Shown piece by piece: positions 1 to 64,000 of a DNA stretch of 64,000 bases (its first letter is position 1; every line of letters begins with the position of its first letter). Location of the stretch: positions 186,001-250,000 of the IMG/VR virus record IMGVR_UViG_3300020810_001156; one strand, given 5' to 3'. The notes beneath the pieces are model-generated. The model made no database searches. It saw only the letters and a list, made by a program, of their open reading frames with translations, and had not been told where the DNA came from. Both the position numbers and the translations under genes were made by a program. The stretch comes from a virus.

Positions 1-1
1 G

Positions 2-1648
2 TTCATTGATACCGCTCGAGGTATTTGTCACGCTGGGCATGTACCTTACGAAGATTTCGTTTATTCTTCAAAGTATTTGGAAGGAGCACTTTTATGTTAC
101 CTAAAAAGAAAGGGTATTGTTGCACCTAACAAACCAGCTGATAGAAGAGAACGAATGGAAGCTCTTAAAGAGAATAAAGAAGAGAAGTTTATCGGAGCAT
201 ATGTAAAAGCACCAATTGTTGGTAAATATGATTGGATATATGATTTGGATTTAACTTCCCTATATCCATCTATTATTATGACTATCAATATTTCACCTGA
301 AACTAAGATGGGTAAAATTGAAGATTGGAGTGCTGAGGATTATGTTAAAGATAAAAGGGATAGTTGGGTTATCAATGGTGATACAATCACACAAGAAAAT
401 CTAAAAAAGTTTTTTGAAAGAAGTAAGTTTTCAGTTGCATCAAATGGTGTTCTTTATAGAACGGATAAAGTGGGTTGTATTCCTGATATTTTGGACTTGT
501 GGTTCTCTCAGAGGGTTGAGTTCAAAAACAAAATGAAAGAATATGGAAACAGTGGAGAAAAAGAAAAATACGAATGGTATAAGAAACGTCAGTTGGTTCA
601 GAAAATTCTACTTAATTCTTTATATGGTGTGCTTGGCCTTCCTGCCTTTAGGTTCTATGATGTTGATAATGCTACCGCTGTTACCACAACGGGACAGACA
701 GTTATTAAATCAACTGCGGATATGGCTAACATCAAATACAATAAGGAGCTTGGTACTCCTAATGCTGACTCTAATATATACATTGATACTGATTCTGTAT
801 TTTTCTCAGCAGCTCCACTTTTAGACCATAGGATTCCAAATTGGAAAGATAATGAGCAAGATACTATTGCTGGATTCGTAAATGATATTGCAGGTGAAAT
901 GCAAGATTATCTAAATGATTTTTATGATATTCTTGCTGAAAAAGTATTCAATGTAGATAAGGATAAACATCGATTTGAGATTAAGAAAGAATATGTTTCT
1001 AAATCAGGTATTTGGATTGCTAAGAAACGATATGCACAATGGATTATTTCCGATAATGGTGTACCTGTTGATAAGTTGGATGTAAAAGGATTAGATGTTG
1101 TTCGTTCATCATATCCAGCAGCATTTAGAAAGTTTATGAGTGAGGTTCTGATTGAAATCCTTAGAGGTGATACTGAAGAACAACTTACGAATAAAGTGTA
1201 TGATTTTAAAAAGAATCTACCAAATATGGATGTGGTGAAGATTGCAAAAGCTGGAGCTGTGAAAAACTTATCAAAGTATATGCCAAAGAAAAAGAATCAA
1301 ACAGCTATGTTCCAATTTCCATCTGGTTGTCCGGCGCATGTTAAAGCAGCAATTGCATATAATCAATTACTAAAACACTTTGGGGTGGAAAATCAATACG
1401 AACCCCTAAAGGATGGTGATAAGATTAAGTGGGTTTATCTAAAACAAAATCCATATGGGTTGGATGGTGTAGCTATGAATGGTTACAATGACCCACCTCA
1501 GATTATGGAACTGATTAACACTTATATCAATCACGATAAAATCTTCGAAAGAGAACTTCTAAAAAAATTAGAAGATTTCTACGGAGCATTAGATTGGGGA
1601 GAAGTTTTATCCTCAACAAAAACAGCTGAGAAATTTTTCTCATTTTAA
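2..1648 (+). CDS. 43: Family B DNA polymerase, C-terminal part (left-truncated)
   Basis: Replicative DNA polymerase of the T4 gp43 kind. The reading frame is open to the left edge (it enters at base 2), so the exonuclease domain and true start lie outside the window; the TTG at 77 is only an internal codon. Visible are motif A (DLTSLYPSII, about 248-277), motif B (KILLNSLYGVLG, about 601-636) and motif C (IDTDSV, about 781-798) with the paired metal-binding Asp residues, then the thumb region. It is followed by clamp and clamp-loader genes, which supports a T4-like replisome. Confidence 0.96.
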   Translation, partial: FIDTARGICHAGHVPYEDFVYSSKYLEGALLCYLKRKGIVAPNKPADRRERMEALKENKEEKFIGAYVKAPIVGKYDWIYDLDLTSLYPSIIMTINISPETKMGKIEDWSAEDYVKDKRDSWVINGDTITQENLKKFFERSKFSVASNGVLYRTDKVGCIPDILDLWFSQRVEFKNKMKEYGNSGEKEKYEWYKKRQLVQKILLNSLYGVLGLPAFRFYDVDNATAVTTTGQTVIKSTADMANIKYNKELGTPNADSNIYIDTDSVFFSAAPLLDHRIPNWKDNEQDTIAGFVNDIAGEMQDYLNDFYDILAEKVFNVDKDKHRFEIKKEYVSKSGIWIAKKRYAQWIISDNGVPVDKLDVKGLDVVRSSYPAAFRKFMSEVLIEILRGDTEEQLTNKVYDFKKNLPNMDVVKIAKAGAVKNLSKYMPKKKNQTAMFQFPSGCPAHVKAAIAYNQLLKHFGVENQYEPLKDGDKIKWVYLKQNPYGLDGVAMNGYNDPPQIMELINTYINHDKIFERELLKKLEDFYGALDWGEVLSSTKTAEKFFSF

Positions 1649-1680
1649 TTTGGATAATTAAAAAATTATTCGTATATTTG
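1649..1680 (+). promoter_or_regulatory. Bacteroidetes-type promoter before the clamp gene
   Basis: TTTG at 1649-1652 and TATATTTG at 1673-1680 are separated by exactly 20 bases, matching the Bacteroidetes -33/-7 consensus (TTTG, TAnnTTTG). The clamp ATG follows 32 bases downstream. Confidence 0.85.
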
Positions 1681-1712
1681 TAACACTTAAAAATAAATCT
1701 TAAAAGTAAATT

Positions 1713-2408
1713 ATGGAAAAAGTAAAATTCGATGGTTTCATCAATCGATACAATCTCGGTGGAGAGGTTGAATCAGTAATGGTAAAATCAGAAGGTTCTG
1801 ACCTTTCAGTTAGAATGATTTCTGATGACAAAACTCTTTTAGGGGATGTAACTTCAGCTAATACTGATTTCCCAAATGGGGAATTTGGTATTTATACTAC
1901 ATCTCAGTTGAAAGGGTTATTGAGTGTGTTAGATAACACTATTGAAGTAGAAGAAGTAACTGGAGCACTAAAGTTCTCTGATAAGGGAACAAAGATGCAG
2001 TATATGTTAGCAGCACCATCAGTTATCCCAGCGGTACCTGATTTAAAAGCACTTCCTCCCTTCAATGTAGAAGTAACACTAAACGATGAGTTCGTAAACA
2101 AATTTATCAAATCTAAGGGAGCATTAGCAGATGCTGATACTTTCACATTCACTTGTAAAAATAACAATGGAGAGATTATCTTAGGTTATTCTTCAATCAA
2201 TTCAAATAGAATTTCTATCTCAGTTGATTGTACTTGTGATGGTGATGTTGAACCAATCGCATTCTCTGCGAAATATCTAAAAGCTATCCTATTGGCTAAT
2301 AAAGGTTCAAATTCTTCTTCATTGAAGATTTCATCACAAGGTTTGGCACATCTAAACTTTGTTGATGGAGATTATACCAGCAATTACTATCTCGTAGAAA
2401 TTAAGTAA
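1713..2408 (+). CDS. 45: Sliding clamp (T4 gp45-like)
   Basis: A 231-residue DNA polymerase processivity factor. Length and the two-domain pattern of short beta strands fit the T4 gp45 family, which forms a trimeric ring; the position just after the polymerase and before the gp44/gp62 loader genes supports this. It starts at the ATG 32 bases after a clear promoter, so it begins a replication operon. In T4, gp45 also tethers the late-transcription apparatus, so the clamp could have the same second role here (inference). Confidence 0.9.
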   Translation: MEKVKFDGFINRYNLGGEVESVMVKSEGSDLSVRMISDDKTLLGDVTSANTDFPNGEFGIYTTSQLKGLLSVLDNTIEVEEVTGALKFSDKGTKMQYMLAAPSVIPAVPDLKALPPFNVEVTLNDEFVNKFIKSKGALADADTFTFTCKNNNGEIILGYSSINSNRISISVDCTCDGDVEPIAFSAKYLKAILLANKGSNSSSLKISSQGLAHLNFVDGDYTSNYYLVEIK

Positions 2409-2410
2409 TT

Positions 2411-3628
2411 ATGAGTTTTTGGGATACTGAACCAGCAAAGCCAGAATTCATCTTTGAGGAGGAAAAAAGAAAACTCAAAGAGAATATGGATTATCTAATG
2501 ACAATGAGTGTTGAAGAACAAACTCTATACAAAAAGTGGGTAGAGTTGCAAGAATCTTCAATGCTTAGAGATAAATCCCAAATCGCTACTCTTTATGATA
2601 CTCAATGGAAACCAACTGATATCAACAATAAAGAACTAACCATCAAAGAAATTGAAGAGTTAGAACCTTATGTTGAAATTGTAGAGGATTCAGCTGAAGC
2701 TACAAAGTGGACTTATCTTAGAAAGATGATTCACACTATGAGTTGGACAGCTAATCCTGGTCGAAATGTGAAATTGTTTATCAAAGATAAGAAGAGTGGT
2801 AAATTGTTAGGTTTGGTATCACTAGCCTCAGATGTTACTTCTATGAAAGTAAGAGATGATTACATCGGATGGACTAAAGAAGATAAATTCAAAAAGGGAA
2901 AGTTGAACTACACAACTATCGCTTCCACCATCGTTTGTACCCAACCTTTAGGTTACAACTTTTTAGGTGGTAAACTCACCGCAATGATGACTACAGTTCC
3001 AGAAGTTAGAAATTATTGGAAAGAAAAGTATGGGCAAACATTGATAGGTGTAGGTACAACTTCCCTTTATGGAATTCATTCACAATATAATGGTATTCCG
3101 CATTTTAAAACTTTAGGAGAATCCGCTGGTAAGATTGCAATCAAACCTGATGATGAGTTCTATGACCCTTGGCACCAATGGTTGAAGGAAAATAGAGCAG
3201 ATTGGTACGAAAATGCAATCACTAACGAAAGAATCAGAAATGGTAAAAATATGGGAACTGGTGAAGGTGCTAGTGGACCTGTAAGTGGTATCAAACAAAA
3301 GATTCTTTCTCAGATTCTAAGAGAATGTGGTATCAAAGCATCTGATTATCATCACGGATTTAAAAGAGGTGTATATCTTGCTATGATGTACGAAAACGGA
3401 CCTGAGTTCCTCCGTTCAGAAATTGAAGAATCGGAACTTGTTATGAAGAAAAAGTTTGAAGATGGTGTAGATTACATCAACAATTGGTGGAAAAAACAAG
3501 CAATCAAACGATATTCTAAGTTGCATGATGAAGGTAGATTAAAACCTGAAGATTTATTCTATATCGATGGTATTGGTAAAGATTGGGAAACCTTCAAATC
3601 AGAAAGATTAAAAGAAGTAGGTAGATAA
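2411..3628 (+). CDS. DUF4338 / DruA-like protein
   Basis: A 405-residue protein resembling DUF4338, the family of DruA from the Druantia defence system. Family-like stretches in the middle are RDDYIGW (about residues 147-153), a GYNFLGGKL segment and a TTSLYG..SQYNG segment. DruA's biochemical activity is not established. It lies two bases after the clamp gene and ten before gp44, so it is co-transcribed with the replisome; this suggests a role in replication or recombination rather than a stand-alone defence system. Family assignment is by remembered sequence pattern only. Confidence 0.65.
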   Translation: MSFWDTEPAKPEFIFEEEKRKLKENMDYLMTMSVEEQTLYKKWVELQESSMLRDKSQIATLYDTQWKPTDINNKELTIKEIEELEPYVEIVEDSAEATKWTYLRKMIHTMSWTANPGRNVKLFIKDKKSGKLLGLVSLASDVTSMKVRDDYIGWTKEDKFKKGKLNYTTIASTIVCTQPLGYNFLGGKLTAMMTTVPEVRNYWKEKYGQTLIGVGTTSLYGIHSQYNGIPHFKTLGESAGKIAIKPDDEFYDPWHQWLKENRADWYENAITNERIRNGKNMGTGEGASGPVSGIKQKILSQILRECGIKASDYHHGFKRGVYLAMMYENGPEFLRSEIEESELVMKKKFEDGVDYINNWWKKQAIKRYSKLHDEGRLKPEDLFYIDGIGKDWETFKSERLKEVGR

Positions 3629-3638
3629 AATATAAATT

Positions 3639-4586
3639 ATGGGATTTTTTGAAGAAACTAATAATGAACAAGTAGATAACTCACTTTGGGTAGAATCATA
3701 TCGCCCAACTACTTTAGAAAATTATGTGGGTAATGAACACTTAAAAGAAAAAGTAAGTGGTTATTTAGAAACAGGTGATGTACCTCACTTACTTCTTTAT
3801 GGTAGAGCTGGTACTGGTAAGACAACTCTTGCCAAATTGATTGTAAAATCATTAGATTGTGATTATATGGTAATCAACGCATCTGATGAGAACAATGTGG
3901 AAACTGTAAGAAATAAAGTAAAAGGATTCGCATCATCGATGGGATTCAAAAAGTATAAAATCATTATCTTAGATGAGTTTGATTATATGTCTCAGAACGC
4001 ACAAGCGATTCTTAGAAATCTTATGGAAACATTTTCACAACATTGTAGATTCATTTTGACTTGTAACTATGTTGAGAAAGTTATTGACCCTATCCAAAGT
4101 AGATGTCAAACTTTCCAAATCATTCCTCCTACTAAAAAGGATGTAGCAGTTCAAATCTCAAAGATTCTTAAAAATGAAGAAGTAAAGTTTGAACCAAAAG
4201 ATTTAGTTCCAATTATTGATGCTGGATATCCTGATATTAGAAAGATTATCAATACTTGTCAATTAAACTCAATCAAAGGTGAGTTGAAAGTAGATACTCA
4301 AAACCTTTTAGAGAATGATTACAAAATGAAAGTTTTGGATATCCTAAAATCTTCGGATGATAAGAGAAACAAATATGTGAATATGAGACAAACTATCATT
4401 GATAGTAGAGTAACTGATTTCTCAGAATTATTTACTCTCTTATATGAAAAGGTAGATGAGTACGCTCCACAAAACACAGCGAATGTAATCATCGCTCTTT
4501 CTGAAGGACAGAATAAACACTTCAACGCTATTGATAAAGAGATACCAATGGCAGCAACTTTGATTGAAATTTTAAACTTAATATAA
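3639..4586 (+). CDS. 44: Clamp loader large subunit (T4 gp44-like AAA+ ATPase)
   Basis: A 315-residue RFC-type AAA+ ATPase that opens and loads the sliding clamp. It shows Walker A (GRAGTGKTT, about 54-62), Walker B (IIILDEFD, about 108-115; DEFD in place of the usual DExx) and the arginine-finger SRC motif (IQSRCQ, about 151-156). The N-terminal WVESYRPTTLENYVG is typical of RFC/gp44 proteins. The stop overlaps the next ATG by one base. Confidence 0.95.
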   Translation: MGFFEETNNEQVDNSLWVESYRPTTLENYVGNEHLKEKVSGYLETGDVPHLLLYGRAGTGKTTLAKLIVKSLDCDYMVINASDENNVETVRNKVKGFASSMGFKKYKIIILDEFDYMSQNAQAILRNLMETFSQHCRFILTCNYVEKVIDPIQSRCQTFQIIPPTKKDVAVQISKILKNEEVKFEPKDLVPIIDAGYPDIRKIINTCQLNSIKGELKVDTQNLLENDYKMKVLDILKSSDDKRNKYVNMRQTIIDSRVTDFSELFTLLYEKVDEYAPQNTANVIIALSEGQNKHFNAIDKEIPMAATLIEILNLI

Positions 4587-4897
4587 TGGCAAATATAATT
4601 GGTAAAGGTGGTAGTAAACCACAAAAAGCATCAGAACAAAGTACACAACAATCACCAAAGATTGATTTAGGTAAATCAACTCCCGTTGTTTGTGCTCATT
4701 GTGGATATGATGTATTTGTAGATGGTGCTAAATTTAGAAAAATCTCAAAACTAATCACTGGTACTCCGCAAGATGTAGTTGTACCAATTGAAGTAATGTT
4801 ATGTGGTAATTGTGGTGAGATTTGTGAAGAATTACTACCAGAACAAATGAAAGTATTAAACGAAATTGATAAAAGAAATTCTGAGGAGAATGCCTAA
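4586..4897 (+). CDS. Small zinc-ribbon protein, function unknown
   Basis: A 103-residue protein with a polar Gln/Ser-rich start and two cysteine pairs, CAHCGYD (about 36-42) and CGNCGE (about 73-78), arranged like a zinc ribbon. It is inserted between the gp44 and gp62 genes, overlapping the first by one base and the second by eight, so its product is probably made with the clamp loader. No specific function can be read from the sequence. Confidence 0.75.
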   Translation: MANIIGKGGSKPQKASEQSTQQSPKIDLGKSTPVVCAHCGYDVFVDGAKFRKISKLITGTPQDVVVPIEVMLCGNCGEICEELLPEQMKVLNEIDKRNSEENA

Positions 4898-5339
4898 ATC
4901 GTTGTTTGACCACATAAAAGCAATTACCAATGAGCAAGACCCTAAGTATTGGGATAAGTTAGAGGAAGCTGATAAGAAAACATTTTCTAACTATATGGTA
5001 CTTCGTTTTCTATCTATGAAATATGAGTGGGTAGAAACCATTGCAGCAGTTCAACCATATTTACAGGAAGTTCCTCCTAAAGCAATGTATTTGGCTATGA
5101 TTGATTTACTTCCAAAGGGTAGGCACTTTATGAAGTATATGAAAGCTAAAACTGCCGATAAATACGAAGGTTGGTTAGTAGAGTTGGTAGCTAAACATTA
5201 TGAAACCTCAAAGTTAGAAGCAGAAGATTACTTAAAGATTCTATATGCTAGTAGAACTGGTAAGGAAAGAATCAAACAATTATCAGAGGATTATGGAACT
5301 GACCCAAAGATAATTAAGAAATTAAAATTAAAAATATAA
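4890..5339 (+). CDS. 62: Clamp loader small subunit (T4 gp62-like)
   Basis: A 149-residue protein from the ATG at 4890; an upstream in-frame start at 4866 would lie deep inside the preceding gene, so the shorter form is preferred. The central LLPKGRHFMKYMKAK resembles the PRGKRYGKW segment of T4 gp62, followed by an equivalent helical C-terminus. The gp62 family is fast-evolving, so position after gp44 is an important part of the evidence. It partners gp44 in clamp loading. Confidence 0.8.
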   Translation: MPKSLFDHIKAITNEQDPKYWDKLEEADKKTFSNYMVLRFLSMKYEWVETIAAVQPYLQEVPPKAMYLAMIDLLPKGRHFMKYMKAKTADKYEGWLVELVAKHYETSKLEAEDYLKILYASRTGKERIKQLSEDYGTDPKIIKKLKLKI

Positions 5340-5344
5340 TTGAG

Positions 5345-5371
5345 AAAAGTTTGGAAATCCCAAACTTTTTT
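5345..5371 (+). terminator. Hairpin with T-run ending the replication operon
   Basis: A 10-bp inverted repeat (5345-5354 with 5360-5369) around a five-base loop is followed by T residues just after the gp62 stop. The TTTG of the next promoter lies inside the left arm, so the element may also affect initiation. Confidence 0.65.
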
Positions 5372-5381
5372 CGTATATTTG
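5350..5381 (+). promoter_or_regulatory. Bacteroidetes-type promoter before the Cas4-like nuclease
   Basis: TTTG 5350-5353, exactly 20 bases, then TATATTTG 5374-5381. The ATG at 5400 lies 18 bases downstream. The -33 box is embedded in the inverted repeat TTTGG-N5-CCAAA. Confidence 0.85.
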
Positions 5382-5399
5382 TATAACAAATAGAAGTTT

Positions 5400-6269
5400 A
5401 TGGCAAAAGTAAGTTTTTCACAATATCAACTATATTCATCTTGTCCTCGTGCATATAAACTGAGGTACATAGATAAGTTGGGTGAATCATCTGCTAACAT
5501 TTATACAATCTTCGGAACAGCTATCCACGAAACCATACAACATTTCCTTTCAGTTATGTATGGAGTTTCGAAAAAACAAGCTATGGAAATTGATACCGAT
5601 AAGTTGTTGTTAGAATGGATGCGAAAAGAATACATCAAAGAGAACGAAAAGTTGACGGAAGGGAGTGTATGTACTCAGTTGGAGTTAGAAGAGTTCTATG
5701 GTGATGGTAGAAGAATATTAGAATGGTTTAAAAAGAAATTAGATAAGTTTTACACAAAGACTGGTTTTGAATTGGTAGGTATTGAATTACCCCTAAACGC
5801 AAAAGTAAAGGAAGGTGTAAACTTCATCGGATTTGTGGATATCGTAATGAAAGATTTATCAGATAATTCAATCATCATTATTGATTTGAAAACATCAACA
5901 ATGGGTTGGAACAAATACGCTAAAGCTGATAAATACAAAAACGCTCAGATTGTTCTTTATAAGAAATACTATTCAGAACTATTCAATGTTCCTTTAGATA
6001 AAATCAAAGTTGAATATCAGATTATGAGGAGAAAACTCTATGAGGATGCTCCTTTCCCAATTCCTTATATGTCTAGGCATGTACCTGCTAATGGTAAACC
6101 AACTGTAAACAAAGTTTATAATGAGTTTATGGGATTCGTTAATGAGGTATTTGATGATGAAGGTAAGTTCAACGATTTGCCTTATCCAAAGGTGCCGGGT
6201 GAACGGAAAAAGAATTGTAAGTTTTGTGAATTCCTTCAAAGAGGAATTTGTGATGGAAATCCATCGTAA
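5400..6269 (+). CDS. PD-(D/E)XK nuclease, Cas4/RecB-like
   Basis: A 289-residue nuclease of the PDDEXK_1 group. Features in order are SCPRAYKLRY near the N-terminus, GTAIHE (about 40-45), the core GFVDIV and IIIDLKTS segments (Asp and Glu/Asp-x-Lys catalytic residues, about 143-166) and a C-terminal CKFCEFLQRGIC that with the N-terminal cysteine could hold a 4Fe-4S cluster as in Cas4 and AddB. A role in processing DNA ends during phage recombination is likely; no cas genes are nearby. Confidence 0.85.
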   Translation: MAKVSFSQYQLYSSCPRAYKLRYIDKLGESSANIYTIFGTAIHETIQHFLSVMYGVSKKQAMEIDTDKLLLEWMRKEYIKENEKLTEGSVCTQLELEEFYGDGRRILEWFKKKLDKFYTKTGFELVGIELPLNAKVKEGVNFIGFVDIVMKDLSDNSIIIIDLKTSTMGWNKYAKADKYKNAQIVLYKKYYSELFNVPLDKIKVEYQIMRRKLYEDAPFPIPYMSRHVPANGKPTVNKVYNEFMGFVNEVFDDEGKFNDLPYPKVPGERKKNCKFCEFLQRGICDGNPS

Positions 6270-6281
6270 AAATATATTTCT

Positions 6282-6298
6282 ATATACTTATATATAAA
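6282..6298 (+). promoter_or_regulatory. 17-base A/T element, copy 1
   Basis: The sequence ATATACTTATATATAAA occurs here 18 bases before the ATG at 6316 and again, identically, at 60911-60927 before another short gene. It could be a promoter core of a different class; it is also low-complexity DNA. Confidence 0.4.
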
Positions 6299-6315
6299 CA
6301 TATAATTTGTATATT

Positions 6316-6513
6316 ATGAGTGTAGAAACTAAACTAACAACTGTAAAGATTATAAAGGGTGTTTATTCTAACTTTAAAAGGGTTTCTTTTGAATCTGATG
6401 TAACACTTCAAAAATTAGTAAACAGAACAGTTGAACGATATGTAACCGATGAACAATTTAGAGAAGAGATGAATGAATATCTTAAACTCCAAATTTCAGG
6501 TTCACAATTTTAA
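6316..6513 (+). CDS. Small ribbon-helix-helix-like protein
   Basis: A 65-residue protein taken from the ATG at 6316 (an in-frame ATG at 6307 is also possible). The pattern of a short beta segment followed by two helices (TVKIIKGVYSNFKRVSFES, then LQKLVNRTVERYV) is like a ribbon-helix-helix DNA-binding protein. It stands alone between the nuclease and the glycan island, with its own A/T-rich leader, and could be a regulator of that island (inference). No homologue is recognised. Confidence 0.55.
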   Translation: MSVETKLTTVKIIKGVYSNFKRVSFESDVTLQKLVNRTVERYVTDEQFREEMNEYLKLQISGSQF

Positions 6514-6535
6514 AAAAAAGTTATTTAAATAAGTT

Positions 6536-7927
6536 ATGAGTAAAAAGAAAAAGATTCTTCTTCTTTCAGATGATTTAAGAATGGCGAGTGGTATCGCCAC
6601 TATGAGTAAAGCGTTGGTAATGGGAACTGTTGATAAATACGATTGGTTCCAAGTAGGTGCAGCAATTAACCACCCTGATAAAGGTAAAATTTTAGATGTA
6701 TCGGCTGATATTCAAAAACAAACTGGTGTCGAAGATGCATCGGTTAAAATACTTCCGTGGACTGGATATGGTAACGCTGATTTGGTTAGACAATTACTAA
6801 ATACTGAAAGGCCTGATGCTATTCTTCACTTTACTGACCCAAGATATTGGATTTGGTTGTATGAAATGGAACATGAGTTAAGGCAAAACATTCCTATTTT
6901 ATTCTATGCAATTTGGGATGATTTACCAGACCCACTTTACAATAGAAATTATTATGAGAGTTGTGATTGGATTGGTTGTATTTCAAGACAAACTTATGGT
7001 ATTGTATCTCGTTTGACAAGTAGAACTGATAAACCAACTTGGAAACCTCATAAAGATTGGCAGGTATCTTATGTTCCTCATGGTATTAATCCAAATGAAT
7101 ACAAACCAATTGATGTACCTAAACCATTTAGAGATGAAATATTAGCTGGAAATGAGTACGATTATGTATTCTTCTGGTCAAATCGTAATATTCGTAGAAA
7201 ACAACCTTCGGATGTGATTATGGCATTTAAGGATTTTTGTAATAGAATAGGTGAAGAAAAAGCTAAGAAAGTTGCATTAGTAATGCATACCCAACCAACT
7301 GACCAAAATGGTACTGATTTACCAAAAGTTCATCAGACATTAGCACCCGAATGTAATGTAATATTTTCAGATAAACGAAGAAGCGTAGCTGAACTGAATT
7401 ATCTTTATAATATAGCAGATTGTACAATTAACATTGCAGGTAATGAAGGGTTTGGGTTAACAACTGCAGAATCGGTAATGAGTGGTACACCTATTATTGT
7501 AAATGTTACAGGTGGATTACAAGACCAATGTGGATTCAGATTTAAAGATACTGGAGAACTTCTAACTGCTGAAGATTACAAAGAAATCGGTTCACTTCAC
7601 AAATGGAGAGATTGGGAAGATAAACTAACTTGGGGAGAATGGGCAAGACCAGTTTGGAGTAGAGCCCAAACTATGGCAGGGTCAGTTCCTACCCCATATA
7701 TTTGGGATGATAAGATTGATGTATATGATGTGGCAACTGCTATGGAAGAAATGTACAAAAAACCCAAATCAGAACTGAAAGAAGCTGGTTTAAAAGGTAG
7801 AGAGATGTTCAAAGGTGAAATGGGGTTAGTAAACACAAATATGTGTCAAACTTTAGTAGATGGAATCGAAGGAACATTTGAAAATTGGAAACCAAGAAAA
7901 AAATACGAATTATTTAAAATTAAGTAA
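6536..7927 (+). CDS. Glycosyltransferase family 4-like (GT-B)
   Basis: A 463-residue GT-B glycosyltransferase. The N-terminal half starts ILLLSDDLRMASGIATMS, a typical GT-B acceptor domain with an open Gly-rich loop. The C-terminal half carries GNEGFGLTTAESVMSG (about 303-318), the family E-x7-E nucleotide-sugar site, then TPIIVNVTGG. It is the first gene of a 15-kb glycan cluster and is tightly followed by a SnoaL-like gene. The sugar and acceptor cannot be told from the sequence. Confidence 0.88.
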   Translation: MSKKKKILLLSDDLRMASGIATMSKALVMGTVDKYDWFQVGAAINHPDKGKILDVSADIQKQTGVEDASVKILPWTGYGNADLVRQLLNTERPDAILHFTDPRYWIWLYEMEHELRQNIPILFYAIWDDLPDPLYNRNYYESCDWIGCISRQTYGIVSRLTSRTDKPTWKPHKDWQVSYVPHGINPNEYKPIDVPKPFRDEILAGNEYDYVFFWSNRNIRRKQPSDVIMAFKDFCNRIGEEKAKKVALVMHTQPTDQNGTDLPKVHQTLAPECNVIFSDKRRSVAELNYLYNIADCTINIAGNEGFGLTTAESVMSGTPIIVNVTGGLQDQCGFRFKDTGELLTAEDYKEIGSLHKWRDWEDKLTWGEWARPVWSRAQTMAGSVPTPYIWDDKIDVYDVATAMEEMYKKPKSELKEAGLKGREMFKGEMGLVNTNMCQTLVDGIEGTFENWKPRKKYELFKIK

Positions 7928-7928
7928 T

Positions 7929-8285
7929 ATGAATGATGTAAACAATTGTAATCACATAAATAATCTATACTTTAGAGCATTTAATGAAAAAAATTTAGAT
8001 GTATTGGCATCTCAAGTATATTCACCAAATGTTGTATTAAAAGATTGGGTTGGTGAATGGGTTGGTAGAGATAATGTTTTGTTGGAAAATAAAAAGTTTT
8101 TTGAAAATGAGTTTACTTTAACAGTTGAAAATACAATTATGGGATTTGATAATGATATGCACTTAGTTACTGCAAAAAATGATATTGTTATTGAGATTGG
8201 TGGAGAAACTATAAACGCAGTTGATGAATTAGTATTTGAACAAAATTCATCACGCATAAGAAGTATTACAGCATATAAAAGATAA
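7929..8285 (+). CDS. SnoaL/NTF2-like small protein
   Basis: A 118-residue protein read from the ATG at 7929, the first Met after the preceding stop. The helix-rich start (HINNLYFRAFNEKNLDVLA) and the following strands with VLKDWVGEWVGRDNV fit the cone-shaped SnoaL/NTF2 fold, which is used by many small enzymes and binding proteins. It sits between two GT4 genes, so a role in glycan synthesis is possible. No catalytic residues can be assigned. Confidence 0.6.
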   Translation: MNDVNNCNHINNLYFRAFNEKNLDVLASQVYSPNVVLKDWVGEWVGRDNVLLENKKFFENEFTLTVENTIMGFDNDMHLVTAKNDIVIEIGGETINAVDELVFEQNSSRIRSITAYKR

Positions 8286-8291
8286 GAAGTT

Positions 8292-9593
8292 ATGAACAAA
8301 CCTTTATTAGTATTTCAAGCTCCTGTATTTACTCGAAGTGGTTATGGAGACCATTCGAGAGATATTCTTAGAAGCTTATTTAAAATGGAAAAGTACGATG
8401 TAAAAATTGTACCAATGAGGTGGGGAAATACCCCACAAGACCAAGCAGACCCTTCTACAGAATTTGGTCAGAAGATGTTATCAAATGTTGTAACTCAATT
8501 AGATAGAAAACCTGATATTTTTATGCAAATGTCAGTTGCAAACGAATTTGAACCAAAGGGTAACTTTAATATTGGTATTACTGCAGGTGTAGAAACTACA
8601 ATACTTCCAAAAGAATTTATTGAAGGTTCTAATAAAATGGATTTAATAATAGTACCATCAGAATTTACAAAAAAATTAATGATTGGAACTGCATATCAAG
8701 AAAAAAATCAACAAACAGGTCAAATTGTACGAGAAATTAGAGTTACAAAACCAGTTGAAGTTTTATTTGAAGGTGTTGATTTGGATAGATACTTAAACTA
8801 CCCAAAATCGGATACTGATATCTTAGAAGGTATTCAGACTGATTTCAACTTCTTATTTGTAGGACATTGGTTAAAGGGGCATTTAGGGCAGGATAGAAAA
8901 GATATTGGAATGATGATTAAAACATTCGCTACTGTATTTAAATTTTTACCAATGGAAAAAAGACCTGGTCTTATTCTTAAAACATCTCACGCTGGATTTT
9001 CTGTAATTGATAGAGAAAATATTAGAGAAAAGGTTGATAATATTCTTAATGGTATGGATAAAAAGGATATTCCACCAATTTACATATTACATGGTGATTT
9101 AGATGATACAGAAATGGGTCAACTATATAATCATCCAAAAGTAAAGGCAATGGTATCATTTACCAAAGGTGAAGGATACGGTAGACCACTTGCAGAATTT
9201 GCTTTAAGTGGTAAACCTATTATTGTTTCAAGGTGGAGTGGTCAAGTTGATTTCTTACCTGAACAACATACTGTTTTCTTAGATGGACAATTAACTCCGG
9301 TAGATGAATCAGCAGCTGATAAATTTATCTTAAAAGATTCTAAATGGTTTAGTGTAAACTACTCAGATGCAGCAAATAAATTTTATAAAGTTTTTAATGA
9401 ATATGATTCTTATTTAAAACAATCAGCTGGATTAAAAACAAATATTATCAATAATTTTAGTTTGGAAAAAATGGATAAAGTTTTTGAAGAAATGATGGAA
9501 AATTACACATCATCGGTTCCTCAAATAAAACCATTTAATTTACCCAAATTGAATAAAAATAAAATGAATATTCCTAAATTAAATAAAGTATAA
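8292..9593 (+). CDS. Glycosyltransferase family 4-like (GT-B)
   Basis: A 433-residue GT-B enzyme. The N-terminal domain begins LLVFQAPVFTRSGYGDHSRD; the C-terminal domain contains FLFVGHWLKG and the donor-site GEGYGRPLAEFALSG (about 295-309) with the E-x7-E spacing. It shares its overall plan with the enzyme at 6536 and may act on the same polysaccharide. Its stop overlaps the next ATG by one base. A Lys/Asn/Pro-rich tail (KLNKNKMNIPKLNK) looks unstructured. Confidence 0.88.
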   Translation: MNKPLLVFQAPVFTRSGYGDHSRDILRSLFKMEKYDVKIVPMRWGNTPQDQADPSTEFGQKMLSNVVTQLDRKPDIFMQMSVANEFEPKGNFNIGITAGVETTILPKEFIEGSNKMDLIIVPSEFTKKLMIGTAYQEKNQQTGQIVREIRVTKPVEVLFEGVDLDRYLNYPKSDTDILEGIQTDFNFLFVGHWLKGHLGQDRKDIGMMIKTFATVFKFLPMEKRPGLILKTSHAGFSVIDRENIREKVDNILNGMDKKDIPPIYILHGDLDDTEMGQLYNHPKVKAMVSFTKGEGYGRPLAEFALSGKPIIVSRWSGQVDFLPEQHTVFLDGQLTPVDESAADKFILKDSKWFSVNYSDAANKFYKVFNEYDSYLKQSAGLKTNIINNFSLEKMDKVFEEMMENYTSSVPQIKPFNLPKLNKNKMNIPKLNKV

Positions 9594-10057
9594 TGAATTA
9601 CAGTTCACAATATAGACAGTATTTAGATTATGGCAATCGTGTATCTAAATCCAGTATACAGCCATATGGAATTTACAAAATTTCAACCTATAAGTATGTT
9701 GATGAAGGTAGACAGAGTCTAAAGGGTGAGTATGAAACTTTGATATTCGTTACGGGTATTTTTCAAAAGAAAGTTTCGGCACTGAAACTATCAAATATAC
9801 AACCACTTAAATTTTTAAATTGGTTTAAACGAATAGCTAATAATAAATACAATGAATCCGATTCTCAATATATTGGTTTATATGAAATAGAAACTCCAAT
9901 GGATATTGGTGGTAATCGTATTTATGATTCATACATCAGAAACAATAAAGATTTTGTAGCAAAAGGAGCAGCTTATAGAACTTATAAGTTAGAGGGTATT
10001 CAATACGCTACTGAAGTATTTTTAAAGAAAAACATATTAGAAAGATATTATGGTTAA
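9593..10057 (+). CDS. Unknown 154-residue protein in the glycan island
   Basis: No family is recognised. The protein is Tyr-rich, with a predicted beta-rich middle (YGIYKISTYKYV, ETLIFVTGIFQ) and a helical end. It is not obviously an enzyme: no sugar-nucleotide or metal motif can be seen. It overlaps both neighbours (one base upstream, eight downstream), so it is translated with the glycosyltransferases, but it may be an older phage gene around which the cluster grew. Confidence 0.6.
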   Translation: MNYSSQYRQYLDYGNRVSKSSIQPYGIYKISTYKYVDEGRQSLKGEYETLIFVTGIFQKKVSALKLSNIQPLKFLNWFKRIANNKYNESDSQYIGLYEIETPMDIGGNRIYDSYIRNNKDFVAKGAAYRTYKLEGIQYATEVFLKKNILERYYG

Positions 10058-10679
10058 TGTTACATATGCAATTACAGTTTGTAATGAGATAAATGAAATT
10101 ACAAAATTAATAAACTTTCTTCACCCAAGAATCCAATCAGATGATGAGATTTTGATTCAGTATGATGAAGATGGTGTTACTGATGATGTTATGGGTTATC
10201 TGAGAATCATAAATGATTTGCATGATAATGTAAATGTGATTGGATTCCCTCTAAATAAAGATTTTGCATCTTACAAAAACAATCTAAAGAATCATGCTAA
10301 AGGTATTTTCATCTTCCAAATCGATGCTGATGAATTACCAAATGAATATTTGATTACAAATATGCATGATTTATTAAATGCAAATTTAGATATCGATTTA
10401 TTCTTCGTTCCAAGAGTAAACACAGTTGAAGGATTGACACCAGAACATATCCAAAAATGGAGATGGAATGTAAATGAAAAAGGATGGGTGAATTGGCCTG
10501 ATGTACAAACTCGTTTATATAGAAGAACTTCTGAAATTGAGTGGGTTGGTAAAGTACATGAAAGAATCAAAGGTTATAATACAATGACTTATTTACCATT
10601 AGAAGAAGATTTCTCATTGTATCATCCAAAGGATATAGAAAGACAAGAAAAACAAAACGCATTATACGAAACTATATGA
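10050..10679 (+). CDS. Glycosyltransferase family 2 (GT-A)
   Basis: A 209-residue GT-A enzyme. It starts VTYAITVCNEINEI, the standard GT2 N-terminus, and has the metal-binding IDADE (about 91-95) in the DxD position, followed by TRLYRRTSEIEWVGKVHE, which resembles the acceptor region of GT2 proteins that modify tandem glycans. Its stop overlaps the next start by four bases. Confidence 0.85.
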   Translation: MVNVTYAITVCNEINEITKLINFLHPRIQSDDEILIQYDEDGVTDDVMGYLRIINDLHDNVNVIGFPLNKDFASYKNNLKNHAKGIFIFQIDADELPNEYLITNMHDLLNANLDIDLFFVPRVNTVEGLTPEHIQKWRWNVNEKGWVNWPDVQTRLYRRTSEIEWVGKVHERIKGYNTMTYLPLEEDFSLYHPKDIERQEKQNALYETI

Positions 10680-11656
10680 AAGTAGCTTTTCTAACGGAAA
10701 TGGGATTTGAGGGAACTATTCCCAATGAACATCCAAACGCTAGAACTGAGTTTGCTTGGATGAACGCTTTAGATGCGGTTCATTACCCATTAACAAAATA
10801 CCAATCGGTAAGTGGATATGATGTTGTGTTTATCATCTTCCCAAAAGGTAAACTATTTTTATCAGCAGAGGGTTCTAAAATAGGAGAAGGATTCAATCCA
10901 GCTTCTCAATATCTAAATGAACCAATAGTAGATACTTTAAAGAGTGTAAACAAAAAAGTATATTATATTCAAGAAGGACCTCATTGGTGGTGGAATGATT
11001 ATGAGATTGTAGACCAAATTCAGTTCTATAATTTTTTAACAAAAACCGATGGTATCTTTGCACACAATGAATCCGATGTAAATTACTATAAAGGATTGTT
11101 ACCAAATAAAAAAATAAAAGTGATTAGAACCTTAATGATTGAAGATTTGATTAAAAACATAAAATCACAATCTGAAGATAAGGTGTTGATTGGTGGTAAC
11201 TTTGCAAGGTGGTATGGTGGATTCGAATCCTATATGGTAGCAACCGAATTTGGTGTTCCTATTTGGGGACAAGAATCTCATGCTAAGCGAAGTAACGAAG
11301 GAGCAATGGAAGATTTGAATCACTTTGATAGAATGGTTTGGATTGATTGGATGAAAGAAGTATCTAAGTTCAAATATGGGGTTCATCTAATGCCAACTGT
11401 AGCAGCTGGTACATTCTCACTTAATTGTGCATACTTTGGAATACCTGTAATTGGTAACATCAAAGTAGATACTCAAAAAACACTACATCCACTAACTTCA
11501 GTTGAAGTTGATGATGTGAAAGGTGCTAGAGAATTAGCTCAGAAATTAAGAGATGATAAAGATTTCTACAATCAATGTAGTAAGTTGGCTAGACAACAAT
11601 ATCAAAGTTATTACACCAAAGAAATTTGGTTAAATTATATGAAAGAAAGAATATGA
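10676..11656 (+). CDS. Probable GT-B glycosyltransferase
   Basis: A 326-residue protein with a GT-B-like layout: an N-terminal Rossmann-like half (MKVAFLTEMGFEG, YDVVFIIFPKG) and a C-terminal half (KVLIGGNFARWYGG, then SLNCAYFGIPVIGNIK) in which Phe-Gly-Ile-Pro-Val resembles the donor-domain loop. The usual E-x7-E pair is not obvious, so the assignment is weaker than for its neighbours. It overlaps the next gene by four bases. Confidence 0.6.
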   Translation: MKVAFLTEMGFEGTIPNEHPNARTEFAWMNALDAVHYPLTKYQSVSGYDVVFIIFPKGKLFLSAEGSKIGEGFNPASQYLNEPIVDTLKSVNKKVYYIQEGPHWWWNDYEIVDQIQFYNFLTKTDGIFAHNESDVNYYKGLLPNKKIKVIRTLMIEDLIKNIKSQSEDKVLIGGNFARWYGGFESYMVATEFGVPIWGQESHAKRSNEGAMEDLNHFDRMVWIDWMKEVSKFKYGVHLMPTVAAGTFSLNCAYFGIPVIGNIKVDTQKTLHPLTSVEVDDVKGARELAQKLRDDKDFYNQCSKLARQQYQSYYTKEIWLNYMKERI

Positions 11657-12423
11657 TTACAGCAGTACTAAATGGTTACAAACGAGGAGATAACCTCAAC
11701 GAACAATTGGAAGCGTTAAAAAATCAAACCTTACCACCTGATGAGATTTTATTATGGTACAATAATCCAGGTGATAATGATTTATTAAATTATGATATTG
11801 GTGGTGAAATACCAGTAGCTTATTGTAATTACAACTTTGGGGTTTGGGCAAGATTCTACTTTGCTATGAACGCTAGAAATCCATATGTAGTGGTATTTGA
11901 TGATGATACAATTCCGGGTAAAAAGTGGTTAGAAAATTGTATGAACACAATGAATGAAAGGGAGGGTTTATTAGGTACTGTTGGATTACTTTATCCAAAT
12001 CCTCTCCCACCACAAAATTCTTCTTATTATGAACACTACCTCAGATTTGGCTGGCCAGAATTAGGTAACAATGATAGAACTGTTCAAGTTGATTTAGTTG
12101 GACATAGTTGGTTCTTCAAAAAAGAATGGTTATCTCATATGGTAAGAGAATTGCCTGACCCAAAATACAATACTTGCGGTGAGGATATGCACTTCTCTTA
12201 TATGTTACAAAAGTACGCTAATATTCCTACATTTGTACCACCACACCCTCGTTCAGATATGGAACTTTGGGGAAGTATTAAGGGTGGTGAGTATGGTGGA
12301 GATGTTAACTCTCTTTGGGAATCAAATCAAGTAAATGTAGAAGGTACACCATTCAAACAATTGATGAATCAATATTTTCACGAACAAAGAAATAAAGGCT
12401 GGAAATTAGTAAATGAAAAATAA
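11653..12423 (+). CDS. Glycosyltransferase family 2 (GT-A)
   Basis: A 256-residue GT2 enzyme read from the ATG at 11653, which overlaps the previous stop as ATGA. It starts ITAVLNGYKRGDNLNEQLEA and has the DxD site VVFDDDTIPGKKWL (Asp triad about 82-84). The C-terminal part HSWFFKKEWL followed by GEDMHFSYMLQKY matches the ED catalytic-base segment of inverting GT2 enzymes. It is translated with the epimerase that follows. Confidence 0.85.
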   Translation: MITAVLNGYKRGDNLNEQLEALKNQTLPPDEILLWYNNPGDNDLLNYDIGGEIPVAYCNYNFGVWARFYFAMNARNPYVVVFDDDTIPGKKWLENCMNTMNEREGLLGTVGLLYPNPLPPQNSSYYEHYLRFGWPELGNNDRTVQVDLVGHSWFFKKEWLSHMVRELPDPKYNTCGEDMHFSYMLQKYANIPTFVPPHPRSDMELWGSIKGGEYGGDVNSLWESNQVNVEGTPFKQLMNQYFHEQRNKGWKLVNEK

Positions 12424-13414
12424 ACCAATATTACTCTGCTTTGGGACAAGACCCGAATGGTTGAAAATTAAACCATTGATTAAACTTATGGATAGAAGTG
12501 AATATAAACTTCTATTCACAGGTCAACACCCTGATTTGTTGAAGGATGTGGAAGTTGATTATCAAATCAATATGAGTACAACTAACAATAGATTGGACTC
12601 TATCATTTCAGATTGTATGATTCAATTTCCAAATGGAGATTTTAAAGGTGTATTGGTACAGGGAGACACCGGTTCAGCATTTGGTTGCGCATTAGCCGCA
12701 TTTAATAGACAAATCCGAATCTATTATTTGGAAGCAGGATTAAGGAGTGGTGATTTACAACACCCATATCCTGAAGAAGGTTATAGACAGATGATTGCAA
12801 GAATCGCTGATGTAAACTTTACACCAACTGAATTATCGGCACAAAATCTTAAAGATGAAAAAGTACATGGAAGTATCTACACAGTTGGAAACTCAGTATT
12901 AGATAACTTAGTAGATTTTCCAAAACCTACAATGGAAAATATTATTTTGATTACTTTACATCGTAGAGAAAATCACCATTGGATGGATAAATGGTTTGAG
13001 GAGATTGAAAAACTTGCAGTTGAATATCCACATTATACATTTGTATTACCAATTCACCCAAACCCAAATGTAAAGAAACATAGACACATTTTAAAGAATG
13101 TAACTGTGGTAGAACCAATGGAACATACGCATATGATTAATACTCTAATCAAATCAAACCTAATCATTTCAGATAGTGGTGGTTTGCAAGAAGAGGGTTC
13201 ATTCTTCAATAAGAAAGTAATTGTATGTAGAAAAACAACCGAAAGACCTGAAGGTATAGAAACAGGTCATTTACATTTGTGTGATTCTCCTGAAGATTTG
13301 GGTGAATTATTTGGAAAACTAATAGAAAATCCGTATATTAGTGAAAATTGTCCTTATGGGGATGGATATACTTCACAAGCGGTATTAGAAATATTAAGAA
13401 ATGAAGAACTTTAG
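12413..13414 (+). CDS. UDP-GlcNAc 2-epimerase (WecB-like)
   Basis: A 333-residue enzyme that would interconvert UDP-GlcNAc and UDP-ManNAc, supplying ManNAc-type sugars. It shows the family pattern CFGTRPEWLKIKPLI at the N-terminus, VQGDTGSAFG, LEAGLRSGD (about 117-125), the PYPEEGYRQMI segment and the C-terminal SDSGGLQEEGSFFNKKVI with the donor-binding Glu residues. It is slightly short of the usual 370 residues but has both GT-B-like halves. It gives direct evidence that the cluster makes its own nucleotide sugars. Confidence 0.9.
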   Translation: MKNKPILLCFGTRPEWLKIKPLIKLMDRSEYKLLFTGQHPDLLKDVEVDYQINMSTTNNRLDSIISDCMIQFPNGDFKGVLVQGDTGSAFGCALAAFNRQIRIYYLEAGLRSGDLQHPYPEEGYRQMIARIADVNFTPTELSAQNLKDEKVHGSIYTVGNSVLDNLVDFPKPTMENIILITLHRRENHHWMDKWFEEIEKLAVEYPHYTFVLPIHPNPNVKKHRHILKNVTVVEPMEHTHMINTLIKSNLIISDSGGLQEEGSFFNKKVIVCRKTTERPEGIETGHLHLCDSPEDLGELFGKLIENPYISENCPYGDGYTSQAVLEILRNEEL

Positions 13415-14177
13415 AGGAGATTTTGTAAAACTAAAAACCAAATTAGAGAATCAAGAACACTTTGCATTCTCTCGTTATTCTGATGGTGAAATGTATATTC
13501 TACAAAATAAAGAATTGGTGTTGGATAATGGGTTGATTCAAATTGGTGATGAGAAGCAAGGTGGTGTTTATCAACCTGCTGATTTCAAACATTTTGACCC
13601 AAAAGAACATTCGTTTTACCAACAAAAGTTAGTGGAATCACTTCAGTACAAACAACCAAACTATTATAGAGGAATTAGTTGTAGTTGTTGTGTAGGTAAG
13701 GAACAATTTGATTGGCAAGTTGATTTAGCTGGTGGGGATGATGAAACTCTAACTTGGGCAAATCTTTGGGTAAATGGAAACTATCCTTTATTCATTACAC
13801 ACATTCTACCAATCCTTTATAGTAGAGATTGTGTATTCGTTGGACATGAAGATGCAAACTTAGATAGATTACCATTCTTTGTGAAAGATTTTAGAGTAGG
13901 TTACAACGCAATGATTAATGATTATGGAAAAATTGAAGAAATGGCTGAGTGGATTAAAGAAAACAACATTGAAAATCATGTATTCCTTTTCTCAGCATCC
14001 ACATTTACAAACTTGGCAGTATATCAGTTGTTCAGAGAGTTTCCTAATAATACCTATATTGATATTGGAACTTGTCTTACTCCTATGATGGATATGCCAA
14101 CACATAGGGGTTATTTACAAGCCTTTTGGAATTATAGACCTAATCAAGATATTCAAAAAGTATGCATATGGAATTAG
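13401..14177 (+). CDS. GT-D fold glycosyltransferase (DUF1792-like)
   Basis: A 258-residue protein with the signature FSRYSDGEMYILQ (about 23-35), the conserved RYGDGE-type loop of the GT-D glycosyltransferases first seen in serine-rich-repeat adhesin glycosylation. Middle and C-terminal parts (CVFVGHEDANLDRLPF, FLFSASTFTNLAVYQL, YIDIGTCLTPMM) fit the Rossmann-like core. It overlaps the epimerase by 14 bases and the acetyltransferase by 16. Confidence 0.75.
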   Translation: MKNFRGDFVKLKTKLENQEHFAFSRYSDGEMYILQNKELVLDNGLIQIGDEKQGGVYQPADFKHFDPKEHSFYQQKLVESLQYKQPNYYRGISCSCCVGKEQFDWQVDLAGGDDETLTWANLWVNGNYPLFITHILPILYSRDCVFVGHEDANLDRLPFFVKDFRVGYNAMINDYGKIEEMAEWIKENNIENHVFLFSASTFTNLAVYQLFREFPNNTYIDIGTCLTPMMDMPTHRGYLQAFWNYRPNQDIQKVCIWN

Positions 14178-14551
14178 TAGAATGTAGTAAAGAATATTGG
14201 GAATTCGTAAGAGTTCTTAGAAATGATGAAAGAGTTCAAAGTGGATTTATTCACAACAATTTTATCACCGAAGAAATGCAAAAAAAGTATATGAGTGGAA
14301 ACTCACAATACTATCGTATTGCTTTAGTAGATGGAGTGCCCGCTGGTTATGTGGGTGTTATCGAAGATGATATTAGAGTATGCACTGACCCTTTCTTTCA
14401 AGGTAAAGGAGTTGGTAAGTTTATGATAAATGAAATTATGAAAGAATATCCAACTGCATTTGCAAAAGTAAAAATAGATAATGAAGCAAGTTTGAGATTA
14501 TTTAGAAGTTGTGGATTTAAAAAGAAATTTTATATACTAACAAAAGATTAA
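14162..14551 (+). CDS. GNAT family N-acetyltransferase
   Basis: A 129-residue GNAT enzyme. The acetyl-CoA loop QGKGVGKFMINEI (about 80-92) matches the Q/R-x-x-G-x-G/A pattern, and the C-terminal NEASLRLFRSCGFKKKFYIL is the usual family end. Between an epimerase and an aminotransferase, it probably acetylates an amino sugar made by the next gene (inference). The start is ATG 14162 or 14168. Confidence 0.85.
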   Translation: MHMELVECSKEYWEFVRVLRNDERVQSGFIHNNFITEEMQKKYMSGNSQYYRIALVDGVPAGYVGVIEDDIRVCTDPFFQGKGVGKFMINEIMKEYPTAFAKVKIDNEASLRLFRSCGFKKKFYILTKD

Positions 14552-14552
14552 G

Positions 14553-15179
14553 ATGAAACATAATCCATATAAAATCGTAAGAATGTTTGAAGAGGAGATT
14601 GCTGAATACACAGGTGCTCCCTATGCTATCTCAGTAGATAGTTGTACAAACGCACTATTTTTGGTTTGTAAGTGGATGGGAGTTAATGAAGTTACCATTC
14701 CATCTAAAACTTACTTATCAGTTCCTCAATCAATCACACACGCTGGTGGTGAGGTTATCTTTGATAAAAGAGCAGAAACAAATCATTGGAACGGAATGTA
14801 TCAATTGAAACCATACCCAATTTGGGATGCAGCTAAAAGATTGACAAGTGGGATGTATGTAGAAGGGCAGTTTATGTGTTTATCTTTCCACATCAAAAAA
14901 CTACTTCCAATTTGGAAAGGTGGTATGATTCTAACCGATAACGCTGAAGCAGCAGATTGGTTTAAGAAAGCAAGATATGAAGGTAGAAGTGAAAAGTACT
15001 ATAAAGATGATGATATCACATTCCACGGATGGAATATGTATATGACACCTCAACAAGCTGCACATGGATTGGCTATGTTCCAAAACTATCCTGAACATAT
15101 GAGTGATTTGGGTGAAGATAACGGATATAGAGATTTAACTGAATTTACGGTATTTAAAAATCATAGAACAATCGAATGA
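14553..15179 (+). CDS. DegT/DnrJ/EryC1-like sugar aminotransferase, short form
   Basis: A 208-residue PLP-dependent aminotransferase-like protein. It contains the DSCTNALFL segment, WDAAKRL (Asp that would contact the PLP ring nitrogen) and SFHIKKLLPIWKGGMILTD with a Lys in the Schiff-base region. Family members usually have about 360-400 residues; this protein lacks most of the C-terminal small domain, although no frameshift or leftover is visible downstream. It may be a minimal form or depend on a partner. With the GNAT it would make N-acyl amino sugars. Confidence 0.8.
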   Translation: MKHNPYKIVRMFEEEIAEYTGAPYAISVDSCTNALFLVCKWMGVNEVTIPSKTYLSVPQSITHAGGEVIFDKRAETNHWNGMYQLKPYPIWDAAKRLTSGMYVEGQFMCLSFHIKKLLPIWKGGMILTDNAEAADWFKKARYEGRSEKYYKDDDITFHGWNMYMTPQQAAHGLAMFQNYPEHMSDLGEDNGYRDLTEFTVFKNHRTIE

Positions 15180-15796
15180 AAGTAATCATAGGTGGTATGG
15201 GGTTGAGTGGTAGCACTTTGTGTTATAATATATTTAGAGTTTTAAGAGATAACTCTGAATTGAATTATGAAGTCATAAAGATACATGAATATAATCATGC
15301 AGCTACTATGGGAAAAACTATTTTTATGATTAGAGATTTAAGAGATACTGTTGCATCTATGTTAAGGAAAGACCCAGAAAGATGGAATGGTGATGTTGAA
15401 GAAGCATCTAAGTATCAAATGATGTGGTACTATGATACTTGGAAAGATGTAAATAAAGATATTGTTTGGAAATATGAAGAGTATAAATCGAATCCATATG
15501 AACACACTTACTCAGCTATTAGTAAATTGGGATTGAATGTATCATATGATTTAGTAAAACAGGTTATAGATACTTGTGAAAATATAAAAGATATGAATAT
15601 TCCACATCACCAAGATTTTATACAAACTGAAGAAGAAGCTATTTTATGGGAAACCACAAAGATGAGTAAAAAACATATTACCAATGGTGGTAAGATTGGT
15701 GGATATAAAGAATATTTAACCGAAGAGCAAATTAGATTTATTGAAACAAAATATAAATACTTTTTTGAAGAACAAAATTATCAGTTAGATTATTAA
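15176..15796 (+). CDS. Sulfotransferase-like protein
   Basis: A 206-residue protein with an N-terminal PAPS-binding-like loop GGMGLSGSTLCYNIF (about 6-20), then IFMIRDLRDTVASMLRK (about 51-67), the 3'-phosphate-binding Arg...Ser segment of sulfotransferases. It would transfer sulfate from PAPS to a glycan. An APS-kinase-like gene, the last step of PAPS synthesis, lies at 32085 in this window. Confidence 0.75.
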   Translation: MKVIIGGMGLSGSTLCYNIFRVLRDNSELNYEVIKIHEYNHAATMGKTIFMIRDLRDTVASMLRKDPERWNGDVEEASKYQMMWYYDTWKDVNKDIVWKYEEYKSNPYEHTYSAISKLGLNVSYDLVKQVIDTCENIKDMNIPHHQDFIQTEEEAILWETTKMSKKHITNGGKIGGYKEYLTEEQIRFIETKYKYFFEEQNYQLDY

Positions 15797-15800
15797 AAAT

Positions 15801-16526
15801 ATGAAAGTAGCACTTTGTTTACATGGCTTATTTGATTCTTTGACAGATGAAAATTCAAAGGGATTGGATGGTTATAATCATATCAAAAAAAATATTTTGG
15901 ATGTGGTTGATACCGATGTATTTGTACACAGTTGGGAAATTGAAAAAATGGATGAGATTACTAAATTATATAATCCAAAATCTTCCATATTTGAAGGACA
16001 GAAAGATTTTACTAATATAATAAACAAAAACAAATTAAACACATTATCAGCTCCACCAAGACCACCATTTAGTGTTTTATCTCATCTTTATAGTGTAACT
16101 GAATCTATGAAGTTGGCATTTAATAGTGAGGTTGAATATGATATTATCATTAAGGCAAGATTTGATTTAGGAAGAATTAATAGAAGAACATCTGGGCCGG
16201 GTAGAGGTAATCCATATCCAGTTCAATGTATCAATTTTCAAACTGATATTGAAAAAGATAAGATTTATATGGCGAATTGGCAACACTTTCATATGGGACC
16301 TGCTGATATGTGGTTTTATGGTTCATCAAAAGTAATGAATCCTTTCACAACTTTATACAAATCGGTAGAAAAAAATATGAAGTTAGGTGGTGAGTTTCAT
16401 CAATTCGCTACATCAATAGAAGGTAATCCAAATGATTTATCGAATGCTATTGCATTTTATAAATGGTGGATGATAGGAAATGGATTATGGAATAAAAAAA
16501 TAAAATTAGATACAATATGGGAATAA
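15801..16526 (+). CDS. Putative glycosyltransferase, paralogue family A
   Basis: A 241-residue protein with a GT-A-like plan: N-terminal VALCLHGL, DVFVHSW (about 37-43), YDIIIKARFDLG (about 113-124) and the C-terminal MGPADMWFYGSSKVMNPF. The same series of motifs recurs in the C-terminal half of the protein at 36941 and in the one at 55482, so these are dispersed paralogues. Arg-x-Arg-x-Asp is the likely catalytic/donor site. The precise family is not recognised with certainty. Confidence 0.65.
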   Translation: MKVALCLHGLFDSLTDENSKGLDGYNHIKKNILDVVDTDVFVHSWEIEKMDEITKLYNPKSSIFEGQKDFTNIINKNKLNTLSAPPRPPFSVLSHLYSVTESMKLAFNSEVEYDIIIKARFDLGRINRRTSGPGRGNPYPVQCINFQTDIEKDKIYMANWQHFHMGPADMWFYGSSKVMNPFTTLYKSVEKNMKLGGEFHQFATSIEGNPNDLSNAIAFYKWWMIGNGLWNKKIKLDTIWE

Positions 16527-17215
16527 ACGTACCTTTAATAATTTATACACATTCGGATTATAAAGATGTGTGGAAACTTTTATTTGGTCAGTTAAAAAAA
16601 TACTTACCAAATCAAAAAGTATATGTTTTAAGTGATTCTAATGCAGAAGAAATACCATCGAATTATACTACAATAGTTTACGATGATTCTAAAGTTTATA
16701 CTGATAGATTAAAACAATGTCTTTCTCAGATTAATGAAGATGTGGTTCTATTTCAGCATGAGGATATGGTTCTTTTTAATGAACCTAAATTTGAATTGTT
16801 TGATAAGTACATAGATTATGTTAAAAATGAGATGGTTGATAGTGTTAAGTTGATTTATGTCCAAGAAAACGATGTGGTATCTGAATTAGATTCTACATTA
16901 ATTTCTAATTCATATTCTAAATTTTCTATTCAACCTACTTTGATAAAATTAAAAAATTTCGTATCTTTGTTAGATTCAACCGAACCTTTAAATATTTGGG
17001 ATTTTGAATTAGCAGTTCCTGCTGAAGGAAAACACTATATGGTAAGATTGGGTGATGAGAAAAAACGAGGATTATATCACTCTGATAGTATCATATATCC
17101 TTACATAGCAACTGCTATTACAAAAGGAAAGTGGAACTATGGTGAATATTCATTTGAATTCGATAAATTATTTAATGAATATGGTATTATACCATTTGAA
17201 AGAGGAATTTCATAA
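16517..17215 (+). CDS. Putative GT-A glycosyltransferase
   Basis: A 232-residue protein that begins PLIIYTHSDYKDVWKLLFGQ and has FQHEDMVLFNE (about 74-84) in the position of the DxD metal site, fitting glycosyltransferase-like proteins that act on polysaccharides. Its coding sequence carries a promoter-like element at 16939-16969. The stop overlaps the next ATG by one base. Confidence 0.6.
   Translation: MGINVPLIIYTHSDYKDVWKLLFGQLKKYLPNQKVYVLSDSNAEEIPSNYTTIVYDDSKVYTDRLKQCLSQINEDVVLFQHEDMVLFNEPKFELFDKYIDYVKNEMVDSVKLIYVQENDVVSELDSTLISNSYSKFSIQPTLIKLKNFVSLLDSTEPLNIWDFELAVPAEGKHYMVRLGDEKKRGLYHSDSIIYPYIATAITKGKWNYGEYSFEFDKLFNEYGIIPFERGIS
16939..16969 (+). promoter_or_regulatory. Promoter-like element inside a glycosyltransferase gene
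   Basis: TTTG 16939-16942, 19 bases, then TATCTTTG 16962-16969 with the preceding AATTTCG shared with intergenic promoters of this genome. It lies within coding sequence 246 bases before the FkbM gene and could boost the distal half of the island. Confidence 0.5.
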
Positions 17216-17823
17216 TGAATAAAATAAAATTTGATATTGGTGCTAATAGTGGAAGTGATACTAGAAGAATGGCTTCGGATGGTTCTATTGTTTACGCATT
17301 TGAACCAACACATGAATTATTAATGAATCATCTCTGGCCACTTTCTAATCAGAATCCAAATATAAAAGTTATACCATTTGCGGTTGATGTTAAAAACTCA
17401 TTCCAAACATTCAATATTTCTGCAAATAGAGATTGGGGTTGTAGTAGTTTATATGAGTTTTCCGATGATATAGAGAAGAAATGGCCAAACAGACCCGATT
17501 TCAAAAAAACTCATTCTTATGAAGTTCCTACAATAACTTTATATGATTTTTGTAATTTGTATAACATAGATAGGATTGATATGTTACACATAGATGCACA
17601 GGGTAATGATTTTAATGTTCTATTGAGTTTAAAAGACAAAATATCAATAGTTAAAGAAGGGGTGGTTGAAGCATCTGATAAAGTTGATTTATACAGTGGA
17701 GCTACCAATAGAATAGAATACATAAGATATTTTTTAATATCGAATGGATTTAAGATTGTAAAAGAAACACCTAACGATGTTGTAGGTGCCGAAGTTAATA
17801 TAAGGTTTATAAAAAATGATTAA
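17215..17823 (+). CDS. FkbM family methyltransferase
   Basis: A 202-residue SAM-dependent O-methyltransferase of the FkbM type. It shows IKFDIGANSGSDTRR (about 4-18, SAM loop), VYAFEPTHELL (acidic residue binding the ribose), SSLYEF, and IDMLHIDAQGNDFNVLLSL (about 119-137), the family's IDvEGxExxVL-like motif in variant form. It would methylate a sugar in the glycan and so cap or disguise it. Confidence 0.88.
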   Translation: MNKIKFDIGANSGSDTRRMASDGSIVYAFEPTHELLMNHLWPLSNQNPNIKVIPFAVDVKNSFQTFNISANRDWGCSSLYEFSDDIEKKWPNRPDFKKTHSYEVPTITLYDFCNLYNIDRIDMLHIDAQGNDFNVLLSLKDKISIVKEGVVEASDKVDLYSGATNRIEYIRYFLISNGFKIVKETPNDVVGAEVNIRFIKND

Positions 17824-19180
17824 GTTAGTTATATTTGATTTGGATGGTGTTCTTGTTGAAGCAAAAAACATCCACTATGATGCACTCAATGAAGCTTTGG
17901 GTGAACAATACGCAATTAGTTGGGCTGAACACCTATCAACTTACGATGGATTAAAAACCAATCAAAAGTTGGAGATGTTGAGTGAGATAAAAGGATTACC
18001 AACCGAACTACACAAAGAGATTTGGGAAGGTAAACAAAAATTGACATTACAAAAGTTGAAAGAGTTAAAACCAAACCAAACTCTACAATCGGTAATGAAC
18101 GCATTGGTTGAGGATGGATACAAAATAGCAGTTTGTTCCAATTCAATCAGAAAGACAGTTTTGACTGTACTTTCAAAGTTGGGTATTATGGAGTTTATGG
18201 ATTACATCATCTCAAACGAAGATGTACAAAACTCTAAACCACACCCTGAGATGTATTGGAGAGCAATCTCAAAGATGGGATGTTTACCATCTGAAACTCT
18301 AATCGTAGAGGATTCACCTTATGGGTTACTTGCAGCATCTCGTTCTAACGCTCATGTGTTGAGAGTTAGAAATCCACAAGAAGTAACCTACACAAACATA
18401 TTTAAAAAATTAACTGAAATAGAAATGGGACAAACAAATGATAAACCAAAATGGGTGGATAATAAGTTAAATGTATTAATTCCAATGGCTGGAGCTGGTA
18501 GTAGATTCCAACAAGCAGGATACACATTTCCAAAACCACTAATTGATGTGGAAGGTAAACCTATGATTCAGGTCGTGGTAGAAAATCTAAACATCGAAGC
18601 AAATTATATCTATGTAGTTCAGAAATCACATAGGGAGAAATTCAATTTGGATACCTTACTTAATCTTATTACTCCTAATTGTAAGATTGTAGAAGTAGAT
18701 GGTATTACCGAAGGAGCAGCTTGTACTGCACTTTTGGCTAAAGAACATATTGATAACGATAATCCATTATTCTTCGCTAACTCAGACCAATTTGTAGAAT
18801 GGGATTCAAATGAGTTCTTCTACAAAATGAATGAGAACGATGCTGATGGTGGTATCCCAACATTCAAAGCAACTCACCCAAAGTGGTCATTTGCTAAGTT
18901 GGATGAAGATGGTTTTGTGACCGAAGTGCAAGAGAAAAACCCAATCTCAGATTTAGCAACAGTGGGTTTCTATTATTGGAAACATGGTTCTGATTTTGTG
19001 AAATACGCTGAAGAAATGATTGAGCAGGATATTAGAGTAAACAATGAATTCTATGTTTGTCCTGTTTACAACAACGCAATTAAAGGTGGATTAAAGGTGA
19101 GAACATTTGATGTACCAAAGATGTGGGGACTTGGAACACCTGAAGATTTGAATAGATACTTAGAGAATTATGGTAAGTAG
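17816..19180 (+). CDS. HAD phosphatase fused to sugar nucleotidyltransferase
   Basis: A 454-residue fusion. Residues 1-205 are a HAD hydrolase: FDLDGVL (7-13, nucleophile Asp), CSNS (107-110) and EDSPYG (165-170). Residues 218-454 are an NTP_transferase: LIPMAGAGSRF (221-231), PKPLIDVEGKPMI (239-251), then FANSDQ, the metal-binding Asp. The two halves would remove a phosphate from and activate a sugar (for example sugar-1,7-bisphosphate to NDP-sugar as in heptose activation), but the sugar is unknown. This pairing is rarely one chain. Confidence 0.88.
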   Translation: MIKLVIFDLDGVLVEAKNIHYDALNEALGEQYAISWAEHLSTYDGLKTNQKLEMLSEIKGLPTELHKEIWEGKQKLTLQKLKELKPNQTLQSVMNALVEDGYKIAVCSNSIRKTVLTVLSKLGIMEFMDYIISNEDVQNSKPHPEMYWRAISKMGCLPSETLIVEDSPYGLLAASRSNAHVLRVRNPQEVTYTNIFKKLTEIEMGQTNDKPKWVDNKLNVLIPMAGAGSRFQQAGYTFPKPLIDVEGKPMIQVVVENLNIEANYIYVVQKSHREKFNLDTLLNLITPNCKIVEVDGITEGAACTALLAKEHIDNDNPLFFANSDQFVEWDSNEFFYKMNENDADGGIPTFKATHPKWSFAKLDEDGFVTEVQEKNPISDLATVGFYYWKHGSDFVKYAEEMIEQDIRVNNEFYVCPVYNNAIKGGLKVRTFDVPKMWGLGTPEDLNRYLENYGK

Positions 19181-19859
19181 TGATAACAAATATACCAAAA
19201 TGCAAAAGGGTGCGTATAGAAGTGGAACTTCTAACCATCCTGAGCATAATGGTAATCCCGATTATTGGAATATTCTTTTAGGTGATTTAAAAGATAGAGA
19301 TAGTTGGGTAAATAAAGTTGGTTTAGATTTTGCTTGTGGTAAGGGTAGAAATGTAACAAATATGTTATCTTTATCCGATTGGAAACGAATTGATGGTATT
19401 GATATCTCAGAAGCTAACATTGTTTATTGTAAGGAAAATTATAAAGGACAAGATAGTGATTGGTATGTAAATAATGGAGTTGATGTATCTCAATTGAAAA
19501 ATAACGAATATGATTTCATCATGTCAACCATCGCACTACAACATATTCCAGTATATGATATCAGAAAATCACTAATAACCGATTTACTTAGAACTTTGAA
19601 ACCAGGTGGAATATTTTCATTCCAAATGGGATATGGTCAGGAAATAAAACCAAATGAAAATAGATATCCATACCACACAAACCATTATGATGCTGGTGGA
19701 ACTAATTCACATTCTGATGTGAGGGTACAAAGTGAATCTGAAATTATAGAAGATTTAACAAACATTGGATTTATCAATATAGAAACATATGTGAGAGATA
19801 CATTCTCAGATAATGGACATCCTCAATGGATATATGTAAAAGCTTATAAACCAGAATAA
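19170..19859 (+). CDS. Class I SAM-dependent methyltransferase
   Basis: A 229-residue methyltransferase. Motif I is LDFACGKGRNVTNML (about 50-64), followed by IDGIDISEANIVYCKENY (motif II), and DFIMSTIALQHIPVYD (motif IV) with LKPGGIFSFQM (motif VI). The layout fits Methyltransf_11-type enzymes that modify small molecules or sugars. It overlaps the preceding fusion gene and abuts the following GT2 gene. Confidence 0.85.
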   Translation: MVSSDNKYTKMQKGAYRSGTSNHPEHNGNPDYWNILLGDLKDRDSWVNKVGLDFACGKGRNVTNMLSLSDWKRIDGIDISEANIVYCKENYKGQDSDWYVNNGVDVSQLKNNEYDFIMSTIALQHIPVYDIRKSLITDLLRTLKPGGIFSFQMGYGQEIKPNENRYPYHTNHYDAGGTNSHSDVRVQSESEIIEDLTNIGFINIETYVRDTFSDNGHPQWIYVKAYKPE

Positions 19860-21089
19860 ATGAAAAGAATAACATTTGTAATACCTTGTAGAAGTAATCT
19901 ACCATATCTACAACAAGCCGTAGGTTCTATTGAAGAACACTATGGTAATTCGCATGATGTGGTAATCTTAGATGATGCATCTGATGATAATAGTTGGAAT
20001 TGGATTACTGAATACTCAGAAGGTAGGGATAATATAATCGCTTATAGAAACGAAGGACCTGATAGAGTTGGACACACTGTATTGTATGATGTTGGTTTTG
20101 ATTTAGCAAAAACCGAAGTAGTATCAATTCTACACTCGGATATGGTGGTAACACCAAACTATGTGGAAAATATGTTGAAACACTTAGAAGTAAAAAAGGT
20201 AGTTTCAGCAACTCGAATTGAACCACCACTTCATCCACCTGGTCCTGAAAAGTATGTACAAAACTTTGGATTAGAAGTAGATGAGTTCTCAGAACAAAAA
20301 GAAAACTTTTTAAACTTCGTATCACAAAAGGAAATAGAAAATGAGGGTAAAGTTACTGATGGTATATTTGCACCTTGGATGATGTACAAAGAAGATTTTG
20401 TTGATATTGGTGGGCATGATTTCTTATTCGCACCAATGGAGTTAGAAGATTCTGATATCTTTAATAGATTTTTTCTAAATGGATACGAGTTGATTCAAAG
20501 TAGAGATGCATTTGTATATCATATGACTTGTAGGGGTAGTAGGTTCAAAGATGGAATTGAAATTGAAAAAGAAATTCCACTACCCGATGGCACAATTTGG
20601 TACAAACCAAAAGATTCCGAAGAGTACACTATTCTAAGACAACACAAATTTAGAGAATGGTGGAGAAAGTGGCATACTGATGTATTACATGATGAATTTA
20701 TGATGCCAATCGTTCCAAGTAGATATGATACTGGATTTATTGTTAAAAATTGTAATACTCAAATTCTATCCATCTTAGAACCTTGGTGTGATACAATCTA
20801 TGTTGATTGTGATTACAAAGCATATGTAGATGCTGAAAACGAAAAATCTGAATATGATATATCGGAATCGGTTAAACCATATGATAATGAAAAGAACAAT
20901 CACATATTGATTTCATTTGATGCAAGTAAATTAACAAATCAACACTTTACTGAATTCATCAAACAATTACCATTCATCATTGAAGAAACTGGTCAAACTG
21001 GTTCATTTAATTGGGATATCTTTCAAATAGATATTATCTCTTTAGAAGAAGTTGATATGATTAAACCACATTTTAAAAATATATTTTAA
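19860..21089 (+). CDS. Glycosyltransferase family 2 with C-terminal extension
   Basis: A 409-residue protein. Residues 1-230 are a GT2 domain: ITFVIPCRSNLPYLQQAV, VILDDASDDNSWNWI, SILHSDMVVTPNYVE (HSD at the DxD position) and MELEDSDIFNRFFL (ED base). Residues about 230-409 form an extension with no recognised domain. The start is one base after the previous stop and the end overlaps the next ATG by one base. Confidence 0.85.
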   Translation: MKRITFVIPCRSNLPYLQQAVGSIEEHYGNSHDVVILDDASDDNSWNWITEYSEGRDNIIAYRNEGPDRVGHTVLYDVGFDLAKTEVVSILHSDMVVTPNYVENMLKHLEVKKVVSATRIEPPLHPPGPEKYVQNFGLEVDEFSEQKENFLNFVSQKEIENEGKVTDGIFAPWMMYKEDFVDIGGHDFLFAPMELEDSDIFNRFFLNGYELIQSRDAFVYHMTCRGSRFKDGIEIEKEIPLPDGTIWYKPKDSEEYTILRQHKFREWWRKWHTDVLHDEFMMPIVPSRYDTGFIVKNCNTQILSILEPWCDTIYVDCDYKAYVDAENEKSEYDISESVKPYDNEKNNHILISFDASKLTNQHFTEFIKQLPFIIEETGQTGSFNWDIFQIDIISLEEVDMIKPHFKNIF

Positions 21090-21967
21090 TGAAAAATAAA
21101 TCAACTTTAGTATGTATGCATGTAATGCCTCAAGAGATAGAGATGTTCATACAACTAATAAATAATTATAAATTATCTCTTAAACATTTAGATGATAGTG
21201 ATGATGTTACTCTAAAAATATCATTAAACTTAAATCCTGAGTTAACGGATTGGGATAATACAAACGTACCTAAAGATGAATTTATCGGTGTTTTTAATGA
21301 TGTTACAAATGATATATCCAATTTAGATAAAGAAATTATAACCGATACTTCTTTGTGGGGAACAACCCAACAAAAAAGAGAAGCTATAAAATTAGATTAT
21401 GACCAATTTATCTTTTGTGATACTGATATAGTTTTACATCAACATCAATTAAAACATCAATTAAATGCAGCTAAACAATTAAATGGTATGTACATACTAT
21501 CACCAGCATTACCAAGATGGTGGGATAAAACATGGGATGTATTGGTATCATCAAATAGGTTAAATGGTGAATTTGGCGAAGCGTTTGAGAAAGAATGTAT
21601 AAAAGATGTACTAACACAAAAATATACCGATTTATCTTTAAGACTGGTTGCACCAATTAAATTTGGTAATGGTATGCACACATTATATTCAAAGGAGTTT
21701 TGGGATTTCATAAAAATACCAGAATCATTTGGTGGATATGGGCCTGAAGATACTTTTGCTATGTATGCATCCCATAACGCTATTGTAAGTAAACAATACC
21801 CAATAAAACAGTATGTATTAGATGGTATCTATATAACTGAAGATTATACTCATAGAATCCCAAGCTTTAACGATAACTTTACTTCTTTTAATAAAAAAGA
21901 TGAATTCTATAAAAAAGCAGAATCTCTCTTTGATAAAGAAATGGATAACTTTTTACAAAGAATCTGA
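21089..21967 (+). CDS. Putative GT-A glycosyltransferase
   Basis: A 292-residue protein, the last of the island. The middle FIFCDTDIVLHQHQL (about 110-124) contains a DxD-type site, followed by YILSPALPRWW and YGPEDTFAMYAS (about 231-242), where Glu-Asp is the likely catalytic base as in GT2/GT-A enzymes. The N-terminal part resembles the opening of GT-A proteins only weakly. Confidence 0.7.
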   Translation: MKNKSTLVCMHVMPQEIEMFIQLINNYKLSLKHLDDSDDVTLKISLNLNPELTDWDNTNVPKDEFIGVFNDVTNDISNLDKEIITDTSLWGTTQQKREAIKLDYDQFIFCDTDIVLHQHQLKHQLNAAKQLNGMYILSPALPRWWDKTWDVLVSSNRLNGEFGEAFEKECIKDVLTQKYTDLSLRLVAPIKFGNGMHTLYSKEFWDFIKIPESFGGYGPEDTFAMYASHNAIVSKQYPIKQYVLDGIYITEDYTHRIPSFNDNFTSFNKKDEFYKKAESLFDKEMDNFLQRI

Positions 21968-21975
21968 TATTTATA
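21966..21975 (+). promoter_or_regulatory. Candidate late promoter motif
   Basis: GATATTTATA just after the last glycan gene, 54 bases before the ATG at 22030. It belongs to a recurring TATATTTATA motif in front of virion-type genes and has no TTTG 20 bases upstream. Confidence 0.4.
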
Positions 21976-22029
21976 CCAAATAAGTTTCATTAATAGGTTA
22001 TAGTAAATTTAATCTAAAAGAAATTTATT

Positions 22030-22257
22030 ATGGCATTTAAAGATATGTTCAAAGACCAAAATGACATCAACGAAAAATCAGTAGTAGGGTTTGCATCATT
22101 CGCAATGATGTGTTTATTTGCAATCGCTGATATAGGTACTGGATTTTTCGGTAAAGATTTAGTTATCCAAGAATTCATTTACAATTCATTCGTAATCATC
22201 ACTCTTGGTTCGTTTGGTATTGCTGAAGTTGGTAAAGTCTTTGGTAAGAAAGAATAA
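22030..22257 (+). CDS. Small two-helix membrane protein (holin-like)
   Basis: A 75-residue protein with two predicted membrane helices (about 18-37 and 48-68), a charged N-terminus and a KVFGKKE tail. Size and topology resemble a class II holin, but no family motif is present. It is a one-gene unit between a TATTTATA motif and a terminator. A protein of similar size and layout is encoded at 61443. Confidence 0.6.
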   Translation: MAFKDMFKDQNDINEKSVVGFASFAMMCLFAIADIGTGFFGKDLVIQEFIYNSFVIITLGSFGIAEVGKVFGKKE

Positions 22258-22265
22258 AACATAAC

Positions 22266-22290
22266 CCCTCTTCGGAGGGTATTGTTTTTC
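22266..22290 (+). terminator. UUCG tetraloop terminator
   Basis: CCCTC (22266-22270), loop TTCG, GAGGG (22275-22279), then a T-rich run. It follows the small membrane-protein stop by 8 bases. Confidence 0.75.
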
Positions 22291-22308
22291 CTTTAAATCA
22301 AAATAGAT

Positions 22309-22318
22309 TATATTTATC
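22309..22318 (+). promoter_or_regulatory. Candidate late promoter motif
   Basis: TATATTTATC, one mismatch from the recurring TATATTTATA, 23 bases before the ATG at 22342 and directly after a terminator. Confidence 0.4.
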
Positions 22319-22341
22319 TTTAGATAACAAAGGTAACTGAT

Positions 22342-22932
22342 ATGGAAAAGTTAAAAAGGTATATCGTTGAAAACTATGATGGACAATTCACTTGGAAACA
22401 ATTAGTAAGTGAAGGAATCCCCAAGTTGTTTTTGAAGATAGAGGCTGTCAAAAAGGAAATTGCAAGATTAGAGGCTGAAAGAAGAGAAGCTGTAAAACCT
22501 TGGAAAACCGAAAAAGACCCAAAAAAGAAAGAAAAAATCCTAAATGTACTTAGAGATTTAACTAAGAAGATTAACGCTAGACAAAAGAATCTAACGCAAA
22601 TGTTAGATATGGAGGAGAAGTATATTTCTCAGATGGCTAAAGATACTGAGTTAGATGCTAAAGCATTTGATGGTGTTTTTGAAGATACTGATTTGGGACA
22701 CCAAGACAATGAACCTGGTATGTTAAGAGCTGATTTAAGTATCATCGAAAGATATGCTGAGGAATTGGGTGAAATGATGAAAGATTTCGATGAAATGAAT
22801 ACTGAAATCGATTTACCTCATTGGTGGCAATCTAAAATCATCAAAGCAAAGGATTACATAGTTGGGGCTAAGCACTATTTAAGAGCTGAGTTAGAAAAAA
22901 CTGACGGTATATTACATAATAAAGATAAATAA
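22342..22932 (+). CDS. Coiled-coil protein, function unknown
   Basis: A 196-residue, highly charged, mostly helical protein. Residues about 30-105 (KIEAVKKEIARLEAERREAV onward) form a probable coiled coil; the rest is helical with an HWWQSKIIKAKDY segment. The short KAFDGVFEDTD stretch resembles DAVFDGVFEDIA in the protein at 52986, a possible distant link. Its position among virion-type genes suggests a structural or assembly role. Confidence 0.6.
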   Translation: MEKLKRYIVENYDGQFTWKQLVSEGIPKLFLKIEAVKKEIARLEAERREAVKPWKTEKDPKKKEKILNVLRDLTKKINARQKNLTQMLDMEEKYISQMAKDTELDAKAFDGVFEDTDLGHQDNEPGMLRADLSIIERYAEELGEMMKDFDEMNTEIDLPHWWQSKIIKAKDYIVGAKHYLRAELEKTDGILHNKDK

Positions 22933-22934
22933 GA

Positions 22935-23249
22935 ATGCAACTAGAATCAATCTACGCAGTAATCATTACTCTTATCACAGTATTGGGTTCAGCAGGAGCT
23001 TGGAGATACTATGAAAAGCGTGCGCAAGAAAAGAAAGAAGAAGATGATTACATCAAAGATGATTGTGCGAAGAGAATAGATAGATTAGAAGAACTCTTAG
23101 AAAGAAGTTCAAGAGAAAAGGATGAACTTAGAGAGAAAATCTTAGAACTTACCAAAGATGTAGCCGAATTGACTATCAAAGTCAAATATCTTGAAATGGA
23201 AAACAAAAGATTATTAGAATTAAACAATCAGATTCTAAATAAATCGTAA
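22935..23249 (+). CDS. Membrane-anchored coiled-coil protein (spanin-like)
   Basis: A 104-residue protein with one N-terminal membrane helix (about 5-22, SIYAVIITLITVLGSAGAW) followed by a long charged coiled coil to the C-terminus. This layout is that of inner-membrane spanin (Rz-like) subunits, which link membranes at lysis; a matching outer lipoprotein is not identified beside it. It follows its neighbour by two bases. Confidence 0.55.
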   Translation: MQLESIYAVIITLITVLGSAGAWRYYEKRAQEKKEEDDYIKDDCAKRIDRLEELLERSSREKDELREKILELTKDVAELTIKVKYLEMENKRLLELNNQILNKS

Positions 23250-23254
23250 AAATA

Positions 23255-23286
23255 TTTGGATTTTTCCAAAAAATTTCGTATATTAG
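23255..23286 (+). promoter_or_regulatory. Promoter, TATATTAG class, with inverted repeat
   Basis: TTTG 23255-23258, exactly 20 bases, TATATTAG 23279-23286. The -33 box is part of the inverted repeat TTTGGA-N4-TCCAAA (23255-23270). Confidence 0.8.
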
Positions 23287-23311
23287 TATGTTTATCAAAG
23301 AACAAGAGGAT

Positions 23312-23845
23312 ATGATAGCTAGAAGTTTATTCACAGAATCAAAAAAACTCAGAGTATTTGATTTCGATGACACACTTGTTTTTACGAATTCTTACATTTA
23401 TGTAAAAACTATTGATGGTAAAGAGAAAAAGTTAACACCTGGTGAATATGCTCTTTACAATGAAAAGCCAGGTGAAGAATACGATTTCAGAGATTTCTAC
23501 TCTGTTCAAGAACCCCAAGAATTAAAAAAGATTACCAAAGTTCTTAAAAGAATAATCAATAAGAACAAAGGAGAGGGTGTATTCATTCTAACCGCAAGAC
23601 CTCAAGCGGTAGATAAGCATGTACAAAGATATTTAAAAGATATTGGTATTAATCAAAAAATACCAGTAATAGGTTTACAATCTAATAACCCAAAAGATAA
23701 ATCAGATTGGGTTGAAAAAAAGATTGATAACGAAGGTTATGATGATGTTTACTTTGCAGATGATTCTATTAAGAATGTTAATCAAATGAAAAAGATGTTA
23801 AGGGGTAAAAATATCAAATGGAGAGTTCAACACATTAAACATTAA
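23312..23845 (+). CDS. HAD-superfamily phosphatase
   Basis: A 177-residue HAD hydrolase. FDFDDTLVF (about 16-24) holds the nucleophile and acid/base Asp pair, ILTARP (about 97-102) is motif II and DVYFADDS (about 146-153) is motif IV. The ATG at 23288 lies only two bases after the promoter -7 box and before the expected transcription start, so the Met at 23312 is preferred. The resulting N-terminus MIARSLFTE-S looks like a capsid-targeting sequence, so it may be packaged. A substrate is not evident; the related phosphatase in T4 is part of Pnk. Confidence 0.8.
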   Translation: MIARSLFTESKKLRVFDFDDTLVFTNSYIYVKTIDGKEKKLTPGEYALYNEKPGEEYDFRDFYSVQEPQELKKITKVLKRIINKNKGEGVFILTARPQAVDKHVQRYLKDIGINQKIPVIGLQSNNPKDKSDWVEKKIDNEGYDDVYFADDSIKNVNQMKKMLRGKNIKWRVQHIKH

Positions 23846-23850
23846 AATCT

Positions 23851-23860
23851 TATATTTATA
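23851..23860 (+). promoter_or_regulatory. Candidate late promoter motif
   Basis: Exact TATATTTATA ending four bases before the ATG at 23865. If it acts like a -7 element the transcript would start at or next to the ATG. Confidence 0.5.
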
Positions 23861-23864
23861 GTAT

Positions 23865-24113
23865 ATGATTAGATTAACCGAAATATTGAACGAAGGAAAA
23901 GAACCTGAAATCATTACTCAATTAAGAGATGTATTGAAGAATGGGTATAAAACTCTTAAAGACCCAAAAAGTGGTAAGAGAATGAAAGTGGATACTTACT
24001 CAGCATCTGCAATCGTTGGTGTATATGATAAATTAAATCCATCTAATCAAGAAAAGTTTGTGAAGCAGGGTTTGTTGGGTATGCAATCATTAGCATTTAA
24101 ATTTATAAAATAA
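23865..24113 (+). CDS. Putative internal virion protein with capsid-targeting N-terminus
   Basis: An 82-residue basic protein starting MIRLTEILNE-G. The first ten residues match the length and pattern of the T4 internal-protein targeting peptide (MKTYQEFIAE-A), which the gp21 prohead protease cuts after Glu. The remaining part is Lys-rich and helical with no recognised domain. It lies four bases after a candidate late motif and begins a set of three such genes. Packaging is an inference from the N-terminus. Confidence 0.6.
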   Translation: MIRLTEILNEGKEPEIITQLRDVLKNGYKTLKDPKSGKRMKVDTYSASAIVGVYDKLNPSNQEKFVKQGLLGMQSLAFKFIK

Positions 24114-24114
24114 A

Positions 24115-24792
24115 GTGATTAAGTTAACTGACATATTAAATGAAGATTGTTGGAAGGGCTACAAACAAATTGGTGGCAAAATGAAGAATGGAAAGATGGT
24201 GCCAAATTGTGTTCCTGAATCGGTTGAAGAAAACTCAATCAATGAAGCTTCAATGACTGTTTCAATTGCAAATGTTGTAGATGAACTTTTTCCAAAGGAA
24301 TTCTTTTGGGTTTATAATCCACAAGATAAAGAAAGAGTAAAATCTGTGATTGGTGATTTGGTTAGAACTCTAAATACTTTCTACAAAAAGCAAGGTATTA
24401 AAGTTAGATTTACAGATTCTAATATTAGAATGAAAATGTACACTAAAGAATCGGCAAGAGAGGATTTAACATCTTCAGAGAGATTAGAACTATATAAGTT
24501 ATACTCAAAGGCGATGAAAGCAATGCCACAATCTCCAAACCAAAAAAAGATTATCAAACAAATTAATGTGTTAAGAACCAAAGCTGGTATGAAACCATTA
24601 AAAGAGGTAACTTTGAATGAGATTGGTATTTTTAATATACAAAGTTACACAAAGGGGATTTTACCTGCAGGATATATGGATACAACAACTCCTCAGAAAA
24701 AAGAAAAATATCGTTCAACAGTTAGAGATTTAATGCAAACATTAAATTCTTTTTGGAAAAGAAATAATATACCATTTAGAGTAAGAAAATGA
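24115..24792 (+). CDS. Putative internal virion protein with duplicated domain
   Basis: A 225-residue protein starting at GTG 24115: MIKLTDILNE-D, the same targeting-like ten residues. Residues 11-34 form a Cys-containing module (DCWKGYKQIGGK...NGKMVPNC). Two homologous segments follow, about 45-104 and 170-225 (RVKSVIGDLVRTLNTFYKK against KYRSTVRDLMQTLNSFWKR). Each is preceded by a cleavage-like site, SINE-A at 41-45 and LNE-I at 167-170. This looks like a small polyprotein that could be cut into two related proteins. Function unknown. Confidence 0.65.
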   Translation: MIKLTDILNEDCWKGYKQIGGKMKNGKMVPNCVPESVEENSINEASMTVSIANVVDELFPKEFFWVYNPQDKERVKSVIGDLVRTLNTFYKKQGIKVRFTDSNIRMKMYTKESAREDLTSSERLELYKLYSKAMKAMPQSPNQKKIIKQINVLRTKAGMKPLKEVTLNEIGIFNIQSYTKGILPAGYMDTTTPQKKEKYRSTVRDLMQTLNSFWKRNNIPFRVRK

Positions 24793-25127
24793 TAAAGTTA
24801 GATGATTTATTACATGATATCGTAAACCATCCACTAAACGAAGATTTGAGAAAGTGGTTTGGTAAAGGAAAGACTGGTTCATCATCTGGTGGTGGTTGGG
24901 ATAGATACGGAACTGATGGACAGAAGTTAGGTAAATGTGGCGATGGTGAAGAAGGTGATGCTTATGCAGCTTGTTTATCTAAAGAAAAGGCAGCTAAGTT
25001 AGGACCTAAAGGTAGAGCTGCATTTGTAAAAAGAAAAAGAGCTGACCAAAAGAAAGCTGGTGATACTAAAAAAGGTGGAAATAGAAAAAAGGGTAAGACA
25101 CCTACCTTTTCAAAAACAGGTGCATAA
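24789..25127 (+). CDS. Basic Gly/Lys-rich protein with capsid-targeting-like start
   Basis: A 112-residue protein starting MIKLDDLLHD, the third consecutive variant of the targeting-like N-terminus. It continues with a Gly-rich GKGKTGSSSGGGWDRYG, a CGDGEEGDAYAAC pair of cysteines, and a strongly basic tail (FVKRKRADQKKAG onward). Gly/Lys-rich Cys modules of this kind are found in several large marine virus proteins, to my recollection. A packaged, nucleic-acid-binding role is plausible. It overlaps the previous gene by four bases. Confidence 0.6.
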   Translation: MIKLDDLLHDIVNHPLNEDLRKWFGKGKTGSSSGGGWDRYGTDGQKLGKCGDGEEGDAYAACLSKEKAAKLGPKGRAAFVKRKRADQKKAGDTKKGGNRKKGKTPTFSKTGA

Positions 25128-25138
25128 TTGTTATTTTA

Positions 25139-25399
25139 ATGGGTAAAAAATTAGTTACTATAAAGGTAATAAAGGGAGATATTAATCGAGCTCTTAAAAA
25201 GTTTAAACGAGCGTGTTTTGATTCTGGACACTTACAAGAACTTAGGGAAAGGCAAACATATACTAAACCTAAAACAGTAAGAAGAACGAAAAAGTTAGAA
25301 GCTATCAGAAGGCAAGAGTGGGAAACTTTAAAAGAAAAGATTGATGGTGGGGATACCTCACTAAAATTATCTCCAAGAAAGAAAAAGAAAAAAAGATAA
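25139..25399 (+). CDS. rpsU: Ribosomal protein bS21
   Basis: An 86-residue bS21 homologue: VTIKVIKGDINRALKKFKRA, then CFDSGHLQELRERQTYTKPK and RRTKKLEA match the bS21 pattern (Arg/Lys-rich helix, ELR-R, Y-KP, RR-K). Cellular bS21 is about 60-70 residues; here a Lys/Arg tail (SPRKKKKKR) is added. bS21 sits on the 30S subunit next to the anti-Shine-Dalgarno region and in Flavobacterium helps to hide it. Phage bS21 genes are known; it could reprogram host ribosomes during late infection. It is set among virion genes. Confidence 0.88.
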   Translation: MGKKLVTIKVIKGDINRALKKFKRACFDSGHLQELRERQTYTKPKTVRRTKKLEAIRRQEWETLKEKIDGGDTSLKLSPRKKKKKR

Positions 25400-25401
25400 G
25401 G

Positions 25402-25411
25402 AATATTTATT
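25402..25411 (+). promoter_or_regulatory. Candidate late promoter motif
   Basis: AATATTTATT, two mismatches from TATATTTATA, ending five bases before the ATG of the fibre-like gene at 25417. Confidence 0.35.
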
Positions 25412-25416
25412 AAGGT

Positions 25417-27903
25417 ATGGCAGATAATGTAAAAATATCAGATTTAACGGAATTAATATCGGGCTCTCTTAGAGATGTTACGATTTTTCCGGTTGTAGAT
25501 GGTGGTGCAACCCAAAAAGCTACATTACTATCTCTACAACAATATCTTGCTGATACTTTAGCAACTGATAGTGAATTAACAGCACAAATTTCTAATGTAA
25601 ATTCTACAATAAATGGATTGGATACAGATGATATAAGTGAGGGTTCAACTAATCAGTATTATACAAACGCAAGAGTTAATCAAATAATTCAAGGATTAAC
25701 AATCATAAGTGGTTCGGGTCAAATTGAAGATTTAGGATTTATTTCTTCAGGTACTAATATTGGACCACTAAATATATTTACAGCATCTTACTACGAAGAT
25801 TCTGCATCCTTTGAGACAAGAATTTTAGCAATATCTGCTAGTAGTGGAGATACTACGCCACAAGGAACTGTATCTAGTTCACAACAAATTACCGATTTAG
25901 GGTTTATACAATCATCAACAATTGATTCTTTATTTATTGCAGATAGATTACCAATTGATATTCTATCTTCATCAGAACAATTAGGACAATTAATTGCAAT
26001 TAATGGTGGTACTAATGTAACTGTTACTTCTGGTAGTGGTGACCAATTAAGTATTGAAATTTCATCTACTGGTGGTGGAGGTGGCGGAGTTGAATATGAT
26101 TCTGAATATGAAATCGTTTCACAATCAAACATTACTGATGAATCTAATGCTAGATTGAGTGGTATGTTGATAAGAGCTAATGATGAAACTACATTCGCTA
26201 ACTTCTCAGCATCTGTTGCTGCTGGTGCTGGTGGAGGTGGTGGTTCTACTGATTACATTTCAAATGTATCAAACACAATAGCTCATACAATTTCATTTAC
26301 TGGAGTTGGTTCAGCATTTAATGGAAGTATAAATCTACCCGATGGTATTGTATCATCATCAACTCAAATTGAAGATTTGGGATTTGCTGGTGGTGGAGAA
26401 AACATTATAGTTAGTGGATTACAAGCATATACTCAATCATTAAAATCAGTAGCTATAATTTCTGGCTCACAACAAATTACTGATTTTGGATTCGTTTCAG
26501 AATCATCAACAACTATTCCACAGGGAACTATTTCTGGTTCACAACAAATTACCGATTTAGGATTTCTTAGTAGTTCAGCCGATTTAACTGGTATTACATC
26601 ATCTGCTGGTGTTGTACTTGCTGACGCTGATAACACTGGATTTGATACATCATTTGTAGGAGAGAACCCATCTAACTTATATTATACTGATGCTAGAGTT
26701 GAAACTCACTTAGGGGTTATAGGTTTATTAACAGGTTCACAAGGATTAGCTAGTGGTTCGGTAACTTCATCCGCACAAATTAATTATGGTGAAATTAGAA
26801 ATATTCCTAAATTTTGGGGTGATGGCGTAACTATATCATCTGGTTCATCAGGTGATACTGCAAATTATATCCAAATTACATCAGCTGGTGGTGGTAGTGG
26901 TACATTATCATCCGAGTTCTACTCATTTACCGCATCATATGAATTAGAAAAAGTTAATTTTATAACTGGTTCTTCACAAATTGAAGCTTTAGGATTTGAC
27001 CCTAATGCTGGTGAAGTTGTAACTTTAAACGCTTGGACTGGTTCTGGTGGAGCATTTGGTATATTCTCACAATCAGTAGTAAACCAAATTGAAAACTTAG
27101 AAACTGGTTCACTTACTGATGATTTCAACTCATTATTGGAAAAAGATTTATTCTCAGGTTCTGCTCAAGTTAATTACGCACAAATACCTGATATACCAGA
27201 CTTTGTAGCTGGTCCTGGTATAGTAATCGCAATTAGTGGTAGTTCATTTGGACAAACCTTTGAAATTAGTAGTAGTGCAGCTTCTGGAGATTTTACAACA
27301 TTAACTGGAGTTCCAGAAGGATTAGTATCATCATCAACTCAAATTGAAAATTTAGGATTTGCAACAACTGGATACGCTGATGGTGTTGGTACAACAACTT
27401 CACAATCATTAGAATCAACATTTAATGGATTTAGAGGTGATATAGGTGCTATTCAAGCCGATTACGCTAATTTGGGTGGTAACACATTTACTGGTTCTCA
27501 ATTAATCAAAGCTTTAGTAACAGTTGATGAGGTTTATGTAACTGGTTCATTATCTTTAACTTCTGGTGAGGGTAAAATAAAAGTTAATACTGGGATTCCT
27601 TCGGATATAGTACAAATGACTGGTTCATTTAAAGTAACGGGTTCGATTGAAGCAGATGAGTTTATTGTAGGTTCTGCAGGAACACCAACCATTTCATCAG
27701 CAACTAATATTGAAGTATCGGCATCGGCTGATATTAATATGATAGCTCAGGAAGTTAACATTACTGATGTATTAACAATAACTCCAAGAACAACAACACC
27801 TTCATCACCATCATCTGGTAGTTTTATTGTAAGTGGTAGTGGAGCAACTATAAAGCCATTCTTCTATGATGGCAATCAATGGCAAGAGATATCATTCGTA
27901 TAA
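25417..27903 (+). CDS. Large tail-fibre-like repeat protein
   Basis: An 828-residue Ser/Gly/Thr-rich protein. It opens MADNVKISDLTEL, a start common in phage structural proteins, and contains about nine copies of a motif of the form (V/I)S(S/G)SxQI(T/E)DLGF, for example VSSSQQITDLGF and ISGSQQITDLGF, plus two variants reading AQ(I/V)NY. The C-terminus has short beta repeats (VTGSLSLTSG, MTGSFKVTGSIEADEF) and ends FFYDGNQWQEISF. No transmembrane or catalytic motif is visible. A trimeric, beta-rich distal fibre or baseplate adhesin is most likely. Confidence 0.8.
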   Translation: MADNVKISDLTELISGSLRDVTIFPVVDGGATQKATLLSLQQYLADTLATDSELTAQISNVNSTINGLDTDDISEGSTNQYYTNARVNQIIQGLTIISGSGQIEDLGFISSGTNIGPLNIFTASYYEDSASFETRILAISASSGDTTPQGTVSSSQQITDLGFIQSSTIDSLFIADRLPIDILSSSEQLGQLIAINGGTNVTVTSGSGDQLSIEISSTGGGGGGVEYDSEYEIVSQSNITDESNARLSGMLIRANDETTFANFSASVAAGAGGGGGSTDYISNVSNTIAHTISFTGVGSAFNGSINLPDGIVSSSTQIEDLGFAGGGENIIVSGLQAYTQSLKSVAIISGSQQITDFGFVSESSTTIPQGTISGSQQITDLGFLSSSADLTGITSSAGVVLADADNTGFDTSFVGENPSNLYYTDARVETHLGVIGLLTGSQGLASGSVTSSAQINYGEIRNIPKFWGDGVTISSGSSGDTANYIQITSAGGGSGTLSSEFYSFTASYELEKVNFITGSSQIEALGFDPNAGEVVTLNAWTGSGGAFGIFSQSVVNQIENLETGSLTDDFNSLLEKDLFSGSAQVNYAQIPDIPDFVAGPGIVIAISGSSFGQTFEISSSAASGDFTTLTGVPEGLVSSSTQIENLGFATTGYADGVGTTTSQSLESTFNGFRGDIGAIQADYANLGGNTFTGSQLIKALVTVDEVYVTGSLSLTSGEGKIKVNTGIPSDIVQMTGSFKVTGSIEADEFIVGSAGTPTISSATNIEVSASADINMIAQEVNITDVLTITPRTTTPSSPSSGSFIVSGSGATIKPFFYDGNQWQEISFV

Positions 27904-27914
27904 AATAAACACCT

Positions 27915-29525
27915 ATGAGAACCTACAATGTAATACTCAAAAAAGGTGTAGATTATGAATCGTTTTGGGATGATATGGAAAATGAAAACGATGGGGGTAA
28001 TCTTTATATCCCTAATCGTAGAGTAGATTCTCCTAACCTTAGACCAGATTCACAAAGACAAACTTGGTACACTCTTTCGGATGAAGAAGCTGAAACTGTA
28101 AGAAATGATGAAAGAGTTCTTGCAGTTGAAATTCCACCCGAAGATAGGGATGATATCGTAATTGGACATCATGCAATCCAAGAGGGTGTATTTACCAAAA
28201 CAACTTCTGATAGTGGTAATTATCAAAATTGGGGATTAATAAGAACTTTATCTAAATCAAATAATTATGGTAGTTCAAATACCTCACCAACTACTGAATA
28301 TCCATATTCATTAACTGGTAAGGGGGTTGATGTTGTAATTCAAGATAGTGGTATTCAAATAGACCATCCAGAATGGGCAGATAGATTTGAATCGGTAGAT
28401 TGGGATACATGGGGTGCTTTTACACAATCATCAAATCACGATAGAGATTATGATGGACATGGTTCACATTGTGCTGGTATTGTAGCAGGTAAAACATTTG
28501 GGTATGCTAAAAAAGCAAAAGTATATCATCAAAAGATAAGTGGATTAGAAGGTAGTGGTGATAGTGGAACTGGTATTTCACCAACCTATGCATTTGATGC
28601 TATTAAAGGTTGGCATAATGCTAAATCAGTTGACCCAAATACTGGGTATGTTAGACCAACTGTGGTAAATATGAGTTGGGGTTATCTGAGAACATTTACA
28701 AATGCTCAAATATCAAACATAAATTATAGAGGTACTGATTATAGTGGTACTGATATTGATACTACAACTGAAAGAGAAAACAATTACGGATTGATGTATT
28801 CATTGTATTCAGTATCAGGTCCAACATATGCTAGTAATTTAAGAATAGCATCGGTTGATACTGATATTGAAGAGTTGTTAGAAGCGGGTGTTCATGTGTT
28901 TGTTGCTGCTGGAAATAGGAGTAATAAAGTAGATGAGAGTGGTGGTGCGGATTATGATAATAATTATACACACACATCATCGGGTACAACTTACTATCAC
29001 AGAGGTTCTTCTCCATATGGTGATGCAGGGCAAGATGGAACTGGACCAAGAGCAATCATAGTTGGTAATATGGATTCATCAGTACATGATACCACAACTG
29101 ATAGAAAAGCAACATCATCGGAAACTGGACCTGGTGTTGATATCTATGCACCTGGTACAAATGTTATGAGTGCAACTTCTAATACAAATAAGTGGGGAAG
29201 TGGTTCTCAAAATTATTATTTGAATTCATCATTTAAGCAAACTAATATATCTGGTACATCTATGGCATCTCCTCAAGTTGCAGGTGTTGCTGCATGTATT
29301 TTAGAATTATATCCACAATGGACACCATCTCAATTAAAACAATGGTTACTGGATAATGCAGGTTCTGCAATCTTAAATACTGGTACTGATAATGATTGGA
29401 CAAATGATAGAAGTTTGAAAGGTGGAGCAGAAAAAGTATTACATTTACCATTTACTTCATCAGAACCTGCAAAAATAAGTGGTTTCGATAATTTAACCTT
29501 TAACATAAAAATCAAAGAACAATAA
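27915..29525 (+). CDS. Subtilisin-like serine protease (S8)
   Basis: A 536-residue protease with the complete triad: IQDSG (Asp144), DGHGSH (His182) and GTSMASP (Ser449). Residues 1-75 resemble an I9-type propeptide, which normally acts as folding chaperone and inhibitor. No signal peptide is present, and the gene lies between the fibre-like gene and the polyprotein-like gene with a 12-base gap, so a virion-associated protease (fibre maturation or host-surface digestion) is more likely than an enzyme exported from the host. Confidence 0.93.
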   Translation: MRTYNVILKKGVDYESFWDDMENENDGGNLYIPNRRVDSPNLRPDSQRQTWYTLSDEEAETVRNDERVLAVEIPPEDRDDIVIGHHAIQEGVFTKTTSDSGNYQNWGLIRTLSKSNNYGSSNTSPTTEYPYSLTGKGVDVVIQDSGIQIDHPEWADRFESVDWDTWGAFTQSSNHDRDYDGHGSHCAGIVAGKTFGYAKKAKVYHQKISGLEGSGDSGTGISPTYAFDAIKGWHNAKSVDPNTGYVRPTVVNMSWGYLRTFTNAQISNINYRGTDYSGTDIDTTTERENNYGLMYSLYSVSGPTYASNLRIASVDTDIEELLEAGVHVFVAAGNRSNKVDESGGADYDNNYTHTSSGTTYYHRGSSPYGDAGQDGTGPRAIIVGNMDSSVHDTTTDRKATSSETGPGVDIYAPGTNVMSATSNTNKWGSGSQNYYLNSSFKQTNISGTSMASPQVAGVAACILELYPQWTPSQLKQWLLDNAGSAILNTGTDNDWTNDRSLKGGAEKVLHLPFTSSEPAKISGFDNLTFNIKIKEQ

Positions 29526-29546
29526 CAACTTTTTAGGTTTTTAATA

Positions 29547-29556
29547 TATATTTATA
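29547..29556 (+). promoter_or_regulatory. Candidate late promoter motif
   Basis: Exact TATATTTATA ending six bases before the ATG at 29563; no TTTG box 20 bases upstream. Confidence 0.5.
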
Positions 29557-29562
29557 GAGTAG

Positions 29563-32034
29563 ATGGGATGGAGTGAGAAATATAAGAAATCAATAGATTG
29601 TAACAACCCAAAAGGTTTCAGTCAAAAAGCCCATTGTGCTGGTAAAAAGAAAAACGAAGATATGGTATTTGAAGAAATAACCGAAGATATTCTAAATGAA
29701 AAGCTGATTACCTATGGTAATAGAAAACCATATGGTCAAGTAGTTTTTATGGCAGGTGGAGCTGGTAGTGGTAAAGGATTCGCTATCAAAAACTTTGTAG
29801 ATTCTGCATCTTTCAAAATTAGAGATGTGGATGAAATGAAGAAACAACTTCAAATTCTCAATAGATTAGGTAAATTAGATATTAGAAGTATCCTAAAAAA
29901 GTATGGTAGAAATATCAAACTTAAAGATTTAGATTTAATCAGAAAGATTGAAAAGGATGGGTACAAACTTCAAAACTTTAATCTTAAAAATCCAGACCAT
30001 GTAATGGCCCTTCACATTTTAGTAAAGGCAATGGGTATTAAAGATAATACTTTAGAAAAACTATTATTGGGTAAAAATAATCCTGAAACTCTTCCAAACA
30101 TTTTATTTGATATCACCGCAAAGGATGTAACCGATATCACTTCAGTTGTTCCAAAATTAAAAGAAGTTGGATACAAAGCAGATAATATTCACTTAACTTG
30201 GGTACTTACAAATTATGTAACTGCAATGGTTAATAATAAGAATAGAGCTAGAATGGTACCTGAGGATATCCTTTTAAAAACACATGAAGGTGCTGCAAAT
30301 ACTATTTGGGGATTAGTAACTAAAGCTCTTCCAAAAGGAATGAATGGTAGAGTTGATGTAATCCTTAATAACCCAGAACACACTGTATTCTATACTGATA
30401 CAGATGGTAAAACTATTAGTGGTGGTGTAAAGGGATTCCTCTCACTTCCACTTAAAAAAGAAAAGGGTGGTATCTTTCCAGAAAAAGTTTGGAAAGATAA
30501 GTTATTCAATTGGGTTAAAGATAATGCACCAGAATCAATCACATCAAATATGAAAGAATCAGTAAACGAAGGTAAGAAATCCAAAGATTCTACCGGTGTA
30601 AGAAAAGCAGAAGCTATTCATAATAATGCAGATACAATCATTGATTTGGTACTTAAAGATAAAAAAGATGTTAAAGAAGTAGTAAGTGTAATGGGGCCTG
30701 TATTGATTAATGCAATAAAAGCAACTTTAAAACATAAGTTCAAACCAATTACTGGTAATGAAGATGCATTAAAAAAGTTTCAATCTAAACTAAAAGATTT
30801 CCTTAAATTCACAGAAGCGTTAGTTAAAAAACCATCAAAGGTTGGTGTTAAAAGACTTGAAACTATGCACAGAGAATGGTGGAATTGGAACCATGGTGCA
30901 GATGTAGTATTAAATGGAAAAATAGGAAATACTATCATTGAATCAGTAAACGAAGGAAAATTCAAACCATCACAAGTTCGTTCAGCAATCTCAAAAGTTA
31001 AAAAAGGACTAATGAGAAAGTGGAAACAAAAAGGTGGATACGAAAACTTTGGACAAAAAGAACTATCTCAAATGAAAGATAAGTTTGATTACAATGCATA
31101 TGGAGATAAGGATGAAAGAGAAATTTCACATATGTTAGATGCATTTGATAATTGGGCAATGAACTACGATGGTAATATGAGAGAAGCAAGAAGGTCAGTA
31201 GTTCACAAAGCTGCAAAGAAAGGAAGTTTTCCAGTATCTTTAGTAGTGGTTAAAAATGGTAAAGTAATTGACCAAGAGTTAGTAAAAACTCCAGAAGCTG
31301 TACCTGCTGCATTTAATGTTATTCAATCAAAACACAAAGGAGCTACTGTTCATATTGAAGATAAAACAGGTAAAAGATTATTTTCAGAATCAATAGATGA
31401 GGGTATGTTCTCCCTTATAGACCAAATCAGAGATGAATCTAAGAATGTTAAAGATTTTATTAAGAATGTTCTTTCTGATAGAAACTTTAAGGATATGAAA
31501 AACGATAAACAATTTATCCAATACTTAGGTTCTATCTATGAATCGGTAAACGAAGCAATGGATATCAATGACCCTATCTTAGTAAGATTGAGAGCATCAG
31601 CGATTGAAAAAGCTGAAAAAGAAAAATTAGCAAAAATAAGAGCAGCCCAAATGAAGAAAAACCAAATGGCTGCTAAAAAACTCCAACAAGCAGAACTCAA
31701 AATCAAAGCACTCAAAAAGAAGAGAGCAGAGGTAATGAGAGATATGGAACAAGAAGCTGAAGCAGAAGGTGGACCAATCGCTGATAGATATGGTAACTTA
31801 TTAAATAAGATTGATAACGATATCATCAAATTGGGAGGTAATCCAATGAGTGAATCAATCGAAGAAAGAATCAATCTATTCGTAGAAGAAAACGTACCAA
31901 CTAAACCAGACAAATGGTCATATGCAGTTTCTCAAGCAAAAGAGAAATTTGATGTATATCCATCGGCATATGCAAATGCATGGGCTTCCAAGAAATATAA
32001 AGAACTTGGTGGTGGTTGGAGAAAGAAAAAGTAA
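29563..32034 (+). CDS. Putative virion polyprotein with P-loop kinase-like domain
   Basis: An 823-residue mosaic. Residues 1-30 form a Cys module (GWSEKYKKSIDCNNPKGF). A P-loop domain follows, Walker A MAGGAGSGKGFA (63-74) with RDVDEMKKQ (87-95), reminiscent of zeta-toxin-like kinases. Cleavage-like sites recur: SVNE-G at 336, SVNE-G at 464, IDE-G at 613, SVNE-A at 664. They divide the chain into segments, including a charged coiled coil (about 673-735) and a final module KFDVYPSAYANAWASKKY with GGGWRKKK. The pattern suggests processing by a T4 gp21-type protease inside the prohead. Individual functions are unknown. Confidence 0.65.
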   Translation: MGWSEKYKKSIDCNNPKGFSQKAHCAGKKKNEDMVFEEITEDILNEKLITYGNRKPYGQVVFMAGGAGSGKGFAIKNFVDSASFKIRDVDEMKKQLQILNRLGKLDIRSILKKYGRNIKLKDLDLIRKIEKDGYKLQNFNLKNPDHVMALHILVKAMGIKDNTLEKLLLGKNNPETLPNILFDITAKDVTDITSVVPKLKEVGYKADNIHLTWVLTNYVTAMVNNKNRARMVPEDILLKTHEGAANTIWGLVTKALPKGMNGRVDVILNNPEHTVFYTDTDGKTISGGVKGFLSLPLKKEKGGIFPEKVWKDKLFNWVKDNAPESITSNMKESVNEGKKSKDSTGVRKAEAIHNNADTIIDLVLKDKKDVKEVVSVMGPVLINAIKATLKHKFKPITGNEDALKKFQSKLKDFLKFTEALVKKPSKVGVKRLETMHREWWNWNHGADVVLNGKIGNTIIESVNEGKFKPSQVRSAISKVKKGLMRKWKQKGGYENFGQKELSQMKDKFDYNAYGDKDEREISHMLDAFDNWAMNYDGNMREARRSVVHKAAKKGSFPVSLVVVKNGKVIDQELVKTPEAVPAAFNVIQSKHKGATVHIEDKTGKRLFSESIDEGMFSLIDQIRDESKNVKDFIKNVLSDRNFKDMKNDKQFIQYLGSIYESVNEAMDINDPILVRLRASAIEKAEKEKLAKIRAAQMKKNQMAAKKLQQAELKIKALKKKRAEVMRDMEQEAEAEGGPIADRYGNLLNKIDNDIIKLGGNPMSESIEERINLFVEENVPTKPDKWSYAVSQAKEKFDVYPSAYANAWASKKYKELGGGWRKKK

Positions 32035-32051
32035 TTTGGAAAATCCAAATT
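32033..32051 (+). other. Inverted repeat over a -33 box
   Basis: AATTTGG (32033-32039), five-base loop, CCAAATT (32045-32051). It lies directly after the polyprotein stop, so it may be a weak terminator, but no long T-run follows and it covers the -33 box of the next promoter, as at 5350 and 23255. Confidence 0.55.
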
Positions 32052-32066
32052 AATTTCGTATATTTG
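32035..32066 (+). promoter_or_regulatory. Bacteroidetes-type promoter before the APS-kinase-like gene
   Basis: TTTG 32035-32038, exactly 20 bases, TATATTTG 32059-32066; ATG at 32085 is 18 bases downstream. Confidence 0.85.
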
Positions 32067-32084
32067 AACAATTAAAATAAAGTT

Positions 32085-32570
32085 ATGGCAAAAGGTAACA
32101 TATACTGGTTTACAGGCCAACCGGCTCACGGAAAAACTGTACTCGGTAAGAAGTTAGTCGAACTCCTCCAAACCGAGAAAAGAAATTGGAGAAAAGATGT
32201 ATTCCATGTAGATGGTGATGACCTAAGAGCCCTCACTGTAAATAAAGATTATTCAGAACAAGGTAGAATTGATAACATTCGTAGAGCTCAGATGATTGCT
32301 GAGTATCTTTGTAATAACGAATGTGATGTGGTCGTATCATTAGTAGCACCTTATGAATGGTTAAGAGAAGAATTTAAAGAAAGAATCGGTTTAGATAATT
32401 TTCAAGAGTTCTATGTACATTGCGCTACTCCAAGAGAAAGAGACCACTTCCATGCAAAGGATTATGTAGCACCTCAAAAGAATTTTTTTGATGTTGATAC
32501 TACAAAAGACAATCCGAATCAATCATTCACAAAAATCGTAAATCATTTAAGAGAAACAAATAAGTTATAA
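32085..32570 (+). CDS. cysC: Adenylylsulfate (APS) kinase-like protein
   Basis: A 161-residue P-loop kinase of the CysC type: FTGQPAHGKTVLGKKL (about 9-24, Walker A), FHVDGDDLRALT (about 42-53, DGDxxR of APS kinases), then the QGRIDNIRRAQMIAEYL region that contacts APS. APS kinase makes PAPS, the donor for sulfotransferases such as the one at 15176. The family also includes related small-molecule kinases, so the substrate is not proven. The stop overlaps the next ATG by one base. Confidence 0.82.
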   Translation: MAKGNIYWFTGQPAHGKTVLGKKLVELLQTEKRNWRKDVFHVDGDDLRALTVNKDYSEQGRIDNIRRAQMIAEYLCNNECDVVVSLVAPYEWLREEFKERIGLDNFQEFYVHCATPRERDHFHAKDYVAPQKNFFDVDTTKDNPNQSFTKIVNHLRETNKL

Positions 32571-32968
32571 TGGCAAATTTTCAAGCAAAAGCAGACAAAG
32601 AGAGTTCCTCTACGGAAAAGAAATATTCAGTATTTTTCGGGAGATGGCAACCATTTCACAAAGGTCACTATTGGCTAATTAATGAAAGGTTGAAAGAAGG
32701 AAAAAATGTGTGGGTAGCAATCAGAGATGTAAAACCTGATGAGAAAAACCCTTGGACAGCACATGAAATAATGATGAACCTTTCAGAGGAATTAAAAGAC
32801 CTCATTGAAGAAGGTAAAATCTTTTTATCAATTGTTCCTGATATTGAATCAATCAATTATGGAAGAGGGGTAGGATACGATGTAATTGAACACGTACCAC
32901 CACAAGAAATAGGTGAAATCTCTGCAACTTCTATTAGAGAACAAATGAAAAAAGATGGTAAGTTATAA
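32570..32968 (+). CDS. Cytidylyltransferase-like nucleotidyltransferase
   Basis: A 132-residue HxGH nucleotidyltransferase: SVFFGRWQPFHKGHYWLINE (about 20-39, HKGH at about 31-34) and the C-terminal ISATSIREQMKKDGKL, the ISSTxIR nucleotide-binding motif. The fold covers NMN-, pantetheine-phosphate- and glycerol-3-phosphate nucleotidyltransferases; which one cannot be told. It is translationally coupled to the APS-kinase-like gene and overlaps the next gene by 14 bases. Confidence 0.82.
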   Translation: MANFQAKADKESSSTEKKYSVFFGRWQPFHKGHYWLINERLKEGKNVWVAIRDVKPDEKNPWTAHEIMMNLSEELKDLIEEGKIFLSIVPDIESINYGRGVGYDVIEHVPPQEIGEISATSIREQMKKDGKL

Positions 32969-33167
32969 GAGACACATTGCTAAAACTATAAGTTGGAGGA
33001 TTATTGGTACATTAGATACAATGATACTATCAGCTGTAATCACTGGAAGTTGGGAAATGGGATTAGCTATCGGAGGTGTAGAAGTATTCACAAAAATGAT
33101 ACTTTATTTCCTTCACGAAAGAGCTTGGTATAGATTTTCTAAGTTTGGTGTAGAAAAAAAGGATTAA
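32955..33167 (+). CDS. DUF2061 membrane protein
   Basis: A 70-residue protein matching DUF2061: KRHIAKTISWRIIGTLDTMI at the N-terminus, GVEVFTKMILYFLHERAWYR at the C-terminus, with two short membrane segments. DUF2061 genes are often found beside sulfate-activation genes in bacteria, which fits the upstream APS-kinase-like gene and suggests the trio was acquired together (inference). Confidence 0.85.
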   Translation: MVSYKRHIAKTISWRIIGTLDTMILSAVITGSWEMGLAIGGVEVFTKMILYFLHERAWYRFSKFGVEKKD

Positions 33168-33169
33168 TC

Positions 33170-33179
33170 TATATTTATA
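33170..33179 (+). promoter_or_regulatory. Candidate late promoter motif
   Basis: Exact TATATTTATA, 34 bases before the ATG at 33214. Confidence 0.45.
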
Positions 33180-33213
33180 TACATAGAAACAAAAACATAA
33201 ATAGTATATAAAA

Positions 33214-33780
33214 ATGGAAGATGTTACAAATGGGGAATCATTATTTCCCCAATATGACCCAACCAAAGATTTATCACAAGCACCTAAACAAAGAACCAAA
33301 CGAGGTTTAGGAGCCAGACCACTTTTAGAATCTGAAATCAAAGAGATACAACAAAAGGCTCGTTCTGCGGCAGAAGCTGCAAGAATGTTGGGTGTATCCT
33401 ATAACACATATAAAAAATACGCTAAAGAATATGGTATCTTTGAGGATTTGAAAAATCCACATGGTATTGGTATTCGTAAGGGAACTAATCCTGGTACATT
33501 AGCACATTCTTTAGATGATATTTTAGAAGGAAAGTATCCAGATTATCCAGTTTGGAAACTTAAAAAGAGATTACTCAATAATGGGTATATGTTAGAGAAG
33601 TGTAACAACTGTGGATTCGAAGAAAGAAGGGTAACTGATTTCAGAGTTCCATTGGTGTTAGATTTCTTAGATGGGGATAGATGTAATCATAAACATGAGA
33701 ATCTTAGGATGTTATGTTTTAATTGTTCATTCCTTATAAATGGCAACCTTACAGGTCCAAAAAAAGAGTACGAATATTAA
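33214..33780 (+). CDS. HTH protein with degenerate HNH-like zinc domain
   Basis: A 188-residue protein. Residues about 48-72 (SAAEAARMLGVSYNTYKKYA) are a helix-turn-helix. Residues about 130-176 have CNNCGFEERR, then LVLDFLDGDRCNHKHENLRM, then LCFNCSF: the layout of an HNH domain with two CxxC zinc pairs. At the position of the first catalytic His of HNH enzymes (usually LHHIDGD) there is Asp-Phe, so nuclease activity is doubtful; it may be a DNA-binding regulator derived from an HNH homing enzyme. Confidence 0.7.
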   Translation: MEDVTNGESLFPQYDPTKDLSQAPKQRTKRGLGARPLLESEIKEIQQKARSAAEAARMLGVSYNTYKKYAKEYGIFEDLKNPHGIGIRKGTNPGTLAHSLDDILEGKYPDYPVWKLKKRLLNNGYMLEKCNNCGFEERRVTDFRVPLVLDFLDGDRCNHKHENLRMLCFNCSFLINGNLTGPKKEYEY

Positions 33781-33792
33781 TTTAATATTAAA

Positions 33793-33824
33793 TTTGGTTT
33801 TTTTGAATTTTTTTCGTATCTTTG
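33793..33824 (+). promoter_or_regulatory. Bacteroidetes-type promoter
   Basis: TTTG 33793-33796, exactly 20 bases, TATCTTTG 33817-33824; the ATG at 33857 follows after 32 bases. Confidence 0.85.
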
Positions 33825-33856
33825 TTAAAATTAACAATATATAAAAATATAAACTT

Positions 33857-34066
33857 ATGAAATATTTTGAAGTTACAGTAGAAGTGGAAGTTGCAACACT
33901 TAAAAATGGCAACCCAAAACTAAGAAAAGAAATCTACTTGGTTGATGCTCAATCAGTAACCGAAGCAGAGGCAAGAGTTGTATCAGACTTTACCGATGCT
34001 GGAGTGAACATTGACTACAAAGTAAGTGGAGCAAAGGAGAGCAGAATTATAAGAGTTATTGAGTAA
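33857..34066 (+). CDS. DUF4494-like protein
   Basis: A 69-residue protein with EIYLVDAQSVTEAEARVVS (about 25-43), closely resembling the YLVDA-SFTEAEAR core of DUF4494, a family found mainly in Bacteroidetes and their phages. The family has no known function. It is the first gene after a promoter and its stop overlaps the following ATG by one base. Confidence 0.75.
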   Translation: MKYFEVTVEVEVATLKNGNPKLRKEIYLVDAQSVTEAEARVVSDFTDAGVNIDYKVSGAKESRIIRVIE

Positions 34067-34332
34067 TGAGTAAAGAACCAGAAGTTATTACCGAAGAAGT
34101 AAAAGTAAAAGTTGCTAAAAGAGTTCCACCTGGTGATAGGTGGTCTCCTTTGGACAATACTTCTGTTGTTTTAGATTCATTGACAGATGTATTAGAGTAC
34201 ATTTATCAAAAAAATGGAAATACCCAATTCTATATGGATGCGAGAGAGGGCTTCACTTATGTGATTCAACAAGAAGAAAAAGTTATAGAGCCCGAACCAC
34301 AAAAAACGTATTCATTATATGGAGAGTATTAA
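34066..34332 (+). CDS. Unknown acidic small protein
   Basis: An 88-residue protein, charged at the N-terminus (EVITEEVKVKVAKR) with a mixed helix/strand middle and a Pro/Glu-rich end. No family is recognised. It is coupled to the DUF4494-like gene and overlaps the next small gene by 14 bases. Confidence 0.6.
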   Translation: MSKEPEVITEEVKVKVAKRVPPGDRWSPLDNTSVVLDSLTDVLEYIYQKNGNTQFYMDAREGFTYVIQQEEKVIEPEPQKTYSLYGEY

Positions 34333-34468
34333 ACGGTATTTCCGAAACGCATTAATTGGATTAGCAAGCATGATTTTGGCATCAATGTCTGTTCATAACA
34401 ACCCAGAGTTACAAAACTTGGGTAAAAATGATGATGATAGTGACCAAGATTACCATATGTTTATCTAA
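34319..34468 (+). CDS. Very small protein with one hydrophobic segment
   Basis: A 49-residue reading frame, ATG 34319 to TAA 34468: a basic start (MESIKRYFRN), a hydrophobic helix (ALIGLASMILASMSV) and an acidic tail (NDDDSDQDYH). It fills an otherwise empty gap and overlaps its upstream neighbour, which is the usual arrangement here. Function unknown. Confidence 0.5.
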   Translation: MESIKRYFRNALIGLASMILASMSVHNNPELQNLGKNDDDSDQDYHMFI

Positions 34469-34474
34469 CCTTTT

Positions 34475-34484
34475 AATATTTATT
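34475..34484 (+). promoter_or_regulatory. Candidate late promoter motif
   Basis: AATATTTATT, 20 bases before the ATG at 34505; two mismatches from the TATATTTATA consensus. Confidence 0.35.
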
Positions 34485-34504
34485 AATAAATAAAAATCAA
34501 TTTT

Positions 34505-34936
34505 ATGGACACTATTTTAATTATTTTAGGACTCGTAGTAGTAGCTGCTGCAGTTTATTATTTCGGATTCTACAAACAAGGCAAAATCAATGACAGAGAT
34601 GGGGATTTTATTCCTGATGAAGTTGAAGATGCAGTAGAAGATGTTAAACAAACTGTAAAAACAGTTAAGAAAAGAGCTAAAAGAGTAGCAGAAGAAGCAA
34701 AAGATGTAGTGGAAGCTGTTAAAGAAGTTGTAGAACAATCAAAAGATGTTGTTGAAGCAGCTAAAGGTGGGGGTAGGAAAGGTAGAAAATCTAACAAAGT
34801 AACAAAATCTTCGTTAAGAGGAAAAACAAAAACAGAGTTAGTTTCTATTGCAAAATCAGAATTCGATGTAGAATTAGATTCTTCACTTACCAAAACAAAT
34901 CTTATCAATAAAGTTTACGCGTTATATAACAAGTAA
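34505..34936 (+). CDS. Membrane-anchored Lys/Ala-rich protein with SAP-like end
   Basis: A 143-residue protein with an N-terminal membrane helix (about 4-22), an acidic calcium-loop-like NDRDGDFIPDEVED (about 29-42), a long Lys/Ala/Val/Glu-rich amphipathic helix with repeated DVVEA-type units (about 43-90), and a C-terminal module SLRGKTKTELVSIAKSEF...KTNLINKVYALY resembling SAP/HeH nucleic-acid-binding domains. A protein that tethers nucleic acid or a partner to the membrane is possible; the combination is unusual. Confidence 0.6.
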   Translation: MDTILIILGLVVVAAAVYYFGFYKQGKINDRDGDFIPDEVEDAVEDVKQTVKTVKKRAKRVAEEAKDVVEAVKEVVEQSKDVVEAAKGGGRKGRKSNKVTKSSLRGKTKTELVSIAKSEFDVELDSSLTKTNLINKVYALYNK

Positions 34937-34950
34937 TTTTATAGGTAAAG

Positions 34951-35262
34951 ATGGAAATGGAGTATTTTATCATATTTGGTTGTATATTAGTAGTAATAGC
35001 ATCACTAACATTTGTTATAATCAGATTAATGAGTTCACTTTCTGATTTGAAGTACGAACTCAAACTTGGTAAAATAAACTGCCAAAAAGATTTAGATAGA
35101 TTGGAGGACAAGATTAATAGGTTCTCCAATCAATCTTCTTCACAATCGCAATATTCAAAAGATATTGAAAAGTTAGATAAACTTATAAAATCTTTGAATA
35201 AAATGGTAGATGGGAAAATTGATGATATTCAATCTACTAAAAGGATTTTGGGAGATGAGTAG
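34951..35262 (+). CDS. Membrane-anchored coiled-coil protein
   Basis: A 103-residue protein: one membrane helix (about 5-27), then a coiled coil with a Ser/Gln linker. It resembles the protein at 22935 in layout but not in sequence. With the next gene, a two-helix membrane protein overlapping by eight bases, it could form a lysis or membrane-remodelling unit (holin/spanin-like), which remains an inference. Confidence 0.5.
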   Translation: MEMEYFIIFGCILVVIASLTFVIIRLMSSLSDLKYELKLGKINCQKDLDRLEDKINRFSNQSSSQSQYSKDIEKLDKLIKSLNKMVDGKIDDIQSTKRILGDE

Positions 35263-35431
35263 AATACCTTTATCAGAACTTATATTACTAATGTGTGTAG
35301 CGTTCTCTATTGGGTTCTCACTTTTCTTGTTTTTAATATTAGAAGAAAAAATGTTGGGATTGTTCATCGGAATGTGGGCACCAACGATTATGGGTTTAAT
35401 AAACTACATAAACATAAAATTTAAACGATAA
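35255..35431 (+). CDS. Small two-helix membrane protein
   Basis: A 58-residue protein from the ATG at 35255, which overlaps the preceding stop; an upstream in-frame ATG at 35210 would lie well inside the neighbour. Two hydrophobic helices (LILLMCVAFSIGFSLFLFLI and MLGLFIGMWAPTIMGLI) are joined by a short charged turn, a holin-like topology. No family is recognised. Confidence 0.55.
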   Translation: MSRIPLSELILLMCVAFSIGFSLFLFLILEEKMLGLFIGMWAPTIMGLINYINIKFKR

Positions 35432-35442
35432 CTTTAATTTTA

Positions 35443-36210
35443 ATGAAAAATGTTACAATTCTTTTGCAGGGTAAAATCTTGCAACCTACAATAGATTTCT
35501 ATGTTGAGAACTATCCAACCGCAAATGTGGTTATTTCTACTTGGATAGGTTCAGAATTGAATTTTTCAAATTTACCTGAAACTTACAAAGTGGTACTTAG
35601 TAAATTACCACCAAATTCCGGTTTCCAAAACATAAACTATCAACTTATATCTACGCTTACTGGTTTGAAGTTAGTAGATACTGATTATGTAATAAAAATA
35701 AGGGGAGATGAATATTTTTCAAATATGGAATATGTAGCTAATGAAGTTGCTATGAATCCAAAAAAAATACATTGTTCTCCGATATTTTTTAGACATTGGA
35801 GTTTCATACCATTTCATTTTTCAGACCATCTAATTGCATCAACTAAAGATAACCTTCAACTTATGTTTGAAAAAACTAAATTAAATGTTGATAACTTACT
35901 TATATGGTATGAAAAAGATGGTAAAAGGCAATCTTATTGGGAACCTGAAATTAATTTTACTCGTTCTTATTTAATGGCTAAAGAACCTGAAAGATGGGGT
36001 AATGTAGATGGTAGAAAATTAATGGTAGATAATTTTGAAATATTGAATATAAAAAAATTACATCCATATAAGATTGTAGCAAATATATTCAAAGCACAAT
36101 GGACAGATGGATTCATCCCAGAAAGAAATTTTAGTATATCTGATGTAAGACGATTATACTTAAACAAAGAACAAGCATATGATACTAATATCACACCGAG
36201 GCAACATTAA
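35443..36210 (+). CDS. WavE-like glycan synthesis protein
   Basis: A 255-residue protein resembling the WavE lipopolysaccharide-synthesis family: VVISTWIGSE (about 29-38), NINYQLISTLTGL (about 64-76) and YVIKIRGDEYFSN (about 84-96), where Lys-x-Arg-x-Asp/Glu is the likely active site. It is related in plan to the other W/R-x-R-x-D proteins of this window. It begins a second, shorter glycan patch (35.4-38.4 kb). Confidence 0.7.
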   Translation: MKNVTILLQGKILQPTIDFYVENYPTANVVISTWIGSELNFSNLPETYKVVLSKLPPNSGFQNINYQLISTLTGLKLVDTDYVIKIRGDEYFSNMEYVANEVAMNPKKIHCSPIFFRHWSFIPFHFSDHLIASTKDNLQLMFEKTKLNVDNLLIWYEKDGKRQSYWEPEINFTRSYLMAKEPERWGNVDGRKLMVDNFEILNIKKLHPYKIVANIFKAQWTDGFIPERNFSISDVRRLYLNKEQAYDTNITPRQH

Positions 36211-36634
36211 TCGTAAAAATATCGAAAAAGAAAATCATCCATCATATATCGATGAAGCTATTGAAGCTGGTTATGATGTTGAGATAGATATTTGGTATTT
36301 GGAGGGTAGGTTATTTTTAGGACATGATACTCCTGATTATTTAGTTGATATCAATTGGTTAGAAAATCGTTCTAATAAACTTTGGATTCATTGTAAGAAC
36401 ATGGATGCATTATCTTACTTCAATGAATATGAATGGAAGAAATCAATTCAATTCAATTACTTTTCACATGATGTAGATATGGGAGTTTTGACTTCACATA
36501 GCTATATTTGGTCAACCAATTTATATGATAGGGGTATTTTGGTTCTACCTGAGGTATTTAATAAAGAACCATTTAAAGGTACGATAGGAATTTGTTCAGA
36601 TGTAATAGAAAAGTATAAAGATGAAAGTAAATAA
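36179..36634 (+). CDS. GDPD-like phosphodiesterase-fold protein
   Basis: A 151-residue protein with ISHRGN (about 4-9), SYIDEAIEAGYDVEIDIWYL (about 22-41) and LFLGHDTPDY (about 46-55), the His-Arg-Gly, Glu-x-Asp and His residues of glycerophosphodiester phosphodiesterases. It is shorter than typical GDPD enzymes (about 240 residues), so a minimal barrel or a narrower specificity is likely. Between glycan genes, it might cleave a sugar-phosphodiester or lipid head group. Confidence 0.7.
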   Translation: MILISHRGNINRKNIEKENHPSYIDEAIEAGYDVEIDIWYLEGRLFLGHDTPDYLVDINWLENRSNKLWIHCKNMDALSYFNEYEWKKSIQFNYFSHDVDMGVLTSHSYIWSTNLYDRGILVLPEVFNKEPFKGTIGICSDVIEKYKDESK

Positions 36635-36944
36635 ACTAAACGATATGTTCAGAGGATGGATAGTTGGAAACTTTGAACCATCACTTTGGAAAACTGATGA
36701 TGTTGAGGTTGCAGTAAAAACCTATAAAAAGGGTGATTACGAACAAAAACATTACCACAAAGTAGCAACTGAAATCACCATCATTTCAAAGGGTAGAGTT
36801 TTGATGAATAATGAACTTTACGAAGAAGGTGATATTATTACAATAGAGCCAGGAGAAGCAACTGATTTTAGAGTATTGGAAGATACTATAACAACTGTAA
36901 TTAAGTTTCCTTGTTTAACTGATGATAAATATTTAGTTAAGTGA
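36621..36944 (+). CDS. Cupin-fold protein
   Basis: A 107-residue single cupin. It shows YEQKHYHKVATEITIISKG (about 40-58) with the His-x-His...Glu metal set and EEGDIITIEPGEATDF (about 68-83), the second cupin motif. Small cupins beside sugar enzymes are often isomerases or epimerases, but none can be named. Its stop overlaps the next GTG start. Confidence 0.8.
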   Translation: MKVNKLNDMFRGWIVGNFEPSLWKTDDVEVAVKTYKKGDYEQKHYHKVATEITIISKGRVLMNNELYEEGDIITIEPGEATDFRVLEDTITTVIKFPCLTDDKYLVK

Positions 36945-38413
36945 ATTTAAGATTTATAAACATACCATTAACCGGTGGATTTCATTTTGAAAAAAACTTT
37001 GATTCAAGATGGGGAACTATAAACTCCCATCCATATAAAATAGTGAGTGTTGGTCATTCTTGGAACTACAAAACTCAGATTAAAGGATGGCAAGATTGGG
37101 ATTTTCCCAACCAACCTCAGAATGTAATGAGGGATGTAGCAGTATTTTCAGTTCCTAAAGATGATATATTGGTTACAACAATTAGAAATCCATTTGAAAT
37201 ATTATTTGAATATTACAATTATAATTGGGCTAGATGTAAAGTTCACACTAAATCAGAAACGTTTGAACACTTTGTTGATTCTTACTTAAATGAGGAATTT
37301 CATGCACCTGCATTTTCAAAAAGTTTATTTTCTCAATTAAAGGATATTGATGGCAATTGGTTAATCGATGATACATCAATAGTATTAAGATGGGAAACCT
37401 TAAAATTGGATTTTGAAAAGTTTGGAAAACATATAAAAGTAGATGTTACAGATTATAATTTTCCTAAAACAAATTTTGATTGGAAACAAAAATATAGAAA
37501 AGACCAGATTCATCAATTATCTAAACTATGGAAAGCTGATTTAGAATACTTTGGATATTCTTTTAATGGATTAACCCAAACAGTATCTAAAATAGAAATA
37601 AAAAAACCAAAGATAGCTATTTGTTTTTCTGGACACCTTAGAGATTTGGAAAGAACAAAAGATTATTGGAATGAGATGATTCGGAAGTATGATATGGATG
37701 TATATGCATCCTTTTGGGATATTGAAAATGAAAAATTGGGTGATACCTTAAATAACTTTAAAAAATTGTATAATACAAAGATAATTGAAGTGGATAACTA
37801 TTTAAATTTTCACAAATCAACTCAGGTATTAGTACAACCAACCTTAAATCCACCAAAAGAATTAGCACCTCAGTTGCAAGAAGCTACCAAAAGATTTGGA
37901 CAATTACCAATGTGGTATAAGATTTGGAAAGCTAATATGCTGACCAAAACGTTTGATATAGATTACGATATTGTGGTTAGAGCTAGAACCGATTCTTTTT
38001 TTATTGGAGATATTTCAATTGATAAAACCGATATGATAAATGTACCTATTGGTAGAAATCATATTAAAGTTTGGCCTAATTCCGAAGGTATTAATGATAT
38101 ATTTGCATATGGTTCTCCGAAACTTATGGATTACTACTCATCTACATTTATTCACATGATGGAATATCTTAATATGGGATATTACCCATTTCCACCAGAA
38201 CACTTTTTAAGAGTTCATTTAAGTAGAATAGATACTATTGTTAGATTTATTCCCAATTATATTACAATAACAAGAACATCACTGGGCCGAGAAGATGAAA
38301 TTTATAATAACTTCGTAAAAAATCTTCAAGAAGAGCGAATACATACTTCTAATATGCGATTTGAATTACCAAGTTCAAATAAATTTACAAAACCAATATC
38401 TGATTCTTTTTGA
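36941..38413 (+). CDS. Sulfotransferase-like / glycosyltransferase fusion
   Basis: A 490-residue, two-part protein from GTG 36941. Residues 1-215 resemble a sulfotransferase (INIPLTGGFHFEK at the start, TTIRNPFEILFEYY about 84-97, and the final KLWKADLEYFGYSF). Residues about 225-490 are a member of the DVxxSxW/RxRxD glycosyltransferase-like family also present at 15801 and 55482: CFSGHLRDLERT, DVYASFWD, YDIVVRARTDSFF, DIFAYGSPKLMDYYS. The combination would add a sugar and a sulfate in one step series. No frameshift joins the parts. Confidence 0.65.
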   Translation: MNLRFINIPLTGGFHFEKNFDSRWGTINSHPYKIVSVGHSWNYKTQIKGWQDWDFPNQPQNVMRDVAVFSVPKDDILVTTIRNPFEILFEYYNYNWARCKVHTKSETFEHFVDSYLNEEFHAPAFSKSLFSQLKDIDGNWLIDDTSIVLRWETLKLDFEKFGKHIKVDVTDYNFPKTNFDWKQKYRKDQIHQLSKLWKADLEYFGYSFNGLTQTVSKIEIKKPKIAICFSGHLRDLERTKDYWNEMIRKYDMDVYASFWDIENEKLGDTLNNFKKLYNTKIIEVDNYLNFHKSTQVLVQPTLNPPKELAPQLQEATKRFGQLPMWYKIWKANMLTKTFDIDYDIVVRARTDSFFIGDISIDKTDMINVPIGRNHIKVWPNSEGINDIFAYGSPKLMDYYSSTFIHMMEYLNMGYYPFPPEHFLRVHLSRIDTIVRFIPNYITITRTSLGREDEIYNNFVKNLQEERIHTSNMRFELPSSNKFTKPISDSF

Positions 38414-38458
38414 TTTTTTAAAAACTCTATATTTAATCCAAACAATATTAGATTAACT

Positions 38459-38611
38459 ATGGAAGATAAAGTTAGAGATATATTAGAAAATTTAGAAGAA
38501 GCTATTTCTTATGAGGATTGGAGTAGAGTTGAAGATGTAAGAAAAGAATTACTCTTCTTATTAGATGAGTTAGAGTCCGATTTTCCATCCAACTTCGATG
38601 AAGATTATTAA
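38459..38611 (+). CDS. Very small acidic helical protein
   Basis: A 50-residue reading frame, ATG 38459 to TAA 38611: acidic, helical (MEDKVRDILENLEEAISYED) with ELLFLLDELES and an FDEDY end. It fills the gap before the 38.6-kb promoter. No family is recognised. Confidence 0.5.
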   Translation: MEDKVRDILENLEEAISYEDWSRVEDVRKELLFLLDELESDFPSNFDEDY

Positions 38612-38629
38612 AAAATAATTCACAAAAAG

Positions 38630-38661
38630 CTTGCATGTTTCAATAATTATTTGTATATTAG
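38630..38661 (+). promoter_or_regulatory. Promoter, CTTG/TATATTAG class, copy 1
   Basis: CTTG 38630-38633, exactly 20 bases, TATATTAG 38654-38661. It is part of a longer repeat (38617-38678) shared with the copies at 38935 and 41148. Confidence 0.8.
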
Positions 38662-38680
38662 TACTGTAATTGATTGAGAT

Positions 38681-38917
38681 ATGAATAATAATACACTACT
38701 TACCAACGCTGTAAACCAAATGATTATCAACGGATTTCATAAATTGGAATCAGTTGGATGTTTATTGGATTCAGATGTTGGTTCTGTTTATCCTATGAAT
38801 GAGGATGGAACTCCTGATTGGAATTGTGAAATTTCCCTTATCGATGATGAGGTAAATTCTGAATGGTGGGAAGCTCTTTCCCCAGAAGATTACAAACTTT
38901 GTAAAGAATTTTATTAA
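38681..38917 (+). CDS. Unknown acidic protein ahead of the cobT-like gene
   Basis: A 78-residue acidic protein (NNTLLTNAVNQMIINGFHKL, then YPMNEDGTPDWNCEIS and EWWEALSPEDYKLCKEF). No family is recognised. It starts 19 bases after its own promoter of the CobT/CobS class, so it is likely expressed together with those genes. Confidence 0.6.
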   Translation: MNNNTLLTNAVNQMIINGFHKLESVGCLLDSDVGSVYPMNEDGTPDWNCEISLIDDEVNSEWWEALSPEDYKLCKEFY

Positions 38918-38934
38918 AAATAATTCACAAAAGG

Positions 38935-38966
38935 CTTGTATATGTCAAAAATTATACATATATTAG
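38935..38966 (+). promoter_or_regulatory. Promoter, CTTG/TATATTAG class, copy 2
   Basis: CTTG 38935-38938, exactly 20 bases, TATATTAG 38959-38966, then TACTGTAATTGA as in copy 1. The cobT-like ATG at 39008 is 41 bases downstream. Confidence 0.8.
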
Positions 38967-39007
38967 TACTGTAATTGAGAGATAAGTTAAAACCTAAAAC
39001 AAATAAT

Positions 39008-41125
39008 ATGAGTAAATACGGAAATTCTTCTTACTGGTTGCAAGATTGGGAAGATGATGATATTGTAGTTGATACGATGACCGATGTAGAGAAGAAATCA
39101 CATGACCTCTACAAATTATCAGCTGGTAAACGAGCTATCTCAAACTTCGTTAATATCGTTACCAATGATTCCATTCCAGTAAAATTCAACACTAGAGGTG
39201 ATTCCTACACCGATGGTAAATCAGTAGTAATTGGTTCTAATATTGTAGAACCTAAAGATTTCGATATCGCTGTTGGTTTGGCACTGCACGAAGGTTCACA
39301 CATCAAACTTTCAGATTTTAATGTTCTAAGAGATATTTACAATTTGATTCCCGATTATGTAAAGGATGGGGCAATCAAAAAAGGTATTTACAATGTAACC
39401 TCAGTAATCAAAGATATTTGGAATGTGATTGAGGACCGAAGAATTGATAGATTCGTATTTGATTCGGCTCCAGGTTATAGAGATTACTACCGAGCAATGT
39501 ACGATAAGTACTTCAACGATAAGTTGATTGATAAAGGATTACTTTCAGATGAATATACTGAAGAGAGTGTTGATTCTTATATGTTCCGAATTATCAACCT
39601 TCACAACAAAAATACTGACCTTAACGCTTTAAAGGGGCTTAGAGAGATTTATAAGGTAATTGGGTTAGGTAGTATAGATAGATTAAAAAACACCTCAGAT
39701 TCCTTTGAAGTGGCTCTAAAGGTATTCCAAATCATTATGAGTAACTTACCATCGGCTGAAAATGGTGAAGGTGAGGGTTCTGGTAATGGTGACCAGAACG
39801 AAGAACTTCAACCTCAGAATTCTGAAGGTAATGGTGGTAATAGTTCTGATGAGCCAAGAGAGATGACTGATGAAGAGTTCGAAGATTTTTCAAATGGAAT
39901 GAATGGTTCAGCTCCTTCTGGTGGTGGTGATGATACTCCAACTGGTGGTAGTGGAATGAATGTTGATAATATGCCCGATGAGATGGGTGGTAACCCATCT
40001 AATTCATCATCTAAGGGTGGTAAAGAAGTTGAAAAGGTAAAACTATCAGATAGACAAAAAGACCTTCTTCAAAAGAAGATTGAAAAACAAAAGAAGTTTA
40101 TGGATGGTGATATTCGTAAGAAAACCATCTCTAAAAAAGATAATGATAACCTTCAAGCAATTGATGAGAGTGGTTCTGAAGCAGTAACTGTTGGACAGAA
40201 TATTGAGCAAGGTTGGGGAAGTGTTTCCAAAGGTGTTCAATGTATTGTGGTTAAGAAATTAACTCAATCACTATTGGAATCAGAAATGTTCCCAATGACT
40301 TACAATAACTATTGGAATACTTCTGAAGAGGGTGTAATCAAACGATATAACGAAAAAGAAGTAATCGAAGGTATCAAACTTGGTACTATCTTAGGTAAGA
40401 AACTTCAAGTAAGAGGTGAAGATAGAAACACAATCTTTAATCGCCAGAAGCATGGTAAGATTGATAAGAGAATGATTTCTTCTTTAGGATTTGGTAATGA
40501 GAATGTTTTCTCTTACATTGAAACTGATTCTTACAAAAAAGCTAATCTTCACATCTCAATCGATGCTAGTGGTTCGATGAATGGTGATAAGTGGAATAAG
40601 ACTATGACTAATGTGGTTGCACTTTGTAAGGCAGTTGATATGATTCAGAATCTTTCAATTCAGGTTTCATTTAGAACTACTTCACAAAATACTCCTTACA
40701 TTGTGATGGCTTATGATTCTAAAGTAGATAAGTTCTCTAAAGTAAAAAAGATGTTTCCAACACTTAATCCTGGTGGAACTACTCCTGAGGGGTTATGTTA
40801 TGAAGCAATTATGAAAAACTTTTTGAGTTCTAACAATGATATGGATTCATACTTCCTTAATATTTCAGATGGTGAACCTTACTTTGGTACTACTGGAATG
40901 TACTACTCTGGTGATATCGCTTTCAATCACACTAGAAAAATGGTGAAGCAGATTGAGGGAATGGGAATCAAAACTCTTTCTTACTTTGTAGAGACTTGGG
41001 TAAAAGAAGGTGGTGAACCATCCGATGGATTTAAGAAGATGTATGGTAAGGCAGCAAAACTGATTGATGTAACCAATGTTGCTCAGATTACCAAAACAAT
41101 GAATCAACTATTTTTAACAAAATAA
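39008..41125 (+). CDS. CobT-like VWA protein with N-terminal zincin motif
   Basis: A 705-residue protein from the ATG at 39008; a TTG at 38975 is in frame but sits next to the promoter. Residues 94-98 are HEGSH, an HExxH zinc-protease motif in a LALHEGSHIKLSD context. A Gly/Asn/Ser/Glu-rich linker (about 245-340) follows. The C-terminus is a VWA domain: ISIDASGSM (MIDAS, Asp about 519), NPGGTTPEG and FLNISDGEPYF. The next gene is a MoxR/CobS-like ATPase, the usual partner. No CobN chelatase subunit is seen, so protein remodelling rather than cobalt insertion is favoured. Confidence 0.82.
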   Translation: MSKYGNSSYWLQDWEDDDIVVDTMTDVEKKSHDLYKLSAGKRAISNFVNIVTNDSIPVKFNTRGDSYTDGKSVVIGSNIVEPKDFDIAVGLALHEGSHIKLSDFNVLRDIYNLIPDYVKDGAIKKGIYNVTSVIKDIWNVIEDRRIDRFVFDSAPGYRDYYRAMYDKYFNDKLIDKGLLSDEYTEESVDSYMFRIINLHNKNTDLNALKGLREIYKVIGLGSIDRLKNTSDSFEVALKVFQIIMSNLPSAENGEGEGSGNGDQNEELQPQNSEGNGGNSSDEPREMTDEEFEDFSNGMNGSAPSGGGDDTPTGGSGMNVDNMPDEMGGNPSNSSSKGGKEVEKVKLSDRQKDLLQKKIEKQKKFMDGDIRKKTISKKDNDNLQAIDESGSEAVTVGQNIEQGWGSVSKGVQCIVVKKLTQSLLESEMFPMTYNNYWNTSEEGVIKRYNEKEVIEGIKLGTILGKKLQVRGEDRNTIFNRQKHGKIDKRMISSLGFGNENVFSYIETDSYKKANLHISIDASGSMNGDKWNKTMTNVVALCKAVDMIQNLSIQVSFRTTSQNTPYIVMAYDSKVDKFSKVKKMFPTLNPGGTTPEGLCYEAIMKNFLSSNNDMDSYFLNISDGEPYFGTTGMYYSGDIAFNHTRKMVKQIEGMGIKTLSYFVETWVKEGGEPSDGFKKMYGKAAKLIDVTNVAQITKTMNQLFLTK

Positions 41126-41147
41126 ATGAAAAATAAATGAGAAAAGG

Positions 41148-41179
41148 CTTGCATGTTTCAAATCTTTTTCTTATATTAG
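41148..41179 (+). promoter_or_regulatory. Promoter, CTTG/TATATTAG class, copy 3
   Basis: CTTG 41148-41151, exactly 20 bases, TATATTAG 41172-41179, then TATAGTAATTGAG. ATG at 41239 is 59 bases away, the longest leader of the set; GGGAG...CTCCC (41195-41210) could form a small hairpin in it. Confidence 0.8.
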
Positions 41180-41238
41180 TATAGTAATTGAGTGGGAGAG
41201 AAACTCCCAAAGTTTAAAACCCTAAAATAATAAAAGTT

Positions 41239-42450
41239 ATGACAGATTTTAAAATTGGTTTTGTAAAGAATGAAGTTTATAAGGTGGAGGCCTTTGGTAA
41301 CTCATTTAAACTGATTGATACTAAAGGTACGAAAGTTGGTACTTTGGGTATCGGAACTGGTACTCGTAAGAGCGCCTATGAGAATGGAGAAGCTCTCCAA
41401 GCTTATGTTCAAAAGAATGGTAAGAAAGTTTACCGAAAAGTTGGTATGGATGTTTACAACAACTTAGTTGCTCCGATGGCTACCGAAAATGGTGGTGTTC
41501 AATTCGAAGATAAATCGGACCATACGGCTATTAAAGATTTTATCCACAAAGGTTCAGTAAACCTTAAACCAACTGAGTTGGTGATGACTGAACTAAAGTG
41601 GAAGTATCTCATCAGAAGTGCGGTGAGAGCTAAGAATATTATGATGACAGGACCTGCTGGTTGTGGTAAAACTATGGCCGCTAAAGCATTGGTTAAAGCA
41701 CTTGACCGTCCTGATTTTTACTTCAACTTAGGAGCAACGCAAGACCCGCGAGCTACCCTAATTGGTAACACACAATTCGATTCTAAGAATGGTACTTACT
41801 TCTCAGAATCATCATTCATCAAAGCAATCAAAACTCCAAACGCAGTTATCCTATTGGATGAGTTGAGTAGAGCTCACCCTGATGCTTGGAACATTTTGAT
41901 GACCGTTTTAGATGGTGGACAACGATACATCCGATTGGATGAAGCAGAAGGTTCACCAATTGTGAAAGTTGCTGAAGGAGTTACCTTCATCGCTACGGCT
42001 AACATTGGTAATGAATATACATCGACCAGAGTTATTGACCGAGCGATTCTTGACCGATTCGTTACCATTGAAATGGATGTTCTAAATGATGAGCAAGAAT
42101 TTGGTTTGTTGAAGTTTATGTTCCCTGAGGTGAACGAAGAAGATTTAAAAGCTGTAGCGGAAATCGCACACCATACTCGAACTCAATCGATGAGTGATAG
42201 TGGTAAAGTTACAGCAATGGTTTCCACTCGTGCTAGTGTTGAGATGGCTGGATTGATTTATGATGGTTTCGATTTATTCGAAGCAGCTGAGATTTCAATC
42301 TTCCCATTCTTCTCTAACGATGGTGGAGTTGATTCTGAAAGAACTTACATTAAGCAGTTAGTTCAGAAGTATGTGAAAGATGAGGGTGAAGCTCTCTTCA
42401 ATGAGCAGGAAACCGAAACGAATTCGGAAGATGAGATTCCGATGTTTTAG
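41239..42450 (+). CDS. cobS: CobS/MoxR-like AAA+ ATPase
   Basis: A 403-residue ATPase. Residues 1-105 form an extra N-terminal domain. The AAA+ core has Walker A GPAGCGKT (138-145), Walker B VILLDEL (203-209), TANIGNEYTSTRVIDRAILD with sensor 1 and the arginine finger, and a lid. CobS genes occur in T4-like cyanophages. Here it is paired with a VWA partner as in CobS/CobT and MoxR/VWA systems, which remodel protein complexes using ATP. Confidence 0.88.
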   Translation: MTDFKIGFVKNEVYKVEAFGNSFKLIDTKGTKVGTLGIGTGTRKSAYENGEALQAYVQKNGKKVYRKVGMDVYNNLVAPMATENGGVQFEDKSDHTAIKDFIHKGSVNLKPTELVMTELKWKYLIRSAVRAKNIMMTGPAGCGKTMAAKALVKALDRPDFYFNLGATQDPRATLIGNTQFDSKNGTYFSESSFIKAIKTPNAVILLDELSRAHPDAWNILMTVLDGGQRYIRLDEAEGSPIVKVAEGVTFIATANIGNEYTSTRVIDRAILDRFVTIEMDVLNDEQEFGLLKFMFPEVNEEDLKAVAEIAHHTRTQSMSDSGKVTAMVSTRASVEMAGLIYDGFDLFEAAEISIFPFFSNDGGVDSERTYIKQLVQKYVKDEGEALFNEQETETNSEDEIPMF

Positions 42451-42473
42451 GGTTAATCAATTACGCTGAGAAA

Positions 42474-42507
42474 TGGGGGAGCTCTCAACTCCCCCAAATC
42501 TCTTTTT
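42474..42507 (+). terminator. Terminator after the cobS-like gene
   Basis: TGGGGGAG (42474-42481) pairs with CTCCCCCA (42489-42496) around a seven-base loop, followed by CTCTTTTT. It ends the CobT/CobS unit. Confidence 0.8.
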
Positions 42508-42523
42508 AATTAAAACCTAAATT

Positions 42524-42844
42524 ATGTTAAGAAAAATAAACTGGAAATTTAGAAAAACACATATATCAATCACACCTATCAGCTTATTCATAAATGAAAG
42601 ATGGGAAGGTTGGGGATTTGATATTTTGAATGTAAAGTATAACCTTTGGGAAGGTTCTCTTCTCAAAATGACTTGGACTCTACCTAATGGAGCCGAAAAG
42701 AAATTCTCGTTTAGTGGTGATTTCCTATTCCTCAGACAAAAGTTGATAAAACAAATGTCTGATGTAAGTGATAGAATGTTATGGGGAACTGCTACTACTT
42801 GGGATGTAAACAAATATTGGATATTAAAATTTATATTTAAATAA
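42524..42844 (+). CDS. Unknown 106-residue protein
   Basis: A Trp- and Lys-rich, predicted beta protein (SITPISLFINERWEGWGFD, LLKMTWTLPNGAEKKFSFS). No family, signal peptide or membrane segment is recognised. It starts after the terminator and overlaps the next small gene by one base. Confidence 0.6.
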   Translation: MLRKINWKFRKTHISITPISLFINERWEGWGFDILNVKYNLWEGSLLKMTWTLPNGAEKKFSFSGDFLFLRQKLIKQMSDVSDRMLWGTATTWDVNKYWILKFIFK

Positions 42845-42984
42845 TGAGTAAGCAAACAAAAGATTGGATGGAAAAGTTAGTTGAAAACTATCGGATTCCA
42901 ACTGAGGAAGAAACTCAGAAAAAAGTAGAACCTAAAAAGATGTTAAACGAATCTCAGCTTAAAAAGATTTTAAGTAAAGATTAA
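42844..42984 (+). CDS. Very small charged protein
   Basis: A 46-residue reading frame, ATG 42844 to TAA 42984: MSKQTKDWMEKLVENYRIPT followed by Lys/Glu-rich sequence and LNESQLKKILSKD. It overlaps the upstream stop by one base (TAATG). Function unknown. Confidence 0.55.
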   Translation: MSKQTKDWMEKLVENYRIPTEEETQKKVEPKKMLNESQLKKILSKD

Positions 42985-42989
42985 TAATG

Positions 42990-43021
42990 TTTGTTTAATT
43001 AAACATTTTTTCGTATATTTG
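42990..43021 (+). promoter_or_regulatory. Bacteroidetes-type promoter
   Basis: TTTG 42990-42993, exactly 20 bases, TATATTTG 43014-43021; an ATG at 43040 follows after 18 bases. GTTTAATTAAAC (42993-43004) in the spacer is a perfect palindrome. Confidence 0.85.
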
Positions 43022-43039
43022 TATTATTAATTAAACATT

Positions 43040-43195
43040 ATGAAAATTAAATCTGAATTACATAAGTTGCACGAAATAGAAAGAACTCTAAAGTTCGATA
43101 TTGAGGCAAGTTATGATGAAGTAAAATCAGATAAGTTATCTAAACATCACGATAATATATTAAGTTTAATCAAAGATTTAGAAGATGGGATATAA
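43040..43195 (+). CDS. Very small helical protein
   Basis: A 51-residue reading frame, ATG 43040 to TAA 43195, directly downstream of a strong promoter, which supports its reality. It is helical and charged (SELHKLHEIERTLKFDIEA, NILSLIKDLEDGI). It overlaps the next gene by 11 bases. Confidence 0.6.
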   Translation: MKIKSELHKLHEIERTLKFDIEASYDEVKSDKLSKHHDNILSLIKDLEDGI

Positions 43196-43673
43196 TCCGT
43201 TTAGATATTATACTCAGGGTAAATATAGAAAAAGACCTTTAAAATCATATTCACCATTATTACTAAAAATCAGAAATGGTGATTTCGAATACTCACCTTA
43301 CTTTTTAGAAGCAGATGATAATCATAAGTTGTACGATAAGATGTACAATGAATATATGAAAACTTCTCATCTTAAAAATATAAACGATAAGAAGCATGAA
43401 GCTCATCAAGTTGCTAAGATGAAAAGAATCAAAGCACATAAGTTGATGGAAGTCGGTATGGTAGAAGAACAAAGTAGATTATACCAACTTAGAAAAGAAC
43501 TAACTGCTGAGTTCGGAAAAGATTTGTGGGATAAAGCTCATGAAAGACAGAGAGGTAAAGGAACAACCGAAGATTTGTATTGGTGGTATAAGAAGCAAGT
43601 AGGAATGGGACAAACACCATCAGAGATGGCAATCACGTTAGGTAGAAAAACAACTAAAGGATTACAACCATGA
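43185..43673 (+). CDS. Unknown basic protein
   Basis: A 162-residue Lys/Tyr-rich helical protein (NPFRYYTQGKYRKRPLKSYS at the start, a long helix KHEAHQVAKMKRIKAHKLME, and a DLYWWYKKQVGMGQTPSE end). No family is recognised. It overlaps neighbours on both sides, forming a run of small genes from 43040 to 44509. Confidence 0.6.
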   Translation: MGYNPFRYYTQGKYRKRPLKSYSPLLLKIRNGDFEYSPYFLEADDNHKLYDKMYNEYMKTSHLKNINDKKHEAHQVAKMKRIKAHKLMEVGMVEEQSRLYQLRKELTAEFGKDLWDKAHERQRGKGTTEDLYWWYKKQVGMGQTPSEMAITLGRKTTKGLQP

Positions 43674-43855
43674 TAGAATCATATATGAAAGTAGTTAGAA
43701 CCATTCAAAGTGCTCATTATCAACATATGACCAATGGTTCAGTAATTAATCTAATAAATAATTTTGGTAATATGTATAATAAGGATAGGCATTATAGTGA
43801 TTTAATGCGTATCTATAACGAAAAGTTAAATCAATTAGAAACAACTAAGAGTTAA
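43670..43855 (+). CDS. Unknown 61-residue protein
   Basis: Short mixed-charge helical protein (MIESYMKVVRTIQSAHYQHM, NLINNFGNMYNKDRHYSDL). It overlaps the previous stop by four bases. Function unknown. Confidence 0.55.
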   Translation: MIESYMKVVRTIQSAHYQHMTNGSVINLINNFGNMYNKDRHYSDLMRIYNEKLNQLETTKS

Positions 43856-43860
43856 TAAAA

Positions 43861-44136
43861 ATGGAAATTGTAAAGAGTAGATATGGTTTAGATAGAACCA
43901 TTGAGAAAATCGGTTCAGACCGATTAAGAGTTATGGGGGAATCACAGTTCTCAAGACAAGCTCAAAATGATGAAGGTAAAATTACAATGTTTGACTTTGA
44001 AGGAGGTCCTTGTTTATCTGTTGGTGGAGATATTCACTACCAAAAGATGAAATGGAAAATCAAATCAATCACACCCGAAGTAAGTCCACATGAGGGATTA
44101 GGTAGTTGTATCCTTTCAGTAGTACCAAACTATTAA
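43861..44136 (+). CDS. Unknown 91-residue protein
   Basis: A small, predicted beta-rich protein (RTIEKIGSDRLRVMGESQF, ITMFDFEGGPCLSVGGDI, KMKWKIKSITPE). No motif is recognised. Its stop overlaps the next ATG by one base (TAATG). Confidence 0.6.
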   Translation: MEIVKSRYGLDRTIEKIGSDRLRVMGESQFSRQAQNDEGKITMFDFEGGPCLSVGGDIHYQKMKWKIKSITPEVSPHEGLGSCILSVVPNY

Positions 44137-44345
44137 TGAACAACATATTCAATTATATTACAGATAATGATGATAGTATCATCAAAGACCCATTAATTAC
44201 AAAGGAAATATTATCACAACTTACTCCTGCTCAGAATAGATTTTTGAATAAAGGTAAAATGTTATTTAATCCTATTAATGGTGATATGATTGTACCAATG
44301 ATGACTCAAAACGGAATAGCAAAAATCATAGTAAATATATTCTAA
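44136..44345 (+). CDS. Unknown 69-residue protein
   Basis: Read from the ATG at 44136, which overlaps the upstream stop; an in-frame start at 44106 is deep inside the neighbour. The sequence (YITDNDDSIIKDPLITKEIL, FNPINGDMIVPMMTQNG) shows no known domain. Its stop overlaps the next ATG. Confidence 0.55.
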   Translation: MNNIFNYITDNDDSIIKDPLITKEILSQLTPAQNRFLNKGKMLFNPINGDMIVPMMTQNGIAKIIVNIF

Positions 44346-44509
44346 TGGTTAATAAAAAAGAAGTATTCGTATATTTCAACGAAGAGTGGAACGAGCACCC
44401 CACCGATGGAGATGACGGGGATGAAGATTTTATAGATGGTGTGGATACATATTATCCACCAAAAGAAGATTTAACTTATTACGATGATTACGAAGATTAT
44501 GGTTGTTAA
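44345..44509 (+). CDS. Very small, strongly acidic protein
   Basis: A 54-residue reading frame, ATG 44345 to TAA 44509, overlapping the upstream stop by one base. It is rich in Asp/Glu/Tyr (HPTDGDDGDEDFIDGVD, LTYYDDYEDYG). Such acidic small phage proteins can act as DNA mimics or inhibitors, but nothing in the sequence proves it. Confidence 0.55.
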   Translation: MVNKKEVFVYFNEEWNEHPTDGDDGDEDFIDGVDTYYPPKEDLTYYDDYEDYGC

Positions 44510-44560
44510 CCCCATTACCTCCTTTTGGTGGGGTGGGAGTCGTTGACCTAATTTTTTTTG
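44509..44560 (+). terminator. Possible terminator after the small-gene run
   Basis: ACCCCA (44509-44514) can pair with TGGGGT (44529-44534) across a 14-base loop; a run of eight Ts follows at 44552-44559, some 17 bases after the stem. Weak by shape. Confidence 0.4.
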
Positions 44561-44575
44561 ATAGTAAATTTTCGT

Positions 44576-44585
44576 TATATTTATA
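44576..44585 (+). promoter_or_regulatory. Candidate late promoter motif
   Basis: Exact TATATTTATA, 15 bases before the ATG at 44601. Confidence 0.45.
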
Positions 44586-44600
44586 CATATAAATTAATAT

Positions 44601-44795
44601 ATGAAGATTGATTACATCATATACTCAGTTCAACATTCGATAGGTATCCAGCCCAAATGGGAAACCGAGCTTATCGAATCGGATACTCACTTAAAAACCT
44701 ATAAAGGGTGGATGAGTAAAGAAAGGGTATGTAAGAAAAAATGTGATGAGTTATATCACAATCGATTAAACTTTCTAAAGGGATGGCTAAGATAA
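44601..44795 (+). CDS. Unknown 64-residue protein
   Basis: A small, Lys/Trp-rich protein (MKIDYIIYSVQHSIGIQPKW, RVCKKKCDELYHNRLNFLKG) with a CKKKC cysteine pair. It follows a TATATTTATA motif. Function unknown. Confidence 0.55.
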   Translation: MKIDYIIYSVQHSIGIQPKWETELIESDTHLKTYKGWMSKERVCKKKCDELYHNRLNFLKGWLR

Positions 44796-44869
44796 AGAAG
44801 TTCATCCTTCGTATGGGAGAGGAAATGTGGAAGAGTATTGAAATGGGATTTTATCCCTTTTGGTTTTAA
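44783..44869 (+). CDS. Possible 28-residue peptide
   Basis: ATG 44783 to TAA 44869: MAKIKKFILRMGEEMWKSIE and an aromatic end. It overlaps the upstream gene by 13 bases and ends two bases before the next ATG, which fits the local gene packing, but it is too short to be certain. Confidence 0.3.
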   Translation: MAKIKKFILRMGEEMWKSIEMGFYPFWF

Positions 44870-44870
44870 T

Positions 44871-45047
44871 ATGGGGCACTTAAAAGAAAATAATATTACT
44901 TATTGGAAACATTGGGCCTTTGCGATGAAACTTTCCCTCGCTCTTTTTATACACGGATGGTTTCCTAACATCCTCACCGATTACGCATCCAAAGAGATGG
45001 AAAAATCAAAAGGAAAAAAGGATATCAACATTACGGATTATTTTTAA
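44871..45047 (+). CDS. DUF6356-like small protein
   Basis: A 58-residue protein from the ATG at 44871 (an upstream in-frame start at 44838 overlaps the possible short peptide). The pattern HLKENNITYWKHWAFAMKLS followed by LFIHGWFPNILTDYASKEM resembles the DUF6356 family, small proteins with one hydrophobic helix and a conserved HG-FP motif. Function unknown. Confidence 0.6.
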   Translation: MGHLKENNITYWKHWAFAMKLSLALFIHGWFPNILTDYASKEMEKSKGKKDINITDYF

Positions 45048-45050
45048 CAA

Positions 45051-45674
45051 ATGGAAAACAAAATGAAAAAATACTTAAATTTATTACTACTTATCATCCT
45101 ATTTGGATGTACTGCTGAAGCGCAGGAAATCACTCCATCTCAAGACCTGAGAGAAGAGGTAATTGTGGAAACTCCTATCTTTAAAGTGTGGTACTCTGAA
45201 GTGAAGGAACAACCCACAAAAGTGACCTATACGGTCTTATGTCCTACACCCGGTGTGAGTAGAGATGGATTAGATTTTTATACGGAATCGGATTATCATA
45301 CTTCGGATGATGATGATTATTATTCTAATCCTTGGGATAAGGGACATATGGCACCTGCTGCGGCATTTAATTGTAGTAGGGATATGTTGAAACAAACATT
45401 TACTTATCTAAATTCTGCTCTACAATATGAATCTCTAAATAGAGGAGTTTGGAATAAGTTAGAGGAATTTGAAAGAAATCTTGCTAACTTTTATGAAGTT
45501 AATGTAGAGATACAAATTAACTTTGTAGAGAATCCACCTAAAGTAAGTGGTGGAGCTTCAATACCCGAATCGTTTTTAAAGATAATTAGATGGGGAGATA
45601 AAGAAGAGAGATTTTTATTTCCTAATCAAAATACTTCGGGAACGGATTGGACTGATTATATAGTAATAGATTAG
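45051..45674 (+). CDS. Secreted DNA/RNA non-specific endonuclease
   Basis: A 207-residue NUC1-type beta-beta-alpha-metal nuclease. The N-terminus (KKYLNLLLLIILFGCTAEAQ) is a signal peptide with a possible lipobox ending at Cys. The active site is DKGHMAPAAAF (about 97-107; His acts as base), followed by LNSALQYESLNRGVWNKLE with the metal-binding Asn and the Glu. A start at 45063 is also possible. Export by the infected host could supply nucleotides or degrade competing DNA; the reason for export is unknown. Confidence 0.85.
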   Translation: MENKMKKYLNLLLLIILFGCTAEAQEITPSQDLREEVIVETPIFKVWYSEVKEQPTKVTYTVLCPTPGVSRDGLDFYTESDYHTSDDDDYYSNPWDKGHMAPAAAFNCSRDMLKQTFTYLNSALQYESLNRGVWNKLEEFERNLANFYEVNVEIQINFVENPPKVSGGASIPESFLKIIRWGDKEERFLFPNQNTSGTDWTDYIVID

Positions 45675-45693
45675 AAAAAATTAAATAAAGGTT

Positions 45694-47034
45694 ATGATAA
45701 CACCCTTTTCGGTATTAGATACTCGAACAAAGGAATGGAAGAAAAAGAAAGAAGAGTGGATTGCTACCTACGGAATTCAATCTGAGTTAGGTAGGGAGGA
45801 TACCCAATCGAAAACCCAATTTTGGGATTCTCCAACTAACGTTTCTATTTTTGACCCGGTTCTTTGTGAAGTAATGTACGATTGGTTCGTACCGAAGGGT
45901 GGAAAAATCCTAGACCCATTTGCTGGTGGAAGTGTAAGAGGAATCGTAGCTGAAGAAATGGGGTACAAATATGTAGGTATCGACCTTTCTAAAAAACAAA
46001 TCCTTGCAAATCAAAAACAAAGTTCAAAACCCTTTTGGATTGATGGAGATGCTGATAAAGTTCTCTTTAATTTAGAAGGTGGATTCGATTTTGTATTTAC
46101 CTGCCCTCCTTATTATGATTTAGAAGTGTATTCGGATTCTCCTTATGATTTATCGAATATGAAAGAAAAACAATTTGATGATAAATTGGATTCTATCATT
46201 TATAAATCTGCTCTGAAGTTGAAAGAGAACCGATTTTTTGGGATTGTGGTAAGTGAGGTGAGAAATCCTTCAACGACTGGGAATTATTCCATAGGTAATT
46301 ATAGAGGATTGGTTTGGAAAACAATAAAGATGTGTGAATCACACGGATTGAAGTTCTATAATGATATGATATTATTCAATTCCCAACATCAGGCATCTCG
46401 AGTAGGTAAAACTTACTTTGAAAGAAATAGAAAAATACCATCAGTACATCAAAATGTATTGATATTTGTTAAGGGGAATCCCGATATTGCTACCGAAGAA
46501 ATCAAAGGTGGTGAGTTTGAATGTCAAGTAAAGGGTACAAAATACTTGACTTTCAGACACGCTGCTATTTCAATCGACCCAAACAAATTAGTTGCTTCTG
46601 AAGTTAAAAGAAGATGTGTAAGTAGAAAATCAAAATATAAAGATTGGCAGATAATTGGTGAGGAGACTCGACCAGAGATAAAATATGTTATAGGAGATAT
46701 TCCATTTGAATCACCTTTACAAGTTTTGGAAGTTATTCCTGAATTAACTGAATCACAATGTAGAAATTACTTTGAATCAAACTCTAAGAAGTTTCAACAT
46801 TGGAAAAGAGTGAATCCATCGGATTGGAATATATCTTATAAACAAATGGAGGATTTATGGAATTTATCTGATAAAGCAGGTGGAATAAGTATTTACTCCG
46901 AAACCATTCAATGTGGTGATAAAAAATTCATTTCAGTTAACGAAGCTGCAAAGGAATTTGGAATAAGTGGAGAACGAGTTAGACAAAAGTTAAGGTCTGA
47001 TAATTATAAAGACTGGAAATATTTGGATAATTAA
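45694..47034 (+). CDS. DNA methyltransferase with C-terminal NUMOD-like modules
   Basis: A 446-residue protein. The N-terminal methyltransferase has DPFAGGSVRG (74-83, SAM-binding motif I) and CPPYYD (137-142, catalytic motif IV), typical of N6-adenine/N4-cytosine enzymes. The C-terminal half carries three repeats, about 303-320, 355-372 and 428-443 (EVKRRCVSRKSKYKDWQII, CRNYFESNSKKFQHWKRV, VRQKLRSDNYKDWKYL), resembling the DNA-binding modules of homing endonucleases, plus an HTH (ISVNEAAKEFGISGERV). It may protect phage DNA from restriction. Confidence 0.82.
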   Translation: MITPFSVLDTRTKEWKKKKEEWIATYGIQSELGREDTQSKTQFWDSPTNVSIFDPVLCEVMYDWFVPKGGKILDPFAGGSVRGIVAEEMGYKYVGIDLSKKQILANQKQSSKPFWIDGDADKVLFNLEGGFDFVFTCPPYYDLEVYSDSPYDLSNMKEKQFDDKLDSIIYKSALKLKENRFFGIVVSEVRNPSTTGNYSIGNYRGLVWKTIKMCESHGLKFYNDMILFNSQHQASRVGKTYFERNRKIPSVHQNVLIFVKGNPDIATEEIKGGEFECQVKGTKYLTFRHAAISIDPNKLVASEVKRRCVSRKSKYKDWQIIGEETRPEIKYVIGDIPFESPLQVLEVIPELTESQCRNYFESNSKKFQHWKRVNPSDWNISYKQMEDLWNLSDKAGGISIYSETIQCGDKKFISVNEAAKEFGISGERVRQKLRSDNYKDWKYLDN

Positions 47035-47053
47035 AATAAATTTCGTATATTTG
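47022..47053 (+). promoter_or_regulatory. Bacteroidetes-type promoter before the TonB receptor
   Basis: TTTG 47022-47025, exactly 20 bases, TATATTTG 47046-47053, 18 bases before the ATG at 47072. The -33 box lies within the last codons of the methyltransferase. Confidence 0.88.
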
Positions 47054-47071
47054 TAAAATTAAACTAAAAAA

Positions 47072-49048
47072 ATGAAAAAAATATTGGTAATTATGTTGAG
47101 TATGGTGAGTATTTCCCTATCTGCTCAACAAAGTGATACGACTATCGTATTAGATGATGTAGTAATAACTGCTACTAGAAGTGAGATAAGTTTGGAAGAT
47201 TCACCCGTACCAACGGAAGTGATTGGAAAGAAAGAGATTGAAGAACTAAATTTAATTACGATGCAAGACCTCCTTAATTTAAAAGGATTTGTTGCACCGA
47301 TGAAAAGTGGAGGTTTCCAATTAAGAGGATTATCTTCCGAATATGTTTTAGTAATGATTGATGGAGTTCCAATCGCAGGTAGAGAAAGTGGTGCATTAGA
47401 TATCTCGAATATCAACCTTGCAAATGTGGAAAGAGTTGAAATTGTAAAAGGTTCAATGTCTGCACTTTGGGGTAACCATGCAATTGGTGGTGTAATCAAC
47501 ATCATTACAAAGAAGAGTGGAGAACCATCTATAATGTTGAATACACAATATGGAACAAACAACACATCATTAGTTGGATTAACTTCAACAGTGGGTAAAG
47601 ATAAATTTAAGAACATATCTAAGATTACATTAGGAAGTTCAGATGGTTTTGATATCGACCCATTAACTTATGGTCAAAATCAATTACCATTTAAGTTGTT
47701 GAATATTACCAATAGAACTACTTACGATGATGGAACGAACCAATACTCATTAGGATTAACTCACTTAGGAAAAACATCCGAAGGTGAAACTGTAACTGAA
47801 ACAAATACTCAGGGGCAATTAGTACCAGTTGATGAGGTAAACGAATCCCAAAACTTTATTGTTGATTTGAACTACAAAAGAAGTTTTGGTAAATATGTGA
47901 GTGAGATTAAAGTATCTAATTCAAACTTCAGTAACTCAAACAAATCTTCTTTTGAATATTTCGGACAACAAGTAGTTCAGTTAGATGAGAGTGACCAAAA
48001 CATTTTCCAACCTGAGATGATTAACAATTACAATTGGAATTCTAAAAACTCAACTACATTTGGATTTGGTTATAGAGGACACGATTACGATACTGAAAGA
48101 TATGGTGGTGATAAATCTCTAAACTCTTACTTTGGATATGTTCAACATTATCTAAACTTAGATAAACTAAATTTAGTAGTTGGTGGTAGATACGATAACT
48201 ATTCAGATTTTGGAAACAACTTCTCACCAAAAGTATCTGCAACTTATGATTTGGGGAAATTCAAATTGAGTTCATCGGTTGGTTATGGATTCAGAGTACC
48301 TGATTTTAGAACCTTATACATTAACTATGGTGGATTCTCATCTGGGTATTGGGTATTAGGTTCGTATAACATTGAAGAACAAATCAATTTTTATTCTCAA
48401 CAAAATCTAATTGCATTTGTATCTTATGGATTAGAAGATATTACTCAACTAAGTCCTGAAACTTCTATCTCATATGATTTTGGTGTATCGTATAAATTAA
48501 ATGAGAGTAGTAAAGTAGGATTAAACTTATTTAGAACCAATACAACTGATTTGATTGAATCAGTTCTTGCTGGAATGTTTGTAAACCAAACTTTACTTTT
48601 TGGATACACAAATATCTCAGAAGCAACATTTACAGGTTTAGAGTTTGAAACTTTGATTCAAAAAGATAGATTTAGATTTGATGGTTCTTATCAGTATTTA
48701 GAAACTGAAGCAAATAAAGCAGATGGAACTGAATTCTTTTTGGGTGAAAGACCTAAACATTTAGTTAACCTTGCAACTACTTATACATTGAAGAATGGTT
48801 TATCATTAACTTTAAATGGAGTTCATAAATCAGAGTACTTCTTTAGAGATGTTGATAGAAGTGGAACTCAGGACGCAAATGAGTTTGTACCTTCTCACAC
48901 ATTGTTGAATACTTTGATAAGTTCTCCTGTTGTTAAGAATATGACAGTTGGTGTTGGTGTTAACAATATTTTAGATTTTACTAATGTAGAGTATCTAAAA
49001 CAACAAAATGGTAGAACCATTTTTGGAAAAGTAACTTATAAATTTTAA
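47072..49048 (+). CDS. TonB-dependent outer-membrane receptor
   Basis: A 658-residue receptor. It has a signal peptide (ILVIMLSMVSISLSAQ), a TonB-box-like DDVVITAT (28-35), a plug domain (about 40-165: PVPTEVIGKKEIEELNLI, MQDLLNL, GFQLRGLSSEYVLVMIDG, VERVEIVKGSMSALWGNHAI) and a 22-strand-type barrel ending in aromatic Phe (FGKVTYKF). Length fits the BtuB/siderophore group without the CarboxypepD plug extension of SusC proteins. It would take up a scarce substrate, possibly a metal chelate; the ligand is not visible. A complete receptor in a phage replicative genome is highly unusual. Confidence 0.93.
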   Translation: MKKILVIMLSMVSISLSAQQSDTTIVLDDVVITATRSEISLEDSPVPTEVIGKKEIEELNLITMQDLLNLKGFVAPMKSGGFQLRGLSSEYVLVMIDGVPIAGRESGALDISNINLANVERVEIVKGSMSALWGNHAIGGVINIITKKSGEPSIMLNTQYGTNNTSLVGLTSTVGKDKFKNISKITLGSSDGFDIDPLTYGQNQLPFKLLNITNRTTYDDGTNQYSLGLTHLGKTSEGETVTETNTQGQLVPVDEVNESQNFIVDLNYKRSFGKYVSEIKVSNSNFSNSNKSSFEYFGQQVVQLDESDQNIFQPEMINNYNWNSKNSTTFGFGYRGHDYDTERYGGDKSLNSYFGYVQHYLNLDKLNLVVGGRYDNYSDFGNNFSPKVSATYDLGKFKLSSSVGYGFRVPDFRTLYINYGGFSSGYWVLGSYNIEEQINFYSQQNLIAFVSYGLEDITQLSPETSISYDFGVSYKLNESSKVGLNLFRTNTTDLIESVLAGMFVNQTLLFGYTNISEATFTGLEFETLIQKDRFRFDGSYQYLETEANKADGTEFFLGERPKHLVNLATTYTLKNGLSLTLNGVHKSEYFFRDVDRSGTQDANEFVPSHTLLNTLISSPVVKNMTVGVGVNNILDFTNVEYLKQQNGRTIFGKVTYKF

Positions 49049-49055
49049 AAACTAT

Positions 49056-50222
49056 ATGAAAAAGATGATTTTATGTGGATTGATGTTGCTGATGGGTACA
49101 TCATCTTTTGCTTCTCACCTATTGGGTGGGTACATTCAAACAACTCAAAGGAATTCAAGTGATACTGTTGATGTGGTAGTAACTTTATTTACTGACCCTC
49201 AAGGAATTGGTAATCCAACTTCTATTTCTTTAGCGGAATGGAAATTGGTAAATGGTTTTTATCAAACCAATGGTAACTTTACACTTTCTCAACAACTAAC
49301 TGGAAGTTGGCAAGGTGTAAATGTGTATGTGTATAGTGGTATTAGAATATTAAGTAGTGGTGATTATCGTTTCATCTACACCAATTGTTGTAGAGGAATG
49401 TTGAGTAACGCATCATCTGCAATGAATAGTAACTTTACTATTGCAATGGATTACAAAAAATCACTTCTACCAAACTCAGCACCTATCATTCTCAACCCAC
49501 TTCCAATCAATTGGGTAAATGGTGATACTGCACAATCAATTCTATTTGCGGTAGATGTAGATGGTGATTCGGTAATGGTTGAAAAGGATGATGCTATTAA
49601 CCAACACTCAAACAATACATTTGTACCACTTTCACCATTTACTCAATTAGGTAGTTATGGTAGTTATTATGTGGATGTAAATGGAACAATTGAATGGGCT
49701 CCAAATACCAATGGAACATTTGGTACTGGATATAAAGTAAGTGAAATCAGAAATGGACAAGTTATTGGAGTGAATAGAATTCAACAAGTCTATATGGTTC
49801 AACCTGGTTCAACACCAAATGTACCAAACTTAAACCCAATGATTACAGCCGATTTGGTAAATGGTGATTCACTTCAATATACCACATCCATTTCAAACGC
49901 AACTTCAACTGAGTTGATTATTCCAAATGTAGATGTAACTCAAACTTCAGATTCAACTTGGACTTTGAATAATCTTCAAATGGGAACATACAATGGAGTA
50001 TTGAGAGCTAGTAGTAACTCATCAAATATGGATTATTACATTACTTTAGTGGTAACATCTACAATCGGAATCGAAGAGAATGTTTCAGATATGGATACTT
50101 CTTACGAAGTTTACGATTGGACTGGAAAATACATTGGTAAAGATGTAAATTGGGAGCAATTAAATGGTTTGTATATAATTAAACATAGTAACGGAACAAT
50201 AGAAAAAATCTACAATATATGA
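49056..50222 (+). CDS. Secreted protein with type IX-like C-terminus
   Basis: A 388-residue exported protein with a signal peptide (KKMILCGLMLLMGTSSFAS). The body begins HLLGGYIQTT and contains YRFIYTNCCRGMLSN, similar to secreted Bacteroidetes beta-sandwich proteins with PKD-like folds. The last about 50 residues (VYDWTGKYIGKD, LNGLYIIKHSNGTIEKIY) resemble the type A sorting domain of type IX secretion cargo. It starts eight bases after the receptor stop, so the two are made together; it could be a surface lipoprotein-like partner of the receptor. Confidence 0.75.
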   Translation: MKKMILCGLMLLMGTSSFASHLLGGYIQTTQRNSSDTVDVVVTLFTDPQGIGNPTSISLAEWKLVNGFYQTNGNFTLSQQLTGSWQGVNVYVYSGIRILSSGDYRFIYTNCCRGMLSNASSAMNSNFTIAMDYKKSLLPNSAPIILNPLPINWVNGDTAQSILFAVDVDGDSVMVEKDDAINQHSNNTFVPLSPFTQLGSYGSYYVDVNGTIEWAPNTNGTFGTGYKVSEIRNGQVIGVNRIQQVYMVQPGSTPNVPNLNPMITADLVNGDSLQYTTSISNATSTELIIPNVDVTQTSDSTWTLNNLQMGTYNGVLRASSNSSNMDYYITLVVTSTIGIEENVSDMDTSYEVYDWTGKYIGKDVNWEQLNGLYIIKHSNGTIEKIYNI

Positions 50223-51076
50223 AGATATTAGTAACTGGCGGGAACGGCTTTATCGGTTCAAATCTAATTAAGAAACTATTATCTGAAGGACACGAAGTGG
50301 TATCTTTGGATGATTTATCAACTGGGTTAAAAGAGTACGAAGTTGAAGGATGTAATTATGTTTATGGAGATATTGAAAATCTTCTGTATTGGAAAGGTGA
50401 ATCTTTTGATTTATGTTATCATCTCGCTGCGTTAGCTAGAATCGTTCCATCATTTGAGGACCCGATGGAAACCTTTAGAGTAGACACTCAAGGTGTAATG
50501 GTAGTTGCTGAATGGGCTAGACAAAATAATGTAAAGGTTGTATATAGTGGTTCATCATCTCGTTGGTGTAATCCCGAAACTTCACCATATGCAACTTGTA
50601 AAAAATTAGGTGAAGATATTCTCAAAATGTATCGAACTGCTTATGGATGTGATTTTGAAATCGCAAGATTCTATAATGTATATGGACCAAATGAATTGGT
50701 TGATGGACAGTGGGCAGCTGTGATTGGTATTTGGAGAAAACAAATCGAAGAAGGTAAACCAATCACAATTATATCAGATGGAGAACAAAGAAGAGATTTT
50801 ACTCATGTAGATGATATTTGTGATGCTCTATATAAGATTGGTACAAGTGATAAAAAGCATGAAGATGCTTGGGAATTGGGTACAGGTATGAATTACTCAA
50901 TTAATGAAGTATTTGATTTCTTCCAAGAATCATTTGGTGATTTGGAAAAAGTACATCTGCCTGATGTACCAGGAAATTATAGACAAACTCTTAGAGAGAA
51001 TGATGATACTTTGGAGAGATTGGAATGGGCACCCAAAGATAGTTTAAGAGATTATATTTTATCTCTTAACAAGTAA
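50219..51076 (+). CDS. NAD-dependent epimerase/dehydratase (extended SDR)
   Basis: A 285-residue GalE-like SDR: ILVTGGNGFIGSNLI (3-17, NAD-binding), LAALARIVPS, SGSSSRWCNP and the catalytic SPYATCKKLGED (Tyr-x3-Lys, about 120-131). The chain ends in DSLRDYILSLNK as in sugar-nucleotide epimerases. The substrate is unknown. It overlaps the secreted-protein gene by four bases, so it shares that operon. Confidence 0.9.
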   Translation: MKILVTGGNGFIGSNLIKKLLSEGHEVVSLDDLSTGLKEYEVEGCNYVYGDIENLLYWKGESFDLCYHLAALARIVPSFEDPMETFRVDTQGVMVVAEWARQNNVKVVYSGSSSRWCNPETSPYATCKKLGEDILKMYRTAYGCDFEIARFYNVYGPNELVDGQWAAVIGIWRKQIEEGKPITIISDGEQRRDFTHVDDICDALYKIGTSDKKHEDAWELGTGMNYSINEVFDFFQESFGDLEKVHLPDVPGNYRQTLRENDDTLERLEWAPKDSLRDYILSLNK

Positions 51077-51108
51077 AAAGAGGTTTAACGAATAAAATAT
51101 TATCGGTT

Positions 51109-51303
51109 ATGAAATATGGTATATTGTTTATCATTGTTATTTTATTTTCTGGTTTTTCACAAACTGAAAGTGAGTGGGAAAAGAAATACAACTCGGTGAA
51201 GGAAGAAAGAGATATGTACAAAAAGACATCAGAGATGTTGTTGAAAAATTGGAAAGAGTGTGAAGAAAAAGTAACAAAGATTATTAGTGAGCAAGTTAAT
51301 TAA
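51109..51303 (+). CDS. Small exported coiled-coil protein
   Basis: A 64-residue protein: a hydrophobic N-terminal helix (YGILFIIVILFSGFS) that looks like a signal peptide or anchor, then a charged coiled coil (EWEKKYNSVKEERDMYKKTS). It resembles an outer spanin in size but has no lipobox. It overlaps the next gene by 17 bases. Confidence 0.5.
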   Translation: MKYGILFIIVILFSGFSQTESEWEKKYNSVKEERDMYKKTSEMLLKNWKECEEKVTKIISEQVN

Positions 51304-51841
51304 TTTATTTGGAGGACCAGGCATAGGAAAATCAGGCATATCAGCTGGATTAACTTATGAATTAAAGAAAAGACATATTAGTTGTAATAACCCATATGAG
51401 TTTCCAAAGAGATTAGCATGGGATAACAACATACCAGCGATACAAGACCAATTGTATGTATTCGCTAACCAACATAGAGGAATCGCAGAATCCTTTGGTA
51501 AAGTAGATTATATCGTTATTGATTCACCAATTCTATTTTCTACAATTTATCACACATATTATACTGAAGGGTATCCTGCTGAGTTTTATGGTGAAGAGTT
51601 TCACAAATTTGTGATTCATCTTCACAAACAATACACAAGTATCAATATTCTTTTGGAAAGAGGTGATACAATTCACAATGATGATGAAAGATTCCAAAAT
51701 CTAAAACAATCATTGGAGATAGATGATTTGTGTAAAAAAATATTAAAAGATAATGATGAAACTTATCACACAATCAAAGTAGATGAGTTTACTGTTGAAA
51801 AGATTTTAACATTATTGGATTTAAATAATGAAAAAAGATAA
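51287..51841 (+). CDS. P-loop NTPase / kinase-like protein
   Basis: A 184-residue P-loop protein: LINLFGGPGIGKSGISAGL (4-22, Walker A) and VDYIVIDSPILF (about 73-84, Walker B). The layout (short, single domain, with a central helical insert and INILLERG) is like nucleoside- or NadR-type kinases (AAA_28 group). The substrate is unknown. No frameshift; it overlaps both neighbours. Confidence 0.7.
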   Translation: MSKLINLFGGPGIGKSGISAGLTYELKKRHISCNNPYEFPKRLAWDNNIPAIQDQLYVFANQHRGIAESFGKVDYIVIDSPILFSTIYHTYYTEGYPAEFYGEEFHKFVIHLHKQYTSINILLERGDTIHNDDERFQNLKQSLEIDDLCKKILKDNDETYHTIKVDEFTVEKILTLLDLNNEKR

Positions 51842-52037
51842 ACGCTGGAATAGGGAAATGAAAAGGTATCGTATCATTGAACACAAACATCGGGATAAAT
51901 CTGTGTTCATTGTTGAGTGGAATGATAGATGGTTTTTAGGATTGTGGGGAAGATGGCATGGTAAATTTCAGAGTTTAAAAATTGAAGAAGCTATTTCTAA
52001 AATACAAAGATTAGTACACATTAAAATAAATAAATGA
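51828..52037 (+). CDS. Unknown basic small protein
   Basis: A 69-residue, Lys/Arg/Trp-rich protein (KRWNREMKRYRIIEHKHRDK, WFLGLWGRWHGKF). No family is recognised. It overlaps the kinase-like gene by 14 bases and the epimerase gene by four. Confidence 0.55.
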   Translation: MKKDKRWNREMKRYRIIEHKHRDKSVFIVEWNDRWFLGLWGRWHGKFQSLKIEEAISKIQRLVHIKINK

Positions 52038-52936
52038 GAATAGTAGTTACAGGCGGTTGTGGGTTTATTGGTTCATCTTTTGTAAATCTTATAAATAAAG
52101 TTCCAAATACTGAAATAGTTGTTATAGATAAATTAACCTATGCAGCTAATCCATTTTTAATTTCCAAAGATATACCTCTTATTAAAAAAGATATTTGTGA
52201 TATCACTTTAGATGATATTGGATATGCTGATTATATTGTAAACTTTGCTGCTGAATCTCATGTTGATAATTCAATCTCAAATGGATTACCTTTTGTGAAA
52301 ACTAATGTAGAAGGTACATTCAATATGTTAGAGGTTGCTAGAAAAATTCCTAACCTAAAGAAGTTCATTCAAATATCTACTGATGAGGTTTATGGTGATA
52401 TGGAAAGTAGAAATATTATGGAAGCTAATGAAAACACATCATTAGAACCATCCTCTTATTATTCAGCTACTAAAGCAGCAGCTGACCATTTAGTTGAATC
52501 TGCTGGTAGAACTTATGGTTTACCTTATTTAATTACGAGAACTTGTAACAATTATGGTGTAAATCAACACCACGAAAAATTCTTACCTACAATAGCTAAA
52601 TCAATCAAAGAAGATAAACCAATTCCTCTTTATGGAGATGGTAAACAAATGAGAGAGTGGATTTGGGTTGAAGATAATGTTCAATTGATTTATGATTTGA
52701 TGATATCACAAAACGGAATATGGAATATTGGTAGTGGAGATACTTGGACTAATAGAAGTATCGTTCAACAAATTGGAGTGATTCTAAATAAAAAAGTAAA
52801 GTTAGAGCATGTTGAAGATAGATTAGGACATGATAGAAGGTACTCAATAAATTTCAGTAAATTGATGCACTTCAAAAATAGCTATAACATAACCACAAAA
52901 AATTTAGAAAAATTTCTTACAGAAACATTTGGATAA
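52034..52936 (+). CDS. rmlB: dTDP-glucose 4,6-dehydratase-like SDR
   Basis: A 300-residue extended SDR closest to RmlB: IVVTGGCGFIGSSFV (3-17), IDKLTYAAN, FAAESHVDNSIS (about 75-86), STDEVYGDM (about 117-125, Thr-Asp-Glu catalytic set), SYYSATKAAADHL (Tyr-x3-Lys), TRTCNNYG and REWIWVEDN. RmlB makes dTDP-4-keto-6-deoxyglucose, the entry point to many deoxy sugars used by the DegT-type aminotransferase encoded at 14553. It is somewhat short but complete. Confidence 0.88.
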   Translation: MRIVVTGGCGFIGSSFVNLINKVPNTEIVVIDKLTYAANPFLISKDIPLIKKDICDITLDDIGYADYIVNFAAESHVDNSISNGLPFVKTNVEGTFNMLEVARKIPNLKKFIQISTDEVYGDMESRNIMEANENTSLEPSSYYSATKAAADHLVESAGRTYGLPYLITRTCNNYGVNQHHEKFLPTIAKSIKEDKPIPLYGDGKQMREWIWVEDNVQLIYDLMISQNGIWNIGSGDTWTNRSIVQQIGVILNKKVKLEHVEDRLGHDRRYSINFSKLMHFKNSYNITTKNLEKFLTETFG

Positions 52937-52959
52937 TTCAAATATTTTTCTTATATTAG
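52928..52959 (+). promoter_or_regulatory. Promoter, TATATTAG class
   Basis: TTTG 52928-52931, exactly 20 bases, TATATTAG 52952-52959, then GTTGTAATTG as in the CobT/CobS promoters. ATG 52986 follows after 26 bases. Confidence 0.8.
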
Positions 52960-52985
52960 AGTTGTAATTGTAAAAAGACCTTAAT

Positions 52986-53327
52986 ATGAGTAAAGTAATT
53001 GGAACAAAGTACGGAATTGAGATTACCAAACCTTGGAATCAAAAGATGTACGATTGGAACGAATTAGTTGGAAAGCTAATTAAAATTGATTTGTATAATA
53101 AATTAGAAGAGTTCTACAAAAAAGGTGATAAAGCTGGTATGAACAAAATTGCTAATTCATTCGGACCTTCTTATGGTGATGGTTATGATATTGATGCAGT
53201 ATTCGATGGTGTATTTGAAGATATTGCACAACTTCAAAATTATCAAATCAATGAAGAGTTGGAATACTTAGTAAAAGATGGATTAGTTAAAGAACCAAAG
53301 TACGGATTTGTTGGATACGATAAATAA
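52986..53327 (+). CDS. Unknown 113-residue protein
   Basis: A charged, helical protein (GIEITKPWNQKMYDWNELVG, SFGPSYGDGYDIDAVF, DGVFEDIAQLQNY). The DGVFED segment recalls the protein at 22342. No family is recognised. It is the first gene of a small-gene run after its own promoter. Confidence 0.6.
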   Translation: MSKVIGTKYGIEITKPWNQKMYDWNELVGKLIKIDLYNKLEEFYKKGDKAGMNKIANSFGPSYGDGYDIDAVFDGVFEDIAQLQNYQINEELEYLVKDGLVKEPKYGFVGYDK

Positions 53328-53332
53328 AAGTT

Positions 53333-53542
53333 ATGAGTTTAAGAGATACAGTAAAAGATTGGTTAAAGGAGGGTAAAGAAATTAAAGCTCCAAATCCTCT
53401 TTGTTCGAAAAGATTGGTTATTAAAAATCTAAATCAGATTCAACAACTATTGGAAGAAGATTCTCCAATGATTGCAAAAATGAGAATAGAGATGTTGATA
53501 TCTGATATTGAAAATGGTAAATTAAACGCAGGAGAACTATAA
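53333..53542 (+). CDS. Unknown 69-residue protein
   Basis: Small mixed-charge helical protein (RDTVKDWLKEGKEIKAPNPL, MIAKMRIEMLISDIENGKL). It follows its neighbour by five bases. Function unknown. Confidence 0.55.
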   Translation: MSLRDTVKDWLKEGKEIKAPNPLCSKRLVIKNLNQIQQLLEEDSPMIAKMRIEMLISDIENGKLNAGEL

Positions 53543-53544
53543 GA

Positions 53545-53694
53545 GTGGAATATCTAATTTACATCGGCTTATACTTGTTTATAACTGGTTCAATAATATT
53601 TTGGGCAGTAATAAACGCACCAATGGTTGATGATGATTATAAAATTATAGAAGAATCAAAATGGCAAAAATGGAAAAAACGGAGAAAAAAGTAA
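53545..53694 (+). CDS. Very small single-helix membrane protein
   Basis: A 49-residue reading frame from GTG 53545 to TAA 53694: one membrane helix (YLIYIGLYLFITGSIIFWAV), then a charged tail ending KWKKRRKK. It starts two bases after the previous stop. The GTG start lowers certainty. Confidence 0.5.
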   Translation: MEYLIYIGLYLFITGSIIFWAVINAPMVDDDYKIIEESKWQKWKKRRKK

Positions 53695-53834
53695 GACAGT
53701 ATAGAAGTAGACAAGGTAGAAGTGATAAACAATATGAATCATCTATGAAGGCAATGACTTATGGCTGTGGTTTATTTTTAGTTATTCTTATAGTTTATGG
53801 TATTGTAAATACACTTATGAATGTATTGGGTTAA
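53661..53834 (+). CDS. Very small membrane protein with basic head
   Basis: A 57-residue reading frame, ATG 53661 (or 53670) to TAA 53834. A basic N-terminus (KKVRQYRSRQGRSDKQYES) is followed by one membrane helix (YGCGLFLVILIVYGIVNTLM). It overlaps both neighbours, as is usual here. Function unknown. Confidence 0.5.
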   Translation: MAKMEKTEKKVRQYRSRQGRSDKQYESSMKAMTYGCGLFLVILIVYGIVNTLMNVLG

Positions 53835-54318
53835 ACGAAAAATCCAACAAATCAAAAGGGTGATTGATTTTTTCCCTTTAATTTGGAATGGGTTTGATTT
53901 TGATTATCGTTATGCATTAGACCTTTTCAAAAAACAATTGGAAAGGCAAGTTAAGTTTATGGAATCCGATAGAGCAATGACTTTAGAGGCTAAAAACAAT
54001 GCTAATAAAATCAAAACTGCAATCCAATTGATGGATAAAGTTTATGATGGGGAATATGCAATGGAGTATCATTCTACAATAGATAAACTCTATGGAACAA
54101 CACATTATGATTTTGAAGAATTGGATAAGTTAGATGAAAATGGAGAACCTTTGTATCGAATGAAACTTTGGAATGAGAATGCAGTTGATGATTCTCATCA
54201 GAAAGAGATTGATGAGGTTCGAACCGAAATGATGTTATTAGGTAGAGATAAACAAAGGAGAGCACATAAACTACTTTGGGATTTTATAGAACATAATATA
54301 CAAAGATGGTGGGATTGA
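53821..54318 (+). CDS. Unknown 165-residue helical protein
   Basis: Helical protein with WNGFDFDYRYALDLFKKQLE and a middle KTAIQLMDKVYDGEYA; the C-terminus (RAHKLLWDFIEHNIQRWWD) is rich in Trp. Proteins of this pattern (a DW-F-D-Y-L start) occur in several phages as conserved proteins of unknown function. It has no membrane segment or catalytic motif. Confidence 0.6.
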   Translation: MYWVKRKIQQIKRVIDFFPLIWNGFDFDYRYALDLFKKQLERQVKFMESDRAMTLEAKNNANKIKTAIQLMDKVYDGEYAMEYHSTIDKLYGTTHYDFEELDKLDENGEPLYRMKLWNENAVDDSHQKEIDEVRTEMMLLGRDKQRRAHKLLWDFIEHNIQRWWD

Positions 54319-54319
54319 T

Positions 54320-54538
54320 ATGGGAAATATGAATAGTCAATTACCTGTTGTGGTGGTTCACAAAGGGCCTCGTAAAAACTCTAAAATACATTTAGAGGTC
54401 TTTGAAAATACCAGAGTTGATGATATTATATCAACAACAAAAAGGAAACCTCTGATACCAAAGGATAATGAAATATTAGACTTAGGTGTTGGTGAAAGTT
54501 TCATTGAAAAATATAAACACAAACATAAATTAAAATAA
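54320..54538 (+). CDS. Unknown 72-residue protein
   Basis: Small basic protein (LPVVVVHKGPRKNSKIHLEV, then STTKRKPLIPKDNEIL and a KYKHKHKLK tail). No family is recognised. It starts one base after the preceding stop. Confidence 0.55.
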   Translation: MGNMNSQLPVVVVHKGPRKNSKIHLEVFENTRVDDIISTTKRKPLIPKDNEILDLGVGESFIEKYKHKHKLK

Positions 54539-54545
54539 AAGTATT

Positions 54546-55127
54546 GTGAAAAACCTAATAGTAATAGGACATCCTAACAAAGATTCATTTTGCTATAATG
54601 GTATTATGAAAACCATTAAACGGGAACTTCGTAAACACAATGAACCAATCAAAGTTATTGATTTGTATAGAGATTCCTTTGCGAGACCAAGAACCGATTT
54701 GGTTAAAAGATATCAAGAATTAGTAACTTGGTCAGATAGAATTTATTTTATCTCACCAGTTTGGTGGTTTAGATTAACTCCACGAATGGAAGTATTCTTT
54801 GATGAAGTATTCACACCAGGATTTGCTTATAACTTTGTAAACATTACAAAATTATATGCTTATCCTAAACCACATTTAAGTGATAAAAAAGTTAGAACTT
54901 ATATCACACATGGAGCACCTTCATTACCAGTTAGAACTTTGTATCTTAACTCAGTCAAACTAAGATTGGTGTTGGGTGTATTTACTTTTGTATTTGGTTG
55001 GAAGTTGGGTAGATGGAGAAAAACTAAACAATTTTGGTCAGTACCATTTGTATCTGATGAAAAGAGAAGAAAGTACTTACAACGAGTTAAAAAAGATGTT
55101 AGAAAAGATTTAAAGTTTGAAATATGA
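54546..55127 (+). CDS. Flavodoxin-fold NAD(P)H oxidoreductase
   Basis: A 193-residue protein from GTG 54546 of the Flavodoxin_2 (quinone reductase/MdaB-like) group: LIVIGHPNKDSFCYNGIM (4-21, FMN phosphate loop), RIYFISPVWWFRLTPRMEVF (about 66-85, isoalloxazine loop) and FTPGFAYNF. It would pass electrons from NAD(P)H to a quinone or other acceptor. It could supply reducing power to redox enzymes of the region, such as the bilin pair at 57.4 kb, but no direct link is visible. Confidence 0.8.
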   Translation: MKNLIVIGHPNKDSFCYNGIMKTIKRELRKHNEPIKVIDLYRDSFARPRTDLVKRYQELVTWSDRIYFISPVWWFRLTPRMEVFFDEVFTPGFAYNFVNITKLYAYPKPHLSDKKVRTYITHGAPSLPVRTLYLNSVKLRLVLGVFTFVFGWKLGRWRKTKQFWSVPFVSDEKRRKYLQRVKKDVRKDLKFEI

Positions 55128-55489
55128 TAGGTGGAGTACAACCAAAAGTATTACTAACTCAAGATGAGGATGGTAATTTGAAATTAGATGAAAACTTTAA
55201 GGAAATGATTTATGGTGACCCAAAAATGAATTGGAAATTGGTTAGAGAAAGAGATGGATTAACCAAAGAATCCAATGGTATTATGTGGATTGAATTCAAT
55301 GAAGAAGGAAGAGGTAAATCGAAACACGAAGAACCAGCAATTGGTAGAAGTTTAATCATGTCTCCATTCAATGATTTCTTTACTTGGCAAACCACTACAA
55401 TCACCGAAATTGTGGAACAAACTAATAATTATATTAAGTTCAAAACAATGAACTCTAACTACGAATTATTTAAATTAGAAAATGAGTAA
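55124..55489 (+). CDS. Unknown 121-residue protein
   Basis: A small, predicted beta protein (LLTQDEDGNLKLDENFKEMI; MNWKLVRERDGLTKESNGIM; PFNDFFTWQTTTITEIVEQT). No family is recognised. It overlaps neighbours by four and eight bases. Confidence 0.55.
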   Translation: MIGGVQPKVLLTQDEDGNLKLDENFKEMIYGDPKMNWKLVRERDGLTKESNGIMWIEFNEEGRGKSKHEEPAIGRSLIMSPFNDFFTWQTTTITEIVEQTNNYIKFKTMNSNYELFKLENE

Positions 55490-56156
55490 AAAGACTTGTG
55501 TTTTATTATCAGGTCAGTTAAGAGAAGCTACCCATTATTATAAAAACATTAAGAAAAATCTTATTGATGTTTATAACGCTGATGTTTTTATTTCTACTTG
55601 GGAAAATTCTGGTAGAGATTGTTCAATCGAAGATGTGGTTGATTTATATAAACCAATAGCTTATGAAGTTGAAAATGAAAATCTTCAATTTTTAAAACAA
55701 ATGGTTTCCCCATATGAGTGGAGAAAGCCAGATACAGCTACTGATTCAGTATCAACATTTGCTATGTTCTATAAAATATTGAGAGTACATAGATTAAAAC
55801 ATATCCACGATAGTATGCGATTGGATAAATATGATACTGTAATTAGATGTAGATTTGATTTAGAAATAAATTCTCCTATTACATTGATAGAACCAAAAGA
55901 AAATACACTATACATTCCAAAAGGATGGGATTGGCATAAAGGTTATAATGATTTATTTGCATTAGGTGATTCTAAAGTTATGAATTACTATTCAAATATA
56001 TTCTATCATTTATTGGGGTTATTGGATGAAGGTTATATGTTACATCCAGAATATTTATTAAAAACATATTTAGATAAATCAGTATTTAATATAGAAAGAC
56101 CATTAATGGATATATCATTATTAGGTAGAAAAATATTTGAACACGGAGTCAATTAA
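55482..56156 (+). CDS. Putative glycosyltransferase, paralogue family A
   Basis: A 224-residue member of the family also seen at 15801 and in the second half of the protein at 36941: CVLLSGQLREATHYY, ADVFISTWENSG (about 35-46), YDTVIRCRFDLEI (about 121-133) and GYNDLFALGDSKVMNYYS. The chain is complete and ungapped relative to those paralogues. Sugar specificity unknown; it lies far from the main islands, in an otherwise metabolic region. Confidence 0.65.
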   Translation: MSKKTCVLLSGQLREATHYYKNIKKNLIDVYNADVFISTWENSGRDCSIEDVVDLYKPIAYEVENENLQFLKQMVSPYEWRKPDTATDSVSTFAMFYKILRVHRLKHIHDSMRLDKYDTVIRCRFDLEINSPITLIEPKENTLYIPKGWDWHKGYNDLFALGDSKVMNYYSNIFYHLLGLLDEGYMLHPEYLLKTYLDKSVFNIERPLMDISLLGRKIFEHGVN

Positions 56157-56168
56157 AAACAAAAACAA

Positions 56169-56996
56169 ATGAGTAACATAGAAAAACAATATCAAGGTAT
56201 CCTCAGAAAGTTGGTACTTTATGGAAAAGAAAAGGGAGATAGAACTGGAACTGGAACTCTATCTTACTTTGGGGAACAAATCAGACACAATATGGCTGAT
56301 GGATTTCCACTTCTTACTACAAAGAAGATGGCTATTAAATCTGTAATGACTGAACTAAAATGGTTTCTAAAAGGAAGAACTGATATCCAATATTTGAGAG
56401 ATAATAATTGTAAAATTTGGGATGGTGATTATGAAAAGAGTGGTAGAACCGATGGAACATTAGGGCCAATCTATGGTAAGCAATGGAGAGATTGGGATGG
56501 TAGACAAGAACGGGATGGTTCTTATGATATGAGCCTTGACCAAATTGCTAATCTGATATTTCTATTGAAAAGAAATCCAGACTCAAGGCGTTTAATGGTT
56601 AATGCTTGGAATGTAGGTGAGTTAAATGAAATGGTTCTACCACCTTGCCACTACGGATTCCAATGTTATGTATCTGAAGGTAAACTATCTCTAATGTGGA
56701 ATCAGAGAAGTGTAGATACGTTCTTAGGTTTACCATTTAACATTGCAAGTTATGGAACACTACTCCTTTTATTATGTGAAGAGACAGGGTTACAACCTGG
56801 TGAACTGATTGGGAACTTAGGTGATGTACATTTATATAAGAATCACATTCAACAAGCAAAAGAACAAATTGTAAGAGAACCATATAAGTTACCAACTATT
56901 GAACTTTCAAATGTGGATATACTTAAAGGAGAGTTCGATTACGAAATCAAAGATTATGAATATCACCCAAGTATAAAGGCACCATTAAGTAACTAA
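56169..56996 (+). CDS. thyA: Thymidylate synthase
   Basis: A 275-residue ThyA that makes dTMP from dUMP with methylene-tetrahydrofolate. It shows DRTGTGTLSYFG (about 21-32, phosphate-binding Arg), FPLLTTKKM, WFLKGRTDIQYLRDN, GPIYGKQWR, RRLMVNAWN, and the nucleophile region LPPCHYGFQCYV (Cys about 162), then RSVDTFLGLPFNIASY. Length and motifs are canonical. It supports nucleotide supply for phage DNA synthesis. Confidence 0.97.
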   Translation: MSNIEKQYQGILRKLVLYGKEKGDRTGTGTLSYFGEQIRHNMADGFPLLTTKKMAIKSVMTELKWFLKGRTDIQYLRDNNCKIWDGDYEKSGRTDGTLGPIYGKQWRDWDGRQERDGSYDMSLDQIANLIFLLKRNPDSRRLMVNAWNVGELNEMVLPPCHYGFQCYVSEGKLSLMWNQRSVDTFLGLPFNIASYGTLLLLLCEETGLQPGELIGNLGDVHLYKNHIQQAKEQIVREPYKLPTIELSNVDILKGEFDYEIKDYEYHPSIKAPLSN

Positions 56997-56997
56997 T

Positions 56998-57210
56998 ATG
57001 GGTTTAGAACTAAAATCAATTGATGATAATAATATAGAGGTTTACTCTAATTTAAAATTGGCAGGAACTATTATAAGACCAGAAATACCTACTCATCCTG
57101 ATGGAACCTTTAAGTGGTTCTTTAAACCCAATAAAGATTGTGGTTGTGTTTGGACAGATGTAAGTTTATTAGAATTGGGAACTATAATTAAAAAGATGAA
57201 TCAAAAATGA
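56998..57210 (+). CDS. Unknown 70-residue protein
   Basis: Small protein (GLELKSIDDNNIEVYSNLKL, HPDGTFKWFFKPNKDCGCVW). A CGC cysteine group is present. No family is recognised. It starts one base after thyA and overlaps the PspC-like gene by four. Confidence 0.55.
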   Translation: MGLELKSIDDNNIEVYSNLKLAGTIIRPEIPTHPDGTFKWFFKPNKDCGCVWTDVSLLELGTIIKKMNQK

Positions 57211-57389
57211 AAAAATTCAAAAGAAGTAAATTAAATAGAAAATTAAGTGGAATTTGTGGAGGATTGGGTGATTACTTTGATACTGACCCATTACTTTGGA
57301 GATTATTATTTGTATTACTATTCTTTATCCCCGCAATTCCAATTTTTATTCTATACATCATAACAACATTAATAACTGAATCCGAATGA
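57207..57389 (+). CDS. PspC-domain membrane protein
   Basis: A 60-residue protein that is almost entirely a PspC domain: KLNRKLSGICGGLGDYFDTD (about 8-27) followed by a membrane helix (LLFVLLFFIPAIPIFILYII). PspC domains regulate phage-shock and envelope-stress responses in bacteria. A free-standing phage copy could bind or mislead the host envelope-stress sensor (inference). It overlaps the heme oxygenase gene by four bases. Confidence 0.88.
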   Translation: MKKFKRSKLNRKLSGICGGLGDYFDTDPLLWRLLFVLLFFIPAIPIFILYIITTLITESE

Positions 57390-57901
57390 AACCATTAAAA
57401 GAAGCAACGCACGATAAACACAAAGAGGCTGAAAGAATGTTGTTCAACACTAAAATGTTCAAAGGTGAATTAAGTGTAGAACAATATACAAAGTATCTTC
57501 TTTCACAATTAGAAATCTTCTCAACTATTGAAGAAAACTTTGAAATGCCACACAATGGATTGAGAAGAAAAGAAGCAGTTATGAAAGATTTAAAAGGAAT
57601 GGGTGTAAGACAATTAGAAATCTCAGACCCTGCTACTTTAAATTATACTACATATCTGAGAGGATTATCACAAGAGGATATTAATCCACATATTTATCTT
57701 AACTATCTTGCGATTATGTTTGGTGGACAGATGATGAAAAAAAATACACCCGGTCCTGGTAATATGTATGATTTCGATAACATGATGGAGTCAATGCAAT
57801 CAGTTAGAAATATACAAAAAGATGAGTGGGCAGATGAAGTGAATCGTGGATTTGATTTTATGATTGATATATTTAAAGAGTTAGAAAAATGTATAAACTA
57901 A
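57386..57901 (+). CDS. Heme oxygenase-like protein
   Basis: A 171-residue protein matching biliverdin-forming heme oxygenases: LKEATHDKHKEAE (4-16; His12 aligns with the proximal heme ligand), and YLNYLAIMFGGQMMKK (104-119), the distal helix that reads YTRYLGDLSGGQ in human HO-1. Isoleucine 110 stands where the oxygen-activating Asp is found, so chemistry may differ. It overlaps the bilin-reductase gene by 13 bases. The expected reaction is heme to biliverdin, CO and iron. Confidence 0.82.
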   Translation: MKPLKEATHDKHKEAERMLFNTKMFKGELSVEQYTKYLLSQLEIFSTIEENFEMPHNGLRRKEAVMKDLKGMGVRQLEISDPATLNYTTYLRGLSQEDINPHIYLNYLAIMFGGQMMKKNTPGPGNMYDFDNMMESMQSVRNIQKDEWADEVNRGFDFMIDIFKELEKCIN

Positions 57902-58560
57902 AAGATAGAATATTCCATCATTCAGAAAAGTTCAAAAATCTAATTGAACAACAAGAGGGTGTTCAGTTAATTGATACTGATGATTATGGTTGGGAAAACT
58001 ATCGTTATGAAAATGATAGATTCAGACTTGCCCATGTTGAACGATATTCTCATATGGGATTGGAGGTTGTACACATAACTTGTTTTCCAAGAGAAAACTC
58101 AAAGATGCCTGTTTTTGGATTTGATGTAGTTGGATATCAAAACGATGAAAAAGAAATGTCAAAAATTAGTGGAGTGTTTATTGATTGGTCACCAATCTTA
58201 ACTCACGATAAATGGCACGATACTCAATGGAACAAAGATAGAAAGTTACCTTATTGGGCAACTGTATTTTCAGAAGATTTTATAGCAGTAAGACCTACTG
58301 AAGATGAATACGAAAAAGTATTCGAAGTTGGGTTTGATGCATTCGAAAGATGGTTAGAAAGATTAAATACCGATGAGGATTTAACTGATGATGTAAGTGA
58401 GATTGAACAAATTATTGAAAGGCAAAACACTTATTGTGAACATCAAGCATCAAACAAACGAACAATGGGTGCTTTAACTGCTAACATTGGAGAGGAAAAA
58501 GCAAGACATTTTATGACAGAAGTTCTATTCCCTAAGATAAAAACTGACAATTTGTCATAA
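57889..58560 (+). CDS. Ferredoxin-dependent bilin reductase (PcyA/PebS-like)
   Basis: A 223-residue protein aligning along its length with ferredoxin-dependent bilin reductases: LEVVHITCFPRENSKMPVFG (58-77), FIDWSP (97-102), KLPYWATVFSEDFIAVRP and the C-terminal TYCEHQASNKRTM...HFMTEVLFPK. Residues Glu51, His62 and Asp79 fall where PcyA has Glu76, His88 and Asp105. It would reduce biliverdin made by the upstream enzyme, using host ferredoxin; the product cannot be told. This family is best known from cyanobacteria, cyanophages and marine viral PcyX. Confidence 0.85.
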   Translation: MYKLKDRIFHHSEKFKNLIEQQEGVQLIDTDDYGWENYRYENDRFRLAHVERYSHMGLEVVHITCFPRENSKMPVFGFDVVGYQNDEKEMSKISGVFIDWSPILTHDKWHDTQWNKDRKLPYWATVFSEDFIAVRPTEDEYEKVFEVGFDAFERWLERLNTDEDLTDDVSEIEQIIERQNTYCEHQASNKRTMGALTANIGEEKARHFMTEVLFPKIKTDNLS

Positions 58561-58570
58561 TTGAGGATTA

Positions 58571-58602
58571 TTTGGAATTGTGGAATAAATTTCGTATATT
58601 AG
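58571..58602 (+). promoter_or_regulatory. Promoter, TATATTAG class
   Basis: TTTG 58571-58574, exactly 20 bases, TATATTAG 58595-58602. The ATG at 58608 is only five bases beyond the box, suggesting a leaderless transcript. Confidence 0.8.
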
Positions 58603-58607
58603 TAGAT

Positions 58608-58871
58608 ATGTTTAACGCAGAAGAAATTAAAACAGTAGAAGGTTTCAAAAGACATTTTGGTGAACCTAAAGAAGGAATGTTAATCGATTTAACTCAAGAG
58701 TTCATTGAAGCATACCATAGACATGGGGTTGACCCATTTGAATTGGTAGATGGATTTGGATTGGATTGGGTTCAACTAATAATGAATTACAATGAAGATG
58801 TAGAAGAATATGAATTATGCGCAATCTTCAGAGATTTAATAAATGATTATATAAAAATAAAAACAAAGTAA
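58608..58871 (+). CDS. Unknown acidic protein before groES
   Basis: An 87-residue acidic protein (FNAEEIKTVEGFKRHFGEPK, IDLTQEFIEAYHRHGVDPFE). It is taken from ATG 58608; an upstream in-frame TTG at 58572 lies inside the promoter. No family is recognised. It leads the chaperone operon. Confidence 0.6.
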   Translation: MFNAEEIKTVEGFKRHFGEPKEGMLIDLTQEFIEAYHRHGVDPFELVDGFGLDWVQLIMNYNEDVEEYELCAIFRDLINDYIKIKTK

Positions 58872-58880
58872 ATTAAGTTT

Positions 58881-59171
58881 ATGGCAAATATTGGTAAACC
58901 CCTTGCAGATAGGGTTCTTCTTAAATTAGAAGATGTATCTGAATCAAAATCAAGTGGTGGTATTATACTCAACACAACCACACAAACCATTCAAACTGCG
59001 GAAGTAGTTGAAGTATCCGATGGATTTATTGGAAACAATGGTGAATTAATCAAATTAAGTGTAAATAGAGGTGATAAAGTTCTCATCAATAACGGAGCTG
59101 GGCAAAAGGTAAAGTTAGATGGAGTAGATTATCACTTAGTTAGAGAATCAGAAATTTTAATGGTAGTATAA
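58881..59171 (+). CDS. groES: GroES co-chaperonin
   Basis: A 96-residue GroES: IGKPLADRVLLKLEDVSESK, the mobile-loop region SSGGIILN (about 24-31), GDKVLINNGAG, and YHLVRESEILMVV at the end, all in family order. It would cap the GroEL ring encoded three bases downstream. The mobile loop ends GGIIL as in GroES proteins that bind standard GroEL. Confidence 0.93.
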   Translation: MANIGKPLADRVLLKLEDVSESKSSGGIILNTTTQTIQTAEVVEVSDGFIGNNGELIKLSVNRGDKVLINNGAGQKVKLDGVDYHLVRESEILMVV

Positions 59172-60800
<1,629 letters not shown>

Positions 60801-60827
60801 TATCGCATATTCCGATATCCGATATTC

Positions 60828-60859
60828 AAAAGGGAGGACGGTTGGTTCTCCCTTTTTTT
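60828..60859 (+). terminator. Terminator after groEL
   Basis: AAAAGGGAG (60828-60836) pairs with CTCCCTTTT (60848-60856) around an 11-base loop, with a T-run. Confidence 0.8.
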
Positions 60860-60910
60860 ATGTCCAAATTGTTAAATTTTTACAATTTCTTTACAATTTC
60901 TTAACATTGG

Positions 60911-60927
60911 ATATACTTATATATAAA
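60911..60927 (+). promoter_or_regulatory. 17-base A/T element, copy 2
   Basis: The same ATATACTTATATATAAA as at 6282, followed directly by a strong Shine-Dalgarno and the ATG at 60938. Confidence 0.45.
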
Positions 60928-60932
60928 GGAGG
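60925..60932 (+). promoter_or_regulatory. Strong Shine-Dalgarno site
   Basis: AAAGGAGG, five bases before ATG 60938. Such sites are exceptional in this genome and unusual in Bacteroidetes. Confidence 0.75.
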
Positions 60933-60937
60933 ATATT

Positions 60938-61291
60938 ATGTTAAATCGAAAAAGAGTATTTTACCTCCTCTTTATTACATTCATTCTTACTATTGGAAAT
61001 GTGTTTGGTCAAGAAAGAGTTATTCATCAAATTGATGATAATTTGTATTCTTACAAGTATGTAAATGAAGAAGGAGAAGTAACACAAAAAGGCTTCTACA
61101 AAAAAGTAGATAATGTATTCAGACCGCATGGAATTTGGAGTGATTTTGTGGGAACAAAGGCTGAATACAAAGAAGGTATTATGGTATGGATTAAACCAAA
61201 AGGTGATAAAAAGTACACATATAAAGACCTAGAAATCCAAAGATTGAGGAATCGAATCACAAGATTGGAGAAAAAAATTACCTCATTATAA
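60938..61291 (+). CDS. Small exported protein
   Basis: A 117-residue protein with an N-terminal signal peptide (RVFYLLFITFILTIGNVFGQ), a beta-rich middle with MORN-like repeats (EGEVTQKGFYKKVDN, HGIWSDFVG, YKEGIMVWIKPKG) and a final basic coiled coil (IQRLRNRITRLEKKITSL). It is a single-gene unit, with its own strong Shine-Dalgarno and terminator. Function unknown. Confidence 0.65.
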   Translation: MLNRKRVFYLLFITFILTIGNVFGQERVIHQIDDNLYSYKYVNEEGEVTQKGFYKKVDNVFRPHGIWSDFVGTKAEYKEGIMVWIKPKGDKKYTYKDLEIQRLRNRITRLEKKITSL

Positions 61292-61331
61292 CACACAAAA
61301 CTTCATAATTGTTTATTGTAATATATAAAAG

Positions 61332-61355
61332 ACCCTACTTCGGTAGGGTTTTTTA
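61332..61355 (+). terminator. UUCG tetraloop terminator
   Basis: ACCCTAC (61332-61338), TTCG loop, GTAGGGT (61343-61349), followed by a T-run. Confidence 0.88.
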
Positions 61356-61363
61356 TTTTATTT

Positions 61364-61373
61364 CCATATTTAT
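61364..61373 (+). promoter_or_regulatory. Candidate late promoter motif
   Basis: CATATTTATT, two mismatches from TATATTTATA, between a terminator and the ATG at 61443. Confidence 0.3.
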
Positions 61374-61430
61374 TTTTGGAATTCCGATGTTTTTGAAAAG
61401 GGAGAAGTTATATCGACTTTAATTAAAACA

Positions 61431-61437
61431 AAGGAGA
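61431..61437 (+). promoter_or_regulatory. Shine-Dalgarno site
   Basis: AAGGAGA, five bases before ATG 61443. With 60925 it is one of the few strong sites in the window. Confidence 0.65.
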
Positions 61438-61442
61438 ACATT

Positions 61443-61679
61443 ATGGACTTTCTTAAAAAGATTGGCTCTTGGGCTAATCAACTTGTAGAAGTAGGTACAA
61501 CTCTAATTGCATTAGGTGTAGTTTTTGAAGTACTATTTAAAGGGATGAGCATTCCGTTCTGGCCAAACATTTCTGTAGTAGATAATATTATGGGAATCAT
61601 CGGTGGATTATCTGCTGAAGGATTGGTTGGATTAGTAGGGGCATTCGTTCTTTACCACATCCTTAAAAAGAAGGATTAA
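61443..61679 (+). CDS. Small two-helix membrane protein (holin-like)
   Basis: A 78-residue protein with two membrane helices (about 15-33 and 49-73) and a short amphipathic start (DFLKKIGSWANQLVEVG). Topology and size are holin-like and resemble the protein at 22030. It has its own Shine-Dalgarno and terminator, as a precisely controlled lysis gene would. No family signature proves it. Confidence 0.6.
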   Translation: MDFLKKIGSWANQLVEVGTTLIALGVVFEVLFKGMSIPFWPNISVVDNIMGIIGGLSAEGLVGLVGAFVLYHILKKKD

Positions 61680-61714
61680 GTTAACCAATAAAGGTTAAGA
61701 AGAAATAGCTATTT

Positions 61715-61748
61715 GAAACCCTCAACTTATGTTGGGGGTTTCTTTTTT
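61715..61748 (+). terminator. Terminator
   Basis: A 12-pair hairpin (61715-61726 with 61731-61742, one G-T pair) with loop TTAT and a T-run. Confidence 0.88.
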
Positions 61749-61751
61749 TGT

Positions 61752-61761
61752 AATATTTATA
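61752..61761 (+). promoter_or_regulatory. Candidate late promoter motif
   Basis: AATATTTATA, one mismatch from consensus, 16 bases before the ATG at 61778, directly after a terminator. Confidence 0.45.
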
Positions 61762-61777
61762 TACAAAGAATAAAAGA

Positions 61778-62266
61778 ATGGCATTACCAGCATCAGGACA
61801 ATTAGGACTATCTCAGATAAATTCTGAGTTAGGTAGAACTGCATCTTCACAAATCTCTTTGGATACTGCTGAAAATGGTGGATATGGTGCAATTAATAGA
61901 AACTCTCGAAGTTATCCAAATGCAACAAATCCTGCTTCAGTATCAGAATGGTATTCCTATAACCACAGTGCAGGTGGTGGTGGTGGTGGAGGACTTACTG
62001 CAATTGATTTGGGATATTCAGGTAGAGCTGAGGATTCTAATTTTGGTGAACTTGAAGCATGTAGTGAATTCTCTTCAGAACGAACACCAACCTATTACAA
62101 CGCAAGTGGTGGTGACTGGTGGAATGTACCGATTTTCTCAAACAGCGCTGGAAGTGTTTATGCTACAGCGGGTTGGTATTCTGACCAACCTTATGCTGGT
62201 GGATTTACTGTTAGATATTGGAGAGGTTCAAGTTGGTCTTCCGAAGCAGCACTTTGTACACTTTAA
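61778..62266 (+). CDS. Small tail- or fibre-like structural protein
   Basis: A 162-residue, Ser/Gly/Tyr-rich protein. [20 protein letters not shown] is an opening shared by many phage tail and fibre proteins; a poly-Gly linker (about 68-74) separates it from a C-terminal part with aromatic residues ([16 protein letters not shown]). A receptor-binding tip or fibre accessory role is likely. Confidence 0.7.
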
Positions 62267-62274
62267 TTTATACT

Positions 62275-62284
62275 TATATTTATA
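62275..62284 (+). promoter_or_regulatory. Candidate late promoter motif
   Basis: Exact TATATTTATA ending three bases before the ATG at 62288. Confidence 0.45.
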
Positions 62285-62287
62285 TAC

Positions 62288-63118
62288 ATGAGAAGAATAA
62301 TCATTTTAATACTTTTAGGATTTCTATTAACATCTTGTGGAAGTATGTATCAATTTTCCACAATCAATCACACACCAGAATATATTGGTGATGTGAGAGT
62401 TGATAAGATTGAAAATAGAATGGATTTGAATTGGAAGTTAAGAACTGATAATCAATTCAGATGGAATTTTGCTCAATATGCACAGAACCAACCTTTGAGT
62501 TGGTATTACGATAACTCTTGGGAGTTAGGATTATATACGAACCCATACTTTACTACTTGGGATTTTTACTTCAATAGAACTCAACTTTGGTGGGATTGGA
62601 GTTTCAACTATCCTTACAATTGGGGATGGAACCGTTGGTATCCATTTGGATACAATAGATGGGGTTGGAACTATGGATTCAGAAACAATTGGGCATGGGG
62701 ATATAATCCTTACAGATGGAATAGTGGATTTGTTCATAATCCTCAACCAATAAGAAATAGAAATGTTGTTGTGGTGAATGGTAGAAGAGGTTCTAACAAC
62801 ACAAACATTATAATAAACAGAGGCAGGTCGAATAATTCGACCACCAATAATTCCAATGTTAGAGTTAGAAGGTATGATAACAAAGATAGAATTGTACCTC
62901 GTAGAGATTATAACGATATAAAGAGTAGAGTTAGAACACCTATAAACAATAACTCAACACCTACGAGAAATTATAATGTACCAAGACCTAATAACAATAA
63001 CAATATAAGAAGAACTCCACCACCGCCTCCAACAAGACCTGTGGTTAGACCAAATGTAAGTAGAGGTTCAAATGTAGGTAGAAGTTCATCTCAGGTTATC
63101 AAAAGAAATAATGAGTAA
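62288..63118 (+). CDS. Trp/Asn/Arg-rich lipoprotein
   Basis: A 276-residue predicted lipoprotein: signal peptide and lipobox IIILILLGFLLTSC (Cys about 17). The mature part has an aromatic, Trp/Tyr/Asn/Gly-rich middle (GWNRWYPFGYNRWGWNYGF) and a long Asn/Arg/Pro-rich, probably disordered C-terminus (RRTPPPPPTRPVVRPN). Outer-membrane lipoproteins with this composition are seen in Bacteroidetes. Its placement after a tail-like gene suggests it could block superinfection at the cell surface (inference). Confidence 0.7.
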   Translation: MRRIIILILLGFLLTSCGSMYQFSTINHTPEYIGDVRVDKIENRMDLNWKLRTDNQFRWNFAQYAQNQPLSWYYDNSWELGLYTNPYFTTWDFYFNRTQLWWDWSFNYPYNWGWNRWYPFGYNRWGWNYGFRNNWAWGYNPYRWNSGFVHNPQPIRNRNVVVVNGRRGSNNTNIIINRGRSNNSTTNNSNVRVRRYDNKDRIVPRRDYNDIKSRVRTPINNNSTPTRNYNVPRPNNNNNIRRTPPPPPTRPVVRPNVSRGSNVGRSSSQVIKRNNE

Positions 63119-64000
63119 TCTAAAACTAAACATACCAAAGGATGTAATCAAGATACATAAGGCATTCAAAAAGAATGGTAAAAAACTTTATGTAGTTGGT
63201 GGTGCGGTTAGAGATGCCATCTTAGGTAAATCACCTAAAGATTTCGATTTAGCAACTGATGCAAAACCTGAAGAAGTTGAGAAGATAGCAAAAGATAATG
63301 GAATATCATCTAAACCACTTGGAAAGGCATTTGGTGTTGTTTCACTTTTTATTAATAATGAAGAATATGAGATTGCAACTTTCAGAAAAGATATCGGAAA
63401 AGGTAGGAGACCTTCATCGGTAGATTACACAGATATACATGGTGATGTTAAGAGAAGGGATTTAACTGTAAATGCCTTATTCTATGACATCGATAGAAAA
63501 GAGATTGTAGATTTAGTTGGTGGTATAGAAGATTTGAAAAAGAAAAACATCAGAACTGTTGGTAAAGCAAAAGAAAGATTTGATGAGGACCCGTTAAGAA
63601 AGTTAAGAGCATTAAGATTTTGGACAAGATTGGGTGGTAAGTTAGATAAAGAGTTATTAGATGCTTTACAAAATGACCCATCAATAAAAGGAGTTAGTTC
63701 TGAAAGAATTAGAGATGAATTCTTAAAATCAATCAAATCATCAAAGAATACAAAAGAGTATATGGAGATGTGTGATAAGATTGGATTTACTTCTCAGATA
63801 CTTCCAAATCTAAAAGTATCAAAACCATATCCTAAAACAAACGATTATATTTTATTCTTAGCATGGGTATTAAGAAAGAACTCACCAGTTGTACTATCTA
63901 AAATTCTAAATAAGATAAACTATACAAATGATGAAAGAGATGAAATAGTTTATCTAAATACACTTCAAGATTTCAAACCTGAAAATGTTTTAGTTTATAA
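63111..64000 (+). CDS. cca: CCA-adding enzyme / poly(A) polymerase (right-truncated)
   Basis: A class II tRNA nucleotidyltransferase running off the right edge, with 296 residues visible. It starts at ATG 63111 (overlapping the previous stop). It shows KLYVVGGAVRDAILG (motif A), DFDLATDA (catalytic DxD), RRDLTVNALFYD (motif B, NTP binding) and EDPLRKLRALRF. It adds or repairs the 3' CCA end of tRNAs, or adds A tails. No tRNA genes are visible in this window. Confidence 0.93.
   Translation, partial: MSNLKLNIPKDVIKIHKAFKKNGKKLYVVGGAVRDAILGKSPKDFDLATDAKPEEVEKIAKDNGISSKPLGKAFGVVSLFINNEEYEIATFRKDIGKGRRPSSVDYTDIHGDVKRRDLTVNALFYDIDRKEIVDLVGGIEDLKKKNIRTVGKAKERFDEDPLRKLRALRFWTRLGGKLDKELLDALQNDPSIKGVSSERIRDEFLKSIKSSKNTKEYMEMCDKIGFTSQILPNLKVSKPYPKTNDYILFLAWVLRKNSPVVLSKILNKINYTNDERDEIVYLNTLQDFKPENVLVY

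Follow-up and report, generated by a model that had tools for sequence, protein, structure and literature searches.

A TonB-dependent receptor gene in a jumbo phage of marine Bacteroidota and its place in a putative import cassette

TonB-dependent receptors (TBDRs) commonly serve phages as receptors, and to our knowledge phages are known to bind these proteins, not to make them. What, then, is a complete TBDR gene doing in a phage genome? The window analyzed here, a stretch of 64,000 nucleotides comprising bases 186001-250000 of the 252,603-bp IMG/VR record G000, contains such a gene (receptor 1). A second TBDR gene (receptor 2) lies outside the window, and receptor 1 is also found, at 85% identity, in two viral contigs from other metagenomes, L002 and L003. 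The features considered are the following.

45051-45674, plus strand: Endonuclease_NS (DNA/RNA non-specific nuclease) with a lipoprotein-type signal
45694-47034, plus strand: DNA methyltransferase, the upstream flank of receptor 1, kept in L002
47022-47053, plus strand: phage-type promoter, TTTG-N20-TATATTTG (core TTTCGTATATTTG), 19 bp before the receptor 1 start codon
47072-49048, plus strand: TonB-dependent receptor 1, 658 aa, with signal peptide, TonB box, plug, barrel and terminal Phe
49056-50222, plus strand: exported surface-type protein, 388 aa, with an ASHLLGG N-terminus and a T9SS-like C-terminus
50219-51076, plus strand: NAD-dependent sugar epimerase/dehydratase, in 4-bp overlap with the exported-protein gene
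51109-51303, plus strand: exported ORF of 64 aa, in the place of the S1/P1 nuclease of L002 and L003 and with the same kind of overlap with the kinase start
51287-51841, plus strand: P-loop kinase (AAA_28; thymidylate-kinase PHROG), the last cassette gene in related phages
20180-22900, outside the window, minus strand: receptor 2, a TBDR of 906 aa with a CarboxypepD_reg domain

Receptor 1 in the phage genome

Matches to PHROG families identify a terminase, portal, major head protein, contractile tail sheath, DNA polymerase, UvsX and primase in G000, and these hallmark genes therefore mark it as a T4-like myovirus; with more than 250 kb, it is a jumbo myovirus of marine Bacteroidota. Nearly all of its genes are held by one strand. 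(Note that IMG/VR records are fragments, and that G000 is incomplete because an independent contig extends approximately 10 kb beyond its left end.)

The initial annotation described the gene at 47072-49048 as encoding a complete TBDR, and every part that it listed is present. A signal peptide (MKKILVIMLSMVSISLSAQ), a TonB-box-like segment (TTIVLDDVVITATR) and a C-terminus ending in YKF, and thus in Phe, can be read in the sequence, the TonB box region aligns with that of family members, and both the plug (PF07715, E=3e-21, residues 41-141) and the barrel (PF00593, E=3e-35, residues 212-633) score above the curated cut-offs. (An AF2 model of receptor 1 built from a 3-row alignment had a pLDDT of 26.)

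We considered whether the receptor might owe its position to a chimeric assembly joining host to phage sequence, given that a TBDR is unusual in a phage and that the exported protein downstream occurs in the G000 record only (a second assembly, G841, stops short of the region encoding it). However, receptor 1 has the same flanks in the two other metagenome contigs: the epimerase gene directly follows it in both L002 and L003, and the same methyltransferase gene precedes it in L002, the contig that reaches upstream. The occurrence of receptor 1 before the same epimerase in two independent contigs shows that the receptor is not chimeric. Moreover, another contig matches the left end of G000 at 99.99% identity and likewise encodes receptor 2; the receptor 1 gene is preceded by a phage promoter; and no close chromosomal match to receptor 1 was found in approximately 800 sampled Bacteroidota genomes, in which the best match shows approximately 33% full-length identity. 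Neither of the two doubts raised by the initial annotation, a chimeric assembly or a host chromosomal segment, was borne out, and its statement that base composition resembles that of the rest of the phage agrees with a GC content of 0.31-0.34 across the receptor 1 segment, the phage value. We consider the probability of a chimera to be negligible and are virtually certain, from the flanks shared with two contigs, the hallmark genes and the common phage promoter, that receptor 1 is a native phage gene. (An alignment-based scan for more relatives of receptor 1 returned only L002 and L003 again.)

The receptor gene had also been placed under a strong host-type promoter. The TTTG-N20-TATATTTG arrangement ahead of receptor 1 has the general shape of a Bacteroidota promoter. 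Sites of this kind occur 13 times in the window as against 4.2 expected, with none of the shuffles giving as many as 13, and the longer motif TTTCGTATNTTTG is present in G000 in 13 copies on the plus strand and 0 on the minus strand, with 0.02 expected per strand. Other copies of the longer motif precede the primase gene and genes read by eye as encoding a single-strand-binding protein and a nuclease, and L002 has a one-base variant of the promoter motif at the same place. Receptor 1 is therefore in the phage's own regulon; its promoter belongs to a phage-wide set of 13 and is not one borrowed from the host. These findings suggest that expression of receptor 1 is backed by a phage promoter motif.

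The operon that was proposed to continue from the receptor into an epimerase is as described, in that the gene for the 388-aa exported protein begins 7 bp after the receptor 1 stop codon and is overlapped by the epimerase gene by 4 bp. The description of the exported protein as type IX-like (T9SS) holds in part. Its C-terminus looks T9SS-like by eye, yet the protein matches neither of the sorting-domain profiles TIGR04183 and PF18962, nor any other profile. L261, a distant cellular relative in which a signal peptide is followed by the same ASHLLGGYIQ start, carries a genuine T9SS type A sorting domain (E=1.2e-11) that matches both TIGR04183 and PF18962. The exported protein is thus probably a surface protein of the T9SS type whose sorting domain has degenerated. 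(Its AF2 model had a pLDDT of 35.) The suggestion that receptor and exported protein might recur as a pair in other phages was not upheld: neither L002 nor L003 encodes the exported protein, no relative of it was found among the viral contigs, and the two therefore do not form a conserved pair.

Selection on receptor 1 and its nearest cellular family

When the window was compared with L002, the dN/dS of receptor 1 was 0.15 over the full length, falling to 0.05 in the TonB box and plug; the values for neighboring phage enzymes ranged from 0.06 to 0.16. The strongest constraint is on the parts involved in transport, as expected of a working transporter. Judged from its complete plug and barrel, these dN/dS values and the finding that the plug is likewise constrained in most pairs of receptor 2 sequences (see below), receptor 1 is very probably competent for transport.

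With regard to what might be transported, the best full-length matches of receptor 1 in the sampled genomes belong to the HmuR family, over other TBDR families. The cellular relatives form a single-copy family present in approximately 20% of the sampled genomes, and in 18 of 20 that we inspected the next gene is of the HmuY family (six of these calls were made by PF14064 and the rest by mutual similarity). In Bacteroidota, HmuY-HmuR operons are iron-regulated haem-uptake loci (PMC10434189). Like HmuR, receptor 1 keeps the plug and the PDFRxLY...GYxVLG motif. Unlike HmuR, it is phage-borne and has other neighbors, it is only approximately 33% identical to its cellular relatives, it retains 77 of 123 conserved family positions, and of two conserved His residues the one at position 563 is kept whereas that at position 377 is Tyr. 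Its score against the NCBIfam TonB-hemin model TIGR01785 falls below the cut-off (140.5 versus 316.85 bits), as do those of the HmuY-linked cellular relatives tested. No HmuY gene adjoins it: the neighboring gene is that of the epimerase in L002 and L003 and that of the 388-aa protein in the window, and the latter was considered as a HmuY and rejected for want of a PF14064 match. Because of the 77 of 123 positions, the His to Tyr change and the missed TIGR01785 cut-off, haem is a lead rather than a result, and we put forward haem or iron only tentatively as the ligand of receptor 1. (A vitamin B12 role, to which the best NCBIfam match, TIGR01779, would point at a score far below cut-off, was set aside because the cellular relatives are HmuY-linked and the ribonucleotide reductase (RNR) looks class I by eye.)

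A stronger claim would be that receptor 1 is a plain haem or iron importer that boosts the infected cell and whose function is unrelated to the neighboring nucleases. The HmuR kinship, the HmuY linkage of the cellular family with its known iron regulation and the retained motif are all consistent with this claim. Apart from the divergence in sequence, the lost His and the missing HmuY, what speaks against it is position, in that receptor 1 sits in the slot of a nuclease cassette, with an S1/P1 nuclease and a kinase downstream in L002 and L003; we regard it as improbable.

A second receptor and a nuclease-kinase cassette

Receptor 2 is unrelated to receptor 1 beyond the fold, and in G000 it is inverted and lacks the promoter motif of the phage. 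When viral contigs were scanned, 423 stretches were found that encode relatives of receptor 2, the best 80 of which were used for locus analysis. Among these best 80 of 423, all 80 carry at least one further gene homologous to a G000 gene and 76 carry at least two; at cellular receptor 2 loci, one further such gene was found in 16 of 80 and two in 0 of 80. The dN/dS of receptor 2 pairs is approximately 0.04-0.20 overall and 0.01-0.10 in the plug. Receptor 2 scores below the cut-off of the SusC model TIGR04056 (96 versus 368 bits), and no SusD was noticed in receptor 2 neighborhoods.

In a tree of 136 receptor 2 tips, phage and cellular sequences interleave, with 19 parsimony changes. (Note that acquisitions were in truth somewhat fewer, since at least two of the contigs counted as cellular, L103 and L143, seem to be misbinned phage.) The pattern suggests that the receptor 2 family has probably been taken up by phages several times. 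Such interleaving, together with the inverted, motif-free state of receptor 2 in G000, is also what might be seen if these were passenger host genes (morons) of no benefit during infection that were kept by chance. Strong purifying selection, the 423 viral stretches and a conserved gene order around the receptor all run counter to such a history, which we consider very unlikely.

That gene order, in related phages, is an optional Endonuclease_NS lipoprotein, the TBDR, an optional small protein with three transmembrane segments (3-TM), an exported S1/P1 nuclease and a kinase-like protein. A homologue of the kinase at 51287-51841 is encoded one to four genes downstream of receptor 2 in 42 of 79 phage loci. 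The S1/P1 nuclease gene lies just downstream of receptor 2 in 19 phage loci and the Endonuclease_NS lipoprotein gene directly upstream in 7; other neighbors in phages include IMPDH (17 of 79), RNR (12 of 79), ThyX, GTP cyclohydrolase, a phosphoribosyltransferase and the small 3-TM protein. Across whole phage records with receptor 2, S1/P1 is present in 12 of 42, always adjoining the receptor, and Endonuclease_NS in 13 of 42, adjoining it in 7.

A reverse scan for S1/P1 gave 33 viral loci in addition to one already in the data set, 29 of which have a TBDR alongside, namely receptor 2 in 27 and receptor 1 in two; of the remaining four, two are at a contig edge and two lack a TBDR. Because the scan was seeded with TBDR-linked phage S1/P1 proteins it is biased towards that family, although the two TBDR-free loci indicate that it was able to pick up other contexts. 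The kinase gene lies at most 600 bp from S1/P1 in 30 of the 33 loci and often overlaps it. The S1/P1 nuclease of L002 and its relatives matches PF02265 (E=3.5e-62), its catalytic W, H and D residues are invariant, and alignment to S1/P1 nucleases of solved structure places its mature N-terminal Trp at their residue 1. Among 50,697 deposited phage records there were 0 matches to S1/P1, and the cassette would therefore have stayed unseen there. The other two members are less firmly assigned: the kinase had no PDB match, and its assignment is weak in that AAA_28 covers NadR-type kinases too, while the small membrane protein had no confident family, one variant being YgjV-like.

Where does receptor 1 fit? 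In L002 and L003 the order is receptor 1, epimerase, an 82-aa membrane protein, S1/P1 and kinase, and in the window it is Endonuclease_NS, methyltransferase, receptor 1, exported protein, epimerase, the 64-aa exported ORF and kinase. The window has lost the S1/P1 gene, and its replacement still overlaps the kinase gene. Judged by gene order, receptor 1 occupies the cassette slot that receptor 2 holds in relatives. Thus, where the initial annotation saw an oddity in the presence of a TBDR in a phage, the phage setting was correct, but the gene is not isolated, having a recurrent cassette slot and a second TBDR in the same phage.

Homologues of receptor 2 are widespread in Bacteroidota genomes as well, and since most of them adjoin pgi, not nucleases, only some lineages show the nuclease link. 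In two related genomes, L128 (Ca. Arcticimaribacter) and L260, an S1/P1 nuclease gene comes after that of the receptor 2 homologue, with a convergent gene for a NupC-type nucleoside transporter beyond it, the nuclease and NupC both confirmed by Pfam; in a third, L121, a short contig has the receptor 2 homologue and the S1/P1 nuclease. By analogy, these bacterial loci offer the strongest hint to the ligand class. The phage cassette resembles them in having the same TBDR family with an exported S1/P1 nuclease directly after it, and differs in that it is without an inner-membrane transporter and the kinase follows instead.

Nutrient import as the proposed role

Three options had been named for the receptor: uptake of nutrients during infection, a block to superinfection and a decoy. 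Nutrient uptake is the best supported, and a block or a decoy, although possible, is less favored because the TonB box and plug are the most constrained parts of the receptor and its neighbors are exported nucleases and nucleotide-metabolism genes. The presence of two TBDRs with recurrent nuclease and kinase partners suggests that infected cells take up outside food, possibly broken-down nucleic acids.

In the proposed mechanism, the host Sec and BAM machineries would export the phage-made receptor to the outer membrane, where host TonB-ExbBD would energize it (TonB and ExbB were not noticed among the phage genes). The exported nucleases, identified by family and catalytic residues, would cut nucleic acids outside the inner membrane, and the TBDR would carry the breakdown products across the outer membrane. 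Host inner-membrane transporters, together with the phage kinase, RNR, IMPDH and thymidylate synthase, could then route these products into phage DNA. In G000, the original cassette receptor (receptor 2) sits elsewhere, inverted, and the HmuR-like receptor now in the slot may have added haem or iron uptake or changed the ligand.

We hold the parts of this proposal with different degrees of confidence. The purpose of the receptor is probably nutrient import. Scavenging of nucleic acids as the role of the cassette stands at about an even chance, and that the cassette is a mobile feeding unit, through which an infected cell takes nucleic acids from lysed neighbors and builds phage DNA from them, is a possibility to which we give a little less than even weight. 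As for the explanation as a whole, that receptor 1 is a native, regulated receptor in a modular phage import cassette that probably feeds nucleotide synthesis, the genomic evidence inclines us to accept it. Counting against import are the incomplete HmuR signature of receptor 1 (77 of 123 positions, His to Tyr, no HmuY) and the absence of S1/P1 from the window. In addition, the exported nucleases could also destroy incoming phage DNA.

This last point bears on superinfection exclusion, according to which the phage TBDR would displace or mask the host receptor of competing phages, with the exported nucleases breaking down phage DNA, whether incoming or free. It accords with the general use of TBDRs as phage receptors, with the exported nucleases adjoining the TBDR, with the probable repeated acquisition of one TBDR family by phages, and with the extra surface protein in the window, which would fit a remodeled surface. 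However, a dN/dS of 0.05 falls on the very parts that matter for transport, bacteria place the same TBDR and S1/P1 pair beside a nucleoside transporter, the kinase is translationally coupled to the nuclease, and receptor 1, at approximately 33% identity to the nearest sampled host homologue, would make a poor mimic. We consider superinfection exclusion, the main rival to import, unlikely.

Literature reports of phage-encoded TBDRs were found in two papers only, a brief mention (PMC9723777) and an annotation (PMC10504331). The former concerns the megaphages Mar_Mega_1 and LR745206, for which a putative SusC TBDR was briefly proposed to raise carbohydrate uptake; the latter concerns the pelagiphage Skadi, whose annotated TBDR was read as an adsorption receptor. 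An ExbB auxiliary metabolic gene (AMG) has also been proposed for Lentisphaerae phages (PMC11361711). The megaphage case resembles ours in that the TBDR is phage-encoded, and receptor 2 has distant matches in LR745206 as well as in LR756502 (27-31% identity). It differs in that the receptor families described here are others and their neighbors are nucleases and nucleotide enzymes, and no cassette, selection, promoter or recurrence was reported for the megaphage TBDR (PMC9723777). In the open-access literature we came across no description of a conserved TBDR-nuclease-kinase cassette in phages. Like other phage AMGs, the genes described here would be host-derived nutrient genes of a lytic phage, and they lie in a bona fide phage genome, are under selection and are conserved in relatives; unlike the usual AMGs, they concern the outer membrane and exported hydrolases, not cytoplasmic metabolism.

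Taken together, hundreds of viral contigs encode one TBDR family, purifying selection acts on it, and genes for exported nucleases and nucleotide enzymes repeatedly accompany it. If the proposed role is correct, the phage would control the import of material rich in phosphorus and nitrogen by infected marine Bacteroidota, and an old question, that of the source from which large phages obtain their nucleotides, would become testable.

Promoter motif of the phage

The motif TTTG-N~20-TTTCGTATNTTTG is a promoter motif spread throughout the whole IMG/VR record that contains the window (G000), where it lies strictly on the plus strand. The sites, which probably constitute a middle/replication regulon, are as follows:
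Window 1649, 5350, 16939, 32035, 33793, 42990 and 47022, plus strand: promoter motif; further copies in G000

The second receptor and the extent of the record

Outside the window, G000 encodes a second TonB-dependent receptor (receptor 2), the only convincing gene of this record on the minus strand:
G000 20180-22900, minus strand: receptor 2, 906 aa

Relatives of receptor 2 are present in at least 423 viral contigs. Two contigs, L103 and L143, come from bacterial MAGs binned as Flavobacteriaceae and Crocinitomicaceae; these contigs look phage-like by their gene order and tree position. G000 itself is an incomplete genome, because an independent contig runs ~10 kb past its left end:
L264 7241-17497: stretch beyond the left end of G000

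Exported proteins, chaperonin and metabolic genes

The phage carries the following further genes:
G000 24696-33258: cluster of at least six exported proteins and lipoproteins
Window 59175-60800: GroEL-type chaperonin
G000 6310-7452: acyl-CoA dehydrogenase

One member of the cluster has a PA14-like domain and one has long SEG/E-rich repeats; genes related to this cluster adjoin receptor 2 in three other loci (L084, L096 and L100). By eye, a GroES-like protein is encoded immediately upstream of the chaperonin. An IMPDH gene lies in the same region of G000 as the acyl-CoA dehydrogenase gene.

Two other phage loci have these genes beside receptor 2:
L053 9458-10207: NAD synthase (Pfam)
L087 4085-5155: glutamine-synthetase-like protein (by eye)

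Since both adjoin receptor 2, the receptor shares its region with other nutrient genes.
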